From Maritalea mediterranea (GTDB lineage Bacteria > Pseudomonadota > Alphaproteobacteria > Rhizobiales > Devosiaceae), in assembly GCF_021568695.1 (NCBI RefSeq), contig NZ_JAKGTI010000001.1, forward strand, positions 1,674,001 to 1,738,000: 64,000 bases of DNA, in the 5' to 3' direction. Below are positions 1 to 64,000 of the stretch, piece after piece. Numbering within the stretch: the first letter of the stretch is position 1; the number at the start of each line of letters is the position of its first letter. The position numbers and the translations under genes are program-made. The notes beneath the pieces are model-generated. The model was not told the DNA's origin. It did no database searches and was given only the letters and a program-made list of their open reading frames with translations.

Positions 1-130
1 TGTTAAGCGCCATCAACAATACACCAATAGCCAGAAAGAAAGATTCAATGCGACTGATCGCCGTATCAATCACCCCTAAAAAGCCGGGTAACGCAGAATC
101 AAGCTCCTTCAAGTCCTGCTCGTCACTCAT
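1..130 (-). CDS. dctQ: TRAP transporter small permease (DctQ family), N-terminal part, cut by window edge
   Basis: Only the first 43 codons lie in the window. The start ATG is at 130-128, downstream of the TRAP binding-protein gene on the same strand. The visible peptide has a short acidic amino end (starting [17 protein letters not shown]) followed by the beginning of a hydrophobic helix ([14 protein letters not shown]), as in DctQ subunits, which carry four membrane helices and bridge the large permease and the binding protein. The identity rests mainly on position after dctP and on the hydrophobic start. The large permease is expected just outside the window. The substrate is unknown; amine and betaine genes lie on the other side of the binding protein. 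Confidence 0.7.
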
Positions 131-158
131 CGTGTTCTCCCCCCACGCAGATCGAGTT

Positions 159-187
159 CTGCCCGGCCAGATGCGCCGGCCGGGCAG
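159..187 (-). terminator. Stem-loop between dctP and dctQ
   Basis: Perfect 10-bp inverted repeat CTGCCCGGCC / GGCCGGGCAG (159-168 and 178-187) with a 9-nt loop, between the dctP stop and the dctQ start. No clear U-run follows, so it more likely protects the 3' end of the dctP message or attenuates partially than terminates fully. Confidence 0.6.
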
Positions 188-205
188 CCATAGCTTTTCA
201 AAAGC

Positions 206-1228
206 TTATTCGGTCGCGGTTGCTTCCAAATCTGCTTTCATCTGCTCAAGGATGGCTTTGCCGCTGTCACCTGTCATTTCGATGAATTTCTCCTCAACCT
301 CAGAAGCCGCTGCTTTAAAGCATTCGCGCTCTTCTTCAGTCAGAATGGTCACCGTCATTTCAGGCTTAGCTTCCTTGATTTTCGCCAATTCCTGATCCGC
401 CAGATCTTTTTGGTAGGTAACAATGTGATCATAGGCCACGTCTGCCGCCTCTTCGATCACCTGCTGTTCTTCTTCACTCAAACCATTATAGAAATCCTGG
501 TTGGCCATCAGGGCCGTGGTGAAGACGTTATGACCAGCATAGGTAATGTGATCGGTCACTTCGTAGATCTTGGTGGAATAAAGGAAGAAGGTCGGGTTTT
601 CCTGACCTTGAATGATGTTGGTCTGCAGACCACCATATACTTCACCCCAAGGCAATGGTGTCGGCGTCGCCCCGAAAGCCTTGTAGCTTTCGACCAGCAA
701 TGGGTTGGTCATCACGCGGAATTTCACCTCGTTCAAGTCTTCACAAGCCTTGACGGGTTCCTTCGTGGTCATGGCCACTTCGCCTTCAGGATACATGGAG
801 AGCAATTCGAGGCCTTGCTCAGCATAAAGCTCTTCAAAGTCCTCATTGATGGCCTTGCTTTCTTTATAGAAGCGGGCCAGATGCTCTTGGTCTGTTGGCA
901 ACAGGTAAGGCACAAAGAACACTTGCGCCTCGGGAATCAGCGCGCCGGTGAAGCCGGGAGACTGGTTCACAAATTGCAAGATGCCCGCTTGGGCCTGCTC
1001 CATAATATCTGCAGATTCACCCAGTGTGCCGAACGGGAACAGCTGGATTTCATGGTCTGTTTTTTCTTCAACAACTTCCTTGAACTTGGTCGCATAAACG
1101 CCTTGCACGTCTGTAATTGCTTCCTCAAAAGCATAGCGCCAAGTGTCTGCTTGCGCGGCAGAAAGGCCCATGGCCAGCGCACTGACACCAGCCAACGCGC
1201 CCAGTGTGTGTTTCATGAGTTTTCTCAA
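206..1228 (-). CDS. dctP: TRAP transporter solute-binding protein (DctP family)
   Basis: Periplasmic binding protein of a tripartite ATP-independent transporter; it captures a substrate, typically an organic acid, and delivers it to DctQM. The protein has a signal peptide (KHTLGALAGVSALAMG then an AQA-type cleavage site before DTWRYAFEE), a DctP core and the NPTFFLYSTKIYEV-type strand region. The length, about 340 aa, is normal. Start choice: GGAGG lies 5 nt before an in-frame TTG at 1228, while the first ATG downstream is at 1216, 17 nt from that Shine-Dalgarno. TTG is therefore preferred; an upstream ATG at 1252 would place the Shine-Dalgarno inside the coding region. The gene leads the dctPQ(M) operon running off the left edge. 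The substrate cannot be read from sequence. Confidence 0.9.
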   Translation of the reverse strand: MRKLMKHTLGALAGVSALAMGLSAAQADTWRYAFEEAITDVQGVYATKFKEVVEEKTDHEIQLFPFGTLGESADIMEQAQAGILQFVNQSPGFTGALIPEAQVFFVPYLLPTDQEHLARFYKESKAINEDFEELYAEQGLELLSMYPEGEVAMTTKEPVKACEDLNEVKFRVMTNPLLVESYKAFGATPTPLPWGEVYGGLQTNIIQGQENPTFFLYSTKIYEVTDHITYAGHNVFTTALMANQDFYNGLSEEEQQVIEEAADVAYDHIVTYQKDLADQELAKIKEAKPEMTVTILTEEERECFKAAASEVEEKFIEMTGDSGKAILEQMKADLEATATE

Positions 1229-1425
1229 TAGTTCCTCCCTAGATTTGTGCAATGGAGATCCAGTCGGAAATGTAAAACCGTTTGGACAAAATAAACTCTA
1301 ATATCGGATGGTTACGACGAACCCTCCGATCTTAGTTACTATTGCGCGCATAAATCTGTCTGTCTACCCCCATAAAATTCAAAAACCTTTATTTTATTGA
1401 GGGTTAAGTCAAAACGGCACAGTTT

Positions 1426-1440
1426 GACCGAATTTCGGTC
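1426..1440. promoter_or_regulatory. Palindrome, candidate operator upstream of dctP
   Basis: GACCGAA-T-TTCGGTC, a perfect 7-bp inverted repeat around one base, about 200 bp upstream of the dctP start. It overlaps a TTGACC hexamer at 1425-1430. The binding regulator is not identifiable; it could belong to dctP or to a small transcript heading right. Confidence 0.4.
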
Positions 1441-1691
1441 GGCTCAGTCGATAGGAATAAATATTTAAATCTATGAATAATATACTATGCGGTTTATCAA
1501 GAAGGTTAGTCTATTCTTCTGCAGGTGGACAACTGCAGACAGATTTTTTGTTGGCGCAGGCATGAATCCAATGGAAATCGCCGATTTGTAGAAGAAAAAT
1601 CTTGGCAGGTAGGCGGACGGTTCGTTGGTCGCGCATGGCCTTTGCGCTCGGGTGATTGATGGCGACCCTTTTTGCGTTTCACCGATTGCGA

Positions 1692-1738
1692 TTGACAAGC
1701 GAAAAAATTTGGGCCTATCCTGACTAACTAATTAGTCA
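1692..1738 (+). promoter_or_regulatory. Sigma-70-like promoter with overlapping TetR-type operator
   Basis: -35 TTGACA (1692-1697), 18-bp spacer, -10 TATCCT (1716-1721). A perfect inverted repeat TGACTAA-CTAA-TTAGTCA (1721-1738) covers the last base of the -10 and the expected start site. It lies 46 bp before the TetR start codon. This is the classical layout for autorepression by the TetR protein encoded next, and the same promoter would drive the whole dmgdh-soxBDAG operon. Confidence 0.75.
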
Positions 1739-1784
1739 GTAACCAGCAGCACTGCGCGCTGGCCTGGCTTTTGGGGGAGGCAAA

Positions 1785-2477
1785 ATGGATCAGCCGGGCA
1801 AAAATGCGAGCCTTGCCAAAGATACGCCGCAGGCCATTATTGATGGTGTGCTGTCTGTGATGGCCAAGGAAGGTATCGCCAATCTCACCACCAAGCTGGT
1901 GTCCAAACGCGCGGGCGTGTCCACGGCCTCAATCCACTATTTTTTCGATACCAAGGATGCGCTGATCTATCAGGCGTTTCTCTATATGGTGCGCACCTTG
2001 CGTGAAGAGACCATCGCCATTCGCCGCGCGGAAACCGATCCGTTAAAGCGGATTGCGCGCTCGCTGGAAGTGCATTTCAGCCCGTTTCACTTTATGGCCG
2101 ACATTTCGATCATCTGGCCCCAATTCTGGGCCTATTCCGGCGCAGATCAGAGCGTTGCACGTTTGATGCATATTTTCAGCATCCGGATGATTTCCAACAG
2201 CACGGCTGATTTGCGCGCCTTGGGCTATGGCCGTGGCGCCGCACGTATGAAAGCGATTGAACTCAGCGCCCTGCAGCGCGGCTTATGGATTGAGCGTCGG
2301 TTGGCGCTCAGCGTTGAGCAGGATGAATGTTGGCAGATTTTAGAAATGGCGCTTGCCGCCATCGCCAAGGAAACCGGCCGGACGGCCCCCACATTTAAGG
2401 CGCAAGCAGCAGGCCGCCCGGTTTCTTCAACGGATGCCCAGCAAGGGGGAGTGATCCATGACCAATCAAACAAATGA
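1785..2477 (+). CDS. TetR/AcrR family repressor, BetI-like
   Basis: Transcriptional repressor with an N-terminal helix-turn-helix (about residues 15-62; core VSKRAGVSTASIHYFF) and a C-terminal ligand domain resembling the BetI C-terminal family. BetI controls choline-to-betaine oxidation, so a methylated amine is a plausible ligand; that is inference. The start ATG at 1785 follows GGGGGAGG at 7 nt spacing. The last 20 bp overlap the start of the dehydrogenase gene, so the regulator is the first gene of the operon it probably controls through the palindrome at 1721-1738. Length 230 aa. The C-terminal 25 residues look disordered. Confidence 0.85.
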   Translation: MDQPGKNASLAKDTPQAIIDGVLSVMAKEGIANLTTKLVSKRAGVSTASIHYFFDTKDALIYQAFLYMVRTLREETIAIRRAETDPLKRIARSLEVHFSPFHFMADISIIWPQFWAYSGADQSVARLMHIFSIRMISNSTADLRALGYGRGAARMKAIELSALQRGLWIERRLALSVEQDECWQILEMALAAIAKETGRTAPTFKAQAAGRPVSSTDAQQGGVIHDQSNK

Positions 2478-4920
2478 GCAAACCCTGCCCACCACGGCAC
2501 GGGCGGTGGTGATCGGTGGCGGTGTTGTGGGGGTGTCAACGCTTTATCACCTCGCCAAAAAAGGATGGACCGACGCGATCCTGATCGAACGTAAAGAGCT
2601 GACCTCCGGCTCCACCTGGCACGCCGCCGGGCTGTTGCCGCTGTTTAATATGAGCTATTCGGTTGGCCAGTTGCACAAATATTCGGTCGAGCTTTATGGC
2701 CGCTTGGGCGCAGAAGTGGGCATGGATGTGGGGCTGAGCACCGTCTCCAACATTCGCCTCGCCACCAATCAGGACCGGATGGACGAATATCATCAATATG
2801 CAGGCGTGGCGCAGACCATTGGTGTGGATGTTGAATTTCTCACCCCGGACGAAGTGGTAGAGCATTGGCCGCTGGCGGTGAAGGACGATCTGGTGGGGGC
2901 GATTCGACACCCCAATGATGGCTATGTGCAACCGGCGGACCTGACCCAGGCGCTGGCTCGCGGCGCGCGGTCCATGGGCGCGAAAATCCACCGTTACACC
3001 ACGGTATTGGGCATCAGCCAGGCGGCCAATGGCGAATGGGTGATTGAAACCGACAAGGGCACCGTCACCTGCGAACATGTGATTTCGTGCACCGGCAACT
3101 TCGCCCGCCAGACAGGGCAGATGGTTGGATTGAAAGTGCCGGTCATGCCGGTGGAGCACCAGTTTATCGTCAGCGAACCGCACCCGGCCATTTTGGAGCG
3201 ACGCGAGAAGGGCCTGCCGGAAATGGGTGTGCTGCGCGAATCTGATGGCTCCTGGTATATGCGGGAAGAAGCGGGCGGGCTGTTGCTCGGGCCCTATGAA
3301 GTGGGCGCCCCGGCTTGTTATGTAGACGGACCGGATCCGCAAAGCGAATATGAGCTGTTTCAGGAAGATGTGGAACGGCTGATGCCACACATTGAATCGG
3401 CCTTCCGCCGGGTGCCGATCTTTGAAGAGGTGGGTATCAAAAAAGTCTATAATGGCGCCATCGCCTATACGCCGGACGGCAATCCGATTGTCGGCCCGGC
3501 ATGGGACAAGAAGAATTTCTGGTTGAATGAGGGCCACAGCTTTGGCATCACCGCCGCCGGCGGGGCCGGGTGGCAGCTTGCCGAGTGGATAGTGGAAGGC
3601 ACACCGACGGTCGATATGCTGGGTGTCGATCCCCGCCGGTTTGGCGATTACACGACCAAATCTTTCCTGATCGAGAAGGGCGAAGAAGCCTACGCCAATG
3701 TGTTCACGGTGCACTATCCCGATGAAGAGCGGGAAGCGGCGCGGCCTTTGCGCACCTCCCCCTGCTATGACCGGATGAAGGAAAAAGGCGCGGTATTTGG
3801 CCAATTGTTCGGTTGGGAGCGGCCCAACTGGTTCGCGCCCGAAGGCGTGCCGCAAGAGGACGACTGGTCCTTCCGCCGTTCCGCCTGGTTTGAACATGTG
3901 GGCAATGAGTGCCGCAATGTGGCGGAAAATGTGGGGCTGTTGGATATGACCGCCTTTGCCAAGGCGCGGGTCAGCGGCCCTGGCGCAGAAGCGTTCCTTG
4001 ATCGCATCCTCGCCAACCGCCTGCCGAAAAAGATCGGGCGGGTAGGCTTGTTGCATGGGCTGACACCACAAGGTGGGGTCCATTCAGAATTCACCATTCA
4101 ACGCGAGGGGCCCGATCAGTTCTATCTGGTATCTGCCGGGGCGTGGCAGCGGCTGGACCATGACTGGCTGAAAAAGCAAATGCCAACAGATGGGTCGGTG
4201 CAGTTTGAAAATCTTACCGGCGCCATGGGTGTGCTGGTAGTGGCCGGACCAAAGGCGCGGGACTTGTTGCAGCCGATCTGCGGCGCGGATCTCTCCAATG
4301 AAGCCTTTCCTTGGCTCACCGGGCAGGAAACCTCCATCGGCCTGGCCCCGGTCAAATTGTTGCGGGTGAACTTTGTCGGCGAGCTGGGCTGGGAAATTCA
4401 CCATCCGATCGAATATCAAAACCATATTTTTGATGCGATCTTTAAAAATGGCGACGCCCACGGGCTCAAACCCTTCGGCATTCGTGCCATGAACAATTTG
4501 CGGTTGGAAAAATCCTATCGGCTGACCGGCACCGAAATGTCGATTGAATATTCAGCTTACGAGTCCGGGCTGGACCGCTTTATCGCTCTGAAAAAGGGAG
4601 ACTTTGTCGGCAGGGACAATCTGATCGCTTGGCAGGAACGCGGGGCCAATAACGCCTTCGCCACCCTTGAAGTGATTGGTAATGAGGATGCGGACGTGAT
4701 CGGCAACAACCCGATTTATGCCAATGGCGAAGTTGTCGGCCGCGCCACCGGCGGCGGTTATGGCTTCCGTCTCAACAAATCGCTGGCGCTGGCCATGGTG
4801 CGCCCGGACTTGGCCAAGGAGGGTCAGGAGTTGGAAATCGATATTTTGGGACAACGCTACAAGGCGGTCGTCTTGCCGGAAAGTCCCTATGATCCAGACA
4901 ATGAAAGGTTGCGCTCCTGA
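2458..4920 (+). CDS. FAD-dependent dimethylglycine (or sarcosine) dehydrogenase with GcvT domain
   Basis: Oxidative demethylation of dimethylglycine or sarcosine, with the released carbon captured on THF as 5,10-methylene-THF. The N-terminal DAO/FAD domain has the dinucleotide motif GGGVVG at residues 20-25 and the motif SGSTWHAAG, whose His55 corresponds to the covalent FAD attachment site of DMGDH/SARDH enzymes. From about residue 430 to the end the protein is an aminomethyltransferase (GcvT) domain with its C-terminal barrel. At 820 aa it matches the mitochondrial-type fused enzymes. The start ATG at 2458 has GGGGGAG just upstream and lies 20 bp inside the TetR gene. The stop overlaps the soxB start (TGATG). 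Dimethylglycine is favoured because a dedicated sarcosine oxidase follows, but sequence alone does not separate the two substrates. Confidence 0.85.
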
Positions 4921-6170
4921 TGCGGTATTCTGTGCGCTCACTGTTTGCCAATGCGCTCTCCGGCCACAAAAACTGGCCGGAGCAATGGCCTGATGCGACC
5001 CCGAAAAAATCCTATGACGTGATCATTGTGGGCGCCGGGGGCCACGGGCTTGGCGCGGCTTATTATCTGGCCAGCAAATATGGCGTCACCAATGTGGCGG
5101 TGATCGAAAAGGGGTGGCTCGGCGGCGGCAATACCGGCCGCAACACCACCATTATTCGCTCCAACTATCTCTATGATGAGAGCGCACGGCTTTATGACCA
5201 TGCGGTGGATCTGTGGGATGGGCTGTCGCAGGAACTCAATTATAATGTGATGTTTTCCAAGCGCGGCGTGCTGATGCTGGCGCATAATGTGCATGATGTG
5301 CAAAGCTTTCAGCGTCATATCCACGCCAACCGCTTAAACGGGGTCGACAATCAATGGCTGACCCCGGAACAGTCCAAAGAGTTTTGCCCTCCGCTCGATA
5401 TTTCTTCGCAAAAACGCTATCCCGTGATGGGCGGCGCGCTGCAAAAACGCGCTGGGGTTGCCCGGCACGATTCCGTGGCCTGGGGCTATGCCCGCGCCGC
5501 GGCGCAGTTGGGCGTCGATATCATCCAGAACTGCGCCGTCACCGGCATTAAGCGCGACGCCAATGGCGCCGTGGAAGGGGTGGAGACCGAAAAGGGCTTT
5601 ATCGCCGCCAAAAAAATTGGTGTGTCCGCCGCCGGTAATTCCTCGATCATTATGAATATGGCCGGACTGGATTTCCCGTTGGAAAGCTATCCGCTGCAGG
5701 CGCTGGTGTCAGAACCGGTGAAACCGATCTTCCCCTGCGTGGTGATGTCCAATTCGGTACATGCCTATATCAGCCAATCGGATAAAGGCGAGCTGGTGAT
5801 TGGCGCGGGGACGGACCAATATCTGTCTTATAGCCAGCGCGGCGCGCTGCATATTATTGAGCACACGCTCGCGGCGATTTGCGAGATTTTCCCGATCTTT
5901 AAGCGTATGCGCATGCTTAGAAGCTGGGGCGGCGCGGTGGATGTGACGCCGGATCGCTCCTGCATTCTGGGCAAAACCCCGGTGCAAGGCCTCTATGTCA
6001 ATTGCGGTTGGGGCACGGGTGGCTTTAAAGCCACGCCGGGCGCCGCCGATTTGCTGGCCTACACCATCGCCAAAGACGAACCTCACCCGATCAATGCGCC
6101 GTTTACGCTGGAGCGCTTTACCACTGGTCGCCTGATCGATGAAGCGGCGGCGGCCGCGGTGGCCCACTAG
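4920..6170 (+). CDS. soxB: Sarcosine oxidase beta subunit
   Basis: Catalytic flavin subunit of heterotetrameric sarcosine oxidase (sarcosine + O2 + THF to glycine + methylene-THF + H2O2). The Rossmann FAD motif GAGGHG is at residues 38-43. The conserved segment [14 protein letters not shown] carries His183, the position of the covalent FMN in characterised SoxB proteins. Length 416 aa is normal, including the typical N-terminal extension before the FAD motif. The ATG at 4920 overlaps the stop of the preceding dehydrogenase by one base, so translation is coupled. soxD follows after 12 bp. Confidence 0.95.
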
Positions 6171-6182
6171 GGAGCTTTTGCC

Positions 6183-6485
6183 ATGATGTTGATTGAATGT
6201 CCCGTTTGCAAAGAAAAGCGGCCCGAACTGGAATTTCGTTATGCCGGGGAGGCGCATATTGCCCGCCCCGAAGACCCGGATGCCTTGAGCGATCAGGAAT
6301 GGGCGAAATATCTGTTTATCCGCAGTAACCCGCGCGGCACCCATTTTGAACGCTGGGTGCATGCCCATGGCTGCGCCAAATTTTTCAACGCGGTGCGCGA
6401 CACGGTGACCGACAAATTTGTCATGACCTATAAATGTGGCGAAGCGCGACCTTCGCCAGAACAGATTGCGGAGCGGCAATCATGA
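6183..6485 (+). CDS. soxD: Sarcosine oxidase delta subunit
   Basis: Small zinc-binding subunit of heterotetrameric sarcosine oxidase. The expected ligand set is visible: Cys6 and Cys9 (ECPVC) plus His60 and Cys64 (WVHAHGC). Length 100 aa is typical. GGGAGC precedes the ATG. The stop TGA overlaps the soxA start in an ATGA junction at 6482-6485. Confidence 0.95.
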   Translation: MMLIECPVCKEKRPELEFRYAGEAHIARPEDPDALSDQEWAKYLFIRSNPRGTHFERWVHAHGCAKFFNAVRDTVTDKFVMTYKCGEARPSPEQIAERQS

Positions 6486-9457
6486 GCCAATATAGACGCA
6501 CAAAAAAGGGTCGGGTCGACAGTCGGCAGCAGATCAGTTTTTCCTTTGATGGCAAAACCTATCAGGGCCTGAAGGGCGACACGCTGGCCTCGGCCCTGTT
6601 GGCCAATGGGGTCCATCTGGTCGGGCGTTCGTTCAAATATCACCGCCCGCGCGGCATCATGGCCGCCGGATCGGATGAGGCCAATGCCCTTGTGGCCTTT
6701 GATCGCGGGGAAGCGCGGGTCACCCCCAATATGCGGGCCACCACCTTGGAGCTTTATGACGGGTTCAAAGCCCAGAGCCAGAACAATTGGCCCTCGCTCA
6801 ATTTTGATGTCACCGCCATCAATGATCGGCTGTCGGCCTTCTTTCCCGCGGGCTTTTACAACAAAACCTTTATGTGGCCGAAATCCTTCTGGGACAAAGT
6901 CTATGAACCCGCGATCCGTGCCACCGCCGGGCTCGGCCCGGCCCCTAAGGCAGCGGACCCGGACAAGTATGATGCGAACTACACCCATTGCGAAACGCTG
7001 ATTGTGGGGGCAGGCCCTGCCGGTATCGCCGCCGCACGCGCTGCCGCCAAAAAGGGTGGGCGCGTCATATTGGTGGATGAACAGGGCGAATTGGGCGGCT
7101 CACTGCTCTCTGCGCCGGACCAAAAGATTGATGGTCAACCTGCATGGGACTGGCTGGCTGAAAGTCTTGCGGAACTGGACGCGGCGGAAAATGTCACCCT
7201 GATGCCCCGCACCACGGCGATCGGCTATTATCACGACAATTTTTTGGGGCTGGCCGAAAGGTTGACCGATCATTTGCCCGAGGACGCGGCGGAAGGGCCG
7301 CGCGAACGGTTGCATCGTGTATGGGCGCAAGAAGTCATCCTCGCCACGGGCGCCATTGAACGGCCGCTGGTTTTTGCGGGCAATGACCGCCCCGGCGTGA
7401 TGTTGGCCTCTGCGGCGCAAACCTTCCTTAATCGCTATGGCGTGGCGGTCGGCGAAAAAATCGCCGTGGTCACCGGCCATGATAGCGCTTATAAGGCGGC
7501 GTTCGATCTGTCTGATGCTGACATTGAAATCGCTGTGATCGTAGATTGCCGGGCACAGGTGGATCAAAAGCTGATCGCCGAAGCGGAAAAGCGGGGTATC
7601 AGCCTTCGCACCGGCCACACTGTGACCGCCACCAAGGGCCGCCATCGGGTTAAATCGATCACGATCAACAAGGTTAATGGTGATCAGGTGGACCCCGCGG
7701 GTGAAACCCTTGAGTGCGATGCACTGATCATGTCCGGCGGGTGGACGCCAAGCGTGCACCTTTGGTCTCATTCCAAAGGTTCGCTACAGTGGCGCGACGA
7801 CATCGCAGCCTATGTGCCCGACAAGCCCAATGAAAATGCCATATGCGTTGGCGCCTGCAATGGCGACTTTGGGATTGGCGCGGCCATGGCTGCAGGCGCG
7901 AAAGCAGCCGGCGGAGACCACACCTTTGATGTAGACGATACATGGCCGTGGACAGGTGCGGGCACGCTGGAAATTTTGCCCACCCACCGCGACGAGTCGC
8001 GCATCAAGGCGTTTGTGGATTTTCAGAATGATGTGACCGCCAAGGATATCCGCCTGGCGGTGCGCGAAGGCTTTAAATCCATTGAGCATATTAAGCGCTA
8101 CACCACCACTGGCATGGCGACCGATCAGGGCAAAACCTCAAACCTTAATGGGTTGCAGATTGCCGCTAGCGCCTTGGGGCGGCCAGTGCCGCAAGTTGGC
8201 CTGACCACCTTCCGGCCGCCTTATACCCCCACCACCTATGGGGCGCTGGCGGGCAATAATGGCGGTGCGGCCTTTGATGTGGTGCGCAAAACCTCGATTG
8301 ATGGTTGGGCGGAAGAACATGGCGCGGTGTTTGAACCGGTCGGCCTGTGGCGGCGCGCCCGCTATTTTCCGCGCGATGGCGAAGATATGCACCAGGCCGT
8401 GGCACGCGAAGGCAAAGCGACGCGCGACTCTTTGGGCATTTTTGATGCCTCGACCCTTGGGAAGATCGAAGTGGTCGGCCCCGATGCCGCCGAATTTTTG
8501 AATCGCATGTACACCAATCCCTGGACCAAGCTGGGCGTGGGCCGTTGCCGCTATGGCTTGATGCTGGGCGAAGATGGGTACATTATGGATGATGGGGTGA
8601 TCGGACGGTTGGCCGATGACCGTTTTCATGTGACCACCACCACTGGCGGCGCACCACGGGTGCTGGCGCATATGGAGGATTATCTGCAAACCGAATGGCC
8701 GGACCTTGATGTCTGGCTCACCTCCATCACAGAGCAATGGGCGGTGATCGCCCTTAATGGCCCCAATGCCCGCAAGCTGATTGAACCATTTGTTGAAGGC
8801 GTAGATCTGTCGTCGGATGCCTTCCCGCATATGGCGGTACGCGAATGCAAGGTCTGCGGCATTGACGCCCGCCTGTTCCGTGTCAGCTTTTCTGGCGAGT
8901 TGGGCTTTGAGATTAATGTGCCGGCCCATTATGGCCGCGCCTTGTGGGAAACGCTTTATGCGGCGGGCCAGCAATATGACATCACACCTTATGGCACCGA
9001 AGTCATGCATGTGTTGCGGGCGGAAAAGGGTTTTATTATTGTCGGGCAGGATACGGACGGCACCGTCACGCCTTATGACGCGGGCATGAGCTGGGCGATT
9101 GGCAAAAAGAAAAAGGATTTTGTCGGCAAAAGATCGCTGGCGCGGCCCGATATTGTCGCCGAGGGCCGCAAGCAATTGGTCGGGCTAATGACGAAGAACC
9201 CCAAAACCGTATTGGAAGAGGGCGCGCAGATCGTGATGACCCCGAACCAGTCTATCCCCATGGAAATGGTGGGCCATGTCACCTCGTCCTATTGGAGCGA
9301 GACGCTGGGGCACTCTATTGCGCTCGCCCTTGTGGCGGACGGTCATGATCTTAAGGGCCAAACCATCTATGTGCCCATGCCTGATGAAATGATCGAAGCG
9401 GAGATCGTTGACACGATCTTTTATGACAAACAGGGGGAGCAGCTCAATGTTTTCTGA
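6482..9457 (+). CDS. soxA: Sarcosine oxidase alpha subunit
   Basis: Largest subunit (991 aa) of heterotetrameric sarcosine oxidase. It has an N-terminal ferredoxin-like domain (FSFDGKTYQGLKGDTLASAL, then SFKYHRPRG), a central NAD/FAD Rossmann region (LIVGAGPAGIAAARAA, near residue 175) and a C-terminal GcvT-type folate domain from about residue 600 that makes methylene-THF from the formaldehyde channelled from the beta subunit. The start is the ATG at 6482, which overlaps the soxD stop; an upstream in-frame start at 6434 lies inside soxD and lacks a ribosome binding site. The last 11 bp overlap soxG. Confidence 0.95.
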   Translation: MSQYRRTKKGRVDSRQQISFSFDGKTYQGLKGDTLASALLANGVHLVGRSFKYHRPRGIMAAGSDEANALVAFDRGEARVTPNMRATTLELYDGFKAQSQNNWPSLNFDVTAINDRLSAFFPAGFYNKTFMWPKSFWDKVYEPAIRATAGLGPAPKAADPDKYDANYTHCETLIVGAGPAGIAAARAAAKKGGRVILVDEQGELGGSLLSAPDQKIDGQPAWDWLAESLAELDAAENVTLMPRTTAIGYYHDNFLGLAERLTDHLPEDAAEGPRERLHRVWAQEVILATGAIERPLVFAGNDRPGVMLASAAQTFLNRYGVAVGEKIAVVTGHDSAYKAAFDLSDADIEIAVIVDCRAQVDQKLIAEAEKRGISLRTGHTVTATKGRHRVKSITINKVNGDQVDPAGETLECDALIMSGGWTPSVHLWSHSKGSLQWRDDIAAYVPDKPNENAICVGACNGDFGIGAAMAAGAKAAGGDHTFDVDDTWPWTGAGTLEILPTHRDESRIKAFVDFQNDVTAKDIRLAVREGFKSIEHIKRYTTTGMATDQGKTSNLNGLQIAASALGRPVPQVGLTTFRPPYTPTTYGALAGNNGGAAFDVVRKTSIDGWAEEHGAVFEPVGLWRRARYFPRDGEDMHQAVAREGKATRDSLGIFDASTLGKIEVVGPDAAEFLNRMYTNPWTKLGVGRCRYGLMLGEDGYIMDDGVIGRLADDRFHVTTTTGGAPRVLAHMEDYLQTEWPDLDVWLTSITEQWAVIALNGPNARKLIEPFVEGVDLSSDAFPHMAVRECKVCGIDARLFRVSFSGELGFEINVPAHYGRALWETLYAAGQQYDITPYGTEVMHVLRAEKGFIIVGQDTDGTVTPYDAGMSWAIGKKKKDFVGKRSLARPDIVAEGRKQLVGLMTKNPKTVLEEGAQIVMTPNQSIPMEMVGHVTSSYWSETLGHSIALALVADGHDLKGQTIYVPMPDEMIEAEIVDTIFYDKQGEQLNVF

Positions 9458-10022
9458 TGCGGATAGCGGCAGCTTAAAGTTGGATCAGGGGGTACACATT
9501 GGTGATTGTCTGCGTCTGCCTGACCAGCGCTTTGACCTCAATCTGGTGGATGAACGTTCCCGCTTCTGCCTGAGAGTGCGCGAAACACATGTTTCGGCCT
9601 TTGCCAAAGCGTCTGGTCTGGCGCTGCCAACACAAGTGGGCACGACCCGTCAGGACGAAAACGCACTGATCATGTGCCTGTCGCCAGATGAATGGCTGAT
9701 CATCGCGGCATCGGAAAGCAAGGATCTGATCAAACGCAAGACGGATCAATTTAAAAGTGCGCCCTTCAGCTTAGTAGACGTGTCCCATCGCAATGTTGCG
9801 TTCACGCTGCGAGGCGAGGGCGCGGCAGCGATGGTTAATGTCGGGTGTCCGTTGGATCTCGATTTGAAGGCGTTCCCGGTGGGCAAATGCACCCGCACGA
9901 TTTTTGAGCGGGCAGAGATTATCCTATATCGACCGGCCGAGACAGAATTTCACATCGAAGTGTGGCGCTCTTTCGCGCCATATGTTTTGTCGGTTTTGTC
10001 CAATGGCGCACAAGCGCAATAG
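9447..10022 (+). CDS. soxG: Sarcosine oxidase gamma subunit
   Basis: Fourth subunit of sarcosine oxidase, 191 aa, with the conserved SoxG features DEWLIIA and VDVSHRNVAFTLRGEGA. It resembles a reduced GcvT fold. The start ATG at 9447 follows GGGGGAG at about 6 nt and overlaps soxA by 11 bp. The in-frame start at 9408 would extend further into soxA without a ribosome binding site. It closes the TetR-dmgdh-soxBDAG operon. The convergent AraC-type regulator gene ends 12 bp downstream. Confidence 0.9.
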   Translation: MFSDADSGSLKLDQGVHIGDCLRLPDQRFDLNLVDERSRFCLRVRETHVSAFAKASGLALPTQVGTTRQDENALIMCLSPDEWLIIAASESKDLIKRKTDQFKSAPFSLVDVSHRNVAFTLRGEGAAAMVNVGCPLDLDLKAFPVGKCTRTIFERAEIILYRPAETEFHIEVWRSFAPYVLSVLSNGAQAQ

Positions 10023-10034
10023 GGATATATCGCT

Positions 10035-11039
10035 TCAGGCCGTATTGCTGTTGGCGTAGCTTGGCAACATTGACAGCGAGGCTTCGCGCTCGGCAGACGG
10101 CGACTGTCCGAACAATTCCTTGTAGGCTTTGGCAAAGTGTGACGCCGAGGTGAAGCCGGTGGCCACCGCCACCTGAATGATCGGCATGGTGGTTTGCGCC
10201 AACAGTAATTTGGCGCGATGCAGCCGCACTTCCAGATAATAGCGGGTCGGGGTCTTGCTGAGATGCACCCGAAACAGCCGCTCAAGTTGGCGGGCGGACA
10301 CTTGGGTGGACGCGGCAATATCATGGATCGACACTGGCGTTTCAATATTGGCTTCCATATGGGCAATGGCGGCCAGCAATTTGGGTTGGTTCAGCCCTGT
10401 CCGGTGTTTGATCGGCATGCGCTGGGTGTCGTGCGGCACGCGCACAAAATTATGCAAGAGCTGTTCAGCCACATTAACCGCGAGGTCGCGGCCATGGTCC
10501 TGCGCGATGCCATAAATCATCATATCAAGCGGCGCGGTGCCGCCAGAGCAGGTATAGCGATTGCGGTCAATCTCAAACAGGGTCGCGGTGATGTCGAGAT
10601 GGGGGAAATTTTCGGCGAAGCCCTCCACATCTTCCCAATGGATGGTGCAACGGTGTCCGTCAAGCAATCCCGCATGCGCCAACAAATGACTGCCGGTGCA
10701 CACGCTGCCCATGGTCGCTCCGGTGCGGGCATAGTCGCGCAACAGGGATAACAAGTGGGGCGTGCTATAGGTGCCAGCCTTCAAGCCTGCGCACACCACA
10801 AGCGTATCAAGAGCCGGTTTTTCTGCTAGCGCCGCGTCGGCGGCCACGCCCACCCCGTTGCTGGCATAAACATTGTCCCCATCCTGACTAAGGATTTTCC
10901 ATTGATAAAGCGTCTTACCGCTCAACCGATTTGCCGCCCGCAAGGGCTCGATGGAAGAGGTGAACGCCATCATCGAAAATTCCGGCACGAGTAAAAACCC
11001 GATGATTTTGGGTGCCTTTTGGGCGTCTTTACTGAACAT
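10035..11039 (-). CDS. GlxA/GbdR-type transcriptional regulator (DJ-1/PfpI-like domain + AraC HTH)
   Basis: Regulator with an N-terminal class-I glutamine-amidotransferase-like ligand domain (about residues 10-190; LDTLVVCAGLKAGTY and SVCTGSHLLAHAG) and a C-terminal AraC double helix-turn-helix (about 215-320; VSARQLERLFRVHLSKTPTRYYL). GbdR, the glycine betaine/dimethylglycine-sensing activator of Pseudomonas, has this architecture, and the setting between sarcosine oxidase and a methyltransferase operon points to the same ligands (inference). The start ATG at 11039 follows GGGGGAC at 5 nt; an upstream start at 11084 lacks one. It is divergent from the fhs-mttB operon, which it probably activates. 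Confidence 0.85.
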   Translation of the reverse strand: MFSKDAQKAPKIIGFLLVPEFSMMAFTSSIEPLRAANRLSGKTLYQWKILSQDGDNVYASNGVGVAADAALAEKPALDTLVVCAGLKAGTYSTPHLLSLLRDYARTGATMGSVCTGSHLLAHAGLLDGHRCTIHWEDVEGFAENFPHLDITATLFEIDRNRYTCSGGTAPLDMMIYGIAQDHGRDLAVNVAEQLLHNFVRVPHDTQRMPIKHRTGLNQPKLLAAIAHMEANIETPVSIHDIAASTQVSARQLERLFRVHLSKTPTRYYLEVRLHRAKLLLAQTTMPIIQVAVATGFTSASHFAKAYKELFGQSPSAEREASLSMLPSYANSNTA

Positions 11040-11082
11040 ATGTCCCCCCATTTGCCGCCATACTGCGCCAAATACAGGGTGC

Positions 11083-11111
11083 ATTATTTACTGCCGAAAA
11101 GATGACGCCAA
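11083..11111 (-). promoter_or_regulatory. Candidate promoter of the GlxA/GbdR-type regulator gene
   Basis: On the minus strand, -35 TTGGCG (11111-11106) and -10 AATAAT (11088-11083) with a 17-bp spacer, about 40 bp before the chosen start codon. Confidence 0.45.
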
Positions 11112-11122
11112 GTATTTTTATG

Positions 11123-11135
11123 CGACAATTTGTCG
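11123..11135. promoter_or_regulatory. Palindrome in the divergent regulator/fhs region
   Basis: CGACAA-T-TTGTCG, a perfect inverted repeat just upstream of the candidate regulator promoter and about 140 bp before fhs. It is followed on the + strand by TTTTTTG. A short terminator is conceivable, but no + strand gene precedes it, so an operator is more likely. Confidence 0.4.
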
Positions 11136-11276
11136 TTTTTTGAAAAGTGGCGGTCGATTTTGAGACAGCTAGGCGGCTGAAAAACCACCATCATTTATGA
11201 ACCACCGAAGAAGGTTTTTCTGACGTGGAGGCGTTGAGGACGCGCCGCGACATTGATGGTGGAGGAGGACGCACGC

Positions 11277-12992
11277 ATGGCTTTGGACACAGTAATGGTC
11301 GAAGAGTTGCCACCCCCGGGATCTCCGGATATTGAGATTGCGCGCGCCGCTTCTATGCGCCCCATTATTGATTTGGCACAGGATCGGTTGGACATTCCCG
11401 CCGAGGCGCTTGTGCCCTATGGTCACCATAAAGCAAAACTCTCCCTCGATTATATTGCGTCCAAGGCTGATGCGCCAAAAGGCAAACTGGTTTTGGTGAC
11501 GGCGGTGACCCCGACGCCGGCGGGCGAAGGCAAAACCACAACAAGTGTTGGCCTCAATGACGGATTAAACCGCATCGGGTTAAGCGCCATGGTGTGCCTT
11601 CGCGAGCCCTCCCTAGGCCCATGCTTTGGCATGAAAGGTGGTGCCGCCGGCGGCGGACGAGCGCAAGTGCTCCCCATGGAAGATATCAATCTTCACTTTA
11701 ATGGTGACTTCCATGCCATCACCGCGGCCCACAGCCTGTTGGCCGCCATTTTGGATAATCATCTGCAATGGGGCAATGAGCAGAATATTGACCCGCGCCG
11801 CATTGTTTGGCGCCGGGTGGTCGATATGAACGACCGGGCGCTGCGCAATATCAATGTCGGGCTTGGCGGTGTCGCCCATGGGGTGCCGCGCGAGACCGGC
11901 TTTGACATTACCGTCGCCTCCGAGATTATGGCGATCCTCTGCCTTTCAACCGATATTGCCGATCTGCAGCGCCGGTTGGGCAATATTATTGTCGCCCGAC
12001 GGCATGATAAAACCGCGGTCACTGCCCGCGACCTTGAGGCAGACGGGGCCATGGCGGTGTTGCTGAAAGACGCCCTTCAGCCCAATCTGGTGCAGAGCAT
12101 TGAGCACAATCCCGCCTTTATCCATGGCGGGCCCTTTGCCAATATCGCTCATGGCTGCAACTCAGTGATGGCCACCAAGGCGGCGCTGTCGCTGTGTGAT
12201 GTGGTGGTGACCGAAGCGGGCTTTGGCGCCGATCTGGGCGCTGAAAAGTTCCTCGACATTAAATGCCGCCAATCCGGCTTGCGGCCCGACGCCGTGGTGC
12301 TTGTGGCCACCATCCGCGCCTTGAAAATGCAGGGCGGTGTCGCCAAAGCGGAACTGGGCACTTCAGATCCCGCTGCCGTTGAGCGCGGTGCGATGAATCT
12401 GCGGCGACATATTGAAAATCTGCAAAAATTCGGCATTTCTCCGATTGTGGCGCTGAATCATTTTGTTCTGGACAGCGATGAGGAAATCGCCGTCGTCATG
12501 CAGGTTTGTAATGAACTTGGGGCGCGTTGCACGATTGCCAAACATTGGGCCGAAGGCGGCGAGGGGGCCGAAGATCTGGCCAGCGCTGTCAAAGAACAGC
12601 TTGAGCAGGGGTCACCCGAAATCAAGCTGCTTTATGAAGATGACGCGCCGCTCACCGAAAAAGTCGAGACGGTGGCCCGCGAGATCTATCGCGCCGCCGA
12701 TGTAAGTTTCAGCGCGGCTGCCCTGCGCAGCATCAAGGAATTCACTAAGCTTGGTTACGGTCATCTGCCGGTTTGCATTGCCAAAACCCAATATAGTTTT
12801 TCCACCGATCCCGCAGCTGTTGGCGCGCCTGAAGGTCACACGCTGGAAGTGCGCGAGGCGCGGCTCTCTGCCGGCGCCGGGTTCGTGGTGATGGTGTGCG
12901 GCGATATTATGACCATGCCCGGGCTGCCCAAGCGCCCGGCAGCACTAGATATCGGCCTGAATGATGATGGTGACATTGTTGGTCTGGCTTAA
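11277..12992 (+). CDS. fhs: Formate--tetrahydrofolate ligase
   Basis: Interconverts formate + ATP + THF and 10-formyl-THF + ADP + Pi; 571 aa. The ATP-binding P-loop [14 protein letters not shown] sits near residues 78-90, followed by the family signature [19 protein letters not shown]. The start ATG at 11277 is 7 nt after GGAGGAGGA; an earlier ATG at 11253 precedes the Shine-Dalgarno and is rejected. It is first gene of a tight operon ending with mttB. Next to methylene-THF-producing oxidases and a methyl-THF branch, Fhs could run toward formate with ATP gain, the reverse of its acetogenic role; direction is inference. No folD is visible in the window. Confidence 0.95.
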
Positions 12993-13019
12993 AACTCACT
13001 ATGTGGAGGAGTACCGAAA

Positions 13020-13706
13020 ATGAGCCTGGATGATGAAGTAATCCTCCGTGATTTGAACGATGATGATCTTGTCGAGCAAATGAAAGACGATCTTTATGAT
13101 GGTCTGGCCGACGAGGTGAAGGAAGGCACTCAAATTCTGCTTGAGCGGGGTTGGGATGCCAATCAGGTGCTCAGCGATGCACTGGTGGAAGGCATGCGGA
13201 TTGTCGGCGTGGATTTTCGCGATGGCATCTTGTTTGTGCCCGAGGTGCTGCAATGTGCTCATGCCATGAAGGGCGGTATGGCCTTGCTAAGGCCCATTCT
13301 GGCGTCCAGCGAAAACACCTCCAAGATCGGCAAATATGTCATTGGGACCGTAAAGGGTGACATTCACGACATTGGTAAAAACCTTGTGGGGATGATGCTG
13401 GAAGGTGCCGGATTCGAAGTGATTGATATCGGGATCAATAATCCGGTCGAGAACTATCTTGAGGCCATCGATAAGCATGAACCCAATGTGCTGGGCATGT
13501 CCGCACTCCTGACCACCACCATGCCCTATATGGGCGTGGTGATTGAAGAGTTCGACAAGCGCGGTATTCTGAAAGAATTACCGGTCATGGTGGGCGGCGC
13601 GCCGCTCAACCAGGAATTTGCCGATGCCATTAACGCCACCTCATATGGCCGTGACGCAGCGCGCAGTGCCGAGCTGGCCAAAGCGCTTGTGGGGGTTAAT
13701 CGCTGA
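13020..13706 (+). CDS. Corrinoid (B12)-binding methyl-carrier protein, MttC/MtbC type
   Basis: Carries the methyl group on cobalt between the substrate methyltransferase and the THF-dependent methyltransferase. It has an N-terminal helical cap (about residues 25-95) and a Rossmann cobalamin domain (about 105-228) with the lower-ligand motif DIHDIG: Asp114, His116, Gly119. The first 36 residues are strikingly acidic (14 Asp/Glu, 3 Lys/Arg). RBS GGAGGAG sits before the ATG. It lies 27 bp after fhs and 1 bp before the DUF1638 gene. Such 210-230 aa proteins are stand-alone homologues of the cobalamin module of MetH and normally pair with an MttB/MtbB/MtaB enzyme, here the gene at 17228. Confidence 0.93.
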   Translation: MSLDDEVILRDLNDDDLVEQMKDDLYDGLADEVKEGTQILLERGWDANQVLSDALVEGMRIVGVDFRDGILFVPEVLQCAHAMKGGMALLRPILASSENTSKIGKYVIGTVKGDIHDIGKNLVGMMLEGAGFEVIDIGINNPVENYLEAIDKHEPNVLGMSALLTTTMPYMGVVIEEFDKRGILKELPVMVGGAPLNQEFADAINATSYGRDAARSAELAKALVGVNR

Positions 13707-13707
13707 C

Positions 13708-14367
13708 ATGGTGGTGGCACGTGGACATAAGCAAGACGGTCCGCGTCTTTTGGTGCTCGCCTGCGGCGCGCTGGCGAAGGAAATTGTCGCCCTGCGCAAG
13801 CAACTGGGCGAGCGGGCGGCCAATATGGAGCTGCAATGTCTTCCAGCAGATTTTCACAATCGCCCGCACAAAATTGCGCCGGCGATTGATCTGATCCTCA
13901 CCGAACGCCGGGTGGATTTTGACCATGTGCTGGTGGGTTATGGCGAATGCGGCACCGGCGGCGAACTGGATAAAGTGCTGGCAAAGCACCACGCCGAACG
14001 CTTGCCCTTTGCCCATTGCTACGAATTTTTCGCCGGATCACCACTTTTCAATCAGATCACCGAGGAAGAAATTGGCAGTTTTTACCTCACCGATTATCTG
14101 GTTCGTCATTTTGACCGGCTGGTGATGGGAGGCTTGGGCCTCGATCGACATCCCGAACTGCGCGACCTCTATTTCGCCAATTATCGGCGCGTGGTTTATT
14201 TGGCGCAAACCCGAGATATCGGGTTGGAGGCGCAAGCCGCCACCGCCGCGGACAAGCTCGGATTGGCATTTGACTATCGCTATGTCGGCTATGGCGAATT
14301 GAAGTCTGCCATTGCGGCGGCCGCAGCCGAAATTGACCATGAGGAGCGTTACTATGTACGCAATTAG
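13708..14367 (+). CDS. DUF1638 family protein of the corrinoid methyltransferase operon
   Basis: Unknown-function protein of 219 aa. The segments LVLACGALAKEI, LQCLPADFHNRPHKIA, GYGECGTGGEL and AHCYEFFAG are typical of DUF1638; the Cys and His residues in these segments could form a metal or cofactor site. DUF1638 genes are known to accompany corrinoid methyltransferase clusters. The start ATG at 13708 is one base after the corrinoid gene stop, so translation is coupled; the longer frame from 13618 lies within that gene. The end overlaps the MetV-like gene by 14 bp. A role in corrinoid handling or reactivation is possible but unproven. Confidence 0.75.
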   Translation: MVVARGHKQDGPRLLVLACGALAKEIVALRKQLGERAANMELQCLPADFHNRPHKIAPAIDLILTERRVDFDHVLVGYGECGTGGELDKVLAKHHAERLPFAHCYEFFAGSPLFNQITEEEIGSFYLTDYLVRHFDRLVMGGLGLDRHPELRDLYFANYRRVVYLAQTRDIGLEAQAATAADKLGLAFDYRYVGYGELKSAIAAAAAEIDHEERYYVRN

Positions 14368-14794
14368 ACGCTGGTCAAGCCGACACGCCAGAGGCCTGGA
14401 ACGGCTTTATAAGGCGACAAGACCCGGCATTCTGTCGGGCTTGCGCTTGGTCACTCGCCTGTTTGGCAAGCGGCTCGACCGCCCGATCACCGCCACCGAG
14501 CGCTTGCTGAAAGGGGCGTTGTTTGATTGCCAAATGTGCGGTGATTGTGTGCTGTCCAAAACCGGCATGACCTGCCCGATGAACTGTCCAAAAGGCATTC
14601 GCAACGGCCCGTGTGGTGGCGTGCGCGCCAATGGCATGTGCGAGGTGAAGCCGGATATGCGCTGTGTTTGGGTGGATGCCTGGAACGGGGCGGCAAAAAT
14701 GGAAGATGGCGACGCCATCAAAGACATAGAATTTGCGGTGGATCATAGCCGCGTTGGACAATCCTCCTGGTTGAGGCTCGCACGCGATGAGTGA
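14354..14794 (+). CDS. MetV-like Cys-rich protein (MTHFR C-terminal zinc/Fe-S domain)
   Basis: 146-aa protein of the family annotated as methylenetetrahydrofolate reductase C-terminal domain. Eight cysteines sit in a compact block: Cys59, 62, 65, 74, 78, 87, 96 and 104 (CQMCGDC, CPMNC, GPCGG), enough for two metal or Fe-S sites. In acetogens MetV of this family forms a complex with MetF and mediates electron transfer. Here the gene overlaps a metF-like gene by 8 bp. The amino end is basic and lacks a signal peptide. Start: ATG at 14354 after GAGGAGCG; the longer frame from 14312 has no ribosome binding site. It probably allows the adjacent MetF to use a carrier other than NADH. Confidence 0.8.
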   Translation: MYAIRRWSSRHARGLERLYKATRPGILSGLRLVTRLFGKRLDRPITATERLLKGALFDCQMCGDCVLSKTGMTCPMNCPKGIRNGPCGGVRANGMCEVKPDMRCVWVDAWNGAAKMEDGDAIKDIEFAVDHSRVGQSSWLRLARDE

Positions 14795-15860
14795 TGATCT
14801 CGATTTTGTAGAAGAATTTGGTGTTAACCCCGGTGACCCGCTGGTCCAGCGGCCGGGTCACGTTTCTCATGGTCGCTTTGAACGCGTCTTGCGGGCCGGC
14901 CACTTTGCCGTCACCACTGAGATTGCCCCGCCGGACTCTGTGGACCCGGACGAGGTGCTGGCCCGCGCCAAGCTGTTTGATGGCTATGTGGATGCTATCA
15001 ATGCCACGGACGGTTCGGGTGCCAATTGTCACATGTCCAGCCTCGGGGTCTGCGCCATTCTCACGCGGGCGGGCTATTCGCCGATCATCCAGTTTTCATG
15101 CCGCGACCGCAACCGCATTGCCATGCAGGGCGATTTGCTGGGCGCCGCTGCGCTCGGGGTATGTTCGGTGCTGTGCCTCACTGGCGATGATGTGGGCGCG
15201 GGGGACCACCCGGAGGCCAAACCGGTTTTTGATCTGGACAGCATATCCCTTCTGCAAACCACCAAGATATTGCGCGACGAGTCCCGTTTTTTGAGCGGGC
15301 GACCGCTGGACGCTGCACCACGCCTTTTCGTGGGCGCTTCAATCAACCCGTTTGTGCCGCCGCTTGAAAACCGGGTGGATCAATTGGCCAAGAAAATCCG
15401 TGCTGGCGCCGAATTTATACAATCGCAATATTGCTTCGACATCGACCAACTTAAGCGCTTTATGGCCCGCGCTTGCGATATGGGATTGCACGAGCAAGCC
15501 TATATCCTGGTGGGCGTCGGCGTGCTGGGTTCGGCCAAAACCGCCAAATGGCTGCGCTCCAATGTGCCCGGTGTGCATATCCCCGATGCCATCATCAATC
15601 GCCTTGAGGGCGCCCGCAATCAAAAGGCGGAGGGCCGTCGCATCGCCGTGGAGCTGATGCAGCAAATCAAGGAAACACCTGGCGTTGCCGGGGCGCATTT
15701 GATGGCCTACCGCCATGAAGAATGGGTGGGGGAAATCGTGAAACAGTCAGGCGTATTGGGCGATCGCAAGCCTTGGGCGCCGGAGCCATTGGACTCAACG
15801 ATCGGTGTCGTCACGCCGCTTGAAGAGGTCGTCGACAGCATAACAGGCACGGATAGTTAG
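14787..15860 (+). CDS. metF: Methylenetetrahydrofolate reductase (MetF family)
   Basis: TIM-barrel flavoenzyme interconverting 5-methyl-THF and 5,10-methylene-THF; 357 aa, longer than the roughly 300 aa of E. coli MetF. Family features include AVTTEIAPPDSVDPDEVL at the start of the barrel (catalytic Glu of the TTEIAPP motif), SCRDRN, LCLTGDD and a QSQYCFDI strand. The ATG at 14787 overlaps the MetV-like gene (ATGAGTGA junction), so the two are co-translated as in MetVF systems. In this operon the enzyme would logically oxidise methyl-THF produced from demethylation; the direction is inference. The next gene starts 9 bp downstream. Confidence 0.88.
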   Translation: MSDDLDFVEEFGVNPGDPLVQRPGHVSHGRFERVLRAGHFAVTTEIAPPDSVDPDEVLARAKLFDGYVDAINATDGSGANCHMSSLGVCAILTRAGYSPIIQFSCRDRNRIAMQGDLLGAAALGVCSVLCLTGDDVGAGDHPEAKPVFDLDSISLLQTTKILRDESRFLSGRPLDAAPRLFVGASINPFVPPLENRVDQLAKKIRAGAEFIQSQYCFDIDQLKRFMARACDMGLHEQAYILVGVGVLGSAKTAKWLRSNVPGVHIPDAIINRLEGARNQKAEGRRIAVELMQQIKETPGVAGAHLMAYRHEEWVGEIVKQSGVLGDRKPWAPEPLDSTIGVVTPLEEVVDSITGTDS

Positions 15861-15869
15861 GACCCGCTT

Positions 15870-16775
15870 ATGACGCAAACCATTGTCAGTTCGGCATCAA
15901 AAGAAGTTCGCATCGGGTTCGACCAACCCTTTGTGATGATTGGTGAGCGGATCAACCCCACCGGCCGAAAGCTGCTCGCCGCGGAAATGAAGGCAGGCGA
16001 TTATTCGCGCGTGGAAAAAGACGCGTTGGCACAAGTGGCTGCCGGGGCGCAAATGCTTGACGTGAATGCGGGCATTCCCTTGGCGGACGAACCCAAAATC
16101 CTCGCCGAGACCATTCAATTGGTGCAATCGATCACCGATGTGCCGCTTTCTATCGATTCTTCGGTGATTGAAGCACTTGAAGCGGGGCTTTCGGTCTATC
16201 AGGGCCGAGCGCTGGTCAATTCCACCACCGCAGAAGAAGAAGTGATGGAGCGCATTTTGCCGCTGGTCAAAAAATATGATGCGGCCGTGGTGGCCATTTC
16301 AAATGACGACACCGGCATTTCTGAAGATCCGGATGTGCGATTTGAGATCGCCAAGCGCATTGTTGAGCGTGCCGCCGACCATGGGATCAAGGCGGCAGAT
16401 GTGGTGGTTGATCCGCTGGTGATGCCCATCGGTGCCATCAATCGCGCGGGCAAGGATGTGTTTTACTTGGTGCGGCGGTTGCGCGAGGAGCTTAAGGTCA
16501 ACACCACCTGTGGGGCCTCCAATATCGGCTTTGGCTTGCCCAACCGCCACGCCATCAATAATGCCTTTCTGCCCATGGTGGCTGCCGCGGGCATGACCTC
16601 GGCCATCTTAAACCCGCTGCATGAGGGGCTGGTGCCTGCCATCAAGGCGGCAGATGTGCTGAATGGGGTCGATCCCCACTGTGGCAATTGGATCAGAACG
16701 TTCCGCGAGCCCCCGGCAGATAATGACGGGGAAGCGCCAAGAGGAGGACGTCGCCGTGGTCGCCGTCGTGCCTGA
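15870..16775 (+). CDS. Methyltetrahydrofolate:corrinoid methyltransferase (pterin-binding, DHPS-like fold)
   Basis: Transfers the methyl group between methyl-corrinoid and THF. The protein (301 aa) has the pterin-binding family start FVMIGERINPTGRK, LDVNAGIP, PLSIDSS and the later TTCGASNIGFGLPNR, all typical of AcsE/MtvA/MetH folate domains. The last 12 or so residues form an Arg-rich tail (GRRRGRRR) absent from most family members. The GFA gene begins inside this tail, and its Shine-Dalgarno GAGGAGG is encoded by the Arg codons. It sits between metF and the GFA gene in the fhs-mttB operon and closes the route methylamine substrate to corrinoid to THF. Confidence 0.9.
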   Translation: MTQTIVSSASKEVRIGFDQPFVMIGERINPTGRKLLAAEMKAGDYSRVEKDALAQVAAGAQMLDVNAGIPLADEPKILAETIQLVQSITDVPLSIDSSVIEALEAGLSVYQGRALVNSTTAEEEVMERILPLVKKYDAAVVAISNDDTGISEDPDVRFEIAKRIVERAADHGIKAADVVVDPLVMPIGAINRAGKDVFYLVRRLREELKVNTTCGASNIGFGLPNRHAINNAFLPMVAAAGMTSAILNPLHEGLVPAIKAADVLNGVDPHCGNWIRTFREPPADNDGEAPRGGRRRGRRRA

Positions 16776-17235
16776 AATGCATAAGGGCGAGTGCCTGTGC
16801 GGGGCCGTGCAATTTGAAGCGCGCGGCCTGGCCGACATCTGGTTCTGCCATTGTCGGCAATGCCGCTATTTGAGCGGCCATTATGTGGCCGCCGCCGCGG
16901 TGGCGCGCGACAAGGTGAAGATTGAGGGTCCGCTGAAATGGGCACCTTTCACCCCGACGGCTGAATATGCCTTCTGTATCTCCTGCGGCACGCCATTGTT
17001 CTGGCGGCAGACGACCGGGCATACGCTTTCAGTTTTTGCCGGCAGCCTCGCCCACACCAAGGGGATTGAGGTGAAGGGGCACATCTTTGTCGCCGAAAAG
17101 GGTGATTATTACCAGATCACCGATGATCTACCGCAATTTCCCGGCCAGCCCCACGCGGGCGGGGTCAGAGAATCTTTTGAGGCCCAGGGGCCAAACCAGT
17201 CAACGCGATCGAATAAGGAGCAGTCAAATGCCTAG
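16756..17235 (+). CDS. GFA family protein (glutathione-dependent formaldehyde-activating / CENP-V fold)
   Basis: Small zinc protein with the GFA cysteine pattern: GECLCGAV, CHCRQC and CISCGTPLFWR. Family members bind glutathione and are proposed to speed S-hydroxymethylglutathione formation, although this activity is disputed for many. In an operon that moves one-carbon units, a formaldehyde-related role is reasonable (inference). Start: GTG at 16756 is 8 nt after GAGGAGG; alternatives are GTG at 16768 or ATG at 16777, just after the preceding stop. With 16756 it overlaps the previous gene by 20 bp, and it overlaps mttB by 8 bp. About 159 aa. Confidence 0.8.
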   Translation: MVAVVPEMHKGECLCGAVQFEARGLADIWFCHCRQCRYLSGHYVAAAAVARDKVKIEGPLKWAPFTPTAEYAFCISCGTPLFWRQTTGHTLSVFAGSLAHTKGIEVKGHIFVAEKGDYYQITDDLPQFPGQPHAGGVRESFEAQGPNQSTRSNKEQSNA

Positions 17236-18760
17236 ACCAGGACGAGAGGGCGGTCGCCGTGGCCGCACGGCGGGGAGTGGACCTGAACGTTCGGCGCAGC
17301 CCTTTATCACCCGCAACATACCGCCCTATGAAATTCTCGGCGAAGCGGATCTGAAGATCATTGAAGACAATGCCGATACGATTCTTGAAGAGATCGGCAT
17401 TGATATCAAGGACGATCCAGACTCGATTGCCACCTTTGTGGCCGCTGGGGCCAGTGCTGACGGTGCGCGCGTGCGTTTTCCGCGCGGCATGTGTCGGGAA
17501 ATCATCCAGAGCAGCGCCCCCAACATCTTCACCCAACATGCGCGCAACCCGGCGCGCAGTGTCGTGATCGGCGGCAATCATCTGGTGTTGGTGCCCGCCT
17601 ATGGCTCGCCCTTTGTCTATAGCCGCGAAGGCGGCCGCCGCTACGCGACGATTGAGGATTTCCGCAATTTTGTGAAGTTGGCCTATATGAGCGATGGGCT
17701 GCACCATTCGGGGGGCACCATTTGCGAGCCGGTAGACCTGCCGGTCAACAAGCGCCATTTTGATATGCTCTATAGCCATATTAAATATTCCGACAAAGCC
17801 TTTATGGGCTCGGTCACCGCGCCGGAACGGGCGCAGGATTCCGTTGATATGGCCAAGATTGTGTTCGGCCAAGATTTTGTTGAAGACAATTGTGTGCTGG
17901 TCAATCTGATCAACGCCAACTCGCCAATGACCTTCGATTCGACCATGTTGGGCGCGCTCAAGGTTTACGCCCGGCACAATCAGGCCACAATGGTCAGCCC
18001 CTTTGTGGTGGCCGGGGCCATGTCACCGGTGACGACAGCAGCGGTGGCGGCGCAAAGTCTTGCGGAAGGTTTGTGCGGCATGGCGTTGGCGCAATTGACC
18101 CGGCCCGGTGCCCCGGTGATCTATGGCAATTTCGTCAGTTCCATGTCCATGCAGTCAGGTGCACCCACATTTGGCTCGCCCGAAGCTTCCATGGTGCTCA
18201 ATATCGGGGCGGCGCTGGCCCGTCGCCTCGGGGTGCCGTTCCGCAGCGCTGGCGGCTTCACCGCCTCAAAAGTGCCGGACGCACAAGCGGCCTATGAAGC
18301 GGCCAACACCCTGCAACAGGGCCTGATGGCCGGAGTGAATTTCATGCTGCACACTGCAGGCTGGCTCGAAGGGGGACTGGCCATGGGCTACGAGAAATTC
18401 GTGATGGATGCGGATCAGGCCAATATGCTGGCGGTTTATGCCAATGGTGTCGACATGTCCGAAAACGGACAAGCGCTTGATGCCTTGCGCGAAGTGGGCC
18501 CGGGCCAGCATTTCCTCGGATGCGCCCATACGCAGGCGAACTTCAAATCTGCCTTTTATCGCTCCAACATTGCCGATAACAACAGTTACGAACAATGGAT
18601 GGAGGATGGTGCCTTGACCGCCGAAATGCGGGCGGAAAAAATCTACAAGCAGATGCTGGCCGACTATCAGGCGCCAGAGCTTGACCCGGATATCGACCAT
18701 CAGCTGGTCAGCTTTATTCATGACCGAAAGATGAGTTTTGAAGATTCCAATGTGGCTTGA
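17228..18760 (+). CDS. mttB: MttB-superfamily corrinoid methyltransferase without pyrrolysine
   Basis: Substrate-specific methyltransferase that moves a methyl from a methylated amine to the Co(I) corrinoid protein. Length 510 aa. The MttB barrel runs from about residue 35 (PYEILGEADLKIIEDNAD) through DGLHHSGGTICEP and QSGAPTFGSPE. The frame is open to the TGA stop with no internal TAG, so it lacks the amber-encoded pyrrolysine of true trimethylamine methyltransferases. It groups with the non-Pyl branch that includes glycine betaine (MtgB), proline betaine and carnitine-type enzymes. The first 18 residues are Arg/Gly-rich. Start: ATG at 17228 after AAGGAG. Substrate not proven; glycine betaine fits the dimethylglycine and sarcosine enzymes nearby. 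Confidence 0.9.
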   Translation: MPRPGREGGRRGRTAGSGPERSAQPFITRNIPPYEILGEADLKIIEDNADTILEEIGIDIKDDPDSIATFVAAGASADGARVRFPRGMCREIIQSSAPNIFTQHARNPARSVVIGGNHLVLVPAYGSPFVYSREGGRRYATIEDFRNFVKLAYMSDGLHHSGGTICEPVDLPVNKRHFDMLYSHIKYSDKAFMGSVTAPERAQDSVDMAKIVFGQDFVEDNCVLVNLINANSPMTFDSTMLGALKVYARHNQATMVSPFVVAGAMSPVTTAAVAAQSLAEGLCGMALAQLTRPGAPVIYGNFVSSMSMQSGAPTFGSPEASMVLNIGAALARRLGVPFRSAGGFTASKVPDAQAAYEAANTLQQGLMAGVNFMLHTAGWLEGGLAMGYEKFVMDADQANMLAVYANGVDMSENGQALDALREVGPGQHFLGCAHTQANFKSAFYRSNIADNNSYEQWMEDGALTAEMRAEKIYKQMLADYQAPELDPDIDHQLVSFIHDRKMSFEDSNVA

Positions 18761-18764
18761 AGAT

Positions 18765-18787
18765 GGGCCGCGTGGTCGGCCCCTTTT
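18765..18787 (+). terminator. Rho-independent-type terminator after mttB
   Basis: GGGCCG (18765-18770), loop CGTGGT, CGGCCC (18777-18782), then CTTTT. It lies 5 bp after the mttB stop and ends the fhs-mttB operon. Confidence 0.75.
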
Positions 18788-18880
18788 CAAAAGCCATGTC
18801 GACATTCCTAGCGCGTTTCGTTACTACTAGATGATTGTTTTGCGGCCCCTATGGCGGCCAGTCTGACCGGGGGGATCGAC

Positions 18881-19897
18881 ATGAAACACATTGTCTTAGC
18901 TGGCGCGCTTACACTGCTGGCAACGCCTGCACTCGCAGGATTGGAAATCTGCAACAACGCCGCTGAGCGGCTGAGCTTGGCGATTGGCTATTCCAGTGAC
19001 GGGGGCTGGGTTTCTGAAGGTTGGTGGAATATCGACCCTGGGGCCTGTAAAACCACAATAAGTGGCGATCTGAAGAACAGATATTACTATTATCGCGCCA
19101 ATATGTCTGGCGACCCATTTGCCACTGGCGATTATAGCTTTTGCACCACCAAAGAAGCTTTTACCATCAAGGGCGACGAAAACTGCGTGGATCGCGGCTA
19201 TGATGCCATGGGCTTTCGTAAGCTTGATACCGGCGAAACGGCTACTCATTTCACCTTGACCCTGAATGACAATCGCAAAAGCCAGAAGGACGCGGCCGCC
19301 AAAACAGTTACGCCACCACCGGTGTCCAGCACCGGGCCGGGCACCTATGGCGAGCCTTATTCGGACAACGTCATTCTGCAAGGCTGTGTCAGCGACGGGG
19401 GTCGCCAGTGTAATTTCCACGCCCGCGGCACCAGCTTTTTTGTTTATGATGATGGGCGCACGCCGCAATTTGTGTTCACGACAATGGAAGCGCTTGACCC
19501 TGGCACCCCCCTTTCTGTGGAAGGCGATCTTGAAGCTGTTTATGACCGTACGGCAGATGTGGTGCTGCAGGACGTCAGCGTCCGCCCCTGGAGTGAATAT
19601 GATGGGTTGCTGAACCAGTTGCAGGGGCACTGGTATTCAGAAGACGACCCCAATTCCCAATTCACCATATTGGGGGCGGAGCGCGAAAACACCTATGATG
19701 GCAGTTTTATGGGCGTTGAATATTTGTGGGTGTCCGAAAGATGCGACCAATTTGAAGGTGGCGGACCCTATCTTTATGCCCGCGAAGAAGAGACGGGCGA
19801 AAGCTATTGCTACCAAATTGCCTATGTCGATCAGCTTCAGTTGGAGCTGATGTATTTGCCGCGCGGCAATATCCTGCGTTATCGCAAGTTGGACTAG
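18881..19897 (+). CDS. Periplasmic DUF1036 domain protein
   Basis: 338-aa secreted protein of unknown function. The signal peptide (KHIVLAGALTLLATPALA) is cleaved before GLEICNN. DUF1036 follows at about residues 20-130, rich in Cys, Trp and Tyr (GGWVSEGWWNIDPGAC, YYYYRANMSG, YSFCTTKEAF). The C-terminal half (YDDGRTPQFVFTTM, LQGHWYSEDDPNSQF) is not recognised; the latter resembles a small lipocalin-like quality-of-fit module. Start: ATG at 18881 after GGGGGATC; an earlier start at 18851 lacks a ribosome binding site. The stop shares four bases (CTAG) with the stop of convergent glpD. No link to the methyl operon beyond proximity. Confidence 0.75.
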   Translation: MKHIVLAGALTLLATPALAGLEICNNAAERLSLAIGYSSDGGWVSEGWWNIDPGACKTTISGDLKNRYYYYRANMSGDPFATGDYSFCTTKEAFTIKGDENCVDRGYDAMGFRKLDTGETATHFTLTLNDNRKSQKDAAAKTVTPPPVSSTGPGTYGEPYSDNVILQGCVSDGGRQCNFHARGTSFFVYDDGRTPQFVFTTMEALDPGTPLSVEGDLEAVYDRTADVVLQDVSVRPWSEYDGLLNQLQGHWYSEDDPNSQFTILGAERENTYDGSFMGVEYLWVSERCDQFEGGGPYLYAREEETGESYCYQIAYVDQLQLELMYLPRGNILRYRKLD

Positions 19898-21483
19898 GCT
19901 GGATCTCCGGTCTGCCGTGCCTCAATATAGCGCGCGAGCTTTTCTGTCTCGGTGGTGTTGGTCCGCAACCCCATTTTTGTGCGCCGCCACAAATAGTCGT
20001 CGGCGGTGCGCACCCATTCCTTCTCGATCACCCAGTCCAGCTCACACGCATAAATGCCGTGGCCGAAATGTTCACCCGCCTGATTTTCGCTTGCGACATC
20101 TGCAAAAATTTTCAGCGCGTCCGTGCCATAGGCCTTTATCAGTCGCCGCGCCGTTTTCTCGGTTAGAAAAGGGCTGCTGGTCATCAGCTGCTTGATCAAC
20201 TCATCGCGACCATCATGGGGAAAATCGCCGCCCGGCAGCGGCACGCGCTTGGTCCACTCTTCTTTGATGTGCGGGAAAAAATGGGCGCATTTGGCAATGG
20301 CCGATTCCGCCAATCGACGATAGGTGGTGATCTTGCCACCGAAAATATTCAGCGCCGGCGCGTCGGCACTTTCATTCAGCTTGAGCACATATTCGCGGGT
20401 CGCGGCGGTGCTGGAGCTGGCATTGTCATCATAAAGCGGGCGGACGCCTGAATAGGTCCATATAATGTCATCAGAACTTATTGGCGTTTTGAAATAATTT
20501 GAGGCGAAATTACACAAATATTCTTGTTCTTCCGGGGTGCAGACCGGCGGATCGGAAATATCCGCATGATCCGCATCGGTGGTGCCGATCAGGGTGTAAT
20601 CTTCCTCATAGGGGATGGCGAAAATAATCCGCCCATCTTCGCCTTGGAAGAAATAGGATTTGTCATGATCGAACAGTTTTTTCGTGACGATATGGCTGCC
20701 GCGCACCAACCGAATGCCCTCATTGGTGCGCATATCGGCCACATCATGGATGATATTTTCAACCCACGGCCCCGCGGCATTGATCAGCAGTTTGGCTTGA
20801 AAGTCAGTGGTTTCGCCGGTCAGTTGATCTTGAGTGGTCACGGTCCAAATGCCGTTTGATGAGGTGGCGCTGGCCACTTTGGTGCGGGTCATAATCTTCG
20901 CGCCGCGATCCGCCGCGTCACGGGCATTGAGCACCACTAGCCGCGAATCTTCGACCCAGCAATCGGAATATTCATAGGCGGTTTCAAACTTGTCTTTCAG
21001 TGGTTTGCCTTCTTTGGCCTGCCGCAGATCAAGGGTTTTGGTGCCCGGTAAGATTTCGCGGCCGCCCAGATGGTCATACATAAACAGGCCCAGCCGCAAC
21101 AACCAGCCGGGGCGTTGGCCCTTTGTCCAGGGCATCACCGTCGAAAGCAGCTTAGAAGTCGGCGTTTCGCTCTCAAACCGCATATCCGGGTGATAGGGCA
21201 GCACAAAGCGCATGGGCCAGGAAATGTGGGGCATGGCCACCAGCAGGTTCTCCCGCTCGATCAGCGCTTCGCGCACTAAACGAAATTCAAAATATTCAAG
21301 ATAGCGCAGACCACCGTGAAACAGTTTGGTGGAGGCGGAGGAGGTGGCTTGCGCCAGATCATCTTTTTCCGCCAGCGCGACAGACAAGCCGCGCCCAGCC
21401 GCATCGCGGGCAATGCCGCAGCCATTAATGCCGCCGCCGATAATAAACATGTCGAAGGGCTGTTCAGGGGTCTGTTTGGTCAT
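19894..21483 (-). CDS. glpD: Aerobic glycerol-3-phosphate dehydrogenase
   Basis: FAD enzyme at the inner membrane oxidising glycerol-3-phosphate to dihydroxyacetone phosphate and passing electrons to quinone. The N-terminal FAD motif FIIGGGINGCGIARDAAGRG and the family stretch TSSASTKLFHGGLRYLE are clear. Length 529 aa is usual. Start: the ATG at 21483 lies 4 nt after the glpR stop with AGGAT in front; a TTG at 21498 lies inside glpR and is less likely. It forms an operon with glpR and is convergent with the DUF1036 gene, overlapping by four bases. Confidence 0.95.
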   Translation of the reverse strand: MTKQTPEQPFDMFIIGGGINGCGIARDAAGRGLSVALAEKDDLAQATSSASTKLFHGGLRYLEYFEFRLVREALIERENLLVAMPHISWPMRFVLPYHPDMRFESETPTSKLLSTVMPWTKGQRPGWLLRLGLFMYDHLGGREILPGTKTLDLRQAKEGKPLKDKFETAYEYSDCWVEDSRLVVLNARDAADRGAKIMTRTKVASATSSNGIWTVTTQDQLTGETTDFQAKLLINAAGPWVENIIHDVADMRTNEGIRLVRGSHIVTKKLFDHDKSYFFQGEDGRIIFAIPYEEDYTLIGTTDADHADISDPPVCTPEEQEYLCNFASNYFKTPISSDDIIWTYSGVRPLYDDNASSSTAATREYVLKLNESADAPALNIFGGKITTYRRLAESAIAKCAHFFPHIKEEWTKRVPLPGGDFPHDGRDELIKQLMTSSPFLTEKTARRLIKAYGTDALKIFADVASENQAGEHFGHGIYACELDWVIEKEWVRTADDYLWRRTKMGLRTNTTETEKLARYIEARQTGDPA

Positions 21484-21487
21484 CGGG

Positions 21488-22249
21488 TTATCCTGCAATC
21501 AAGAGTTGGGTGCCGGCGGCTTCGGCAGCTTGGGTAAATGCGGCGGAGGGTTCACCGTCCATCACCACAAAGTCCAGCTCGCTCAAATCGGCGATACGCA
21601 CCGGGGCGTTGATTTCAAATTTGGACTGATCCGCCACCAGAATGCGGGTGCGGGCATTTTTCAAAATGGCGCGGGCCACCGCCACTTCGCGCGAGTCAAA
21701 ATCGAGAATGGCGCCATCATCATCAATAGACGACGCGCCGATCACTGCATAATCAGCCTTATAACGGGAGATAAATTCCACCGCTTCTTCGCCCACCACG
21801 GCGCCATCACTTTGCCGCACCATGCCGCCTACTTGGATGAGGGTGCTTAGTGGCGTGGCCTGCAAAATGCTGATAATATTGATGTTGTTGGTGATGACCC
21901 GCAAATCCTTGTGCTTGGTCAAGGCACTTGCCACTTGCTCTGTGGTGGTGCCAATGTTCAAAATCACCGAACAGGCGTCAGGGATCAGTTCTGCCACTTT
22001 GCGCCCGATCGCGCTTTTGGCGGCAATATTGTTCATCCGCCGTGCTTCATATGAAAGCGACGCAGTGGAGGCCAGACGCCGCGCCCCACCATGCATGCGC
22101 GTGGCCAGCCCACGCTGGCACAATGTGGCCAGATCGCGCCGCACGGTCTGCTCTGTAACCGCGAATTGTTGCGCCAAATCGATCACATCGACTTGGCCAT
22201 CTCGGTTGAGCATATCCAGAATTTTTTCCAACCGCTCGGGTTGCTGCAT
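21488..22249 (-). CDS. glpR: DeoR-family glycerol regulon repressor
   Basis: 253-aa DeoR-type repressor. N-terminal winged helix-turn-helix (DVIDLAQQFAVTEQTVRRDL, about residues 21-40, then RMHGGARR) and C-terminal sugar-phosphate sensor domain of the DeoRC type, whose expected inducer in GlpR is glycerol-3-phosphate. It leads the glpRD operon and faces the glpV operon. The glpR promoter carries the operator at 22283-22298 between its -35 and -10, so autoregulation is expected. Confidence 0.92.
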   Translation of the reverse strand: MQQPERLEKILDMLNRDGQVDVIDLAQQFAVTEQTVRRDLATLCQRGLATRMHGGARRLASTASLSYEARRMNNIAAKSAIGRKVAELIPDACSVILNIGTTTEQVASALTKHKDLRVITNNINIISILQATPLSTLIQVGGMVRQSDGAVVGEEAVEFISRYKADYAVIGASSIDDDGAILDFDSREVAVARAILKNARTRILVADQSKFEINAPVRIADLSELDFVVMDGEPSAAFTQAAEAAGTQLLIAG

Positions 22250-22274
22250 GGGGAAAACTCCAAATTTCCAACAA

Positions 22275-22303
22275 ACATTACAATGTTCAAACGAACATGT
22301 AAA
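22275..22303 (-). promoter_or_regulatory. glpR promoter
   Basis: On the minus strand, -35 TTTACA (22303-22298), 17-bp spacer, -10 TAATGT (22280-22275). The GlpR-type operator fills the spacer. Confidence 0.6.
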
Positions 22304-22319
22304 TCAACAAAATGAACAT
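22283..22319. promoter_or_regulatory. GlpR operator cluster
   Basis: A perfect inverted repeat ATGTTC-AAAC-GAACAT (22283-22298) matches the half-sites of the known enterobacterial GlpR operator. A further GAACAT half-site lies at 22314-22319, exactly 21 bp (two helical turns) from the first GAACAT. A looser TTCG/CGAA palindrome (22413-22422) sits in the glpV promoter. Confidence 0.75.
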
Positions 22320-22396
22320 CGTAAAATTCGAATATTGGCTCAAATCAGCGAAAAATACCGCAATTTCAAGGTGTTTATGTCTACTAAAAAAATAGT

Positions 22397-22426
22397 TTGA
22401 CAAATTTAATAGTTCGTTCGAAGATG
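22397..22426 (+). promoter_or_regulatory. glpV operon promoter
   Basis: -35 TTGACA (22397-22402), 18-bp spacer, weak -10 AAGATG (22421-22426). The spacer holds AGTTCGTTCGAA, which resembles degenerate GlpR half-sites. It is 44 bp before the glpV start codon. Confidence 0.5.
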
Positions 22427-22469
22427 AATCGTGGCTGGAGTTGTCCGGCCAGGATTTTGGGAGGAACCT

Positions 22470-24203
22470 ATGAGGAAGACGCAACTTCTTTGCGCCGTAG
22501 CGGCTGTCGCCGTTATGGCCGGGGCCCATTCAGCCTATGCAGGCGCGGATGAGGCCAAAAAATGGATCGAGGCTGAGTTTCAGCCGTCCACATTGACCAA
22601 AGATGAGCAAATGCAGGAGATGCAGTGGTTCATCGATGCGGCAGCACCATATGCCGGCATGGAAATCAATGTTCTGTCAGAGGGCATTCCAACCCACTCT
22701 TACGAGAGTGAAGTGTTGGCAAAGGCCTTCTTTGAAATCACCGGTATTAAAGTCAATCACCAGATTTTGGGCGAAGGCGAAGTGGTGCAGGCGGTGCAAA
22801 CCCAAATGCAAACCAACCGCAATCTTTATGATGCCTATGTCAACGATTCTGACTTGATCGGCACCCACTCGCGTATGCAATTGGCGGTCAACCTGTCTGA
22901 CTTTATGGCAGGCGAGGGCGCAGATGTGACCAACCCGATGCTGGATCTGGATGACTTTATGGGCACTCAGTTCACCACCGGGCCCGATGGTGACCTTTAC
23001 CAATTGCCAGACCAACAATTTGCCAACCTTTACTGGTTCCGCAAAGACTGGTTCGATCGTGAAGACATTCGCGCAGCGTTTGAAGAGCGTTATGGCTATG
23101 AGCTCGGCGTGCCTGTTAACTGGTCCGCTTATGAAGACATTGCCGAGTTTTTCACCAAATATGTTGTCGATATTGATGGCACCACCGTTTATGGTCACAT
23201 GGACTATGGTAAGCGCGCGCCCGATTTGGGTTGGCGCATGACGGATGCCTGGCTCTCCATGGCCGGGGCTGGCTCAAAAGGCCTGCCAAATGGTGTGCCG
23301 ATTGATGAGTGGGGCATTCGCATGGAAGCGGATACCTGTAATCCTGTGGGTGCATCGGTAACCCGTGGTGGCGCCACCAACGGACCGGCAGCGGTATATG
23401 CGATCCGCAAATGGGATGAGTGGTTGCGCAATTATGCCCCACCAGCCGCCGCTTCGTTCGACTTCTATCAGTCTTTGCCAGCGTTGAGCATTGGCAATGT
23501 GGCCCAGCAAATTTTCTGGTACACTGCCTTTACCGCTGACATGGTGAAACCCCGCTCTGAAGGCAACATGACTGTGGATGAAGAGGGTAAGCCATTGTGG
23601 CGCATGGCCCCAAGCCCCCACGGCCCTTATTGGGAAACCGGCCAGAAAGTTGGCTATCAAGATGTGGGTTCATGGACCATTTTGAAATCAACACCAATGG
23701 AGCGCGCGAAAGCGGCTTGGCTTTATGCCCAGTTCGTTGTGTCCAAAACGGTGGATGTGAAAAAGTCCCATGTTGGTCTCACCTTCATTCGCGACAGCTC
23801 AGTTAATCACGAGAGCTTCACCGAGCGGTCTGAAAAGCTAGGTGGTCTGGTTGAATTCTATCGGTCACCAGAGCGCAACAAATGGACTCCGACTGGCGTG
23901 AACGTGCCTGACTATCCAAAGCTTGCCCAAATCTGGTGGCAGCAAATTGGTGACGTGAACTCCGGTGCCTTCACCCCACAAGAAGCGATGGACCGTTTGG
24001 CACAAGAAATGGACATCACCATGGCCCGCATGCAGGCGGCTGATGAAGCAGCCGGCGTATATGGCGGTTGTGGCCCGCGTCTGAATGAAGAAAAAGACGC
24101 CGAATGGTGGATGGCCAATGGTGGCGCCAAGCCGAAGCTCGACAATGAGAAGCCTCAAGGCGTGACCGTACGCTATGAAGATCTCGTGGCCAGCTGGGAC
24201 TAA
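22470..24203 (+). CDS. glpV: Glycerol ABC transporter solute-binding protein
   Basis: Periplasmic binding protein of the GlpSTPQV glycerol importer, first described in Rhizobium. 577 aa, large for a binding protein but normal for GlpV. A signal peptide (LLCAVAAVAVMAGAHSAYA) precedes GADEAKKWIE. The extracellular-binding-protein family 1 fold continues to the C-terminus. The start ATG at 22470 follows GGGAGGAACCT; an in-frame GTG at 22431 precedes this Shine-Dalgarno. It is first in its operon, followed by a stem-loop and then the two ATPases. Divergent glpR and operators indicate induction by glycerol-3-phosphate. Confidence 0.9.
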   Translation: MRKTQLLCAVAAVAVMAGAHSAYAGADEAKKWIEAEFQPSTLTKDEQMQEMQWFIDAAAPYAGMEINVLSEGIPTHSYESEVLAKAFFEITGIKVNHQILGEGEVVQAVQTQMQTNRNLYDAYVNDSDLIGTHSRMQLAVNLSDFMAGEGADVTNPMLDLDDFMGTQFTTGPDGDLYQLPDQQFANLYWFRKDWFDREDIRAAFEERYGYELGVPVNWSAYEDIAEFFTKYVVDIDGTTVYGHMDYGKRAPDLGWRMTDAWLSMAGAGSKGLPNGVPIDEWGIRMEADTCNPVGASVTRGGATNGPAAVYAIRKWDEWLRNYAPPAAASFDFYQSLPALSIGNVAQQIFWYTAFTADMVKPRSEGNMTVDEEGKPLWRMAPSPHGPYWETGQKVGYQDVGSWTILKSTPMERAKAAWLYAQFVVSKTVDVKKSHVGLTFIRDSSVNHESFTERSEKLGGLVEFYRSPERNKWTPTGVNVPDYPKLAQIWWQQIGDVNSGAFTPQEAMDRLAQEMDITMARMQAADEAAGVYGGCGPRLNEEKDAEWWMANGGAKPKLDNEKPQGVTVRYEDLVASWD

Positions 24204-24246
24204 GACTCTCCATAAAATAGGACAGATTTTCCTCTGACCTTGTATC

Positions 24247-24270
24247 GGTTGGGGCCTAAGGGCCCCGACC
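24247..24270 (+). terminator. Stem-loop after glpV
   Basis: GGTTGGGGCC (24247-24256), loop TAAG, GGCCCCGACC (24261-24270): a 10-bp stem with one G-U pair in the 140-bp gap before glpS. There is no U-run, so it probably stabilises the glpV message or lowers downstream expression. Confidence 0.6.
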
Positions 24271-24343
24271 CTTCGAATTTCAACCAGCCCAAGGCTGAAG
24301 GTGGCATCTTTGAATATGCCACGAGCAACAGGACAGGTGTGTC

Positions 24344-25423
24344 ATGGCACTGGAGTTACAAAACATCACCAAAAAGGTCGGCGGGGTCACGCATATCAAG
24401 CCCACAAATCTGGTGTTGGAAAGCGGGCACTTTAACGTGTTGTTGGGCGAAACTGGCGCGGGCAAAACCTCGCTGATCAAACTGATGGCCGGGTTGGACC
24501 CAATTGCAGACGGTCAGCTGTTGATGGATGGGGAGGATGTGACCGGCCAAAGCACGCAAAAGCGCAATATTTCGCTCGTGCATCAGTTCTTCGTCAATTA
24601 CCCGCATATGACCGTGTTTGAAAATATTGCCTCACCCCTCAAAGTTACCGGCATGGCCAAATCCGAGATTGAGGGACGGGTTGAAGAAGCGGCAAATATT
24701 TTGCAGCTCAAACCCATGCTCAATCGCAAACCGCATGAGCTTTCCGGCGGGCAACAACAGCGCTGCGCTTTGGCGCGCGCCATCGCCAAGCAGAGCAAGG
24801 CGGTGTTTCTGGACGAGCCGTTGGCGAACCTTGATTATAAATTGCGTGAAGAGTTGCGTGAGCAATTGCCCGAACTGTTTGCGGGACGCGGCGCGATTGT
24901 GGTTTATGCCACTTCAGAACCTGAAGAAGCCCTTTTGCTGGGCGGGAAAACCGCTTTGATGCAGGATGGTCAGGTGGCGCAATTCGGCCCCACCGCCGAT
25001 ATCTATCGCACACCCAACAGCTTGATGGCCGCGGGTATTTTCTCTGATCCGCCGATCAATATGGCAGAATTCACCAAAACCGGACGTATGGCCCATATGG
25101 GACGCAACATCAGCTGGGAGCTTTCTGACGAAAGAGCGGGGTTGAAAGATGGTGTTTATAAACTGGCCATTCGCCCGCACCATGTGCTGCCCTACAAAAC
25201 AGACGCCGCCAGCGTGCCGATTGTGGGCAAAGTGTTGGTCACAGAATTGAGCGGCTCCGAATCCTCGGCCCATTTCGAGGCCGATATGGCGAACTGGGTC
25301 TCACTGGCCCGGGGCATTCACCCCTATCAGGTGGGCGAAAATCATCAATTTTTCATGGACCCGAACCAGTGCTTCATTTTTGCATTGGATGGCGCGCCAG
25401 TGGGAGGCGATCACCATGGCTAA
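24344..25423 (+). CDS. glpS: Glycerol ABC transporter ATP-binding protein GlpS
   Basis: One of two ATPases of the glycerol importer; 359 aa with an OB-type C-terminal regulatory domain. Walker A GETGAGKT (35-42), Q-loop HQFF, signature LSGGQQQR (133-140) and Walker B FLDEPLANLD are intact. The switch region reads YATSEPEEA, with Ser191 where ABC ATPases normally carry the H-loop histidine. The partner GlpT has the reverse defect. The start ATG at 24344 has a modest AGGACAGG upstream. The stop overlaps glpT by 8 bp. Confidence 0.9.
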   Translation: MALELQNITKKVGGVTHIKPTNLVLESGHFNVLLGETGAGKTSLIKLMAGLDPIADGQLLMDGEDVTGQSTQKRNISLVHQFFVNYPHMTVFENIASPLKVTGMAKSEIEGRVEEAANILQLKPMLNRKPHELSGGQQQRCALARAIAKQSKAVFLDEPLANLDYKLREELREQLPELFAGRGAIVVYATSEPEEALLLGGKTALMQDGQVAQFGPTADIYRTPNSLMAAGIFSDPPINMAEFTKTGRMAHMGRNISWELSDERAGLKDGVYKLAIRPHHVLPYKTDAASVPIVGKVLVTELSGSESSAHFEADMANWVSLARGIHPYQVGENHQFFMDPNQCFIFALDGAPVGGDHHG

Positions 25424-26504
25424 AATCACACTCTCGCAACTCAGACACAGCTATTTCGACCAGCCGCGCGGGCCGGAAGATTACGCCCTCAAACAGATCG
25501 ACCTGGATTGGCATGATGGCGGCGCCTATGCGCTGTTGGGGCCATCGGGGTGTGGCAAGTCCACTTTGTTGAACATTATTTCCGGGCTGCGGACTCCCTC
25601 TGAAGGTCGTATTTTGTTTGATGATCAGGACGTCACCCATTTGCCGCCGGATCAACGCAACATTGCGCAGGTGTTTCAGTTCCCTGTGATCTACGACACG
25701 ATGAGCGTTTATGACAATCTGGCCTTTCCTTTGCGCAATCGTGGCGTGCCAGCCGCGCAGATTGACAAGCGGGTGCATGAAATCGCCCAAATGCTGGAAG
25801 TTGAAGAGATGCTCAATCTGCGGGCTGCGGGGCTCTCGCCGGACAATAAGCAGAAAATCTCCATGGGCCGTGGCCTGGTGCGCGATGACGTGAATGTGGT
25901 CATGTTTGACGAACCGCTCACCGTGATCGACCCGCATCTGAAATGGAAGCTGCGCTCAAAGCTCAAGGAACTGCACCAGCGGGTGCGGGCCACGATGATT
26001 TATGTGACCCACGATCAGACAGAGGCACTGACTTTTGCCGATCAGGTGGTGGTGATGCAGGACGGTGAGATTGTGCAGATCGGCACGCCTGTCGACTTGT
26101 TTGAACGCCCGGCCCACACTTTTGTGGGGCACTTTATCGGCTCACCGGGCATGAATGTGTTGCCCTGTGAGGTGAAAGAGGGCGGGGCCTTTATTGCCGG
26201 GCAACAAGTCGCGCTAGAGGGCGAGATTGTCGGCGGTAAACAGGGCCAAACCCAAATCGGTATTCGGCCAGAATATGTGTCGCTGGGCAGTGATGGTCTG
26301 CCGGCGACGGTGAAAAAAGTGGCAGATGTGGGCCGCCATTATGTGGTGGATGCGATGATGGGCGAGCAAAAAGTCTCGGCCATCATCAAACAAGACGTCC
26401 CCGAACCCGGCCAGGCCGTTCATCTGCAATTCAAGCCCGAACAGACAAGGCTTTATCGGGATAGTTGGCTGGCCACAGCAGCGCGGGAGGCAAGCGCATC
26501 ATGA
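25416..26504 (+). CDS. glpT: Glycerol ABC transporter ATP-binding protein GlpT
   Basis: Second importer ATPase, 362 aa. Walker A GPSGCGKST (42-50), Q-loop FQFPV, Walker B MFDEPL and the H-loop VTHDQ (His199) are intact. The signature motif is degenerate: LSPDNKQK at 140-147 instead of LSGGQ, and the D-loop reads LTVID. Combined with GlpS lacking the H-loop His, a GlpS-GlpT heterodimer would have one complete and one crippled ATP site. Start: ATG at 25416 after GGGAGGCG, overlapping glpS; a longer frame from 25380 is rejected. The stop overlaps glpP (ATGA). Confidence 0.9.
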   Translation: MAKITLSQLRHSYFDQPRGPEDYALKQIDLDWHDGGAYALLGPSGCGKSTLLNIISGLRTPSEGRILFDDQDVTHLPPDQRNIAQVFQFPVIYDTMSVYDNLAFPLRNRGVPAAQIDKRVHEIAQMLEVEEMLNLRAAGLSPDNKQKISMGRGLVRDDVNVVMFDEPLTVIDPHLKWKLRSKLKELHQRVRATMIYVTHDQTEALTFADQVVVMQDGEIVQIGTPVDLFERPAHTFVGHFIGSPGMNVLPCEVKEGGAFIAGQQVALEGEIVGGKQGQTQIGIRPEYVSLGSDGLPATVKKVADVGRHYVVDAMMGEQKVSAIIKQDVPEPGQAVHLQFKPEQTRLYRDSWLATAAREASAS

Positions 26505-27367
26505 AAACCGAAAATCAAAAAGCATGGTTCTTTGTGCTGCCGGTGCTGATCCTGGTGGCCTTCAATGCCCTGATTCCGATGATGACAGTGGTCAACTATT
26601 CGGTGCAGGAAACCTTTGGTGACAATCTGTTTTTCTGGGAAGGGCTGACCTGGTTTGAAAACCTGTTGCGTTCGGAACGCTTTCATGCCGCGCTGGGCCG
26701 CCAGTTTCTGTTCACCTTTCTTATTCTGATCATTGAAGTGCCACTGGGCATTGCCATTGCCATGTCCATGCCGCGCAAGGGCATTTGGGTGCCTTTCTGC
26801 CTGGTGATCATGGCTTTGCCCATGCTCATTCCATGGAATGTGGTCGGGGCGATGTGGAATATCTTCACCCTGCCAGACATTGGCTTGATGGGGTACTTCC
26901 TCAACCATGTGCTGGGCATTTCCTATGATATGACACAAAATGTGTTTGCGGCCTGGGTCACCATCATCATTATGGATGTGTGGCACTGGACATCCCTTGT
27001 CGTGCTGCTGAGCTATGCGGGATTGGTTTCAATCCCCGAGGCTTACTATCAGGCGGCGAAAATTGACGGCGCCAGCAATTTTGCGGTGTTCCGCTTTATT
27101 CAGCTGCCGAAAATGAAAAATGTGCTGACCATCGCCATTTTGCTGCGCTTTATCGACAGCTTTAACATTTACACCGAGCCCTTTGTGCTCACCGGCGGTG
27201 GCCCGGGCAACTCCACCACGCTACTGTCGATTGATCTGGTGAAGATTGCCCTTGGGCAGTTCGATCTGGGCCCGGCGGCGGCCATGTCCCTCATATATTT
27301 CGCCATCACCCTTCTGGTCAGCTGGTTGTTCTACACGCTGATGACCAAAGATGATGTTAGGAGCTAG
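26501..27367 (+). CDS. glpP: Glycerol ABC transporter permease GlpP
   Basis: Inner-membrane permease of the MalF/UgpA class, 288 aa and six predicted helices, beginning AWFFVLPVLILVAFNAL. The cytoplasmic EAA loop is visible as EAYYQAAKIDGASNFAVFRF (around residue 185), the docking site for the ATPases. The start ATG at 26501 overlaps the glpT stop in an ATGA junction with GGGAGG upstream. glpQ follows directly. Confidence 0.9.
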   Translation: MKTENQKAWFFVLPVLILVAFNALIPMMTVVNYSVQETFGDNLFFWEGLTWFENLLRSERFHAALGRQFLFTFLILIIEVPLGIAIAMSMPRKGIWVPFCLVIMALPMLIPWNVVGAMWNIFTLPDIGLMGYFLNHVLGISYDMTQNVFAAWVTIIIMDVWHWTSLVVLLSYAGLVSIPEAYYQAAKIDGASNFAVFRFIQLPKMKNVLTIAILLRFIDSFNIYTEPFVLTGGGPGNSTTLLSIDLVKIALGQFDLGPAAAMSLIYFAITLLVSWLFYTLMTKDDVRS

Positions 27368-28168
27368 ATGATGCAAAAACGTTCCATCGTCACCATTACC
27401 TATATCGTGTTCTTGTTGCTGCCTATCTATTGGCTGGTGGCCATGAGCTTCAAACCAACGAACGAAATTTTGGGTGGATTTTCCCTATTCCCCCAAACGT
27501 TCACGCTGGCCAACTATAAAGTGATTTTCACCGACCCGACCTGGTATTGGGGCTATATCAACTCGATCATTTATGTGACCCTGAACACGTTGATTTCGGT
27601 GGCTGTTGCTCTGCCCGCAGCCTACGCCTTCTCGCGTTACCGCTTTTTGGGCGACAAGCAATTATTCTTCTGGCTGTTGACAAACCGCATGGCGCCAGCG
27701 GCGGTATTTGCCTTGCCGTTCTTCCAGCTTTATTCGGCTGTGGGGCTGTTCGATACCCATTTGGCAGTGGCGTTGGCGCACACCTTGTTCAACGTGCCTT
27801 TGGCCGTGTGGATTTTGGAAGGCTTTATGGGTGGTGTGCCCAAAGAGCTGGACGAAACAGCCTATGTGGATGGTTATTCATTCCCTCGCTTTTTTGTCAC
27901 CATTTTTGTTCCCACCATCAAAGCCGGGGTCGGCGTGGCCGCCTTCTTCTGCTTTATGTTCTCTTGGGTGGAACTGCTGTTGGGCAAAACGCTGACGTCC
28001 GTGGCCGCCAAACCCATCGCGGCGACCATGACCAAAACGGCCTCCAGTGCCGGTTATGAGTTGGGTTTGCTGGCGGCGGCCGGCACGCTGACCATTATTC
28101 CGGGGGCCATCGTTATCTATTTCGTGCGTAATTATATCGCGAAAGGTTTCGCGATGGGGAGGGTATAA
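27368..28168 (+). CDS. glpQ: Glycerol ABC transporter permease GlpQ
   Basis: Second permease, MalG/UgpE class, 266 aa. N-terminal helix ITYIVFLLLPIYWLVAMSF, then the EAA loop KELDETAYVDGYSFPRFF (around residue 158). It starts at the base after the glpP stop with GGAG 4 nt upstream; a second ATG follows immediately. The stop overlaps the next gene (TAATG). In this context GlpQ is the permease, not the unrelated phosphodiesterase of the same name. Confidence 0.9.
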   Translation: MMQKRSIVTITYIVFLLLPIYWLVAMSFKPTNEILGGFSLFPQTFTLANYKVIFTDPTWYWGYINSIIYVTLNTLISVAVALPAAYAFSRYRFLGDKQLFFWLLTNRMAPAAVFALPFFQLYSAVGLFDTHLAVALAHTLFNVPLAVWILEGFMGGVPKELDETAYVDGYSFPRFFVTIFVPTIKAGVGVAAFFCFMFSWVELLLGKTLTSVAAKPIAATMTKTASSAGYELGLLAAAGTLTIIPGAIVIYFVRNYIAKGFAMGRV

Positions 28169-28446
28169 TGCTGACTTGGATGGCATGGACCTGGCCAACC
28201 GCCCTTGTGTTTATCGGCATCTTTTCTGCCATGGGCGTGTTGACCATTATCGAAATCAAATATCCCGGGGGTGGCGAACGCAAAGGGGCCCTCGGCCTTG
28301 TCACCACCCGTGGCGACCGGCTGTTTCTCACCCTCTTGGGCAGCGCCTATATCTTTCTGGCCTGGCTCGGTATTTTCGGTACCCCACTGTGGGCGCCATT
28401 GGCCATCGCCATCGGTTGGGGCGTGTTCTGCTTTTGGAAAGTGTAA
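28168..28446 (+). CDS. DUF2160 small membrane protein of the glycerol transporter operon
   Basis: 92-aa protein with two hydrophobic segments (TALVFIGIFSAMGVLTIIE and IFLAWLGIFGTPLWAPLAIA) separated by a short basic loop (GGGERKGALGLVTTRGDR). It matches the DUF2160 small-membrane family, which accompanies glpSTPQV loci. Start codon overlaps the glpQ stop by one base. Function unknown; an accessory role in the transporter is likely from strict context. Confidence 0.8.
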   Translation: MLTWMAWTWPTALVFIGIFSAMGVLTIIEIKYPGGGERKGALGLVTTRGDRLFLTLLGSAYIFLAWLGIFGTPLWAPLAIAIGWGVFCFWKV

Positions 28447-28452
28447 TCGGGC

Positions 28453-29952
28453 ATGGCCAAGTCCTATATTCTGGCGATTGATCAGGGCACAACCTCCAGC
28501 CGGGCGATCATTTTTGATCGGGATTTGACCCCGGTGGCCACGGGGCAGGAAGAGTTTGAACAAATCTTTCCCCAGTCCGGCTGGGTGGAACATAATCCGG
28601 AAGATATCTGGTCCACCAGCGTGGCCATGTGCCATCAGGCGATTGAAAAGGCGCATATCTCACCGCGGGACATTGCCGCCATCGGCGTGACCAACCAGCG
28701 AGAGACCACCATTTTATGGGACCGGAAAACCGGGCGGCCGATCCATAATGCCATTGTGTGGCAGGATCGGCGCACGGCCCCCCTGTGTCAAAAGCTTAAA
28801 GATGATGGCCACGAGCCTATGGTGCGGGACAAAACCGGGCTATTGCTCGACCCCTACTTCTCCGCCACCAAGATCAATTGGATCTTGAATGAAGCGCCGG
28901 GTGCACTGGAAAAAGCAGTCCGGGGAGACATTTTGTTCGGCACGGTAGACAGTTATTTGATCTGGCATCTCACCGGCGGGCAGGTGCACGCCACCGACGC
29001 CACCAACGCCGCCCGCACCATGCTCTATAATATTGTGACCGGTGAATGGGATCAGGATTTATGCGATCTATTTGACGTGCCGATGGCGCTCTTGCCAGAG
29101 GTTAAAGACAGCGCCGATGATTTTGGCGTGACCCGCACAGATTTGTTTGGCGGCGAAGCCATCCCCATTCGTGGCGTCGCGGGCGACCAGCAGGCGGCCA
29201 CGGTAGGGCAGGCCTGTTTTGAGCCAGGCATGGCTAAATCCACCTATGGGACGGGCTGTTTTGTGCTGCTCAATACCGGTAAAACACCAGTGTTTTCCAA
29301 CAACCGCCTGTTGACGACCATTGCTTATCAGTTAAACGGCCAACCCACTTACGCGCTTGAGGGCGCGATTTTTGTCGCCGGGGCGGTGGTGCAATGGCTG
29401 CGAGATGGATTGAAGATTATCCGCGATGCGGCGGAGAGCGACAAGTTGGCCAAGGCGGCAGATGGCACACAATCGGTTTATTTTGTCCCCGCGTTCACCG
29501 GCCTCGGCGCGCCCTATTGGGATGCGGAAAGTCGTGGCGCCATTTTTGGGCTTACGCGCAATAGCGGGCCAGCAGAAATTGCCTGCGCCGCGCTCGAAAG
29601 CGTTGCGTTCCAAACACGTGATCTGATTGAGGCTATGCATGAAGATTGGGGCGACGAAGGCACGCGTATTTTGCGTATTGATGGGGGCATGGCCAACAAT
29701 GAATTTGCTATGCAAAAACTTGCTGATCAGTTGCAGGCCCCGGTTGATAGACCGCACATCACAGAAACAACCGCACTGGGCGCGGCTTATCTCGCGGGAT
29801 TAAGCGCCGGTCTCTTCGGCGGGCCAGAGCAGTTTGCCCGACAGTGGCAATCGGCCCATCAATTTGCGCCTAAAATTAAAAAATCGGCGGCCGATCAGGA
29901 CTATGCGGGATGGCAATTGGCGGTGCAACGGGTGCTGTATAAAGGCGACTAG
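28453..29952 (+). CDS. glpK: Glycerol kinase
   Basis: Cytoplasmic FGGY-family kinase making glycerol-3-phosphate, the GlpD substrate and GlpR inducer. 499 aa, typical. N-terminal phosphate motif [15 protein letters not shown], family stretch [13 protein letters not shown], and [12 protein letters not shown] in the second lobe. It lies 6 bp after the DUF2160 gene at the end of the glp operon. An ABC importer rather than the GlpF facilitator makes uptake ATP-driven here. Confidence 0.96.
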
Positions 29953-29960
29953 TGCGTGGC

Positions 29961-29989
29961 TTGCCAGATTAGATATTTAGTACTAAATT
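29961..29989 (+). promoter_or_regulatory. Promoter and palindromic operator of the blaI-like gene
   Basis: -35 TTGCCA (29961-29966), 17-bp spacer, -10-like TAAATT (29984-29989). A perfect 14-bp palindrome ATTTAGTACTAAAT (29975-29988) overlaps the -10. BlaI/MecI proteins bind palindromes in this position, though the usual core is TACANNTGTA, so this would be a variant site. Confidence 0.55.
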
Positions 29990-30025
29990 TCTCGTATTGT
30001 CCCTAGCAAAAGAAAAAGAAGTTTT

Positions 30026-30421
30026 ATGGCCCGCAAGCACGATCCAGATTTTCTCACCAGCGTCGAGTTGGAGTTTATGAACGGACTTTGGGCAATTGGC
30101 AGCGGGACTGTTCGGGAAATTATGGCCAATATGGAGGCGGAAACGGATCGCGCCTACACATCTGGGGCCACAGTGATGCGGATTTTGGAGCAAAAAGGGT
30201 TTGTTTCCAGCTCGAAAGACGATCGCGCTTTCGTCTACACGCCGCTGATCAGTAAAACGGATTATCAGGGACGCTCAATCCGACATATGTCAAAGTCACT
30301 TTTTGGCGACACGCCAACCGCGCTTGTTGCCCGTCTTGTTGATGATGAAATGCTCACCGATGATATGATCGAGCAAATTCGCGATATGCTCGACACCAAG
30401 TTAGAGAAAAACGATGATTAA
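30026..30421 (+). CDS. blaI: BlaI/MecI/CopY-family repressor
   Basis: 131-aa winged-helix repressor. The HTH core spans about residues 12-75 (LTSVELEFMNGLW, SGATVMRILEQKGFVSSSKD), with C-terminal dimerisation helices. Family members are cleaved or released when the partner M56 protease senses a signal. The gene overlaps the M56 protease gene by 8 bp, the canonical blaI-blaR1 arrangement. No beta-lactamase or penicillin-binding protein gene lies beside the pair, so the target regulon is elsewhere or non-antibiotic. Upstream palindrome suggests autoregulation. Confidence 0.88.
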   Translation: MARKHDPDFLTSVELEFMNGLWAIGSGTVREIMANMEAETDRAYTSGATVMRILEQKGFVSSSKDDRAFVYTPLISKTDYQGRSIRHMSKSLFGDTPTALVARLVDDEMLTDDMIEQIRDMLDTKLEKNDD

Positions 30422-31508
30422 TGGCTTGGTGAATTTTTATATCGATCTCAATATTGCGCTGTTGGCTGCTTTTGCGGTTTGGGTGGTTACCCGTTTTTTC
30501 CTGGCGCGTGTGGGCTATCGATTTTCATTCACCGCCGAACAATATCTGATCTTTGCTTTTATGGGCATTGCCCTTTTAGGGCCGTTATGCGCCCGATTTT
30601 TTGCTTATGTTTTGCCCGCCAATTTCAATCTGACGGATTGGTTGGTCGCTTGGTATTTGGGGGGCGGCTTACAAATGAGTGCGCGCGATTTCCAAAGTGT
30701 AATCGGTGCCAAGGGAGCTTTTGTTGAGCAAATATCGCGCCCCAACAATGTCATCACCCTGGTTTTCACCGTGTTGATGGTCTCAGGTTTCGGGTTTTTC
30801 TTGTTAAGACTGTGCCGCAGCATTTTCAGCCTCTCCAACATATTGTCGAACAGTTACTCCATCCACAGAATAGGGCGGGTGCATATCGTTGCGTCCGACC
30901 GGATCAATGTGCCTTTCACCACCCTGGGCTGGCGCGGCTTTTATGTGGTGGTCCCCATCGACATGCTGTCTCATGCAGGGCAGATGCGGATCGCCATTGC
31001 CCATGAAATGCAGCATATTCGGCATGGGGATGTAGCGTGGGAATATATGTGGAGCTTATTGCAGCCGCTTCTGTTCTGGAATCCGGCCTTCGCCCTGTTT
31101 CGCAGACGGCTCGGCGTGTTGCGAGAATTGATCTGTGACGCAGCCCTTTTAAAACGTCCCAGCTTCAGCAAGCGTCGCTATTGCGAGACCCTGATCAGCG
31201 TTGCGCGGTCTATGAGCAAGGCGCGTCACAGTGCAAATGCGCTGGCCGTGCCCTTTGTGGAGCCGAAGCGTCATTTGGCGCGCCGGGGGCAGTCCAGTTT
31301 GGAATATCGCATTCTTTATGCGTTGGAGTTGCCCAGCGCCCACCGCAGCATTAAGGGTGGAAACTGGGGCATTTTATTGCCGCTATGTTTGGCTTTGTTG
31401 CTGGTGCTTGTGCTGTTGCAACGGCCCAGTGAGTGGAGCCACGACAGAATTATGCTCTCCACGATTGTCAATCTGGAGCACCTTCAAACATTAAATGGCG
31501 GAAATTGA
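30414..31508 (+). CDS. M56-family membrane metallopeptidase (BlaR1/MecR1-like, no penicillin sensor)
   Basis: 364-aa membrane protein. Several N-terminal helices (IDLNIALLAAFAVWVVTRFF, YLIFAFMGIALLGPLCARFF, NVITLVFTVLMVSGFGFFLL) precede the zinc site HEMQH (197-201) and the family stretch LRELICDAALL. A last helix near residues 320-340 (LLPLCLALLLVLVLLQ) leaves only about 25 residues outside. The large C-terminal penicillin-binding sensor domain of BlaR1 is missing, so the signal is something else. Starts within blaI (8-bp overlap). Convergent with the small gene at 31515. Confidence 0.85.
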   Translation: MINGLVNFYIDLNIALLAAFAVWVVTRFFLARVGYRFSFTAEQYLIFAFMGIALLGPLCARFFAYVLPANFNLTDWLVAWYLGGGLQMSARDFQSVIGAKGAFVEQISRPNNVITLVFTVLMVSGFGFFLLRLCRSIFSLSNILSNSYSIHRIGRVHIVASDRINVPFTTLGWRGFYVVVPIDMLSHAGQMRIAIAHEMQHIRHGDVAWEYMWSLLQPLLFWNPAFALFRRRLGVLRELICDAALLKRPSFSKRRYCETLISVARSMSKARHSANALAVPFVEPKRHLARRGQSSLEYRILYALELPSAHRSIKGGNWGILLPLCLALLLVLVLLQRPSEWSHDRIMLSTIVNLEHLQTLNGGN

Positions 31509-31514
31509 GGGCGC

Positions 31515-31682
31515 CTAAACGGGCTTTCGTTCGGCCTCTTTGGCCAGACGCAGCGCTTTGAGGCGCGCGGTGTTGTCACTGATGGTTTTCGCCTTTTGCT
31601 CGGCGGCTGTCAGCGTGATATTTTGGGGTTTTTGCAGCGCGGCGAAATGTTTTTCAGCTCTTGTGCGGGCATTATCGGTCAT
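31515..31682 (-). CDS. Small conserved-looking protein of 55 aa, unknown function
   Basis: Highly charged, mostly helical small protein (MTDNARTRAEKHFAAL; LKALRLAKEAERKPV) with no membrane segment or cysteine. Start ATG at 31682 is preceded by AAGG at 8 nt; a longer frame to 31697 is less likely. It lies just downstream of the cold-shock gene and its terminator on the same strand, so expression would need readthrough or its own promoter. Function not recognised; coding status is moderately supported by the good Shine-Dalgarno and a clean fit between convergent neighbours. Confidence 0.55.
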   Translation of the reverse strand: MTDNARTRAEKHFAALQKPQNITLTAAEQKAKTISDNTARLKALRLAKEAERKPV

Positions 31683-31694
31683 CTCGTGACCTTT

Positions 31695-31727
31695 CAAAAA
31701 ATGAAAGGGCCGCGCGGTGCGCGGCCC
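31695..31727 (-). terminator. Strong terminator of the cold-shock gene
   Basis: On the minus strand, perfect 9-bp stem GGGCCGCGC / GCGCGGCCC (31727-31719 and 31715-31707) with a 3-nt loop, followed by TTTCATTTTTTG. It is the clearest intrinsic terminator in the window. Confidence 0.9.
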
Positions 31728-31735
31728 AGATCGTC

Positions 31736-31945
31736 TTAGTCAACCAAAGCAAGGTCGGCAGCTGATTGCTTGCCGTCACGGCCGCTCTCAAGCTCATAAG
31801 TTACTTTCTGGCCTTCAGCGAGACCGGAAAGGCCTGCACGCTCTACAGCAGAAATATGAACGAAAGCGTCTTTGCCGCCATCTTCAGGTGAAATAAAGCC
31901 GAAGCCTTTGGTGGTGTTGAAAAATTTAACTGTGCCGGTTGTCAT
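31736..31945 (-). CDS. cspA: Cold-shock domain protein (CspA family)
   Basis: 69-aa single-stranded nucleic-acid-binding OB-fold protein. RNP1 KGFGFI and RNP2 DAFVHIS are intact and the start TGTVKFFNTTKGFGF is canonical. It acts as an RNA chaperone. Start ATG at 31945 after AAGG; the longer frame to 31990 is unlikely given the standard family length. A strong terminator follows at once. The upstream leader is about 90 nt if the weak TTGTTT/TAAAAA promoter (32058-32053, 32036-32031) is used. Confidence 0.95.
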   Translation of the reverse strand: MTTGTVKFFNTTKGFGFISPEDGGKDAFVHISAVERAGLSGLAEGQKVTYELESGRDGKQSAADLALVD

Positions 31946-32374
31946 GGCATATACCTTATATAGATAGCTCGGCGCACATTGGGCGCACAAGCGAATTTCC
32001 CACGGGCAACATGCCCAAGGGTTTGCAACGTTTTTAGAAATCAGGGGAAGCCAAACAAACCGGTATACCGGCAGATCAGATAGCCAATGATGGCGTGAAA
32101 CGTGAAGCCTGTATGCGCCTTATTCGCGCAAATAGCAAGCGATTTAATTTGTTTGGGGGAAAATAGGTGAAATGGCGTGTAAAATAAACGTCATCTGAGA
32201 CCGATATGAGACCGAATGGATTGACGATTGCTCTCAATCCAATATAAGGGCCGCAACCATTTGGACCTTGGTGGGATGCCAAGGTGGCTCTTCCAGCCGC
32301 TCATCCGCTGGATAATCAAAATGAAGAACTCCAAACACAAATAAGCTTTTCAAGCTTATGGGTACAAAATCATC
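31946..32374. other. Divergent intergenic region between cspA and the SulP gene
   Basis: About 430 bp without a gene. Contents: a weak minus-strand promoter for cspA (TTGTTT, 16 bp, TAAAAA; 32058-32031), a 12-bp palindrome CCGGTATACCGG (32060-32071), the SulP promoter (32221-32248), and two leader inverted repeats, ACCTTGG/CCAAGGT (32265-32285) and TAAGCTT/AAGCTTA (32342-32358). A minus-strand reading frame at 32076-32282 has no support. Confidence 0.55.
32221..32248 (+). promoter_or_regulatory. Promoter of the SulP-Usp operon
   Basis: -35 TTGACG (32221-32226), 16-bp spacer, -10 TATAAG (32243-32248). The resulting leader of about 120 nt contains two hairpins (32265-32285 and 32342-32358), the second ending 16 nt before the SulP start; no Shine-Dalgarno is visible after it. 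Confidence 0.6.
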
Positions 32375-33865
32375 ATGATGAATTTCTCTTATTATCGCCA
32401 ACAATGGTTCGGCAACATTCGTGGCGATGTTCTCTCAGGTATTGTGGTTGCCCTTGCCCTAATCCCTGAAGCTATTGCCTTTTCCATTATTGCGGGCGTT
32501 GACCCGAAAGTCGGGCTTTATGCCAGCTTCTCCATCGCCGTGATCATCGCTTTCGTGGGCGGGCGCCCAGGCATGATCTCTGCCGCCACTGCCGCCACAG
32601 CGGTGTTGATGGTCACTTTGGTGAAAGAACATGGCTTGCAATATTTGCTTGCCGCCACCGTGTTGGCCGGATTGCTGCAGATCGGTGCGGGCTTTCTCAA
32701 GCTCGGCTATGTGATGCGCTTTGTGTCCAAATCGGTGATGACCGGTTTTGTGAACGCACTGGCGATCCTGATCTTTATGGCGCAATTGCCCGAGCTGGAC
32801 CCGAGCAAAGTCCCGCCGCTCACCTATGCATTGGTGGCGCTGGGGCTGGCGATCATCTATCTGTTTCCACGCCTCACCAAAGCCGTGCCGTCACCCTTGG
32901 TGACCATTATTGTCCTGACCATTTTGACATTGGTGCTGGGGCTTGAAGTCCGCACAGTGGGCGATATGGGCGCTTTGCCCGATACGCTGCCGGTGTTTCT
33001 GATCCCGGACATTCCGTTGAATTTTGAGACCCTGCAGATCATTTTCCCATATTCATTGGCCGTCGCCGTCGTGGGCCTGTTGGAAAGCCTGATGACCCAG
33101 CAGATCGTCGATGATCTGACCGACACCACATCCGACCGAAACCAGGAATGTATCGGCCAGGGCTTGGCCAACACCGCCACTGGTTTTATTGGCGGCATGG
33201 CGGGCTGTGCCATGATCGGCCAGTCGATCATCAATGTGAAATCCGGCGGGCGCGGGCGGTTGTCTGCCTTTATCGCCGGCACCGTATTGCTGATCATGGT
33301 GGTGATTTTGGACGATATCGTGTCCATTATCCCCATGGCCGCGCTTGTGGCGATCATGATCATGGTGTCGATCGGCACCTTCTCCTGGTCCTCAATCAAG
33401 AATTTGAAAGAGCACCCGAAATCCTCTTCCATTGTGATGTTGGCCACCGTGTTCTTTGTGATCTACACCCACAATCTTGCCATTGGCGTGTTGGTGGGCG
33501 TGTTGCTGTCCGGCATTTTCTTTGCCTGGAAGATCGCGCAATTGTTCCGCGTGCGCACCGACATCACCGAAGATGGCAGCCACCGCACTTATTATGTGGA
33601 AGGTCAGCTGTTCTTTGCCTCTAGCGAAGACTTTATGAAAAGCTTTGACTTTAAAGAAGCGCCTGAAAAGGTCACTATTGATGTGAGCCGCGCCCATATC
33701 TGGGACATTTCGTCTGTGGCGGCCCTGGACATGGCGGTGCTAAAGTTCCGACGTGATGGGGCGGAAGTTGACATTGTGGGGCTGAACGAGGCCTCTGAAA
33801 CCATTGTTGACCGGCTCGCCATACATGATAAGCCGGGTGCGCTTGATGAATTATTGGGCCACTAG
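32375..33865 (+). CDS. SulP-family anion transporter with STAS domain
   Basis: 496-aa membrane transporter of the SLC26/SulP family. N-terminal signature [29 protein letters not shown], ten or more helices to about residue 390, then a C-terminal STAS domain ([20 protein letters not shown]). Substrates in the family include sulfate, bicarbonate and dicarboxylates; the substrate here is undefined. Start ATG at 32375 or the adjacent 32378; no clear Shine-Dalgarno. A tandem universal stress protein gene begins 12 bp downstream, an arrangement often seen for bicarbonate-type SulP members. Confidence 0.9.
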
Positions 33866-33877
33866 GGGAGACATATA

Positions 33878-34735
33878 ATGCAAAGCCAAACCATTCTAGC
33901 CCTGGTTGACGGGTCCGCCTATTCTGAAAGCGTATGCCATTACGCGGCCTGGATGGCGCAACGCACCCAGTCCAAGGTCAAAATCTATCACATTATGGGC
34001 CGCCGCAATGCGGCTGATAGTGACGATTTGAGCGGCGCGATTGTGTTGGGTGCCCGCACCCAATTGCTCGACAAGCTGAGCGCCCTCGATATGGAACGGG
34101 CCAAGCTGGCGCAAGAACATGGCCGCGCCATTTTGGAAGATGCCAAAGCCATTGTTCAGGGCGACGGCGACATTGAGGTGCAAACCCGGCTGCGTCAGGG
34201 CGATCTGGTGGAAACCGTTGCCGCCAAGGAAGAGACTGGCGATGTGATCGTGGTGGGTAAGCGTGGCGAAGCGCACAAATTGGCGTCGGGCCATTTGGGC
34301 TCGAATTTGGAGCGGGTGATCCGCGCCAGCCATAAGCCTGTGTTGGTTGCCAATCGCACCTTTAACCCGGTGAACAAAGTGCTTGTGGCTTTTGATGGCG
34401 GGGCGTCATCGCTCAAGGCGGTCGATATGGTCGCCAATTCGCCACTCTATCAGGGGCTCGAGGTAACGTTGGCTTATGTGGGCAAACCATCGGACAAGAT
34501 ACAGTCCGCCCTCGATGCAGCAACGGCCAAGCTGAAGGGCGCGGGGCTGGATGTTGACCAGCAGGTGCTGGCTGGTGAGGCAGACAAAGCTCTATCTGAG
34601 CTGACCAACAATGGCGACTATCAGATGCTGGTGATGGGGGCTTTCAGCCGCTCGCGCCTGCGTTCGCTGTTTATCGGCTCCACCACTATGGAAATGATCC
34701 GCGCCTGCAAAATCGCCATCATGCTGGTGCATTAG
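33878..34735 (+). CDS. Tandem universal stress protein
   Basis: 285-aa protein made of two Usp domains (about 1-150 and 155-285). Domain 1 ends with the nucleotide-type loop VVGKRGEAHKLASGHLGSNLERVI, domain 2 with VMGAFSRSRLRSLFIGSTTMEMI, close to the G-2x-G-9x-G(S/T) ATP loop. RBS GGGGAGA before ATG 33878. Co-transcribed with the SulP gene, probably modulating it or responding to the same stress. Ends before a terminator-like hairpin. Confidence 0.9.
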   Translation: MQSQTILALVDGSAYSESVCHYAAWMAQRTQSKVKIYHIMGRRNAADSDDLSGAIVLGARTQLLDKLSALDMERAKLAQEHGRAILEDAKAIVQGDGDIEVQTRLRQGDLVETVAAKEETGDVIVVGKRGEAHKLASGHLGSNLERVIRASHKPVLVANRTFNPVNKVLVAFDGGASSLKAVDMVANSPLYQGLEVTLAYVGKPSDKIQSALDAATAKLKGAGLDVDQQVLAGEADKALSELTNNGDYQMLVMGAFSRSRLRSLFIGSTTMEMIRACKIAIMLVH

Positions 34736-34773
34736 GCCCAACATCGCCGTCCAATCGGATTGAAAATCTATCT

Positions 34774-34806
34774 TGCCCGGACCTCAAGGTTCGGGCATTA
34801 TATTTG
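34774..34806 (+). terminator. Terminator-like hairpin after the Usp gene
   Basis: TGCCCGGACC (34774-34783), loop TCAA, GGTTCGGGCA (34788-34797) with one G-U pair, followed by TTATATTTG. Confidence 0.65.
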
Positions 34807-34810
34807 AAGG

Positions 34811-34942
34811 GGGAGGCGATGGCGTCGCCACCGCATGTGTTGCGGCCTCTTTTCAACCATCCTGAACGCCGGGATCTTGCTTTTCCGCTTGCTCGGTGAA
34901 GGGAGGTCCAATCCCTCTCGGGCTAAGCGCACCGAGAAGGAG
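34811..34942 (+). promoter_or_regulatory. Structured leader upstream of creatinase
   Basis: Three stem-loops in about 130 nt: GGCGA/TCGCC (34815-34829), CCGCA/TGCGG (34831-34845), and a composite element with outer arms CTCGGTG/CACCGAG (34892-34898, 34930-34936) enclosing AGGGA/TCCCT (34900-34904, 34912-34916). The outer stem ends one base before the Shine-Dalgarno AAGGAG (34937-34942), a position suited to translational control. No match to a riboswitch class that I can defend. Confidence 0.45.
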
Positions 34943-34949
34943 ATATAGC

Positions 34950-36152
34950 GTGGATCGACCCGAATTTTACAGATTTCACCAAGGTGAACGGGTTTTGCCC
35001 TTTGCCGCCAGCGAATATGAGGACCGTCTTGCCGGGCTACGTCAGATCATGGAAGCTTTGGGGGTGGATGCTTGCCTGTTCACCTCAATGCATAATATCG
35101 CTTATTATTCCGGCTTTCTTTATTGTGCCTTTGGCCGCCCCTATGGCCTTGTTGTTACGCCAACTGAAAGCGTCACCATCAGCGCCGGTATTGATGCGGC
35201 GCAACCGTGGCGTCGGTCCCATGGGGACAACATCACCTACACAGACTGGCACCGCAACAATTATTGGCGGGCTGTGCGCTCTGTCACCGGTGAAGGTCGC
35301 ACAATTGGTCTAGAAGGGGATCATCTCTCACTCTCACAAAAAGCCGTGCTCGATGCGTTTTTGACTCCGTTAAGCACTGTCGATGTTGCGCCGGCAACCA
35401 TGCGCCAGCGCATGCACAAATCTCCGGCCGAAATCGAGCTGATCCGGCAAGGCGCGCAAGTGGCTGACGTTGGTGGCTATGCCATCAAGGACGCCATCAA
35501 AGTCGGCGCGCGCGAGATCGATGTGGCCATGGCGGGCCGCGATGCGATGGAGCTGGAAATCGCCAAACGCTTTCCGGATGCAGAATATAGGGACAGCTGG
35601 GTCTGGTTCCAATCAGGCATCAATACCGATGGGGCCCACAATCCGGTCACCGGTCGCAAGCTTGAGGTGGGCGATATTCTCAGCCTTAACACCTTCCCGA
35701 TGATCTCAGGTTATTACACCGCGCTTGAACGCACCTTGTTTGTGCAGCATGTGGATGAAGCGTCGCTGAAGATTTGGGAAGCCAATGTGGCCGCCCATGA
35801 ATATGGCATATCCCTGCTCAAACCGGGGATGAGCTGTGCCGGGATCACGGAAAAGATCAACGCGTTTTTCCAAGACCGCGATTTGCTGCAATACCGCACC
35901 TTTGGTTATGGCCATTCCTTCGGCGTGCTGAGCCATTATTATGGCCGCGAAGCCGGGCTTGAGTTGCGCGAGGACATCAATACCGTTTTGGAGCCAGGCA
36001 TGGTGATTTCAATGGAGCCGATGCTGACCATCCCCGAAGGCCAACCGGGTGCCGGTGGCTATCGGGAACATGATATTCTGGTGATCACCGAGACCGGCAA
36101 TGAAAATATCACTGGTTACCCCTATGGGCCGGCGTTCAACATTGTGGGCTAA
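34950..36152 (+). CDS. Creatinase (creatine amidinohydrolase)
   Basis: Hydrolyses creatine to sarcosine and urea. 400 aa with the M24 pita-bread fold and the creatinase-specific stretches SMHNIAYYSGFLYCAFGRPY, SGINTDGAHNPVTGRK, SLNTFPMISGYYTALERTLF and FGYGHSFGVLSHYYGREAG, close in wording to the Pseudomonas enzyme. The metal ligands of true M24 peptidases are replaced, as in creatinases. Start: GTG at 34950, 7 nt after AAGGAG; the upstream GTG at 34896 lies in the leader hairpin. Its product sarcosine is the substrate of SoxBDAG at 4.9-10 kb. Creatininase and urease genes are not in the window. Convergent with the AEC transporter gene. Confidence 0.93.
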   Translation: MDRPEFYRFHQGERVLPFAASEYEDRLAGLRQIMEALGVDACLFTSMHNIAYYSGFLYCAFGRPYGLVVTPTESVTISAGIDAAQPWRRSHGDNITYTDWHRNNYWRAVRSVTGEGRTIGLEGDHLSLSQKAVLDAFLTPLSTVDVAPATMRQRMHKSPAEIELIRQGAQVADVGGYAIKDAIKVGAREIDVAMAGRDAMELEIAKRFPDAEYRDSWVWFQSGINTDGAHNPVTGRKLEVGDILSLNTFPMISGYYTALERTLFVQHVDEASLKIWEANVAAHEYGISLLKPGMSCAGITEKINAFFQDRDLLQYRTFGYGHSFGVLSHYYGREAGLELREDINTVLEPGMVISMEPMLTIPEGQPGAGGYREHDILVITETGNENITGYPYGPAFNIVG

Positions 36153-36155
36153 CCC

Positions 36156-37091
36156 CTAGCCGGAAATTGGCTTGAGCAATGCAATCACAATCGAAACGGT
36201 CGCCACTGACGCGATTGTGGAGATCAAAATGGATGCGGAGATTTTTTGCGGCGCCACCTCATAATGTTGCGCCAAAATATAAACATTGCCCGCCACAGGC
36301 AGGGCGGCGCAGGCGATCATGACGCTGGCGGCAAAAGGCTCAACGCCGAACACCCAAAGGGCGGCAACGGCCACCGCCAGCGGATGCAAAAACAGCTTGA
36401 GTCCCCCAAGCCAGAAAGCGGGCACAAGCCCACGCGCTTTGATGGTGGAAAGTGAAGCGCCAATCGCGACGAGGGCGCCCGGGGTGGCGGCGGCGCCAAG
36501 AATGGTGACAAAATCATCGAGGGGTTGCCACATGGGAATATTAAATCCTGACCAGCATAGCCCCAGGGTGATGGCAACAATCATCGGGTTGCGGATCAGG
36601 CCCGAAAAAGCCGACTTCGCCGCAGCGAGGGGGGTGGAGCGGTCCTTTGTGGAAGAGACCAAGACCACCACCAGTGTGCCAAACACCGTCAGGTCCATGG
36701 CCAGCACCAGAATGATGGGGCCAATTGCGGCTTCCCCCAACAGCAACACCAGCATGGGCACGCCCAAAAACCCCACATTGCCCACGATGGACGCGTGGGC
36801 TTCAAAGGCCATTTCGGCCAAATTCAGCCCCCGGCGCCACGCCGCCAGGGCGGCCACGGCATAGACAAAAAAGGTGCCCAGCACATAGGCGCCGACAAAG
36901 GTCCAATCAAACACCTCACCCAGCGACAGCCGCGCCGCAAAACGAAACAACATGGCCGATAGGGCGAAGTAAAAGACGAATTTGGTGAGATAGGCGATGG
37001 CCTCTTTCGAAAAAAAGCCCGTGCGCCCAGCGCCATATCCTAGGCCGATCAGCGCAAAAAAGGGCAATGTTTTCAAAAATATTTCCAGCAT
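36156..37091 (-). CDS. AEC (auxin efflux carrier) family transporter
   Basis: 311-aa membrane protein with about ten helices: N-terminal FLKTLPFFALIGLGYGAGRTGFF, the family stretch LTKFVFYFALSAMLF, and the C-terminal half around SVMIACAALPVAGNVYILAQHY. Bacterial AEC members move small carboxylates or amino-acid-like anions; the substrate here is unknown. Start: ATG at 37091 (a TTG lies two codons upstream). Its end is 3 bp from the end of convergent creatinase, so they are not co-transcribed. Confidence 0.88.
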   Translation of the reverse strand: MLEIFLKTLPFFALIGLGYGAGRTGFFSKEAIAYLTKFVFYFALSAMLFRFAARLSLGEVFDWTFVGAYVLGTFFVYAVAALAAWRRGLNLAEMAFEAHASIVGNVGFLGVPMLVLLLGEAAIGPIILVLAMDLTVFGTLVVVLVSSTKDRSTPLAAAKSAFSGLIRNPMIVAITLGLCWSGFNIPMWQPLDDFVTILGAAATPGALVAIGASLSTIKARGLVPAFWLGGLKLFLHPLAVAVAALWVFGVEPFAASVMIACAALPVAGNVYILAQHYEVAPQKISASILISTIASVATVSIVIALLKPISG

Positions 37092-37283
37092 GGCCAAATG
37101 GTAGAGTGAAACATAGTTTTTGACGAGCCAAATTGCGCAGAATGCGTTCTTGCTCGTCGGTGAAGAGATGAGGGCTGGAAACGACGGGTCGGGGCAAAGC
37201 TTACGTCTGTCGATGCTGCTCAGGACGGATAAGTGTTGCCAGACCAGACCTGCAGGTTAAGGTAAGTGTCGGGAGGCTTGCAT

Positions 37284-38900
37284 ATGGACGAGGCGATCAA
37301 TTGGGATGGGCAATTTGATTTTGTGATTGTGGGAGGCGGTACAGCTGGCTGCGTGTTGGCCAACCGGCTGTCGGCCAATCCCAATACGCAGGTGCTGCTG
37401 TTGGAAGCTGGAGGGCACGATAACTATCATTGGGTGCATATTCCGGTAGGCTATCTTTATTGTATTGGCAATCCGCGCACCGACTGGATGATGAAAACCG
37501 CGAGCGAACCCGGCCTGAACGGGCGCCGTCTGGTTTATCCCCGCGGCAAGCTGTTGGGCGGCTGCACCTCCATCAATGGGATGATCTATATGCGTGGTCA
37601 GGCTGCCGATTATGATCATTGGCGACAATTGGGCAATAAGGGTTGGGGCTGGGAAGATGTGCTGCCCTATTTCCAAAAATCTGAGGATTATCACGATCCT
37701 GAGGCACCCTTACATGGCACCGGCGGCGAGTGGAAAGTGACGCGCCAGCGGCTAAAATGGGAAATTTTGGACGCGGTGCAGGACGCGGCGGCGGAAAAAG
37801 GCATAATGCCTCGCAAAGATTTTAATGATGGCTCCAATGAAGGGTCCGGCTTTTTTGATGTGAACCAGAAAGATGGTGTGCGGTGGAACACGGCCAAAGC
37901 ATTCTTGAAGCCGGCGCAAAAGCGGCCCAATCTCACTGTGCTGACCAAGGCGCACACGCACCGAGTGATCTTTGAGGGGCAAAAGGCCGTCGGTGTGGAA
38001 TATGATCATCGCGGCCAATCCCTACGGGCACAGGCGGGCCGCGAGGTGATTGTGGCCGCGGGCGCGATCAACTCGCCGAAATTGCTGGAATTGTCCGGCG
38101 TTGGCAATCCCGATCTGTTGCGCGATTTTGACATTGAAATGGTACACGCCAACAAGGGCGTGGGCGAGAATTTGCAGGATCATTTGCAAATTCGCACGGT
38201 CTATCGGGTGGAGGGGGCTAAAACCCTCAACAAGCTGGCCAACAGTTTTTGGGGCAAGCTGAAAATGGGGCTGGAATATGGGCTCAAGCAATCCGGGCCC
38301 TTGTCTATGGCGCCGAGCCAGTTTGGCATGTTCACCAAATCCGCGCCGCATCTCGACACGCCTGATCTGGAATATCATGTGCAACCGCTCTCTACCGACA
38401 AGCTAGGCGATCCGCTACATGATTTCCCGGCCATCACCATGTCTGTGTGCAATTTGCGGCCACAAAGCGTAGGGGCGAGCCACATCAACAGCACCGACAC
38501 AAAGACCCAACCGCATATTCAGCTTAACTATCTCTCCGCTGATGCGGACCGGCAGGTGGCGCTGAAAGCGGTGCGGCAAGCCCGCGATATTATGACCGCG
38601 TCTGCGCTGCAAAAATACCAGCCCACTGAAATTCTGCCGGGACTGCAAGTGGACAGCGATGCGGAGCTGCTAGAGAAGATCGGGGATATCGCAACAACGA
38701 TCTTTCACCCCGTGGGCACCTGCAAAATGGGCCAGGATGCAGAGGCGGTGGTGGATGATCAGTTGCGGGTGCACGGGGTACAGAATTTACGCGTGGTCGA
38801 CGCCTCGATCATGCCCAAAATCACCTCCGGCAACACCGCCTCGCCCGTGATTATGATTGCGGAAAAGGCCAGTGACCTAATTTTAGCGGCCCAAGGCTAA
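37284..38900 (+). CDS. GMC-family FAD oxidoreductase (choline/alcohol dehydrogenase-like)
   Basis: 538-aa flavoprotein. The N-terminal FAD motif FVIVGGGTAGCVLANRLS, GMC signature 1 region PRGKLLGGCTSINGMIYMRG and signature 2 region GAINSPKLLELSGVG are all present. The C-terminal active-site region FHPVGTCKMG followed by MPKITSGNTASPVIMI includes the conserved catalytic His/Asn positions. Closest to choline/alcohol dehydrogenases; it may oxidise choline or another primary alcohol, but betaine aldehyde dehydrogenase is not adjacent, so choline is only a guess. Start: ATG at 37284 after GGGAGG; the GTG at 37266 precedes the Shine-Dalgarno. Monocistronic between divergent AEC and the xyl operon. 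Confidence 0.88.
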   Translation: MDEAINWDGQFDFVIVGGGTAGCVLANRLSANPNTQVLLLEAGGHDNYHWVHIPVGYLYCIGNPRTDWMMKTASEPGLNGRRLVYPRGKLLGGCTSINGMIYMRGQAADYDHWRQLGNKGWGWEDVLPYFQKSEDYHDPEAPLHGTGGEWKVTRQRLKWEILDAVQDAAAEKGIMPRKDFNDGSNEGSGFFDVNQKDGVRWNTAKAFLKPAQKRPNLTVLTKAHTHRVIFEGQKAVGVEYDHRGQSLRAQAGREVIVAAGAINSPKLLELSGVGNPDLLRDFDIEMVHANKGVGENLQDHLQIRTVYRVEGAKTLNKLANSFWGKLKMGLEYGLKQSGPLSMAPSQFGMFTKSAPHLDTPDLEYHVQPLSTDKLGDPLHDFPAITMSVCNLRPQSVGASHINSTDTKTQPHIQLNYLSADADRQVALKAVRQARDIMTASALQKYQPTEILPGLQVDSDAELLEKIGDIATTIFHPVGTCKMGQDAEAVVDDQLRVHGVQNLRVVDASIMPKITSGNTASPVIMIAEKASDLILAAQG

Positions 38901-38960
38901 GCGGTCTTTTCTCGAACAATTCGCGCATTTTTAATGCCTCGCTACGCCTGTCCGACTTTT

Positions 38961-38989
38961 TTTAATTTGACATCCGAATTAAATATAAT
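38961..38989 (+). promoter_or_regulatory. xylB operator and promoter (ROK/XylR-type site)
   Basis: Imperfect palindrome (38961-38983) with arms TTTAATTTG and CGAATTAAA around ACATC, directly abutting a consensus -10 TATAAT (38984-38989). The best-spaced -35 (TTTAAT, 38961-38966, 17 bp) lies inside the palindrome. Nearly the same motif occurs before xylF (46934-46956), which marks both as targets of the XylR-like ROK repressor. Confidence 0.7.
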
Positions 38990-39014
38990 CTAGGTTGGCG
39001 GCGAGGAGAGGACT

Positions 39015-40466
39015 ATGTATCTGGGACTAGATTTGGGCACCTCGGGCCTGCGCGGCCTGTTGATAGACGAACAGGGCGCTATAAAAGGCTCGGCGGCTGT
39101 CGCCTTTGGCACCGACCATCCCCATGCGGGCTGGAGTGAGCAGGAGCCGCATTTATGGATTGATGCGTGCGATAAAGTGCTGAGCGAATTGCACCGCACA
39201 GCGCCTGACGCAATGGCCAATCTCAAAGGCATTGGCATTTCCGGCCATATGCATGGCGCGGTGTTGTTAGACAAAAAGCTGAAGGTGCTGCGGCCCTGCA
39301 TTTTGTGGAACGACACCAGAAGTCATGCAGAAGCGGCGACGCTGGACCAGATCAAAAATGTGCGCGAGCTGTCCGGCAATATTGTGTTTCCCGGCTTCAC
39401 CGCGCCAAAATTGCTCTGGGTGAAGTCCTATGAACCCAAGATTTTTGCCAAAACCGCTCATGTGGTGCTGCCCAAAGATTATTTGCGGTTGCACCTGACC
39501 GGCCTGTTGCGCGCCGAGATTTCTGATGCGGCCGGGTCAAGCTGGCTGAACACGGGCACGCGGCGCTGGTCGCAACGCTTGCTGGAAGCGGGCCAGATCG
39601 ACAATCTGGACATGCCTGATCTGGTGGAAGGCTCCGAGCCGGCGGGCAGCTTGCGCGATGAATTGCGCAGCCGATGGGGCATTGAGCACGAGGTGATGGT
39701 GGTAGGCGGTGGCGCCGACAATGCCGCTGCAGCTTGTGGCGCGGGCGTTTTGAAGGCGGGGCAGGGCTTTGTCTCGCTCGGCACCTCCGGTGTGATTCTG
39801 GTGGGACGCGATGAATTTGCCCCGCAGCCTGAAACCGCGGTGCACACCTTTTGCCATGCGGTGCCCGATCGCTGGTATCAGATGGGCGTGACCCTGGCGG
39901 CGACCGACAGCTTGAACTGGTATTCCAAGATTGCGGGCGTGGCCCCAGCCCAGCTCGCCAACGAGCTGGGCGAAAAGCTGAAAGCGCCGACACCAGTCCA
40001 TTTCTTGCCCTATCTGTCGGGCGAACGCACCCCGATCAATGACAGCCATGTGCGCGGCAGCTTTGTCGGCCTTGATATCGCCCATGGCCGCGCGGAGCTG
40101 ACCAAAGCGGTGATGCAGGGCGTGACATTTGCCTTGCGCCAGTGCCTTGAGGCATTGCACGCCACCGGTGCCGAGGTGGACCGGCTGCTGGCGATTGGCG
40201 GCGGGGCGCAGTCTGACTATTGGGTGCAAATGATGGCCACGGCCTTCAATATGCCCATTGATGTGCCGGAAAAAGGCGATTTCGGCGCGGCGCTGGGCGC
40301 GGCCCGGCTGGCCATTTGCGGCGTGACCGGGCGCGATCCGGAAGAGGTGATGACCCCGCCCGGCATCGCCCACACCGTGCGCCCCAATCAAAAATTACTG
40401 GCTGACTACAACGCAGCCTATGAGAAATTCATCCAGATTTATCCAGCAGTTAGAGCGGTACAATGA
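39015..40466 (+). CDS. xylB: Xylulokinase
   Basis: FGGY-family kinase phosphorylating D-xylulose to xylulose-5-phosphate; 483 aa. N-terminal [19 protein letters not shown], the xylulokinase stretch [26 protein letters not shown] and [27 protein letters not shown] before the ATG. The stop overlaps the xylA start (ATGA). First gene of xylBA-transaldolase, downstream of a XylR-type operator. Confidence 0.95.
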
Positions 40467-41767
40467 GCAGCAATTTTTTCAAGGACATCAGCAAGGTCAA
40501 ATATGAGGGGGCCGACAGCACCAACCCCATGGCCTTCCATCACTACAATCCTGATGAGGTTGTGATGGGCAAACGCATGGAAGACCATTTGCGGTTTTCC
40601 ATTGCCTATTGGCACTCGTTCGCCTGGCCGGGCGGGGACCCGTTTGGCGGGCAGACGTTTCAGCGCCCCTGGTTTGGCGACACGATGGAGCTGGCCAAAT
40701 TGAAGGCCGACGTGGCATTTGAGATGTTCGATATTTTGGGCGCACCCTATTTCTGTTTCCACGATGTGGATGTGCGGCCGGAAGGCGATAATTTTAGTGA
40801 AAATACCCGTAATCTAGCTGAAATTACGGATTATTTTGCTGAAAAAATGCAAAGCCAAGGCACCAAGCTTTTGTGGGGCACGGCGAACCTGTTCTCCAAC
40901 CGCCGTTATATGGCCGGTGCGGCCACCAACCCGGACCCTGAAGTGTTTGCGTTTGCCGCCGCGACAGTCAAAAGCTGCATGGACGCCACGCTGAAGCTGG
41001 GCGGTGAAAACTATGTGTTGTGGGGCGGTCGCGAGGGCTATGAAACCCTGTTGAACACCGACCTCAAGAAGGAGCAGGACCAGATGGGCCGCTTCCTCAA
41101 TATGGTGGTGGACTACAAGCACAAGATTGGCTTTAAGGGCCAGATTCTGGTGGAGCCCAAACCGCAGGAGCCCACCAAGCACCAATATGATTATGACGCT
41201 GCCACCTGCTTCAGCTTCTTGCAAAAATATGGGCTGGAAAATGAGGTGAAGCTCAATCTGGAGCAGGGCCATGCGATCTTGGCGGGCCATTCCTTTGAGC
41301 ATGAGATTGCCACCGCGATCGCGCTGGGCGTGTTTGGTTCCATCGATATGAACCGCAATGATTATCAGTCCGGCTGGGACACCGACCAGTTCCCCAACAA
41401 TGTGCCGGAAGTGGCGTTGGTCTATTATTATATTTTGAAAAATGGCGGCTTTGACCAGGGCGGCACCAACTTTGATGCGCGATTGCGGCGTCAATCACTT
41501 GATCCGCAAGACCTGGTGGCCGCTCATATTGGCGGCATGGATATTTGTGCCCGTGGCCTGAAGGCGGCGGCGGCAATGCTGGACGATGGCGGGTTGGAAG
41601 ACGCGCTGAAAGAGCGATATGCCGGGTGGGACAGCGCGTTCGGCAAGGAACTGCTCAACAGCTCGCTGGACGAGGTCGCCGCCAAAGTGGAGAGTGACAA
41701 TATCAATCCTGAGCCACGCTCCGGTCGTCAGGAAATCCTGGAAAATTACGTCAACCGGTTCGTTTAG
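40463..41767 (+). CDS. xylA: Xylose isomerase
   Basis: Converts D-xylose to D-xylulose; 434 aa, the class II length. The signature regions are intact: [37 protein letters not shown], and metal/catalytic residues around [14 protein letters not shown] (active-site His/Asp). Overlaps xylB by four bases. A transaldolase-like gene follows 26 bp later. Confidence 0.97.
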
Positions 41768-41793
41768 GCGCACCGGGGAAAGAGTACTAGATA

Positions 41794-42447
41794 ATGAAGT
41801 TTTTTATTGATACGGCGGAAGTCAGCGAGATCAAAAAGTGGGCCGATTATGGCTTTCTTGACGGGGTGACGACCAACCCCAGCCTGATCGCCAAATCAGG
41901 CCGCAATTTTCTGGACGTGATCAAGGAAATCTGCGATCTGATCGACAGCCCGGTCTCGGCGGAAGTGGCGGCGCTTGATCATGACACCATGATGAAGGAA
42001 GCTGAAGTTCTCAAAGAGATCGCGCCCAATGTCGTGATCAAATTGCCCACCACGCTGGACGGGTTGAAAAGCTGTCGGCAACTTACCGCAATGGGCGTGA
42101 AAACCAATTTGACCCTTTGCTTTTCCACCAATCAGGCGCTGCTGGCCGCCAAAGCCGGAGCCACCTATGTGAGCCCCTTTATCGGCCGGTTGGACGATAT
42201 CAATCTGGATGGCATGCACCTGATCCGAGATATTCGTCGCGTGTTTGATAACTATGGTTTTGGCACCGAAATCCTGGCCGCGTCCATCCGCACACCGAAC
42301 CATGTCAGTGATGCCGCGATTGCGGGGGCCGATGTGGCCACCATTCCGGCTGCTACGCTGGAAAAACTGGCAAAGCATCCGCTGACGGATAAAGGGCTTG
42401 ATGCTTTTGTTGCGGATTGGAAATCCACGGGCCAATCCATTTTATAG
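41794..42447 (+). CDS. Small transaldolase / fructose-6-phosphate aldolase family protein
   Basis: 217-aa single-domain TIM barrel of the TalC/FSA class. N-terminal [16 protein letters not shown] and [14 protein letters not shown]; the Schiff-base lysine is Lys83 in VVIKLPTT. It could act as a short transaldolase in the non-oxidative pentose phosphate pathway, consistent with xylulose-5-phosphate production, or as an F6P aldolase; sequence length alone does not decide. RBS GGGGAAAGAG. Last gene of the xylBA operon, followed by a strong terminator. Confidence 0.9.
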
Positions 42448-42513
42448 GTTCCCTAAATGTTGAAATTTGGCAAAGTTCTCAATCTTCCTCTTTTTCTCGC
42501 TTTGCTGAATTCC

Positions 42514-42548
42514 GGGGCTGGGGCCAATCGCCCCGGCCCCAATATTTT
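42514..42548 (+). terminator. Terminator of the xylBA operon
   Basis: GGGGCTGGGGC (42514-42524), loop CAATC, GCCCCGGCCCC (42530-42540), one G-U pair, followed by AATATTTT. Very stable stem, and the next gene has its own Shine-Dalgarno 20 bp on. Confidence 0.8.
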
Positions 42549-42580
42549 GCCCCGACAATTTGCAGGTAAGAGGAGGGCAC

Positions 42581-43894
42581 ATGCGGTTTAAGCTCGGCAT
42601 AGGCATGCTGTTGGCCGGCACTCTCGTCACCTATGCGCAAAATATAGACCTGCCTGATTTTGAGCGCGCCACCTTTCCGGCCGTCAATATGAACAAGGTG
42701 AAATTGGGGCGTTTTTTGTTTTATGACCCGGTGTTGAGCGGCAATAAAACCGTTTCCTGCGCCAGTTGCCATCATTCGAAATTCGCCACCTCGGACGGTT
42801 TGCCGCTGGGCATTGGTGACGGGGGGATTGGCTTAGGTCCGGATCGCAAGCTGGACCCGGACAATCTGCCGGAAGAGCGGGTGCCGCGCAATTCGCCCGC
42901 CCTGTTCAATTTGGGCGCCGCACAATTTGTCACTATGTTCCACGATGGCCGGCTGGAGAAAGATGAAAGCCGCCAGTCCGGTATTCGTACCCCATTGGCA
43001 GACGAAATGGTGATGGGCTTTGACAATGTGTTGGCGGCGCAGGCCATGTTCCCCGTGCTGTCGCCAGACGAAATGGCTGGGCATTATCAGGAAAATGATG
43101 TGTCGCGCGCCGTCCGCATGGGGCTTTTGACCGGGGAAGGCGGCGCTTGGGACATTATCGCCCAACGGGTGCGCGATATTGATGAATATGTGGCGCTGTT
43201 TGAAGCGCTGGGTGTACCCAAGGATGAGATCTCCTTTGTGAAAATCGCCAACGCCATTGGCGCCTTTATCGCCTTTGAATGGCGGGCGGACAATAGCCCG
43301 TTTGACCAATATGTCTTTGAAGGCAAACCCTTGCCGGAACAGGCCGAAAAGGGCATGGACTTATTTTATGGCCGCGCCGATTGCGCCAGTTGCCATAGCG
43401 GCCTGTTTCAGACCGATCATCGGTTTCACGCCATCGCCATGCCGCAACTTGGCCCGGGCAAGGCCGCCCGGTTTGAGACCCATGCCCGCGATGTGGGCCG
43501 GGCACATGTGACCGGCAAGGCAGAAGATTTTTATCGCTTCCGCACCCCCAGCCTGCGCAATGTCACCGCGACAGCGCCCTATGGCCATTCGGGTGCCTAT
43601 ACTAAATTGAAAGATGTGATCCGGCACCATACGGACCCGGTCAAATATTTCGAAAACTATGAACGGGACGTGGCACTGCCCGAAATGCCCCATGACGATG
43701 ACTGGCAGGTGATGGACAATCCCGTCGAACGTGTGGCGATCATCGAGGCCAACGACCTCGCGCCATTTGAATTGAGCGAGAGTGAGATTGAAGCGCTGGT
43801 GGCCTTTCTTGAAACGCTGACCGATCAACAAGGGCTTGATGGGCGATTGGGCACGCCGACGGATGTGCCCAGCGGCTTGCCGGTGGATCAGTAG
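42581..43894 (+). CDS. Di-heme cytochrome c peroxidase family protein
   Basis: 437-aa periplasmic protein of the CcpA/MauG superfamily. A short signal peptide (RFKLGIGMLLAGTLVTYAQ) precedes two haem c sites: CASCH at 60-64 and C268-x-x-C271-H272. FRTPSLRNVTATAPYGHSG is the typical C-terminal family stretch. It reduces H2O2 or oxidises a partner protein. RBS GAGGAGGGC before ATG 42581; a start at 42560 is rejected. Separated from the convergent FG-GAP gene by a pair of REP-like palindromes. H2O2 is made by sarcosine oxidase elsewhere in the window, but no direct link is shown. Confidence 0.88.
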   Translation: MRFKLGIGMLLAGTLVTYAQNIDLPDFERATFPAVNMNKVKLGRFLFYDPVLSGNKTVSCASCHHSKFATSDGLPLGIGDGGIGLGPDRKLDPDNLPEERVPRNSPALFNLGAAQFVTMFHDGRLEKDESRQSGIRTPLADEMVMGFDNVLAAQAMFPVLSPDEMAGHYQENDVSRAVRMGLLTGEGGAWDIIAQRVRDIDEYVALFEALGVPKDEISFVKIANAIGAFIAFEWRADNSPFDQYVFEGKPLPEQAEKGMDLFYGRADCASCHSGLFQTDHRFHAIAMPQLGPGKAARFETHARDVGRAHVTGKAEDFYRFRTPSLRNVTATAPYGHSGAYTKLKDVIRHHTDPVKYFENYERDVALPEMPHDDDWQVMDNPVERVAIIEANDLAPFELSESEIEALVAFLETLTDQQGLDGRLGTPTDVPSGLPVDQ

Positions 43895-43934
43895 AGTCTG
43901 TCACCGCCGCTTTGCCTAAACGTCACCGCTGCAT

Positions 43935-44036
43935 GGATTACCGGGTCAAGCCCGGTAATGACGCTTAGGGGATGTGTTGATGCCCTGCCATTGGCGGCCT
44001 TCACGCCGTCACCACCGGACTTGATCCGGTGGTCCA
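43935..44036. repeat. Inverted pair of REP-like palindromes
   Basis: Unit 1 has arms ATTACCGGG/CCCGGTAAT (43937-43945, 43951-43959) with loop TCAAG. Unit 2 has arms ACCACCGGA/TCCGGTGGT (44011-44019, 44025-44033) with loop CTTGA. Read on opposite strands they share the pattern TGGA-YYACCGGR-TCAAG-YCCGGTRR-TGA, so they are two copies of one family in opposite orientation, about 70 bp apart, between convergent genes. Similar palindromes are common in alphaproteobacterial intergenic regions and may act as bidirectional terminators. Confidence 0.75.
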
Positions 44037-44058
44037 AGCAGCATTAGAAGGGATGCTC

Positions 44059-45621
44059 TCAATATGCCGAAATCACCAGCGCTGCGCCATCGCGGGCAAC
44101 TTGATAGGCTTGATTTGTCTCGAGCGTCTGCCAGTCGGATTTGGTTTGATCCGGCCAGATCACCTGCATCTCCACTTTCGCCTGATCGCCCAACCCGAAA
44201 TGGGCCGGGGCCAATTGACCGCCGGCATGACCGCCGCCAACAGTGATCTCGCGGCTATAGGTGCGCTCTGGTGTGCGCACCTTGATCCAGGCACCAATGG
44301 CGTCGCGGTTGGGGGCGAGTTGCTCCAGCTTGATCGCCAGCCAATTGCCCGGATCGGCTGTGGTGTTTTGATAAATCTCTGCTTCGGCGCGGCGGTTATT
44401 GACCACCAGATCGAGCTTTCCATCCAGATTGAGATCAATGAGCGCACCGCCACGCGAGCGATCGAGACTGGCAATGCCCGCCACATCGCCCTGTTCCACA
44501 AAGCGCCCGTCGGGCTGCTGCACCAAAAGATTGTTGGGGTCCCGCATGGCCACACCGATCATTTGATCCACATTGCCCTTGGCGACAAAAATATCGTCCA
44601 GCCCGTCATTTTGCACATCGCCAAATTGGGCGTGCCAGCCGGTGGAGGGACGCCCTTCGTCCCCCAGATAGGGGCGGTGCGCCGTGATGCCTTTTTCATA
44701 TGCCGCATCGGTGAAGGTGGGCCCTTCAGCATTTTGGGCGAGGCTATGCAATTTCTGATCGCCCATGGAGGTGAGGTAAACTTCCGGCACCCCGTCAAAA
44801 TTGATGTCGCGGCTGGCAATGCCCATGCCCCAGATCTGATGCTTTTGCCAGCCTTCTCCGGCGGTCACCAAATGCGGCCTCTCGGCCGTGAATTGCCAAA
44901 GCTGTTCCTGCCCATCATTAAGATAATAATGACGATCGTTGCTGACCCGCAAATCCTGCTGCCCTTGCCCCGACCAGTCACTGAACAGGATCGAGAGGGC
45001 GCAGTAGCCCGGCGTCAGCTCGGTTGCTTCATTATATCGATTGCCCTCGGGGCGCAGCACAATATTGGGTTCACAGGTGCCAAAGGGGCCTTCGGGATCC
45101 TTGCGGTCCACATAATTGCCAAAGGCAAGGGTGGGCAGCTCTTGATTTGCTTCCCAGATGGCGGAAAACGCCGTGGTCCAATGGTCAACTTCCAGCCCGT
45201 CCAGCAAATCACTGCGGGCAAAGCGGCAATCGCCCTGGCCCTCAAACAGCATATTTTCGCCCACTCGCAAAATAACCAGATCAGTATGGGCGTCATTATT
45301 GATATTGAGGGGATAAGCGCCGATGACCCTGGTGAGCTCAATCTCTTCCGCCGCCATTTTCTCAAAATCAATGTCAGCGCCCCGTTCACCTGTCGCATTG
45401 CGCAAAAGCGTTGCGGGCGCCGTGCCGCCAGCGAAATAAAGTTCGGGCAATTGGTCATTATTGCAGTCAAAAGCGGCGACGCCACCGCCGACAAAATGCT
45501 CCCAACCACCCAGATATTGGTGGTCAATATGGGTGGCGCGCGGCGTGAATTGCGGGGCCGCCATGCTGGTGGCAACGGTGAGCAACAGCGCGACCGAATT
45601 GGCGGTGGTTCTATGCCACAT
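44059..45621 (-). CDS. CRTAC1-type FG-GAP/VCBS repeat protein with ASPIC/UnbV C-terminus
   Basis: 520-aa secreted beta-propeller. Signal peptide MWHRTTANSVALLLTVATSM then AAPQFTPRA. Five Ca-binding FG-GAP motifs of the type DxNxDxxxD are visible: FDCNNDQLPEL, LNINNDAHTDL, RDINFDGVPEV, GDVQNDGLDDI and IDLNLDGKLDL. The C-terminal ASPIC/UnbV segment starts at GNWLAIKLEQL. Role unknown; such proteins often pair with di-haem peroxidases, as here. Start: ATG at 45621 after GGAG; it overlaps the ROK repressor gene by 11 bp, so the two are co-translated. Confidence 0.85.
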   Translation of the reverse strand: MWHRTTANSVALLLTVATSMAAPQFTPRATHIDHQYLGGWEHFVGGGVAAFDCNNDQLPELYFAGGTAPATLLRNATGERGADIDFEKMAAEEIELTRVIGAYPLNINNDAHTDLVILRVGENMLFEGQGDCRFARSDLLDGLEVDHWTTAFSAIWEANQELPTLAFGNYVDRKDPEGPFGTCEPNIVLRPEGNRYNEATELTPGYCALSILFSDWSGQGQQDLRVSNDRHYYLNDGQEQLWQFTAERPHLVTAGEGWQKHQIWGMGIASRDINFDGVPEVYLTSMGDQKLHSLAQNAEGPTFTDAAYEKGITAHRPYLGDEGRPSTGWHAQFGDVQNDGLDDIFVAKGNVDQMIGVAMRDPNNLLVQQPDGRFVEQGDVAGIASLDRSRGGALIDLNLDGKLDLVVNNRRAEAEIYQNTTADPGNWLAIKLEQLAPNRDAIGAWIKVRTPERTYSREITVGGGHAGGQLAPAHFGLGDQAKVEMQVIWPDQTKSDWQTLETNQAYQVARDGAALVISAY

Positions 45622-46816
45622 GGCCGGCCAACTCCTGCAGGGTGAGTTCGCCCAAGCCCTCGATGGCATAAACCGCCGCACCGGTGGCCCACATTAAATC
45701 TCCCCATTTGTGCACCACAATTTCCGGCGGCGCGGCGTCGACTTGCACCACAATATCGCGAATGCTCTCCAACACCTCATCTGCAAACAGAAAGTCGAGC
45801 TGCATGCGCTCGCCAGACAGAATGATCAGTTTGGGATCAAAAATATTGACCAGATTGGCCAGCCCAATGGCGAACATACGTGCCGCGCGGTCCAGAACGC
45901 TATTGGCAGTTTTGTCGCCCGCGCGGGCCGCTTCGATCAACGCGGCCATATCTGCGGTGGTGTCCCTGTTACCGGTCAATTGGGTGCCCACCGCCATTTC
46001 GCGCAGCAAAGCATAGTCGGCCACATAGGCCTCAAGACAGCCGCGCTGACCACAACGGCAAAGTGCCCCGTCCAGATGCACCTTGGTATGGCCAAATTCC
46101 GCGCCGCAGCCGCGGGTGCCGCGATAAAGCTCATTGTTGAGCACGATACCCATGCCCACGCCATTTTCGATGGTGACGACCAGAAAATCGCTGACATTTT
46201 TGCCCATGCCGATATATTGCTCGGCCTTGGCCACCAGATTGGCATCATTGTCAATGAAAACCGGTTTGCCTAAACGCTGGCTCAGCACATCGCGCAGCTT
46301 GAAATTGCGCTCGGTGATCGAGGGTGACCAACGCACGACCCCTTCCACCACATCCACCATACCGGCGAGACCAAGCCCGAAGGCTGATATGTCGTTGAGC
46401 GACATGTCAGCTCTCGCCGTGGCCTGTTCCAATTCCGCCATCAGCATCGCCAACAGATCTTCTGGGGCATAGGTGGTGCGGTCGAGAGCAGACCAATATT
46501 CCGATAAGGTTTCCCCTTCAAAGTCGCAGATCACGATGGAAATCGAGCGGTTGGCCAGCTTGATGCCCGCCACATTAAAGGCTGCGCCGCAGATTTTAAG
46601 GTCCACTTTGGGACGGCCGCGTTTCAAATCTTTCCCTTTGGGTTCCACCGGGATCTCTTCGATCAAACCCCGCTCTAAAAGCTCGGCGGTGATGGTGGTG
46701 ACCGTGGCGCGGCTGATGCCGGTTTGCTCGGAAAGCTCAATGCGGGGCAGGGGGCCGACTTTGCGAATTTGCGACAATAATGTCCGTCGACCCAGATTTC
46801 TTTGCTCGCCCAACAT
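45611..46816 (-). CDS. xylR: ROK-family xylose repressor
   Basis: 401-aa repressor: N-terminal winged HTH (GPLPRIELSEQTGISRATVTTI) and a ROK sugar-binding domain (FGLGLAGMVDVVEG, IDNDANLVAKAEQY, GCGAEFGHTKV). The zinc motif CRCGQRGCLEAY is intact. Location between the two xyl operons and the shared operator motif at both promoters identify it as the XylR-type repressor relieved by xylose or xylulose. Start: ATG at 46816 after GGGGAGGG; the first in-frame start (46840) has none. The 3' end overlaps the FG-GAP gene. Confidence 0.9.
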   Translation of the reverse strand: MLGEQRNLGRRTLLSQIRKVGPLPRIELSEQTGISRATVTTITAELLERGLIEEIPVEPKGKDLKRGRPKVDLKICGAAFNVAGIKLANRSISIVICDFEGETLSEYWSALDRTTYAPEDLLAMLMAELEQATARADMSLNDISAFGLGLAGMVDVVEGVVRWSPSITERNFKLRDVLSQRLGKPVFIDNDANLVAKAEQYIGMGKNVSDFLVVTIENGVGMGIVLNNELYRGTRGCGAEFGHTKVHLDGALCRCGQRGCLEAYVADYALLREMAVGTQLTGNRDTTADMAALIEAARAGDKTANSVLDRAARMFAIGLANLVNIFDPKLIILSGERMQLDFLFADEVLESIRDIVVQVDAAPPEIVVHKWGDLMWATGAAVYAIEGLGELTLQELAGHVA

Positions 46817-46933
46817 GGCAATCCCTCCCCTTTTTTCCACGATCTATACGCAAAACCGAGAAATTTGCAATTGGCACTTCTTAAAACAGAATTATTAATT
46901 CATATATTTCAGTTATTTAACGATTTTCCTTTA

Positions 46934-46974
46934 TTTAATTTGACGTTCGAATTTAAAATTGTTACCCATATTAT
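46934..46974 (+). promoter_or_regulatory. xylF operator and promoter (second XylR-type site)
   Basis: The motif at 46934-46956 (arms TTTAATTTG and CGAATTTAA around ACGTT) matches the xylB site at 19 of 23 positions or better. A -10-like TATTAT lies at 46969-46974, 12 bp farther; no well-spaced -35 other than the operator itself (TTGACG, 23 bp upstream) is visible. Confidence 0.65.
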
Positions 46975-47042
46975 GTTGGTTGGCAACCCCTCATTTTGCA
47001 CAAGGCAAGGGAATGCCGGCCTAGTTTCGGGAGGAAAATCGA

Positions 47043-48074
47043 ATGAAGAAATTTATGTTGGCGACTGCCGCTGTGTTGAGCATGGGCGTCGCATCAAATG
47101 CTTTGGCCGCAGACCTCGTGGTGGGCGTAAGCTGGTCAAACTTTCAAGAAGAGCGTTGGAAAACGGACGAAGCCGCGATCAAATCAGCGCTTGAGGCTGT
47201 GGGTGCAGACTATATTTCTGCCGATGCGCAGGCCTCATCTTCCAAGCAGCTTTCTGACATTGAAAGCCTGATCGCGCGCGGTGCCAATGTGTTGATCATT
47301 CTGGCGCAAGATGCTTCAGCGGTTGGCCCAGCGGTAGACGCCGCCACCGATGAAGGCATTCCTGTCATCGCCTATGACCGGTTGATCGAAGATAGCCGCA
47401 CATTCTATCTGACCTTTGACAATGTTGAAGTTGGCCGCATGCAGGCCCGGGCCATTCTGGAAGCGCAGCCTGAAGGCAACTACGTCATGATCAAAGGCTC
47501 GCCCACCGATCCCAACGCAGACTTTTTGCGTGGTGGTCAGCAAGAAGTGTTGCAGGACGCGATTGATGCGGGCGACATCACGATTGTTGACGAAGCCTAT
47601 ACAGATGGCTGGGTGCCTGCCAATGCGCAGCGCAATATGGAGCAGATCCTGACCGCCAATGACAACAATGTGGACGCTGTTGTGGCCTCAAATGACGGCA
47701 CCGCCGGTGGCGTTGTCGCCGCGCTGACCGCACAGGGCATGGAAGGCATTCCTGTGTCCGGTCAGGATGGTGACCATGCGGCGCTGAACCGTGTGGCTTT
47801 GGGCACACAGACTGTCTCCGTGTGGAAAGATGCGCGCGATCTGGGCAAGGAAGCTGGCAATATCGCCGTGCAACTGGCCGGTGGCGCGTCTATGGACGAG
47901 ATCGAAGGGGCCGAGCTGTGGACCTCACCAGCGGGCACCGAAATCCATGCCAAGTTCCTTGAGCCTGTGCCGATCACCAAAGACAATCTTGACGTTGTAC
48001 TGGATGCCGGCTGGATTTCCAAAGAGGCACTTTGCGTTGGCGTTGATGGCGAAAACGTAGCTGTTTGTCAGTAA
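47043..48074 (+). CDS. xylF: D-xylose ABC transporter substrate-binding protein
   Basis: 343-aa periplasmic protein of the ribose/xylose binding class. Signal peptide [20 protein letters not shown] then [11 protein letters not shown]. The stretches [35 protein letters not shown]-like [19 protein letters not shown] and [17 protein letters not shown] resemble XylF. RBS GGGAGGAAAATCG. First gene of xylFHG under the XylR-type operator; a hairpin follows. Confidence 0.93.
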
Positions 48075-48083
48075 CCAAACCGG

Positions 48084-48116
48084 GAAATGCCTCCCTTTGA
48101 TTAGCGGAGGCATTTC
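48084..48116 (+). terminator. Stem-loop between xylF and xylH
   Basis: Perfect 11-bp inverted repeat GAAATGCCTCC / GGAGGCATTTC (48084-48094, 48106-48116), 11-nt loop, then TTCATTACT. Likely partial terminator or mRNA-stabilising element that raises binding protein relative to permease. Confidence 0.7.
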
Positions 48117-48194
48117 TTCATTACTCGCGGTTTGCCGACAATTGGACTAAGATAGCCACGAGCGGCCCGTTTGCGCGTAGAGGTAGACTTCACC

Positions 48195-49457
48195 ATGAAA
48201 GAGACGCTCAAAAAGTTCGTTGCCGGACTGGAGCTGGATACACGAATGCTGGGCATGATCGGTGCCCTCGTCATCCTTTGGCTTTCCTTTAATTTTATCA
48301 CTGATGGCCGTTTCATCACGCCACGCAATATTTTCAACCTGTCTGTGCAAACCGCTTCCGTGGCGGTGATGGCCACGGGCATGGTGTTTGTGATTGTCAC
48401 GCGACATATTGATCTGTCTGTGGGGTCCATGCTGGGGCTTTTGGGCATGATCATGGGGGCGCTGCAAGTGCATATTCTGCCGCAATATCTGGGGCTCGAA
48501 CATCCGCTGATCTGGGTCATCACCATTGTGATCGGCGTGGGCGCAGGCATTTTGATCGGCGCCGCACAGGGCTGGGTGATCGGCTATCTGGCTGTGCCCT
48601 CCTTTATTGTGACGCTCGGCGGCCTTTTGATGTATCGCGGCGCGGCCTGGTGGGTGACCACCGGCCAGACCGTTGCGCCGTTGGATTCAACGTTCCGCCT
48701 GTTGGGTGGCGGTGCCGAAGGCACGCTCGGGGCAGATCTGAGTTGGCTGTTGGGCATTGTGGCCTCCATCGCCGCGGTGGTGATGATGGTGATGAGCCGT
48801 CGGCAGAAGAAAAGCCACGGTTTCAAACTCAAGCCGATCTGGGCGGAATATACGCTTGGTGCGATTGCTGTGGCATTGATCATGGGCTTTGTGGCTGTAA
48901 TGAATTCCTATCCGGTACCGAAGGGTGCGGTGAAGCGCATTTATGAAGCGCGCGGCGAAGACATCCCGCAATATGCGGTAATGCATGGCATCGCCATCCC
49001 TGTGGTGATTGTGTTTGTGATCGCCATCATCATGACCATTATCGCCCGGCGCACGCGTTTTGGCCGCTATATCTTTGCCACAGGTGGCAACCCGGAAGCG
49101 GCAGAGCTGTCGGGCATTGATACGCGCCTTCTGACCGTAAAGGTTTTCGCCCTGATGGGTGCGCTGACGGCCATTGCGGCGGTCATCGCCTCCGCCCGTC
49201 TCGGCTCGGTCGGCAATGATCTGGGCACCCTGGACGAATTGCGGGTGATTGCGGCGGCCGTGATCGGCGGCACGGCTTTGGCGGGCGGTGTGGGCACGAT
49301 CTATGGTGCCTTGCTGGGCGCGCTGATCATGCAAAGTCTGCAATCAGGCATGGCCATGGTGGGCGTTGACGCACCCTTGCAATCGATCGTTGTGGGCTTT
49401 GTGCTGGTCTTGGCGGTCTATCTCGACATCGCCTATCGGCGGCGCACGGGCCATTAA
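48195..49457 (+). CDS. xylH: D-xylose ABC transporter permease
   Basis: 420-aa permease of the BPD_transp_2/RbsC class, about ten or more helices. Typical family stretches include [51 protein letters not shown] and [24 protein letters not shown]. Longer than RbsC, as expected for XylH, owing to an extra segment around residues 180-250. Start: ATG at 48195 after AGAGGT; a TTG at 48171 also lies in frame. xylG begins 11 bp later. Confidence 0.93.
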
Positions 49458-49468
49458 GGAGACAAGCC

Positions 49469-50230
49469 ATGACACAAGCAAATGCGAACAGCACCCCCCT
49501 TGTTGAAATGCGCGACATCCAAGTGTCCTTTGGCGGCATTAAAGCGGTCGACCATGTGAGTATTGATGTGCATCCGGGCGAAGTTGTGGGCCTTCTCGGT
49601 CACAATGGCGCGGGCAAATCAACCCTGATCAAGGTGCTTTCCGGCGCGTATAAGCGCAATGGCGGCGAGATATACATTAACGGGGAAAAAGTGGAGATTC
49701 ACAATCCCCGTGATGCGCGGGCACACAATATTGAAACCATCTATCAGACTCTAGCGCTGGCGGACAATTTGGATGCGGCCTCCAACCTGTTTTTGGGGCG
49801 CGAGATCACCAATAAGCTTGGCTTTGTTGACGATGACGCCATGGAGGCGGAAACACGCAAAATTATGGGCACTTTAAACCCGAATTTTGAAAAGTTCTCC
49901 GCCCCCGTCTCCGCACTATCCGGCGGGCAACGCCAGTCAGTGGCCATTGCCCGGGCCGTCTATTTCGACGCCCGTATTCTGATTATGGACGAACCCACGG
50001 CGGCGCTCGGCCCCCACGAAACCCAAATGGTGGCCGACCTGATCAAGCAATTGAAAAAGGCCGGCATCGGCATCTTTCTGATCAGCCATGACATTCACGA
50101 TGTGCTCGATCTGTGTGATCGGGCCTCTGTGATGAAAAACGGTAAGCTGGTGGGTACGGTCAATGTGGATGAGGTCACCGACGATGATTTGTTGAGCATG
50201 ATCATTTTGGGTAAAAAACCGGGGGATTAA
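49469..50230 (+). CDS. xylG: D-xylose ABC transporter ATP-binding protein, single-domain form
   Basis: 253-aa ATPase with one ABC domain: Walker [10 protein letters not shown], signature LSGGQRQS, Walker [13 protein letters not shown]-loop ISHDIHD. Classical XylG/RbsA proteins carry two fused ABC domains (about 500 aa); this one is half length with an intact stop and no remnant downstream, so it should work as a homodimer, as in other alphaproteobacterial sugar importers of this type. RBS AAGGAGAC. Last gene of xylFHG. Confidence 0.92.
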
Positions 50231-50323
50231 TTCTCTGTATAAAACCCAACTTTGTCCAACGGGATAGCGCATACAGCTTTAGCCCAGAAGCATGCCGCGT
50301 TCTTTTATGCGCCCCTCCAAACT

Positions 50324-50356
50324 TGCCCGCCGTAGTCACGGCGGGCACTTTTATTT
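50324..50356 (+). terminator. Terminator between xylG and the convergent dctM
   Basis: Perfect 10-bp stem TGCCCGCCGT / ACGGCGGGCA (50324-50333, 50338-50347), loop AGTC, followed by CTTTTATTT. It suits xylFHG; in the other direction the tail is weaker but it may also serve the TRAP operon. Confidence 0.85.
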
Positions 50357-50366
50357 ACTCTAGGCG

Positions 50367-51701
50367 TTAAAGCCCCTCGATCAGGGTGATGCCGGGGAAC
50401 ACCAACAAAAGGATCAATGCCAAGATCTGCAAACAGATAAATGGCAAAAGCGATTGGAAAATCTCGCCAAGGCTTATATCCGGGGGCGCAACGCTTTTGA
50501 GATAGAACGCCGCGGGACCAAAGGGCGGGGACAAGAAGCTGACCTGCATGTTCATGGCGAACACCACGCCAAACCAAACCGGATCATATCCAAGGCTTAC
50601 AACAATCGGGACGAAAATGGGCATGGCCAGCAAAGCGATGCCGACCCAATCCAAAAACATGCCAAGAACGAACAGAATGAGCATCATAAAGAGAATGATG
50701 ACGATGGGTTCGTCGGAAATACCCGTGATCAATTGCGAGACAAAATTGATGCCGCCCATCAAATTGAACACACCGACAAGCGCGGTGGCCCCAATGCCGA
50801 TCCAGACAATCATCCCCACTGTGGCCAGCGTTTGGCGCGCCGCACCAATAAGAAGTTGAAGGGAAAATTCGCCGCGTATCACAGTGGATAACGTAACGCC
50901 CAGCACACCCACAGCAGACGCCTCAGTGACACTGGCAATGCCGCCATAAATGGAGCCAAGCACGAAAAAAACCACCAGTGCGGGCAAAAACAAGCCCTTT
51001 AGCAGACGCAATTTCTCTGATCGTGGCAACTCATCCGGTTCCGGAATGGGGGCCAATGACGGGTTGAGGTAAGAACGAATAAGAATATAGGCAATATAAA
51101 GACCTGCCAACATCAGACCCGGCACAAAGGAAGCGGTGAACAAATCACCAATCGACACATTCGCGGTTAGGCCATAAACGATCAAAACGATCGAGGGCGG
51201 GATCATGGTGCCAAGCGCACCGCCGGCACAACACACGCCGATCGCCATTTTCCGATCATAACCGAGCCGCAGCATTTGTGGTAAAGCCAAGAGGCCGAGC
51301 AGCACCACTTCGCCCCCGATAATGCCGGACATTGCCGCCAACACCACCGCCACCAAAAGTGTTTGAATGGCAACGCCACCCCGCAATCGCCCGCCCACAA
51401 GGCGCATGGCGTCAAACAGGTCGCGCGCAATGCCCGATCGGTCAAGAATGGCCGCCATCAGCACAAACATGGGCACTGAGACAAAGACAAAGGAATTCAC
51501 AAAGCTGAAGATGCGGCTGGTGATCAGCGGCACCGCCATGGGGCCAAACCAACCCAGCGCAAAAATCAGCGCCACCAACAAGGTGACGAAAGCGAGCGGC
51601 ATGCCAGTTAACAGCAGCAGCAGCAGGGCAGCGAACATGGCGAAGGTTGCCCAGCCAATACCCATTGATTTGAAATCAGTCAGAAGCGCGAGCCATTCCA
51701 T
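50367..51701 (-). CDS. dctM: TRAP transporter large permease (DctM family)
   Basis: 444-aa membrane subunit with about twelve helices that forms the transport path. Family stretches: FAALLLLLLTGMPLAFVTLL, SVPMFVLMAAILDRSG, GGEVVLLGLLALPQMLRLGYD, GGALGTMIPPSIVLIVYG and WFGVVFAMNMQVSFLSPPFG. Starts 1 bp after the dctQ stop. Last gene of gntK-dctPQM; neighbouring gluconokinase and GntR-like regulator point to gluconate or a related sugar acid as substrate. Confidence 0.93.
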   Translation of the reverse strand: MEWLALLTDFKSMGIGWATFAMFAALLLLLLTGMPLAFVTLLVALIFALGWFGPMAVPLITSRIFSFVNSFVFVSVPMFVLMAAILDRSGIARDLFDAMRLVGGRLRGGVAIQTLLVAVVLAAMSGIIGGEVVLLGLLALPQMLRLGYDRKMAIGVCCAGGALGTMIPPSIVLIVYGLTANVSIGDLFTASFVPGLMLAGLYIAYILIRSYLNPSLAPIPEPDELPRSEKLRLLKGLFLPALVVFFVLGSIYGGIASVTEASAVGVLGVTLSTVIRGEFSLQLLIGAARQTLATVGMIVWIGIGATALVGVFNLMGGINFVSQLITGISDEPIVIILFMMLILFVLGMFLDWVGIALLAMPIFVPIVVSLGYDPVWFGVVFAMNMQVSFLSPPFGPAAFYLKSVAPPDISLGEIFQSLLPFICLQILALILLLVFPGITLIEGL

Positions 51702-51702
51702 A

Positions 51703-52254
51703 TTAGTGACTCTTCTTTTTGAAATAAGAGATCGCCAACACCAAGAACTGAATGGTCATCACGATCAGGATAAACAACAAGAACAATTTCAACAGGCCAG
51801 GGGTCGGCGGGTTCCAGGCCGAGCCGGATGTTTCCAGCCGAAATGCCCCGGCGGGGGTCCAGATGGCCCGTTCAACGCCTTTCCATGCCGCCCAGGCGAA
51901 CATGCCAGAAGCCAGAAAACAGGCAATGGAAATGGCCAGGTCGAAATAGCGACGTATCTTTTGGGGCAAAATATCGTAGATCAAAACCACACGAATGTGC
52001 GCGTTGCGCGCCACCACATAGAGGCCCCCAAAAATAAAGGCAGTGGCCGAAAGGAAAATTACCGTTTCGTGGGCCCAAATTGTTGGGGCATTTAAGGCAT
52101 AACGCAAAAAAATCTCAATCACGAGAATGGCGGCAGCGGCCAGAATGCCAACGGCAAACACGACCCCCAAACCATTAATGAGTTGGCCAAGTTTACCTGC
52201 ATCGGGGTCCGGGCCGGGATCTGTCTGCAGCTTTTCAACAATCTCTTCGCGCAT
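51703..52254 (-). CDS. dctQ: TRAP transporter small permease (DctQ family)
   Basis: 183-aa membrane protein with four helices, including GLGVVFAVGILAAAAILVIE and ISIACFLASGMFAWAAW; the family stretch WAHETVIFLSATAFIFGGLYV is clear. Couples DctP to DctM. About 68 bp separate it from dctP and contain a GC-rich hairpin; GGAGGGGG precedes the ATG at 52254. Confidence 0.9.
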   Translation of the reverse strand: MREEIVEKLQTDPGPDPDAGKLGQLINGLGVVFAVGILAAAAILVIEIFLRYALNAPTIWAHETVIFLSATAFIFGGLYVVARNAHIRVVLIYDILPQKIRRYFDLAISIACFLASGMFAWAAWKGVERAIWTPAGAFRLETSGSAWNPPTPGLLKLFLLFILIVMTIQFLVLAISYFKKKSH

Positions 52255-52279
52255 GGCGCCCCCTCCTTAAACACCATAA

Positions 52280-52304
52280 CCCCGCCCACTGATGGCGGGC
52301 GGGG
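52280..52304 (-). terminator. Stem-loop between dctP and dctQ of the gluconate-type TRAP operon
   Basis: Perfect 8-bp inverted repeat CCCCGCCC / GGGCGGGG (52280-52287, 52297-52304) with a 9-nt loop. On the minus strand it is followed by TTATGGTGTTT. Probably adjusts expression of DctP above DctQM. Confidence 0.65.
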
Positions 52305-52322
52305 CCAATTATGGTTTGTGAC

Positions 52323-53348
52323 CTATTCTGAGATCAAGCCATTGGTCAAAAGATAGTCTGTCAGCACATCATAGACGCGCTGCGCCGCTTCAGATTGGCT
52401 AGCAATTTTGCTCCATTCGCCTTTAGCAATGGCCCGGAACTTGGCCCGCTCTGCCGCAGACCAATTGTGCACGGTGATGTCCGGATCAGCAGTTGCTTCG
52501 GCGACGGCCACCATGTCCGCGGCAGCCAATTTGCCGACCATATTGTGGGCAAAGTCACGCACGGAGACTTCCAAAATGGCTTGCAGGTCTTCTGGCATGC
52601 TGTCCCATGTGGTTTTATTCATAGAAACCTCAACCAGCGGCATGGAATGGAACCCAGGATAAACTGGATGCGGTGCCACATCGTGCATGCCTTGCGCATG
52701 GTTGGTGGAAAACACAGTATAGTCGGCCGCATCAATCACGCCTTTATCAAGCGAGGTGAACACCTCAGACCCGGGCAGGTTTACCGGCGCCGCACCCGCT
52801 GCTGAGAACACTTGCTGCACCAAACCTTCCGGCGCGCGCATTTTCAAACCTTTCAAATCATCCACGCCTTCAAGCGGCACTTTGGAGATAAAGGCTTCAA
52901 GACCAGGTGTTGTGGCCCCGATGAAGTGCAGACCATAAGGGGCCAACAATTCGCGCATCAGCTCATTGCCACCGCCATATTCAAGAAATGCGAACATTTC
53001 ATAAGGTGAGGACCACGCCCCGACCGGATTGGCGATCAGGCCGAACGCGGCATCCTTACCGGTGAAGTAGGATGTATCTGTGATATGGCCGTCAATGATG
53101 CCCGCGGCCACGGCGTCCTGGGTCTCTGTATGTTGCACGATTGAGTTGACGGGCAACATTTCGATTTCGACACGACCGCCGGTCAGTGTTTTGACGTGGG
53201 ATGCCCACTCTTTCTTGAGCTCAAAATTGGGGTTGCCTGCCGGGTCTGACGACTGAAAGCGCAAAGAATAATCCTGAGCGATGGCAGCTGGTGCCAAGCC
53301 CAGCGCCAGCAAAGCCGTTACGGCGATTGATTTAAGTTTTAAAGACAT
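52323..53348 (-). CDS. dctP: TRAP transporter solute-binding protein (DctP family)
   Basis: 341-aa periplasmic protein. Signal peptide MSLKLKSIAVTALLALGLAP then AAIAQDYSLRF. Features: LKKEWASHVKTLTGGRVEIEMLPVN, the anion-binding Arg region GLKMRAPEGLVQQVF and LPGSEVFTSLDKGVIDAADY. RBS GAGGAGGAAG. It follows gntK by 15 bp on the same strand, linking uptake to a sugar-acid kinase. Confidence 0.92.
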   Translation of the reverse strand: MSLKLKSIAVTALLALGLAPAAIAQDYSLRFQSSDPAGNPNFELKKEWASHVKTLTGGRVEIEMLPVNSIVQHTETQDAVAAGIIDGHITDTSYFTGKDAAFGLIANPVGAWSSPYEMFAFLEYGGGNELMRELLAPYGLHFIGATTPGLEAFISKVPLEGVDDLKGLKMRAPEGLVQQVFSAAGAAPVNLPGSEVFTSLDKGVIDAADYTVFSTNHAQGMHDVAPHPVYPGFHSMPLVEVSMNKTTWDSMPEDLQAILEVSVRDFAHNMVGKLAAADMVAVAEATADPDITVHNWSAAERAKFRAIAKGEWSKIASQSEAAQRVYDVLTDYLLTNGLISE

Positions 53349-53363
53349 TGATCTTCCTCCTCT

Positions 53364-53915
53364 TCAATGTTCTGAGTTCAACGCGGTCATGTCCGCGTTT
53401 TGCCGTGTGCGCATGGTGCGCGCCACGATGTCGACGATTTCTGTTTTCGGGAGGGCCACATCGACCGCGATCACGTCTTCTTGCGATGTGGGCGGTTCCA
53501 ATGTTGCAATTTGGCTGTCCAGCAACGAAACAGGCATAAAATGATCGGCGCGTTTCACCAGACGATCAGCAATCATGTCGCGGTCACCATGCAAAAAAAC
53601 GAATTGCACCTTGCCAATTTTGTCCCGCAACAAATCACGATAGCTGCGTTTGAGCGCCGAACAGGCCATCACCACTGGCCGCTTTTGTCGCGCGGCCTCT
53701 GCGGCCTCGGCCAGAGTTTTCAACCAGGGCAACCGCATTTCATCCGAAAGGGGAATGCCACTGGCCATTGCTTTGAGATTTTCCGCGGAATGATAATCAT
53801 CCGCTTCAATGAAATCGGCGTTCAACGCTAAAGCGAGGGCGTGCCCTACTGATGTTTTACCAACACCGCAGACCCCAATAACAATCGTTGCGCTATATTG
53901 ACCTTTGACGCTCAA
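53364..53915 (-). CDS. gntK: Gluconokinase
   Basis: 183-aa P-loop kinase (GntK/IdnK type) phosphorylating D-gluconate to 6-phosphogluconate. Walker A GVCGVGKTS (14-22), then FIEADDYHSAENLKAMASG and PLSDEMRLPWL, and SALKRSYRDLLR. Start: TTG at 53915, 8 nt after GGAGG; there is no in-frame ATG or GTG near, and the longer frame to 53981 passes through the Shine-Dalgarno. First gene of gntK-dctPQM and divergent from the LacI-type regulator gene. Confidence 0.9.
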   Translation of the reverse strand: MSVKGQYSATIVIGVCGVGKTSVGHALALALNADFIEADDYHSAENLKAMASGIPLSDEMRLPWLKTLAEAAEAARQKRPVVMACSALKRSYRDLLRDKIGKVQFVFLHGDRDMIADRLVKRADHFMPVSLLDSQIATLEPPTSQEDVIAVDVALPKTEIVDIVARTMRTRQNADMTALNSEH

Positions 53916-54030
53916 AATAGGTTCCTCCCAGGCCAATATCCGTAAATGATAGCGCAACCATTTGTCAAATCCTCTTTTCATTTTAATTGAATTTGGTTAT
54001 TATCTAATTGTGTTAATTGGATATTTTTGA
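53916..54030. promoter_or_regulatory. Divergent promoter region of gntK and the LacI-type regulator
   Basis: AT-rich 115 bp. A + strand promoter candidate is TTGTCA (53962-53967), 16 bp, TAATTG. Two direct TTAATTG copies (53983-53989 and 54013-54019) lie 30 bp apart and may be regulator half-sites. No good match to the usual GntR palindrome was seen. Confidence 0.4.
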
Positions 54031-55038
54031 ATGAAGAAACCCACATTAAAAGACGTTGCTCGGGAATCAGGCGTTAGCGCAATCACTGTTTCTCGTGCCC
54101 TTCGAACACCAGATGCTGTGTCGGAAAAGTTGCGCGCGCGGATTGATGTCGCCATCGAGAAGTTGGGATATGTGGCCGACGCTGCCGCATCCACCCTGGC
54201 CTCAAACCGCTCGAATATCATCGGGGTTTTGGTGCCTTCATTCTCCAACAATGTGTTTTCTGATGTGCTTGCTGGTGCAAGCCGTGTGCTGGAAGGTACA
54301 AAATATTCGCTGCAAATCGGCAATACCGGCTATAGCGCTTTAACCGAAGAAGCGCTCATTCCCCGTTTTCTGACCTTGAAACCTGCTGGTTTGATTGTGG
54401 CGGGCATTGATCAAACAGAGAAATCGCGCCAGATGTTAGCGCAGGCTAACTGCCCGGTTGTCCAGGTGATGGACACCACACCTGACCCGATTGACGTGAT
54501 TGTCGGCTTTTCCAACGAACAGGCCAGTTTTGAAGCCGTGGAGCACATGATTTCCCAAGGTTTTCGACGCGTCGCCTTTTTGGGCACGCGCATGGATCCG
54601 CGTACCCAGCAGCGGTTGGCGGGGTTTCGCGCCGCTCTGGAAAAGCATGGGCTTTATGATGAAAAACTGCTGATTACCACACCGCAAAAGTCCAATGTCG
54701 CCATTGGCCGCCACCTGTTGGCCACGCTTTTAGAAACCCATCCTGAGTGTGATGCCGTGTTTTGCAACAATGATGACGTGGCCGTTGGCGCGGCCCTCGA
54801 GTGCCAGCGGCGCCATATTCGGGTGCCGCAGCAATTGGGAATTTGCGGCTTCAACGATCTGGGCACCACTTCGCAGATGTATCCAGAAATCACATCCGTT
54901 TACACGCCGCGGACGGAGGTTGGCGCGCGCGCCATGCAATATATTCTGGACCGGAATGCAGATCAGCCGCCCCCCGAAAATCGCACAATCGATCTGGGCT
55001 TCGACCTTAGGATTCGGGCTTCCACACAACGGCACTAG
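54031..55038 (+). CDS. LacI-family regulator, GntR-like
   Basis: 335-aa LacI-type repressor. HTH with hinge at the amino end: KKPTLKDVARESGVSAITVSRAL (2-24), then a periplasmic-binding-like ligand domain (NIIGVLVPSFSNNVFSDVL, VVQVMDTTPDPIDVIVG, DAVFCNNDDVAVGAALECQR). Similarity in wording to gluconate GntR and its divergent position to gntK suggest gluconate as inducer. Convergent with the TolB-like gene. Confidence 0.88.
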   Translation: MKKPTLKDVARESGVSAITVSRALRTPDAVSEKLRARIDVAIEKLGYVADAAASTLASNRSNIIGVLVPSFSNNVFSDVLAGASRVLEGTKYSLQIGNTGYSALTEEALIPRFLTLKPAGLIVAGIDQTEKSRQMLAQANCPVVQVMDTTPDPIDVIVGFSNEQASFEAVEHMISQGFRRVAFLGTRMDPRTQQRLAGFRAALEKHGLYDEKLLITTPQKSNVAIGRHLLATLLETHPECDAVFCNNDDVAVGAALECQRRHIRVPQQLGICGFNDLGTTSQMYPEITSVYTPRTEVGARAMQYILDRNADQPPPENRTIDLGFDLRIRASTQRH

Positions 55039-55085
55039 TGACTTCTTGTTAGAGTGCGCGGGCTGTCCGACCTTTTGGCGAGCAA

Positions 55086-55907
55086 TTACCTGTCGTAACT
55101 CATATAGGCAAAACAGGTGCTATCTGGTGACCAACAGGGCACATTTATGGTGCCTTGACCACCATAAAGGGCTGTCAAACTGCGACTTTCCCCACCCTCA
55201 GATGGCATCAAACGCAATTCCACATCCTTGCCAAAAGGGTGCCCTTCCGTGCCGGCGGGATAGGCAAGATAAAGAACATGACGACCATCTGGCGACGGGT
55301 GTGGAAACCAGTTCACGCTGTTTTCGTCGGTCATCTGCTGGAGATCGGTGCCATTAGGACGTATACGCCATAGCTGGACATCACCGCTAATCTCGCCATT
55401 GAACCAAATCCACGTGCCATCGGTCGTATAATCCGGACCATCGCAATGGTCGAACCCATGGGTCACCTGCGCTTCTTGGCCGCCGTCAACACTGATGGTA
55501 AAAATCTCAAACCCTTCACCCCGATTGGCGGTGTAGGCGAGCGTTTGGCCATCGGGCGACCAGCCATGCCAATAGGACGGTGTTTTCTCAGTGACACGCC
55601 TCGGCGTGCTCCCGCCAATGGGCAGTGTATAAATGGCGCTTTCTCCCGCCTCCGTTTCGTCGCTGATCACCAACCGCGTGCCGTCAGGCGAGATGCCATG
55701 GTCATTGTTCAGTTTCTTGGCGAATCCGGTATCGATCGCGTACAATTTCGGCGTATCAAGAGGCACATTAAAGAGCTTGCCCCCACCGTTAATCACCAGC
55801 CCAGTGCCATCGGGGCTCCAATTTGGCGCCTCCATATGGTCATCGAAGCTCAAAAGCAGCTTGTCGGTGCCGGTGGCCACATCATGGATCATCAAATTGC
55901 TTTTCAT
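55086..55907 (-). CDS. TolB-like beta-propeller protein, cytoplasmic
   Basis: 273 aa without a signal peptide (starts MKSNLMIHDVATGTDKLLLS). It consists of repeated WD40/PD40 blades with the SPDGT-type turn: NWSPDGTGLVI, GISPDGTRLVI, GWSPDGQTLAY, PSPDGRHVLYLA and CWSPDSTCFAY. Related proteins are annotated as TolB-like or DPP-IV N-terminal-like. Function unknown; it sits 70 bp after the Gfo/Idh/MocA gene on the same strand and may belong to the sugar operon, perhaps as a lyase-like or substrate-sensing propeller (speculative). Confidence 0.75.
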   Translation of the reverse strand: MKSNLMIHDVATGTDKLLLSFDDHMEAPNWSPDGTGLVINGGGKLFNVPLDTPKLYAIDTGFAKKLNNDHGISPDGTRLVISDETEAGESAIYTLPIGGSTPRRVTEKTPSYWHGWSPDGQTLAYTANRGEGFEIFTISVDGGQEAQVTHGFDHCDGPDYTTDGTWIWFNGEISGDVQLWRIRPNGTDLQQMTDENSVNWFPHPSPDGRHVLYLAYPAGTEGHPFGKDVELRLMPSEGGESRSLTALYGGQGTINVPCWSPDSTCFAYMSYDR

Positions 55908-55976
55908 GACTTCTCCTTTGCTTTGGCCTAATGCGCAAACGCCACGGCCCTGCGGACTGTTGACGAAATTGATTGG

Positions 55977-57128
55977 CTAGGCAAGGTCAACCCAGCTTGA
56001 ATTGTTCTGGCTCGAGCGAATACAGGCATCAATAAATTGCACGCCTTTCAACCCGTCCTGAACCGTGGGGAAATGCACCGCCGGATCAAGCTTTGTGCCG
56101 CTTTGTGCCGCACGGATCGCGGCGGCGGCTTCGCTATAAATATTGGCAAAGCCTTCCAGATAACCTTCTGGATGCCCCGGCGGAATGCGGCTGACGCGCC
56201 CTGCGGCCTCACCGGCACCGGGGCCGTTGCGCGTGATTTTGCGGGGTGGTTCGCTAAAGGGGGCATACCACAAATAGTTCGGGTCTTCCTGTGCCCATTC
56301 CAGCCCGCCCTTCTCCCCATAGATGCGCAGCCGCAACCCATTTTCGTTGCCCGGTGCCACCTGACTGCACCATAGCGTACCGCGTGCACCATCAGAAAAG
56401 CGCAGCATGATATGGGCATTATCGTCGACCTGACGCCCCGGCACAAAGGATTGCAAATCCGCCGCCAGATGCTCCACCTCCAGCCCGGAGACAAAGCAGG
56501 ACAAATTGAACGCATGGGTGCCAATATCGCCAATGGAGCCGCCTGCGCCAGATCTTTTCGGGTCCGTGCGCCAGCTCGCCTGCTTATTGTCAGCCTCTTC
56601 GGTCAACCAGTCCTGCAGATATTCTGATTGTACCAGCCGGATACGGCCCAATTCACCATTCGCCACCATGTCGCGGGCTTGCCGGATCATGGGATAGGCG
56701 GTGTAATTATGGGTGAGGACGAACAGCGCATTTGATTTTTGCGCGGTGTCGTTCAGCAGCTTTGCATCCTCGAGATTTGAGGTGAGGGGCTTGTCGCAAA
56801 TGACATGGATGCCCTTTTCCAAAAACAGTTTGGCCGGGGCAAAATGCATATGGTTGGGCGTAACAATCGCCACCGCCTCAATGCCATCCGGCCGATCGGC
56901 TTCCTGGGCCGCCATCTGTTCAAAATCATCATAGATCCGGTCTGGCGCCAAGCCCAGCGCCGCGCCGGAGGCCTGAGATTTTTCCGGCGTCGAGGCGAGG
57001 GCGCCTGCCACCAGTTGATGATGGCCATCAAGCCGCGCGGCGAAACGGTGAACCTCGCCGATAAAGGCGCCTTTGCCGCCGCCCACCATGCCCAGCCGGA
57101 TCGGGCGTGCATAGTCTTTCTGTGTCAT
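55977..57128 (-). CDS. Gfo/Idh/MocA-family oxidoreductase
   Basis: 383-aa NAD(P)-dependent dehydrogenase acting on a sugar, inositol or derivative. N-terminal Rossmann motif RLGMVGGGKGAFIGEVHR, the catalytic EKGIHVICDKP loop (Lys of the CDKP motif), and SGAGGSIGDIGTHAFNL. C-terminal alpha/beta domain to the end. Start: ATG at 57128, overlapping the stop of the upstream isomerase gene; TTG at 57134 is also in frame. Likely paired with that TIM-barrel isomerase in one degradation pathway. Confidence 0.9.
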   Translation of the reverse strand: MTQKDYARPIRLGMVGGGKGAFIGEVHRFAARLDGHHQLVAGALASTPEKSQASGAALGLAPDRIYDDFEQMAAQEADRPDGIEAVAIVTPNHMHFAPAKLFLEKGIHVICDKPLTSNLEDAKLLNDTAQKSNALFVLTHNYTAYPMIRQARDMVANGELGRIRLVQSEYLQDWLTEEADNKQASWRTDPKRSGAGGSIGDIGTHAFNLSCFVSGLEVEHLAADLQSFVPGRQVDDNAHIMLRFSDGARGTLWCSQVAPGNENGLRLRIYGEKGGLEWAQEDPNYLWYAPFSEPPRKITRNGPGAGEAAGRVSRIPPGHPEGYLEGFANIYSEAAAAIRAAQSGTKLDPAVHFPTVQDGLKGVQFIDACIRSSQNNSSWVDLA

Positions 57129-57130
57129 GA

Positions 57131-58186
57131 TCAATCCAATCCCAACATTGCCCGATTGGCCGCCCGGTCGGTGCCGCCATCGGCAAAATCGTCAAATGCT
57201 CTTTCGGTGACTTCAATAATGTGATCGCGCACAAATTGTGCGCCTTCGCGGGCACCAGCCTCGGGATGCTTCAGGCAGCACTCCCATTCCACCACGGCCC
57301 AGCCGTCAAAATCATTGGCCGCCATTTTGGAAAAGATCGCGGAAAAATCCACCTGGCCGTCGCCCAGGCTTCTGAAGCGACCTGCACGATCCACCCAGCT
57401 CTGATAACCGCCATAAACGCCCTGCCGCCCGGTGGGGTTAAATTCGGCATCCTTGATGTGCAGCATTTTGATGCGGTCTTTATAGATGTCGATATGGTCG
57501 ATATAATCCAGGCATTGCAGCACAAAGTGCGACGGGTCGTAGAGCATGTTGCAGCGCGGATGATTGTTCACCCGCTCCAAAAACATCTCAAAGGTGATGC
57601 CATCATGCAGATCTTCGCCCGGATGAATTTCATAGCAGACATCGACACCGCATTCTTCCGCATGATCGAGGATCGGCAGCCAGCGCCGCGCCAGCTCTTC
57701 AAATGCTTCATCAATCAAGCCGTCGGGCCGTTGCGGCCAAGGATAGATATAGGGCCAAGCCAAGGCGCCGGAAAAGGATGCCAATTGGCTTGTGCCGAAA
57801 TGTTTTGAGGCGCTCAGCGCCAGTTTGACCTGCTCAACGGCCCATTCCTGCCGAGCTTTGGGGTTGTTGTGCACTTTGGCCGGGGCAAAACCGTCAAAGC
57901 CTTTATCATAGGCCGGATGTACCGCCACAAGCTGGCCCTGCAAATGGGTGGTCAGATCAGTGATCTCGACGCCATTTTCTTTGGCAATGCCCGCCAGCTT
58001 ATCGCAATAATCCTTGGAGCTTGCTGCTTTGGCCAGATCAATCAGCCGCCCATCCCAACTGGGAAGTTGCACGCCGAGATAACCACAGTCAGCAGCCCAT
58101 TTTGTAATGTCATTCCAATTGTTAAATGGGGCCGTGTCGCCCGCAAATTGCGCCAGGAACAGGGCCGGTCCTTTGATTGTTTTCAC
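57131..58186 (-). CDS. TIM-barrel sugar isomerase/epimerase (AP-endonuclease-2 family)
   Basis: 351-aa protein of the IolE/IolH/hydroxypyruvate-isomerase-like superfamily. Metal-ligand regions visible: CYEIHPGEDLHDG (Glu), MLYDPSHFVLQ (Asp/His), MLHIKDAEF (His/Asp) and AVVEWECCL (Glu). Start: GTG at 58186, 8 nt after GGAG; no ATG nearby. Placed between the binding protein gene (with hairpin) and the MocA-type dehydrogenase gene. Substrate unknown; an inositol- or keto-sugar-type route is suggested by family only. Confidence 0.88.
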   Translation of the reverse strand: MKTIKGPALFLAQFAGDTAPFNNWNDITKWAADCGYLGVQLPSWDGRLIDLAKAASSKDYCDKLAGIAKENGVEITDLTTHLQGQLVAVHPAYDKGFDGFAPAKVHNNPKARQEWAVEQVKLALSASKHFGTSQLASFSGALAWPYIYPWPQRPDGLIDEAFEELARRWLPILDHAEECGVDVCYEIHPGEDLHDGITFEMFLERVNNHPRCNMLYDPSHFVLQCLDYIDHIDIYKDRIKMLHIKDAEFNPTGRQGVYGGYQSWVDRAGRFRSLGDGQVDFSAIFSKMAANDFDGWAVVEWECCLKHPEAGAREGAQFVRDHIIEVTERAFDDFADGGTDRAANRAMLGLD

Positions 58187-58208
58187 AAGATTTCTCCAGA
58201 TTAATAGA

Positions 58209-58238
58209 GCGGCAAAGGGATGGACCTCCCTTTGCCGC
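58209..58238 (-). terminator. Stem-loop after the sugar-binding-protein gene
   Basis: Perfect 12-bp inverted repeat GCGGCAAAGGGA / TCCCTTTGCCGC (58209-58220, 58227-58238) with a 6-nt loop. On the minus strand it is followed by TCTATTAATC. It separates the importer genes from the catabolic genes. Confidence 0.75.
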
Positions 58239-58255
58239 CAAGGTTCTCGCCAGTC

Positions 58256-59215
58256 TTAGAACGGCGAGTCCGGGAAGTAGAAGTCCATCGCGTTTTCCTG
58301 GGTGATCAATGTCGCGCCCAAGATATAGCGACCAGCAACCGGGCCGTTTGATTTAAACGCATTGACGGTAACATCCATGGCTGTGGCGATCATCGCAGGC
58401 GGATAGAGCACATCCACCGGAATCAACTCATCGCCTTCAGAAATACGCTTGATGATCTGCTTCATGCCAGCACCGCCGACAACAAAGATGCCATCATCGT
58501 CGCGACTAGCTTGTTCAAGCGCGGCCATAACGCCAATAGCGATATCATCATCTTGCGCCCAAACCGCATCAATATCGGGGAAACGGCTGAGGAAATCCTG
58601 CATCACCTCAAACCCGTCATCGCGGTTCCAGTTGGCGTGTTTGTGATCCAGCACATTGATGCCAGAGCCTTCAATTTCTTCCATAAAGGCATCAAAACGC
58701 TCATTGTCGATCACGGTTGGAATACCGCGCAGAATAACGATATTGTCGCCTTCGTTCAGACGGGTTTTCATATATTGCGCGGAGACGCGGCCCAGTTCCG
58801 GGTTGTTGCCGGCCACATAAATGTCTTCAATATTTGGCTGGCTCAATCCCCGGTCAACCACTGTGATCAGGGCGCCGGACTTTTTGGCGTTCAGTACAGG
58901 ATCTGTCAGCGGATCAGATTCAAACGGCAAGACCACAAGCGCATCAATGCCATGGGCGGACACAAGGTCTTCAATGGCGTTGGCCTGTTGACCGGAATCC
59001 GGTGAGTTCACCAAGATCAGGTCCACATCCGGATAAAGCTCTTCCAGACGCTTTTCTGCCTGTTCGGCATGCCAGTTCATGCCTGCTGCCCAGGCATGGG
59101 TTGGTGTGGGATAGGACACACCGATTTTGATCTTGTCTTCCTGCGCCGTGGCAGCACTTGCCAGGGCAAGCACACCAGCCGCGGCCAGCGACAATAGGGT
59201 TTTAGTTGGTCTCAT
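58256..59215 (-). CDS. Sugar ABC transporter substrate-binding protein (RbsB class)
   Basis: 319-aa periplasmic protein. Signal peptide TLLSLAAAGVLALASAATA then QEDKIKIGVSYPTP. Peripla_BP_4-type core with IDALVVLPFESDPLTDPV, VVDRGLSQPNIEDIYVAGNN and VWAQDDDIAIGVMAALEQA. RBS GGGAGGAACC before the ATG at 59215. The ligand is a sugar or polyol of unknown identity. Confidence 0.92.
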   Translation of the reverse strand: MRPTKTLLSLAAAGVLALASAATAQEDKIKIGVSYPTPTHAWAAGMNWHAEQAEKRLEELYPDVDLILVNSPDSGQQANAIEDLVSAHGIDALVVLPFESDPLTDPVLNAKKSGALITVVDRGLSQPNIEDIYVAGNNPELGRVSAQYMKTRLNEGDNIVILRGIPTVIDNERFDAFMEEIEGSGINVLDHKHANWNRDDGFEVMQDFLSRFPDIDAVWAQDDDIAIGVMAALEQASRDDDGIFVVGGAGMKQIIKRISEGDELIPVDVLYPPAMIATAMDVTVNAFKSNGPVAGRYILGATLITQENAMDFYFPDSPF

Positions 59216-59306
59216 TGGTTCCTCCCAATCAAGAATTTAGGGTGAGCGATACCGGTCACCGGCAAAGCTCGGTTCTTCACGTCGCCTGAGACGGGACGTA
59301 AATTCG

Positions 59307-60326
59307 CTAAGTGGTTTTCTTCTTGTTTTTGCCCCAGCTACCCCGTTGCAGCCACACAGCGACGATGATGATCAGCCCCTGCATTGTGCCGTTGAGATAG
59401 TTGGAGATCACATCGGTGAAATTCAAAATATTCCCGATCGTGGTTAGAATGAGCGCGCCCAATATGGTGCCGCCAATGCGGCCATAGCCGCCTTTGAGCA
59501 CCGTGCCGCCAATGATCACCGCGGCGATGGCTTCCAGCTCCCACAGCACACCGGTGGTGCCCGATGCCGAGCCGAGACGCGGCACATAAATGATGGTGGC
59601 CAGCGCCACACACAGGCCCTGAATAATGTAGGTGTAGGTCTTGATGCGATCGACCTTGATGGCGGAATATTTCGCCACCGCTTCGCTGGACCCGATGGCG
59701 GTGCAAAAGCGGCCAAAGGCGGTGCGGTTCAAAAGGATCCAGCCCGCAATGGCGACAAAGATAAACACCCATACCGGCACGGGCAGCCCCAACACGCTTT
59801 CATAATAGACCGGGCGATAGGTGCCACGCAGGTCAAAATTGAGTGACAGGGTGCCGCCATCGGCGAAATAGGTCACCAGAGACCGGAAAATGCCCATGGT
59901 GCCGAGGGTGACGATAAAGGCTTCAATCTTGCCCTTGGTGGTCAAAAATCCGTTGATCCACCCGGCGCCGATGCCCAGAATGATGCTGCAGCCACACCCC
60001 AGAATAACGGTGGCCACGCCGGTGCCCAGCGTATCGACAGCGCTGTTCATGATGATGATCATCAGTCCGGCAATCACCGCCGCCATGGACCCCACAGACA
60101 GGTCAATGCCGCCGGCGGTGATCACAAAAGTGGCGCCCACCGCAATAATGCCGATAAAGGCGGAGCGGGTGAGCAGATTGGTGATGTTGCCCTCGCTTAA
60201 AAAGGCCGGGTTAAGCAAATACCCTATGACGCAAAGGATAAGCAATGCGATGGCGGGCCCCAATGTTTTGAAATCAATATCAGGCCATTTTGACTGTTTT
60301 TCGGGCGCGGCCGTTTGATCAACCAT
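59307..60326 (-). CDS. Sugar ABC transporter permease (RbsC class)
   Basis: 339-aa membrane protein of the BPD_transp_2 family with about nine helices: [59 protein letters not shown] and IAAVIIGGTVLKGGYGRIGG. Start: ATG at 60326 with GGAGG upstream, overlapping the ATPase gene by 8 bp. Confidence 0.92.
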   Translation of the reverse strand: MVDQTAAPEKQSKWPDIDFKTLGPAIALLILCVIGYLLNPAFLSEGNITNLLTRSAFIGIIAVGATFVITAGGIDLSVGSMAAVIAGLMIIIMNSAVDTLGTGVATVILGCGCSIILGIGAGWINGFLTTKGKIEAFIVTLGTMGIFRSLVTYFADGGTLSLNFDLRGTYRPVYYESVLGLPVPVWVFIFVAIAGWILLNRTAFGRFCTAIGSSEAVAKYSAIKVDRIKTYTYIIQGLCVALATIIYVPRLGSASGTTGVLWELEAIAAVIIGGTVLKGGYGRIGGTILGALILTTIGNILNFTDVISNYLNGTMQGLIIIVAVWLQRGSWGKNKKKTT

Positions 60327-61845
60327 GTACTCTTGCCTCCTTCAAACCGGCGGCATACCGCACGATTTCTGTCTCATTATTGTCGTTTCCGGTTACAACG
60401 CCGGTGATCCGGCCTTCGCGCATCACCGCGACACGGTGGCAGACGCCGATGATTTCGGGCATTTCCGATGAAATCACCACCACTGACATGCCGTCTGCCG
60501 CCAGCGCCGCGATAAAATGATAAATCTGCTGCTTGGTGCCCACATCAATGCCGCGGGTTGGCTCATCAATAATTACAATACGCGGATCACATTCCATAAT
60601 CTTGGCCAGCAGCAATTTCTGCTGGTTGCCGCCGGACATGTCGCCCACCTTCACCTTGGGGTCGCGGGCGCGAATATCAAACCGGCGGATGCCGCGTTTA
60701 AGGGCTTCTTCTTCTGCGGCCGTGTCCATCATGAAATTTTTCACAAATTTAGGCAGCGCCATCAGGGTGAGATTGGGCCGCATGGTCTTTTCCAGCAACA
60801 GCCCGCGCCCCTTACGATCTTTGGTGAGATAGGTCACCCCGGCATCGCGCGCTTCGGCAACATTTTTAAACTGCACGGGCTGGCCATCCAGATAGACCTG
60901 CCCCTCCTCGATAGAGGACAACCCGCAAATGGCCTCAAAAAGGGCGGTGCGGCCAGAGCCAACCAGCCCAGAGAAGCCCAGAATTTCACCCTTGCGCAGC
61001 TCAAATGAGACATTATTGACGTTGGGCGCCACCAGATTTTGCACCTGCAGCACGATATCTGAATCAACATCGGCTTCATTCTTTGGCGGATAGAGGTTGG
61101 ACAGTTCGCGCCCCACCATCATTTGCGCCATCGAATCGAGACTCAACTCATCCACCGGCTTGGTGGCGATCCACTGGCCGTCGCGCAAAATGGTGACACG
61201 GTCAGCAATCTGATTCACTTCTGCCAGTTTATGGGACACGAATATAATGGCCACGCCGCGCTTTTTCAGTTTTTCCACTTGCTGGAAAAACAATTCGGTT
61301 TCGGCATCGGTGAGCACCGCTGTGGGCTCATCCATAATCAGTACGCGGGCATCGCGGCTCATGGCCTTGACGATTTCAACCATCTGCTTTTCGGCAATGG
61401 AAAGCTCTGAAATCCGGTCATTTGGCGAGATATTCATGCCCACTTCCTGCAACCAGCTTGCCACTTTTTGCGACATTTCCTTGCGGTCCAGAAACCCATT
61501 GCGGGACAGTTCGCGCCCGAGAAAGATGTTCTCTTCAACGGTCATCTGCTCGGCCAGATTAAGCTCCTGGTGAATAAGCACAATGCCCAGCGCTTCGGCC
61601 TGGCCATTAGGGGGCAGAACGGTTTCTTCCCCGTCATAAATCAGATTGCCTGAGGTAGGGGCGTGGAATCCGCCCAGAATTTTCATCAAGGTGGATTTGC
61701 CTGCGCCATTTTCTCCAATTAGGGCATGAACTTCGCCAGCCTGCACGTCAAAATTGACGCTGAACAGCACCGGCACTTCCCCAAATGACTTGCTGATCCG
61801 GTCAGCAAGCAATACGGCTTTATTGGATGAATCATCCATTGGCAT
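60319..61845 (-). CDS. Sugar ABC transporter ATP-binding protein, two fused domains (RbsA class)
   Basis: 508-aa tandem ATPase. Domain 1 has Walker A GENGAGKST, signature LSIAEKQMV and Walker B MDEPTAVL. Domain 2 has the usual degenerate Walker A GLVGSGRTA and the signature region MSGGNQQKLLLAK with IIDEPTRGID. Start: ATG at 61845, 9 nt after GGGGAGGA; the frame continues to 61971 only through the operator repeats, which is an artefact. First gene of the importer/catabolic operon, divergent from the LacI gene. Confidence 0.93.
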   Translation of the reverse strand: MPMDDSSNKAVLLADRISKSFGEVPVLFSVNFDVQAGEVHALIGENGAGKSTLMKILGGFHAPTSGNLIYDGEETVLPPNGQAEALGIVLIHQELNLAEQMTVEENIFLGRELSRNGFLDRKEMSQKVASWLQEVGMNISPNDRISELSIAEKQMVEIVKAMSRDARVLIMDEPTAVLTDAETELFFQQVEKLKKRGVAIIFVSHKLAEVNQIADRVTILRDGQWIATKPVDELSLDSMAQMMVGRELSNLYPPKNEADVDSDIVLQVQNLVAPNVNNVSFELRKGEILGFSGLVGSGRTALFEAICGLSSIEEGQVYLDGQPVQFKNVAEARDAGVTYLTKDRKGRGLLLEKTMRPNLTLMALPKFVKNFMMDTAAEEEALKRGIRRFDIRARDPKVKVGDMSGGNQQKLLLAKIMECDPRIVIIDEPTRGIDVGTKQQIYHFIAALAADGMSVVVISSEMPEIIGVCHRVAVMREGRITGVVTGNDNNETEIVRYAAGLKEARVHG

Positions 61846-61898
61846 AGTCTTAATCCTCCCCCGGCTGACACACCTCCAGATTGTGCCAACAAGAGCTA

Positions 61899-61957
61899 TG
61901 TAAACCTTTTCATCAGGAATGTAAACCTTTTCATCTGTAAAAATGTAAACCTTTTCA
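61899..61957. promoter_or_regulatory. Three tandem LacI-type operators
   Basis: Three identical 14-bp copies of TGTAAACCTTTTCA at 61899-61912, 61920-61933 and 61944-61957 (start-to-start 21 and 24 bp). On the minus strand each reads TGAAAAGGTTTACA, which fits the LacI/GalR-family pseudopalindrome TGNAANNNNTTNCA. They lie between the importer operon and the divergent LacI-type gene. Confidence 0.85.
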
Positions 61958-62043
61958 CTACAATCAGCCAAATCAATATATTAAGAGGGAAGGGAACTTG
62001 CGCTCCCAGCAGGTCTGACCCCGAATAGTGAAGGCGTAGCTTT

Positions 62044-63081
62044 TTGGAAAATCCCTCATCGAAACCAGCCACCATTGAAGATGTTGCCAAGATTGCGGGC
62101 GTTTCCATCGCCACGGTTAGCCGCGCCATCCGCATGCCGGAGAAAGTGGCCGAAAGTACCCGCAAAAAGGTGATCGCTGCTATTGCTCGCACCGGCTATA
62201 CCGCCAATGCGATGGCACAAAATCTGCGCATGCAACGCTCCAAGATGGTGATGATATTGGCCCATTCCATCTCTGATCCGAACTTTCCCGGCATTTTGAC
62301 CGGACTGGAGAAAGTGGCCAATGCCCGCGACTATGGTGTTTTGATCGGCAACACAGAAGCCAATATTGACGCGGAAGAAAAATATCTGCGCTTTCTGGCC
62401 ACCGGCATGGCCGACGGGCTGGTGTTGTTGACCGGGCATCTGCCGGTGGCGGGCTGGGCCAAAAGCCCACCCAACACGTTCCCTGCCATGGTTTCTGTGT
62501 CCAAACCTGTCCCGCAAGAGGAGATCAGCTATGTCGGGGTGGATGATGAAAATGGGGCAAAGCTGGCGACCGACTATTTGATTTCATTGGGACATGAGCA
62601 AATCGCCTTTATCGGCGGGCCGCAGGGCGATATTGTTTCTGAGATGCGGTTTCAGGGCTATTGCAATGCGCTCACATCTCATTTCAAGCGGTCCTCGCCC
62701 TGGCGCGTGCAGGGAGATGGCAGCCATGAAGGCGGACGTGCCGCCATTGAGCGGCTGTTTATTCGCGACACACTGCCCACCGCCTTTGTCTGCTATAATG
62801 ACGACACGGCCATTGGCGTAATATCGGCGCTGAATGCCCGCAAATATTACGTGCCCAGCGATTTTTCCGTTGTGGGGTTTGATGATATCCAGTTCGCCAG
62901 CAGCATGGTCCCGTCACTTACTACCGTGCGGCAGCCTCGCATCATGATCGGCGAGCGTGCCATGAATCAATTGTTGGATATTATCGCGACACCGGATACC
63001 AAACCGGTAAAGGAGCTTTTGCATGGCGATTTGGTGATCCGTGAATCCTGCGCACCACCGCGGGCGGGCGGCGCGCTTTAA
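62044..63081 (+). CDS. LacI-family regulator of the sugar operon
   Basis: 345-aa repressor. HTH at the amino end PATIEDVAKIAGVSIATVSR (residues 8-27) and ligand domain (KMVMILAHSISDPNFPGIL, FVCYNDDTAIGVISALN, VVGFDDIQFASSMVPSLTTV). Start: TTG at 62044; no ATG or GTG occurs before the HTH, and GAAGGCG lies about 10 nt upstream. Divergent from the RbsA-type gene with three operator copies between, so it most likely represses that operon and perhaps itself. Confidence 0.9.
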   Translation: MENPSSKPATIEDVAKIAGVSIATVSRAIRMPEKVAESTRKKVIAAIARTGYTANAMAQNLRMQRSKMVMILAHSISDPNFPGILTGLEKVANARDYGVLIGNTEANIDAEEKYLRFLATGMADGLVLLTGHLPVAGWAKSPPNTFPAMVSVSKPVPQEEISYVGVDDENGAKLATDYLISLGHEQIAFIGGPQGDIVSEMRFQGYCNALTSHFKRSSPWRVQGDGSHEGGRAAIERLFIRDTLPTAFVCYNDDTAIGVISALNARKYYVPSDFSVVGFDDIQFASSMVPSLTTVRQPRIMIGERAMNQLLDIIATPDTKPVKELLHGDLVIRESCAPPRAGGAL

Positions 63082-63093
63082 GGCATTTTGCTT

Positions 63094-64000
63094 TCAGATA
63101 TTGTCTAAAATCTCAGCCGCCTTTGGTGCTTTTTTAAGTGTATTTTCAATATGCGCACGCCAACGAGCGCCGGTATTAAGGGCCTCTTTATAGGCGGCCG
63201 CCAAATCGTCGGGCCGGTCTTCGGCCAGCACGTCGATTAGAAATGCTGCCTGTTCGCGGTCCTTGGCGGCTTTTAGATTGCCGTCTCCTTCACGCCGTCG
63301 GTCTGCAACAATTAGTTTGTGAATGGCAAATCGTTCGGGGCGCGGAATTTGCACCAATATGCCGGACCGGTAGAGCGCGGCCGCGGCGATCGGCTCAGCG
63401 ATCAGAAAATTCAAATAATTGAGGGATTGGGCACTCACACCCAGCGAAGGTAGATCGCGAATGCCCTCTTGTCCGAAAGCAGGCGTGAGAAATTCAACCA
63501 GTTGCCCGCTGCCCCCCTGGGCCCAGCGCCATGTTTTACCATTTTCGAGACCGGGCAGGGGATCAAATTTGAGCGTTGAAAAGGTCTCGTGCAAGCTCGG
63601 GTCCACCTGATCCTCAAGCGCCAAGCTCAGCTTTTCAAACTGCGCAATGTCGATATCGCCCGTATTGGCCATCCCGCCTAAGGGTAGTCGGACACCAAGT
63701 TCGCCCTCATAGAGACGGAAGGCGTTGGTGCCGACCAAAGTGCCCCCCAGCCGAAAGGTGCCAGCCACGCCCATCGCCGACAGAATGGAGCCTGTGGCGC
63801 GATCTGTGGGGGTCATGCCCTCAGCGCGCAATAGCCGCACCAATCTTGCGCGCTCCGCTTGACGTTGCTTTGCCGTGGCGCGCAGTTCTTCCGTCCGCTC
63901 CATGCGGGCGCGGGTCTCCTCATTGTCTTCGCCAAGATAGATAAACCGCATATCCACGCCAACGCGGCGTGCCGCATACCAATAGGCTTTATCACCCCTT
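63094..64000 (-). CDS. GSU2403-type nucleotidyltransferase-fold protein, 5' end cut by window
   Basis: The frame is open from the stop at 63094 to the window end; upstream of the GTG at 63957 it still reads DKAYWYAARRVGVDMRF without a stop, so the true start lies outside. About 302 codons are visible. The region GTFRLGGTLVGTNAFRLYEG contains the family's nucleotidyltransferase-like core, with GDIDIAQFEKLSLAL providing the metal Asp pair. C-terminal FAIHKLIVADRR resembles MNT-fold partners. Proteins of this family have unknown roles; some accompany toxin-antitoxin or defence genes. Convergent with the LacI gene, 12 bp apart. Confidence 0.7.
   Translation of the reverse strand, partial: RGDKAYWYAARRVGVDMRFIYLGEDNEETRARMERTEELRATAKQRQAERARLVRLLRAEGMTPTDRATGSILSAMGVAGTFRLGGTLVGTNAFRLYEGELGVRLPLGGMANTGDIDIAQFEKLSLALEDQVDPSLHETFSTLKFDPLPGLENGKTWRWAQGGSGQLVEFLTPAFGQEGIRDLPSLGVSAQSLNYLNFLIAEPIAAAALYRSGILVQIPRPERFAIHKLIVADRRREGDGNLKAAKDREQAAFLIDVLAEDRPDDLAAAYKEALNTGARWRAHIENTLKKAPKAAEILDNI

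Follow-up and report, generated by a model that had tools for sequence, protein, structure and literature searches.

Eight genes of one direction, tightly packed at 11277-18760 of the window (the 64,000-nucleotide stretch of DNA analysed here, from a species of Maritalea), probably form a dedicated unit for glycine betaine:THF methyl transfer and methyl oxidation, of the aerobic MtgBCD kind; judging from gene content and protein families, we put the probability of this at about 0.8. The chemistry of the operon is largely in print, for MtgBCD(E) of Ruegeria pomeroyi DSS-3 (Mausz et al. 2025, PMC12478193), for the split methionine synthase and the accompanying RamA-like and DUF1638 proteins of Phaeobacter inhibens (Price 2018, PMC5764234) and for Ruegeria pomeroyi Fhs (Lidbury 2015, PMC4744692). 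What looks new is a methyl-transfer set separate from the methionine-making set, together with Arg-rich tails on the enzymes that serve the B12 carrier and an acidic end on the carrier itself. The genes of the operon and those beside it are as follows.

1785-2477, plus strand: BetI-like TetR regulator (TIGR03384 102 bits, cut-off 201; TetR_N)
2458-4920, plus strand: dimethylglycine dehydrogenase-like FAD/THF enzyme (domains DAO-FAO_M-GCV_T-GCV_T_C)
4920-6170, plus strand: soxB, sarcosine oxidase beta (TIGR01373 699 bits, over cut-off)
6186-6485 (ATG 6183 or 6186), plus strand: putative soxD, small Cys-containing protein (called from its reading frame and from lying between soxB and soxA)
6482-9457 (ATG 6482), plus strand: soxA, sarcosine oxidase alpha (TIGR01372 1506 bits, over cut-off)
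9447-10022 (ATG 9447), plus strand: soxG, sarcosine oxidase gamma (PF04268 over cut-off; TIGR01375 just below)
10035-11084, minus strand: GbdR-like AraC/DJ-1 regulator (choline/betaine catabolism), divergent from the operon (NF052371 391 bits, cut-off 480)
11277-12992, plus strand: fhs2, formate--THF ligase, second copy (Pfam and NCBIfam; fhs1 is near the native methionine locus)
13020-13706, plus strand: mtgC2, corrinoid protein that binds B12, acidic at its N-terminus and with the DxHxxG motif (family matches, tree)
13708-14367, plus strand: DUF1638 protein, presumed to help in corrinoid reactivation (Pfam; Phaeobacter phenotype, PMC5764234)
14354-14794, plus strand: metV (DUF5981), Cys-rich MetF partner (PF12225)
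14787-15860, plus strand: metF2, of the methylene-THF reductase family, its predicted direction being towards methylene-THF (Pfam, NCBIfam)
15870-16775, plus strand: mtgD2, methyl-THF:corrinoid methyltransferase whose C-terminal tail is rich in Arg and Gly (NF005719 over cut-off)
16777-17235, plus strand: GFA-family protein (PF04828)
17228-18760, plus strand: mttB (mtgB-type), non-pyrrolysine quaternary-amine:corrinoid methyltransferase (PF06253, alignment, structure model)

All eight operon genes were present on reading and are confirmed by family matches (Pfam matches over cut-off for seven of the eight; mttB over cut-off as PF06253), so that the corrinoid/THF methyl-transfer operon claimed by the sequence-only reading is real. 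Its tight packing also stands, with successive gaps of +27, +1, -14, -8, +9, +1 and -8 bp, but the claimed overlap of -20 bp does not, the smallest gap with these starts being -14. Complete, as it had been called, it is in methyl-transfer genes but not in the reductive activase, RamA, which is encoded once in the host genome, in the native methionine locus some 120 kb from the operon. In Maritalea myrionectae a stop codon lies in frame shortly before the mttB start, which supports that start. A promoter scan gave nine sites where 4.6 were expected (sd 2.3) and a terminator scan ten where 9.1 were expected, and no conclusion is drawn from either. Since Novosphingobium, Henriciella, Hellea and Arenicella-like genomes share the order mtgC-DUF1638-metV-metF2-mtgD-mttB, the operon is not a chance assembly; the same gene set, with mttB divergent, is on an annotated Paracoccus methylovorus plasmid. 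The operon is also present in M. myrionectae DSM 19524, a cultured type strain. Among the neighbours, the GbdR and BetI matches are both below their NCBIfam cut-offs, no NCBIfam model at cut-off was among the 25 matches listed for the dimethylglycine dehydrogenase-like protein, and a close copy of the GbdR-like regulator (86%) was found only in M. myrionectae among eight relatives searched.

In the mechanism proposed, MttB would demethylate glycine betaine and load the methyl onto the corrinoid of MtgC2, and MtgD2 would pass it to THF; MetF2/MetV would oxidize methyl-THF to methylene-THF, which FolD, encoded elsewhere, and Fhs2 would convert to formate with gain of ATP. Dimethylglycine would go to the adjacent dehydrogenase and then to SoxBDAG, and the single RamA of the native locus would reactivate both MtgC1 and MtgC2. 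Gene content supports both branches of this scheme, demethylation of a quaternary amine into THF with oxidation via MetF2 and Fhs, and the hand-over of dimethylglycine, each already suggested from the letters alone. A FolD-like gene, so named by reading, is in the native methionine locus, outside the operon.

The genus Maritalea is aerobic, and the FAD/THF-type dimethylglycine and sarcosine enzymes adjoining the operon lend indirect support to the earlier supposition of an aerobic host. MtgABC of Desulfitobacterium hafniense, a strict anaerobe, resembles the operon: its non-pyrrolysine MttB homologue is reported (Ticak 2014, as cited in PMC12478193) to send a methyl of betaine to THF by way of a corrinoid protein. 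D. hafniense MtgA is reported to have no sequence identity to known structures (PMC7154762). That such systems are known only from anaerobes is an outdated statement, given the Ruegeria MtgC and MtgD mutants published in 2025 (PMC12478193) and the Fhs work of 2015 (PMC4744692). PF06253 proteins, MtgC, MtgD, a second MetF (MetF2), DUF1638 and RamA occur in that aerobe as they do here, operons with genes for the later demethylations are described for other marine Proteobacteria, and betaine demethylation by MtgBCD is reported to be a major route in the ocean (PMC12478193). Ruegeria Fhs was proposed to act towards formate and ATP, and the fhs null mutant did not grow on betaine as sole carbon source but could still use it for nitrogen; there, however, one methyl group was sent to homocysteine, and the word corrinoid is absent from the text as available (PMC4744692).

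Our literature searches turned up no answer to how several separate enzymes make use of a single B12 carrier in an aerobe. We consider it somewhat more likely than not, from the sequences, that Arg-rich disordered tails of MttB, MtgD, MtgE and RamA dock on the acidic N-terminus of MtgC, doing the job for which MetH has a covalent tether. Short disordered Arg/Gly-rich tails would recruit clients that belong to different protein families, and with a shared code the MttB paralogues, however many, and a single RamA could plug into one or several MtgC hubs, the laterally acquired second hub of Maritalea borrowing the native RamA. The tail is N-terminal in MttB and C-terminal in MtgD, MtgE and RamA. 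Among the Pseudomonadota loci examined it is carried by 51/51 MtgD, 17/18 MtgE, 54/56 RamA and 100/107 MttB (seven being below the tail measure), and 58/59 MtgC have the acidic N-terminus, numbers that speak of conservation and not of independent origins, since most are for related proteins from loci fetched via MttB or MtgC similarity. No DUF1638 protein has it (0/55), and tails are absent from MetH, from most neighbouring enzymes and from the solved homologues of anaerobes. The N-tail of the window MttB, within residues 1-20 and predicted to be disordered, is that of the proteobacterial branch, unlike the tail-less anaerobic MtgB. Several of these observations weigh against docking: the tail-less DUF1638, the seven MttB below the measure, and a charge correlation (-0.51 for MtgD over 43 non-redundant loci, -0.34 for RamA over 41) that is uncorrected for phylogeny; so does the Paracoccus plasmid, where by eye both MtgD tail and MtgC charge are weaker. 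Neither in the literature searched nor in the available main text of PMC12478193 were the tails and the acidic MtgC end found described.

That the tails do something other than docking, by binding nucleic acid or membrane, by aiding solubility, or as relics of common descent, has an appreciable chance of being right. An RNase E-like protein of the host genome (the name is a reading) has internal Arg-rich stretches, and 6/32 GbdR proteins, which are not expected to meet MtgC, pass the looser tail measure (1/32 the stricter). At one locus (G061/L186) a basic N-tailed MttB-like protein lies beside a corrinoid protein that has no N-terminal extension; at another (G034/L185) a tail-less RamA and the tail-less product of a neighbouring gene accompany a corrinoid protein that has an acidic N-terminus (net -10) but not the MtgC motif. 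Against a role other than docking, the tails occur in four partners, each of a different protein family, and seldom or not at all in the operon's other products. D. hafniense MtgB speaks against it too: its chain in 9yce starts two residues before the aligned core and so has no room for a tail, although at 45.6% identity it is closer to the window MttB than are 16 members of the family (23-44%), of which 13 have a tail by the measure used. In 2qne the chain starts 19 residues before the core, the extra ones presumably being a tag. Nor does Arg content track GC: GC content was rejected as a cause of the tails (correlation of Arg with locus GC -0.29 for MtgD, +0.34 for MtgE, -0.15 for RamA). Shine-Dalgarno coding is an unlikely cause of the mtgD2 tail, AGAGGAGG being on reading some 30 bases before the next ATG. 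A scan of the host genome for CGN-only RRRxRRR says little, as it gave five sites against eight for the control; of the five, only that in mtgD2 is at the end of an ORF of >150 aa.

Outside the window the host genome has a native methionine locus, read out as mtgE-mtgC1-DUF1638-mtgD1-ramA, and the operon is accordingly not the sole corrinoid kit of the genome. It is this locus, not the operon, to which the parts of the Phaeobacter split synthase correspond; DUF1638 has a methionine phenotype in Phaeobacter, for which the authors give the protein no specific role (PMC5764234). MetH was not found in the host genome, where the PF02574 protein is single and no corrinoid domain is in a long ORF, and CobN was; as the assembly is 98.75% complete, the absence of a gene may be a gap. 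M. myrionectae likewise has two MtgC. MtgC1 and MtgC2 are 62% identical; for MtgC2 the best NCBIfam match is an MtgC model at 201 bits, below its cut-off of 370. In the MtgC tree the window copy groups with rows from sphingomonads, Hyphomonadaceae and Arenicella in a clade of 15 rows (100/100), and the native copy falls in a ten-row clade of the host's own family (100/99). By this tree MtgC2 has a phylogenetic origin separate from that of native MtgC; the second set was probably acquired laterally, and it may instead reflect ancient duplication with losses.

With this second set, betaine catabolism is predicted to be decoupled from the making of methionine. Ruegeria makes do with one MtgC and one MtgD for methionine and betaine (PMC12478193), whereas Maritalea has a second set in its catabolic operon, and that presence makes a dual function seem less likely. 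It is fairly unlikely, in our estimate, that the sets are not decoupled, with MtgC2/MtgD2 feeding methionine, or MtgC1 taking the methyl from MttB, and the duplicate a matter of dosage. The economy of Ruegeria shows what one pair can do, and cross-talk is quite possible because of the 62% identity and because the acidic motif is kept in both copies; the one RamA must serve both and in any case ties the sets together. Against coupling, the operon has no mtgE, it has its own divergent regulator and MtgC2 is on a long, well-supported separate branch. Further, 17/23 genomes with this operon or its mttB carry MetH, and there, therefore, no methionine role is needed for the operon.

Which amine does MttB demethylate? 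Most likely, on the evidence of family and neighbourhood, glycine betaine. The enzyme is not the pyrrolysine MttB that acts on trimethylamine: it has no in-frame amber or other internal stop, an ordinary residue stands in the alignment where Methanosarcina MttB has its pyrrolysine, and TIGR02369 gives 251 bits against a cut-off of 525. No glycine-betaine-specific NCBIfam model was reached. Another quaternary amine handled by the same machinery, such as proline betaine, carnitine or choline, is an improbable substrate, even if the MttB superfamily is functionally diverse (PMC12478193), one relative (G032) has ten PF06253 matches, and more distant family members (40-42% identical) are plasmid-borne, with SDR, FAD and aldehyde dehydrogenase genes next to them. 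Against it, the operon MttB is the sole PF06253 protein of the host genome; its gene adjoins those for the dimethylglycine dehydrogenase, SoxBDAG and the GbdR-like regulator; and the solved structures closest to its model are 4yyc, a homologue from S. meliloti (TM 0.89 at 61% identity), and 9yce/2qne, the glycine betaine methyltransferase MtgB (TM 0.87-0.88 at 45% identity).

Rieske and BHMT routes for betaine were looked for as well. Rieske ring-hydroxylase alpha (PF00848) was found in 0/6 Maritalea genomes, the host included, with eight in a relative (G028) by the same search, and a coexisting GbcAB route was rejected on that absence. The single PF02574 protein is over cut-off for PRK07534 'BHMT', yet it is sited in the split methionine synthase locus, probably as MtgE, and non-SAR11 BHMT homologues have been argued to be MtgE (PMC12478193). 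With no PF00848 and a probable MtgE as the sole PF02574 protein, the operon is the only betaine-demethylating route that we could recognise in the genome. An anabolic direction for the operon, or a role as alternative methionine synthase, is very improbable indeed: pairs of MtgC/MtgD type do act in methionine synthesis (PMC5764234, PMC12478193), but the operon has mttB, metV/metF2 and fhs and no homocysteine methyltransferase, and the complete native methionine set is elsewhere in the genome.

The duplicated catabolic set thus offers a natural case for the separation of betaine breakdown from methionine synthesis. If the tails dock, partner choice would be directly testable by truncation, and they would provide a sequence mark for clients of the MtgC carrier, including unannotated demethylases.

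The sequence-only reading had proposed an operon of eight genes, all of which were borne out by family searches, and the operon itself is real. It lies on contig C8 of a genome assembly of 98.75% completeness, with intergenic gaps from -14 to +27 bp.

Genes of the proposed glycine betaine:tetrahydrofolate (THF) methyl transfer operon (window coordinates)
11277-12992, + strand, fhs2
13020-13706, + strand, mtgC2
13708-14367, + strand, DUF1638 gene
14354-14794, + strand, metV, with a Cys-rich MetV-like product, beside MetF2
14787-15860, + strand, metF2
15870-16775, + strand, mtgD2, product with an Arg-rich C-terminus
16777-17235, + strand, GFA gene
17228-18760, + strand, mttB, product with an Arg-rich N-terminus

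On its 5' side are genes for a BetI-like regulator, a dimethylglycine dehydrogenase-like enzyme, SoxB, SoxA, SoxG and a divergent GbdR-like regulator, with SoxD being assigned from reading frame and position alone. The host of the MetV-like/MetF2 pair is presumably aerobic. Directly 3' of mttB is a DUF1036 protein (18851-19897), then an FAD oxidoreductase of glycerol-3-phosphate type on the - strand. Upstream of the betaine cluster a TRAP transporter substrate-binding protein, DctP (206-1252, - strand), is possibly linked to substrate uptake.

In the genome no PF06253 protein other than the window MttB was found. Its nearest named relative in the 80 loci kept is that of Maritalea myrionectae DSM 19524, at 86%; with Desulfitobacterium hafniense MtgB it shares 45.6% identity (213/467 aligned residues). 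Its AlphaFold2 model (pLDDT 85.6, pTM 0.86) aligns with Sinorhizobium meliloti 4yyc (61% identity, TM 0.89), with MtgB structures 9yce and 2qne (45%, TM 0.87-0.88) and with pyrrolysine MttB (22-23%, TM 0.85-0.86). Identity as pyrrolysine MttB was rejected, the specific model scoring it at 251 bits, far below the cut-off of 525. Judging from its neighbours and relatives, glycine betaine would be its substrate.

The core idea of the sequence-only reading, that methyl groups pass via a corrinoid protein to THF for oxidation, is right in outline but not new, since its chemistry is covered by earlier work. As the main text of Mausz et al. 2025 (PMC12478193) has it, proteomics and mutants of Ruegeria pomeroyi revealed MtgC and MtgD to be required for glycine betaine use and methionine synthesis alike, two PF06253 proteins, MetF2, RamA and DUF1638 to be more abundant on N-osmolytes, and mtgBCD of marine Proteobacteria to be often co-located with betaine genes, sometimes in operons. 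The main text of Price et al. 2018 (PMC5764234) describes a three-part methionine synthase helped by RamA-like and DUF1638 proteins, DUF1638 being given no specific role. An fhs null mutant failed to grow with betaine as sole carbon source, though betaine was still usable for nitrogen (Lidbury et al. 2015, PMC4744692), and whether methyl oxidation had ceased was left unsettled in that paper's account of the mutant. The chemistry of the operon is thus mostly known already.

The boldest point of this case is a proposed tail code. In the Pseudomonadota loci examined, a short Arg-rich (Arg/Gly-rich) stretch ends MtgD, MtgE and RamA and starts MttB, and an acidic segment starts MtgC; the native methionine synthase set shares this (locus L031, 5247-10865). 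The measure asked for 4 or more R/K in 8 residues of the terminal tail, with identical sequences, open-ended ORFs and low-coverage matches left out: from 82 MtgD rows 14 open-ended, 5 further low-coverage and 12 in MetH loci were removed, and from 127 MttB rows 7 low-coverage, 2 with open starts and 3 from M. myrionectae whose match runs into an overlapping frame (the tail is visible in its sequence nonetheless). It was passed by MtgD in 51/51, MtgE in 17/18, RamA in 54/56 and MttB in 100/107, against a background, from other ORFs (200 aa or longer) in the window and L031-L120, of 46/774 C-termini and 104/774 N-termini. The one MtgE that failed, at L152, is a MetH-type piece from the relative G034; of the two RamA failures one is masked sequence, the other having its Arg run further in; and among the seven MttB proteins that fell short, several nonetheless start R-rich. 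Net charge of MtgC was -5 or lower over 24 residues in 58/59, versus 20/774 other ORFs. Controls by the same tail measure gave 0/9 for the pterin and 0/3 for the homocysteine ORFs of MetH, none for MetV (0/36), Fhs (0/13), FolD-like (0/10), DUF1638 (0/55), SoxA (0/8), SoxG (0/6), SoxB (0/12) and dimethylglycine dehydrogenase (0/20), 1/20 for GFA, 2/37 for MetF2 and 6/32 for GbdR, the last falling to 1/32 at a stricter five-in-eight.

MtgD tails contain 6.8 +/- 0.8 Arg in 22.6 +/- 4.4 residues, 47 being distinct among the 50 proteins with the anchor motif, and among the loci compared Arg content had no consistent relation to GC content. By eye, plasmid MttB proteins of Paracoccus methylovorus, Cereibacter sphaeroides, Phaeobacter inhibens and Azoarcus sp. 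have Arg-rich starts too. The main texts of PMC12478193 and PMC5764234 make no mention of tails, acidic segments or electrostatic contacts (nor the former of arginine, nor the latter of arginine-rich), and none of the open-access papers listed by the literature searches had such tails as its subject, judging by title and opening of the abstract.

Solved chains of homologues from anaerobes differ in having scarcely any space, or none, for a tail, with the proviso that chains can be constructs: in MtgB 9yce 2 residues precede the aligned part, while for 2qne the figure is 19, not seen; in MeTr 2yci and 2e7f 1-2 residues follow it, in RACo 3zyy 9, and in corrinoid proteins 1y80 and 7xcn 4 precede it. 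The sequence of 4yyc has an Arg-containing N-terminal stretch, 479 of 525 residues being in the coordinates. The tail measure is passed by 13 of 16 family members that are further from the window MttB (23-44% identity) than is D. hafniense MtgB. In the MttB model pLDDT is 33 over residues 1-20; in that of MtgC the sole stretch below 50 is residues 1-5, and helix 14-26 holds part of the acidic motif.

Our proposal is that the tails would dock clients onto MtgC, in place of MetH's covalent tether. Charges of MtgC and MtgD correlate at -0.51 over 43 non-redundant loci, kinship being uncorrected. At L040, another corrinoid system of a relative, the gene product after a fused corrinoid protein has no Arg tail; we take the pair to be CmuA/CmuB-like. 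Within L185 of G034, a RamA and another gene product next to a corrinoid protein at 10423-11130 have none either, and at 3215-5452 a protein whose C-terminus is basic (RRKKRRPKK) lies immediately before a corrinoid protein that starts acidic. The neighbours of corrinoid proteins at both loci are, at a guess from position, methyltransferases. There are exceptions: at L186 of G061, another relative (5046-7452), an MttB-like protein of 21% identity whose N-terminus is basic adjoins an MtgC-like protein (47%) devoid of the acidic extension, and at L185 a corrinoid protein lacking the MtgC motif is still acidic (net -10). The relative G032 has ten PF06253 matches, most of those with a readable N-terminus bearing a basic tail, so many demethylases might share a single carrier.

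Two MtgC proteins, 62% identical, are encoded by M. mediterranea, the native one in mtgE-mtgC1-DUF1638-mtgD1-ramA, about 120 kb from the window operon and near fhs1 and a gene read as FolD-like. No MetH was found, since the sole PF02574 match in the genome is the MtgE of that locus; a genome search for PF00848 also found none, and CobN is present. RamA is in one copy. Relatives' operons have ramA between GFA or mtgD and mttB in all 16 loci listed, and none was found in Maritalea loci L033 and L041. Of the 17 operons of the window type in which that stretch is visible, 13 have GFA, either adjoining mtgD or at the edge of the contig.

PF06253 occurs in 10 of 41 genomes (the host and 40 relatives) and, within the 25 of the host's family, only in the two Maritalea genomes plus a contig-edge fragment in G008; a close GbdR is confined to the same two among nine searched. 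An MtgC tree of 59 rows groups the window copy with Novosphingobium, Henriciella, Hellea, Arenicella-like rows and G008 in a clade of 15 rows (support 100/100), and places the native copy in a clade of 10 rows from family genomes (100/99). Because of these clades and the narrow occurrence of PF06253 and GbdR, the catabolic operon is read as gained laterally beside the resident methionine set, the alternative being an old duplication with many losses.

Of 23 genomes carrying the operon or its mttB, whose completeness is not given, 17 have MetH and 6 do not, a pair of intact stand-alone MtgC proteins being present in M. myrionectae alone. Whereas MtgC and MtgD of R. pomeroyi serve both betaine and methionine (main text of PMC12478193), M. 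mediterranea has a second such set in its putative betaine operon. There may be cross-talk between the two. What looks new here is the second, probably decoupled set as a variant of the published system: with methionine covered by MetH in the 17 genomes and by the split enzyme resident in Maritalea, the natural prediction is that the second set would be decoupled from methionine synthesis.
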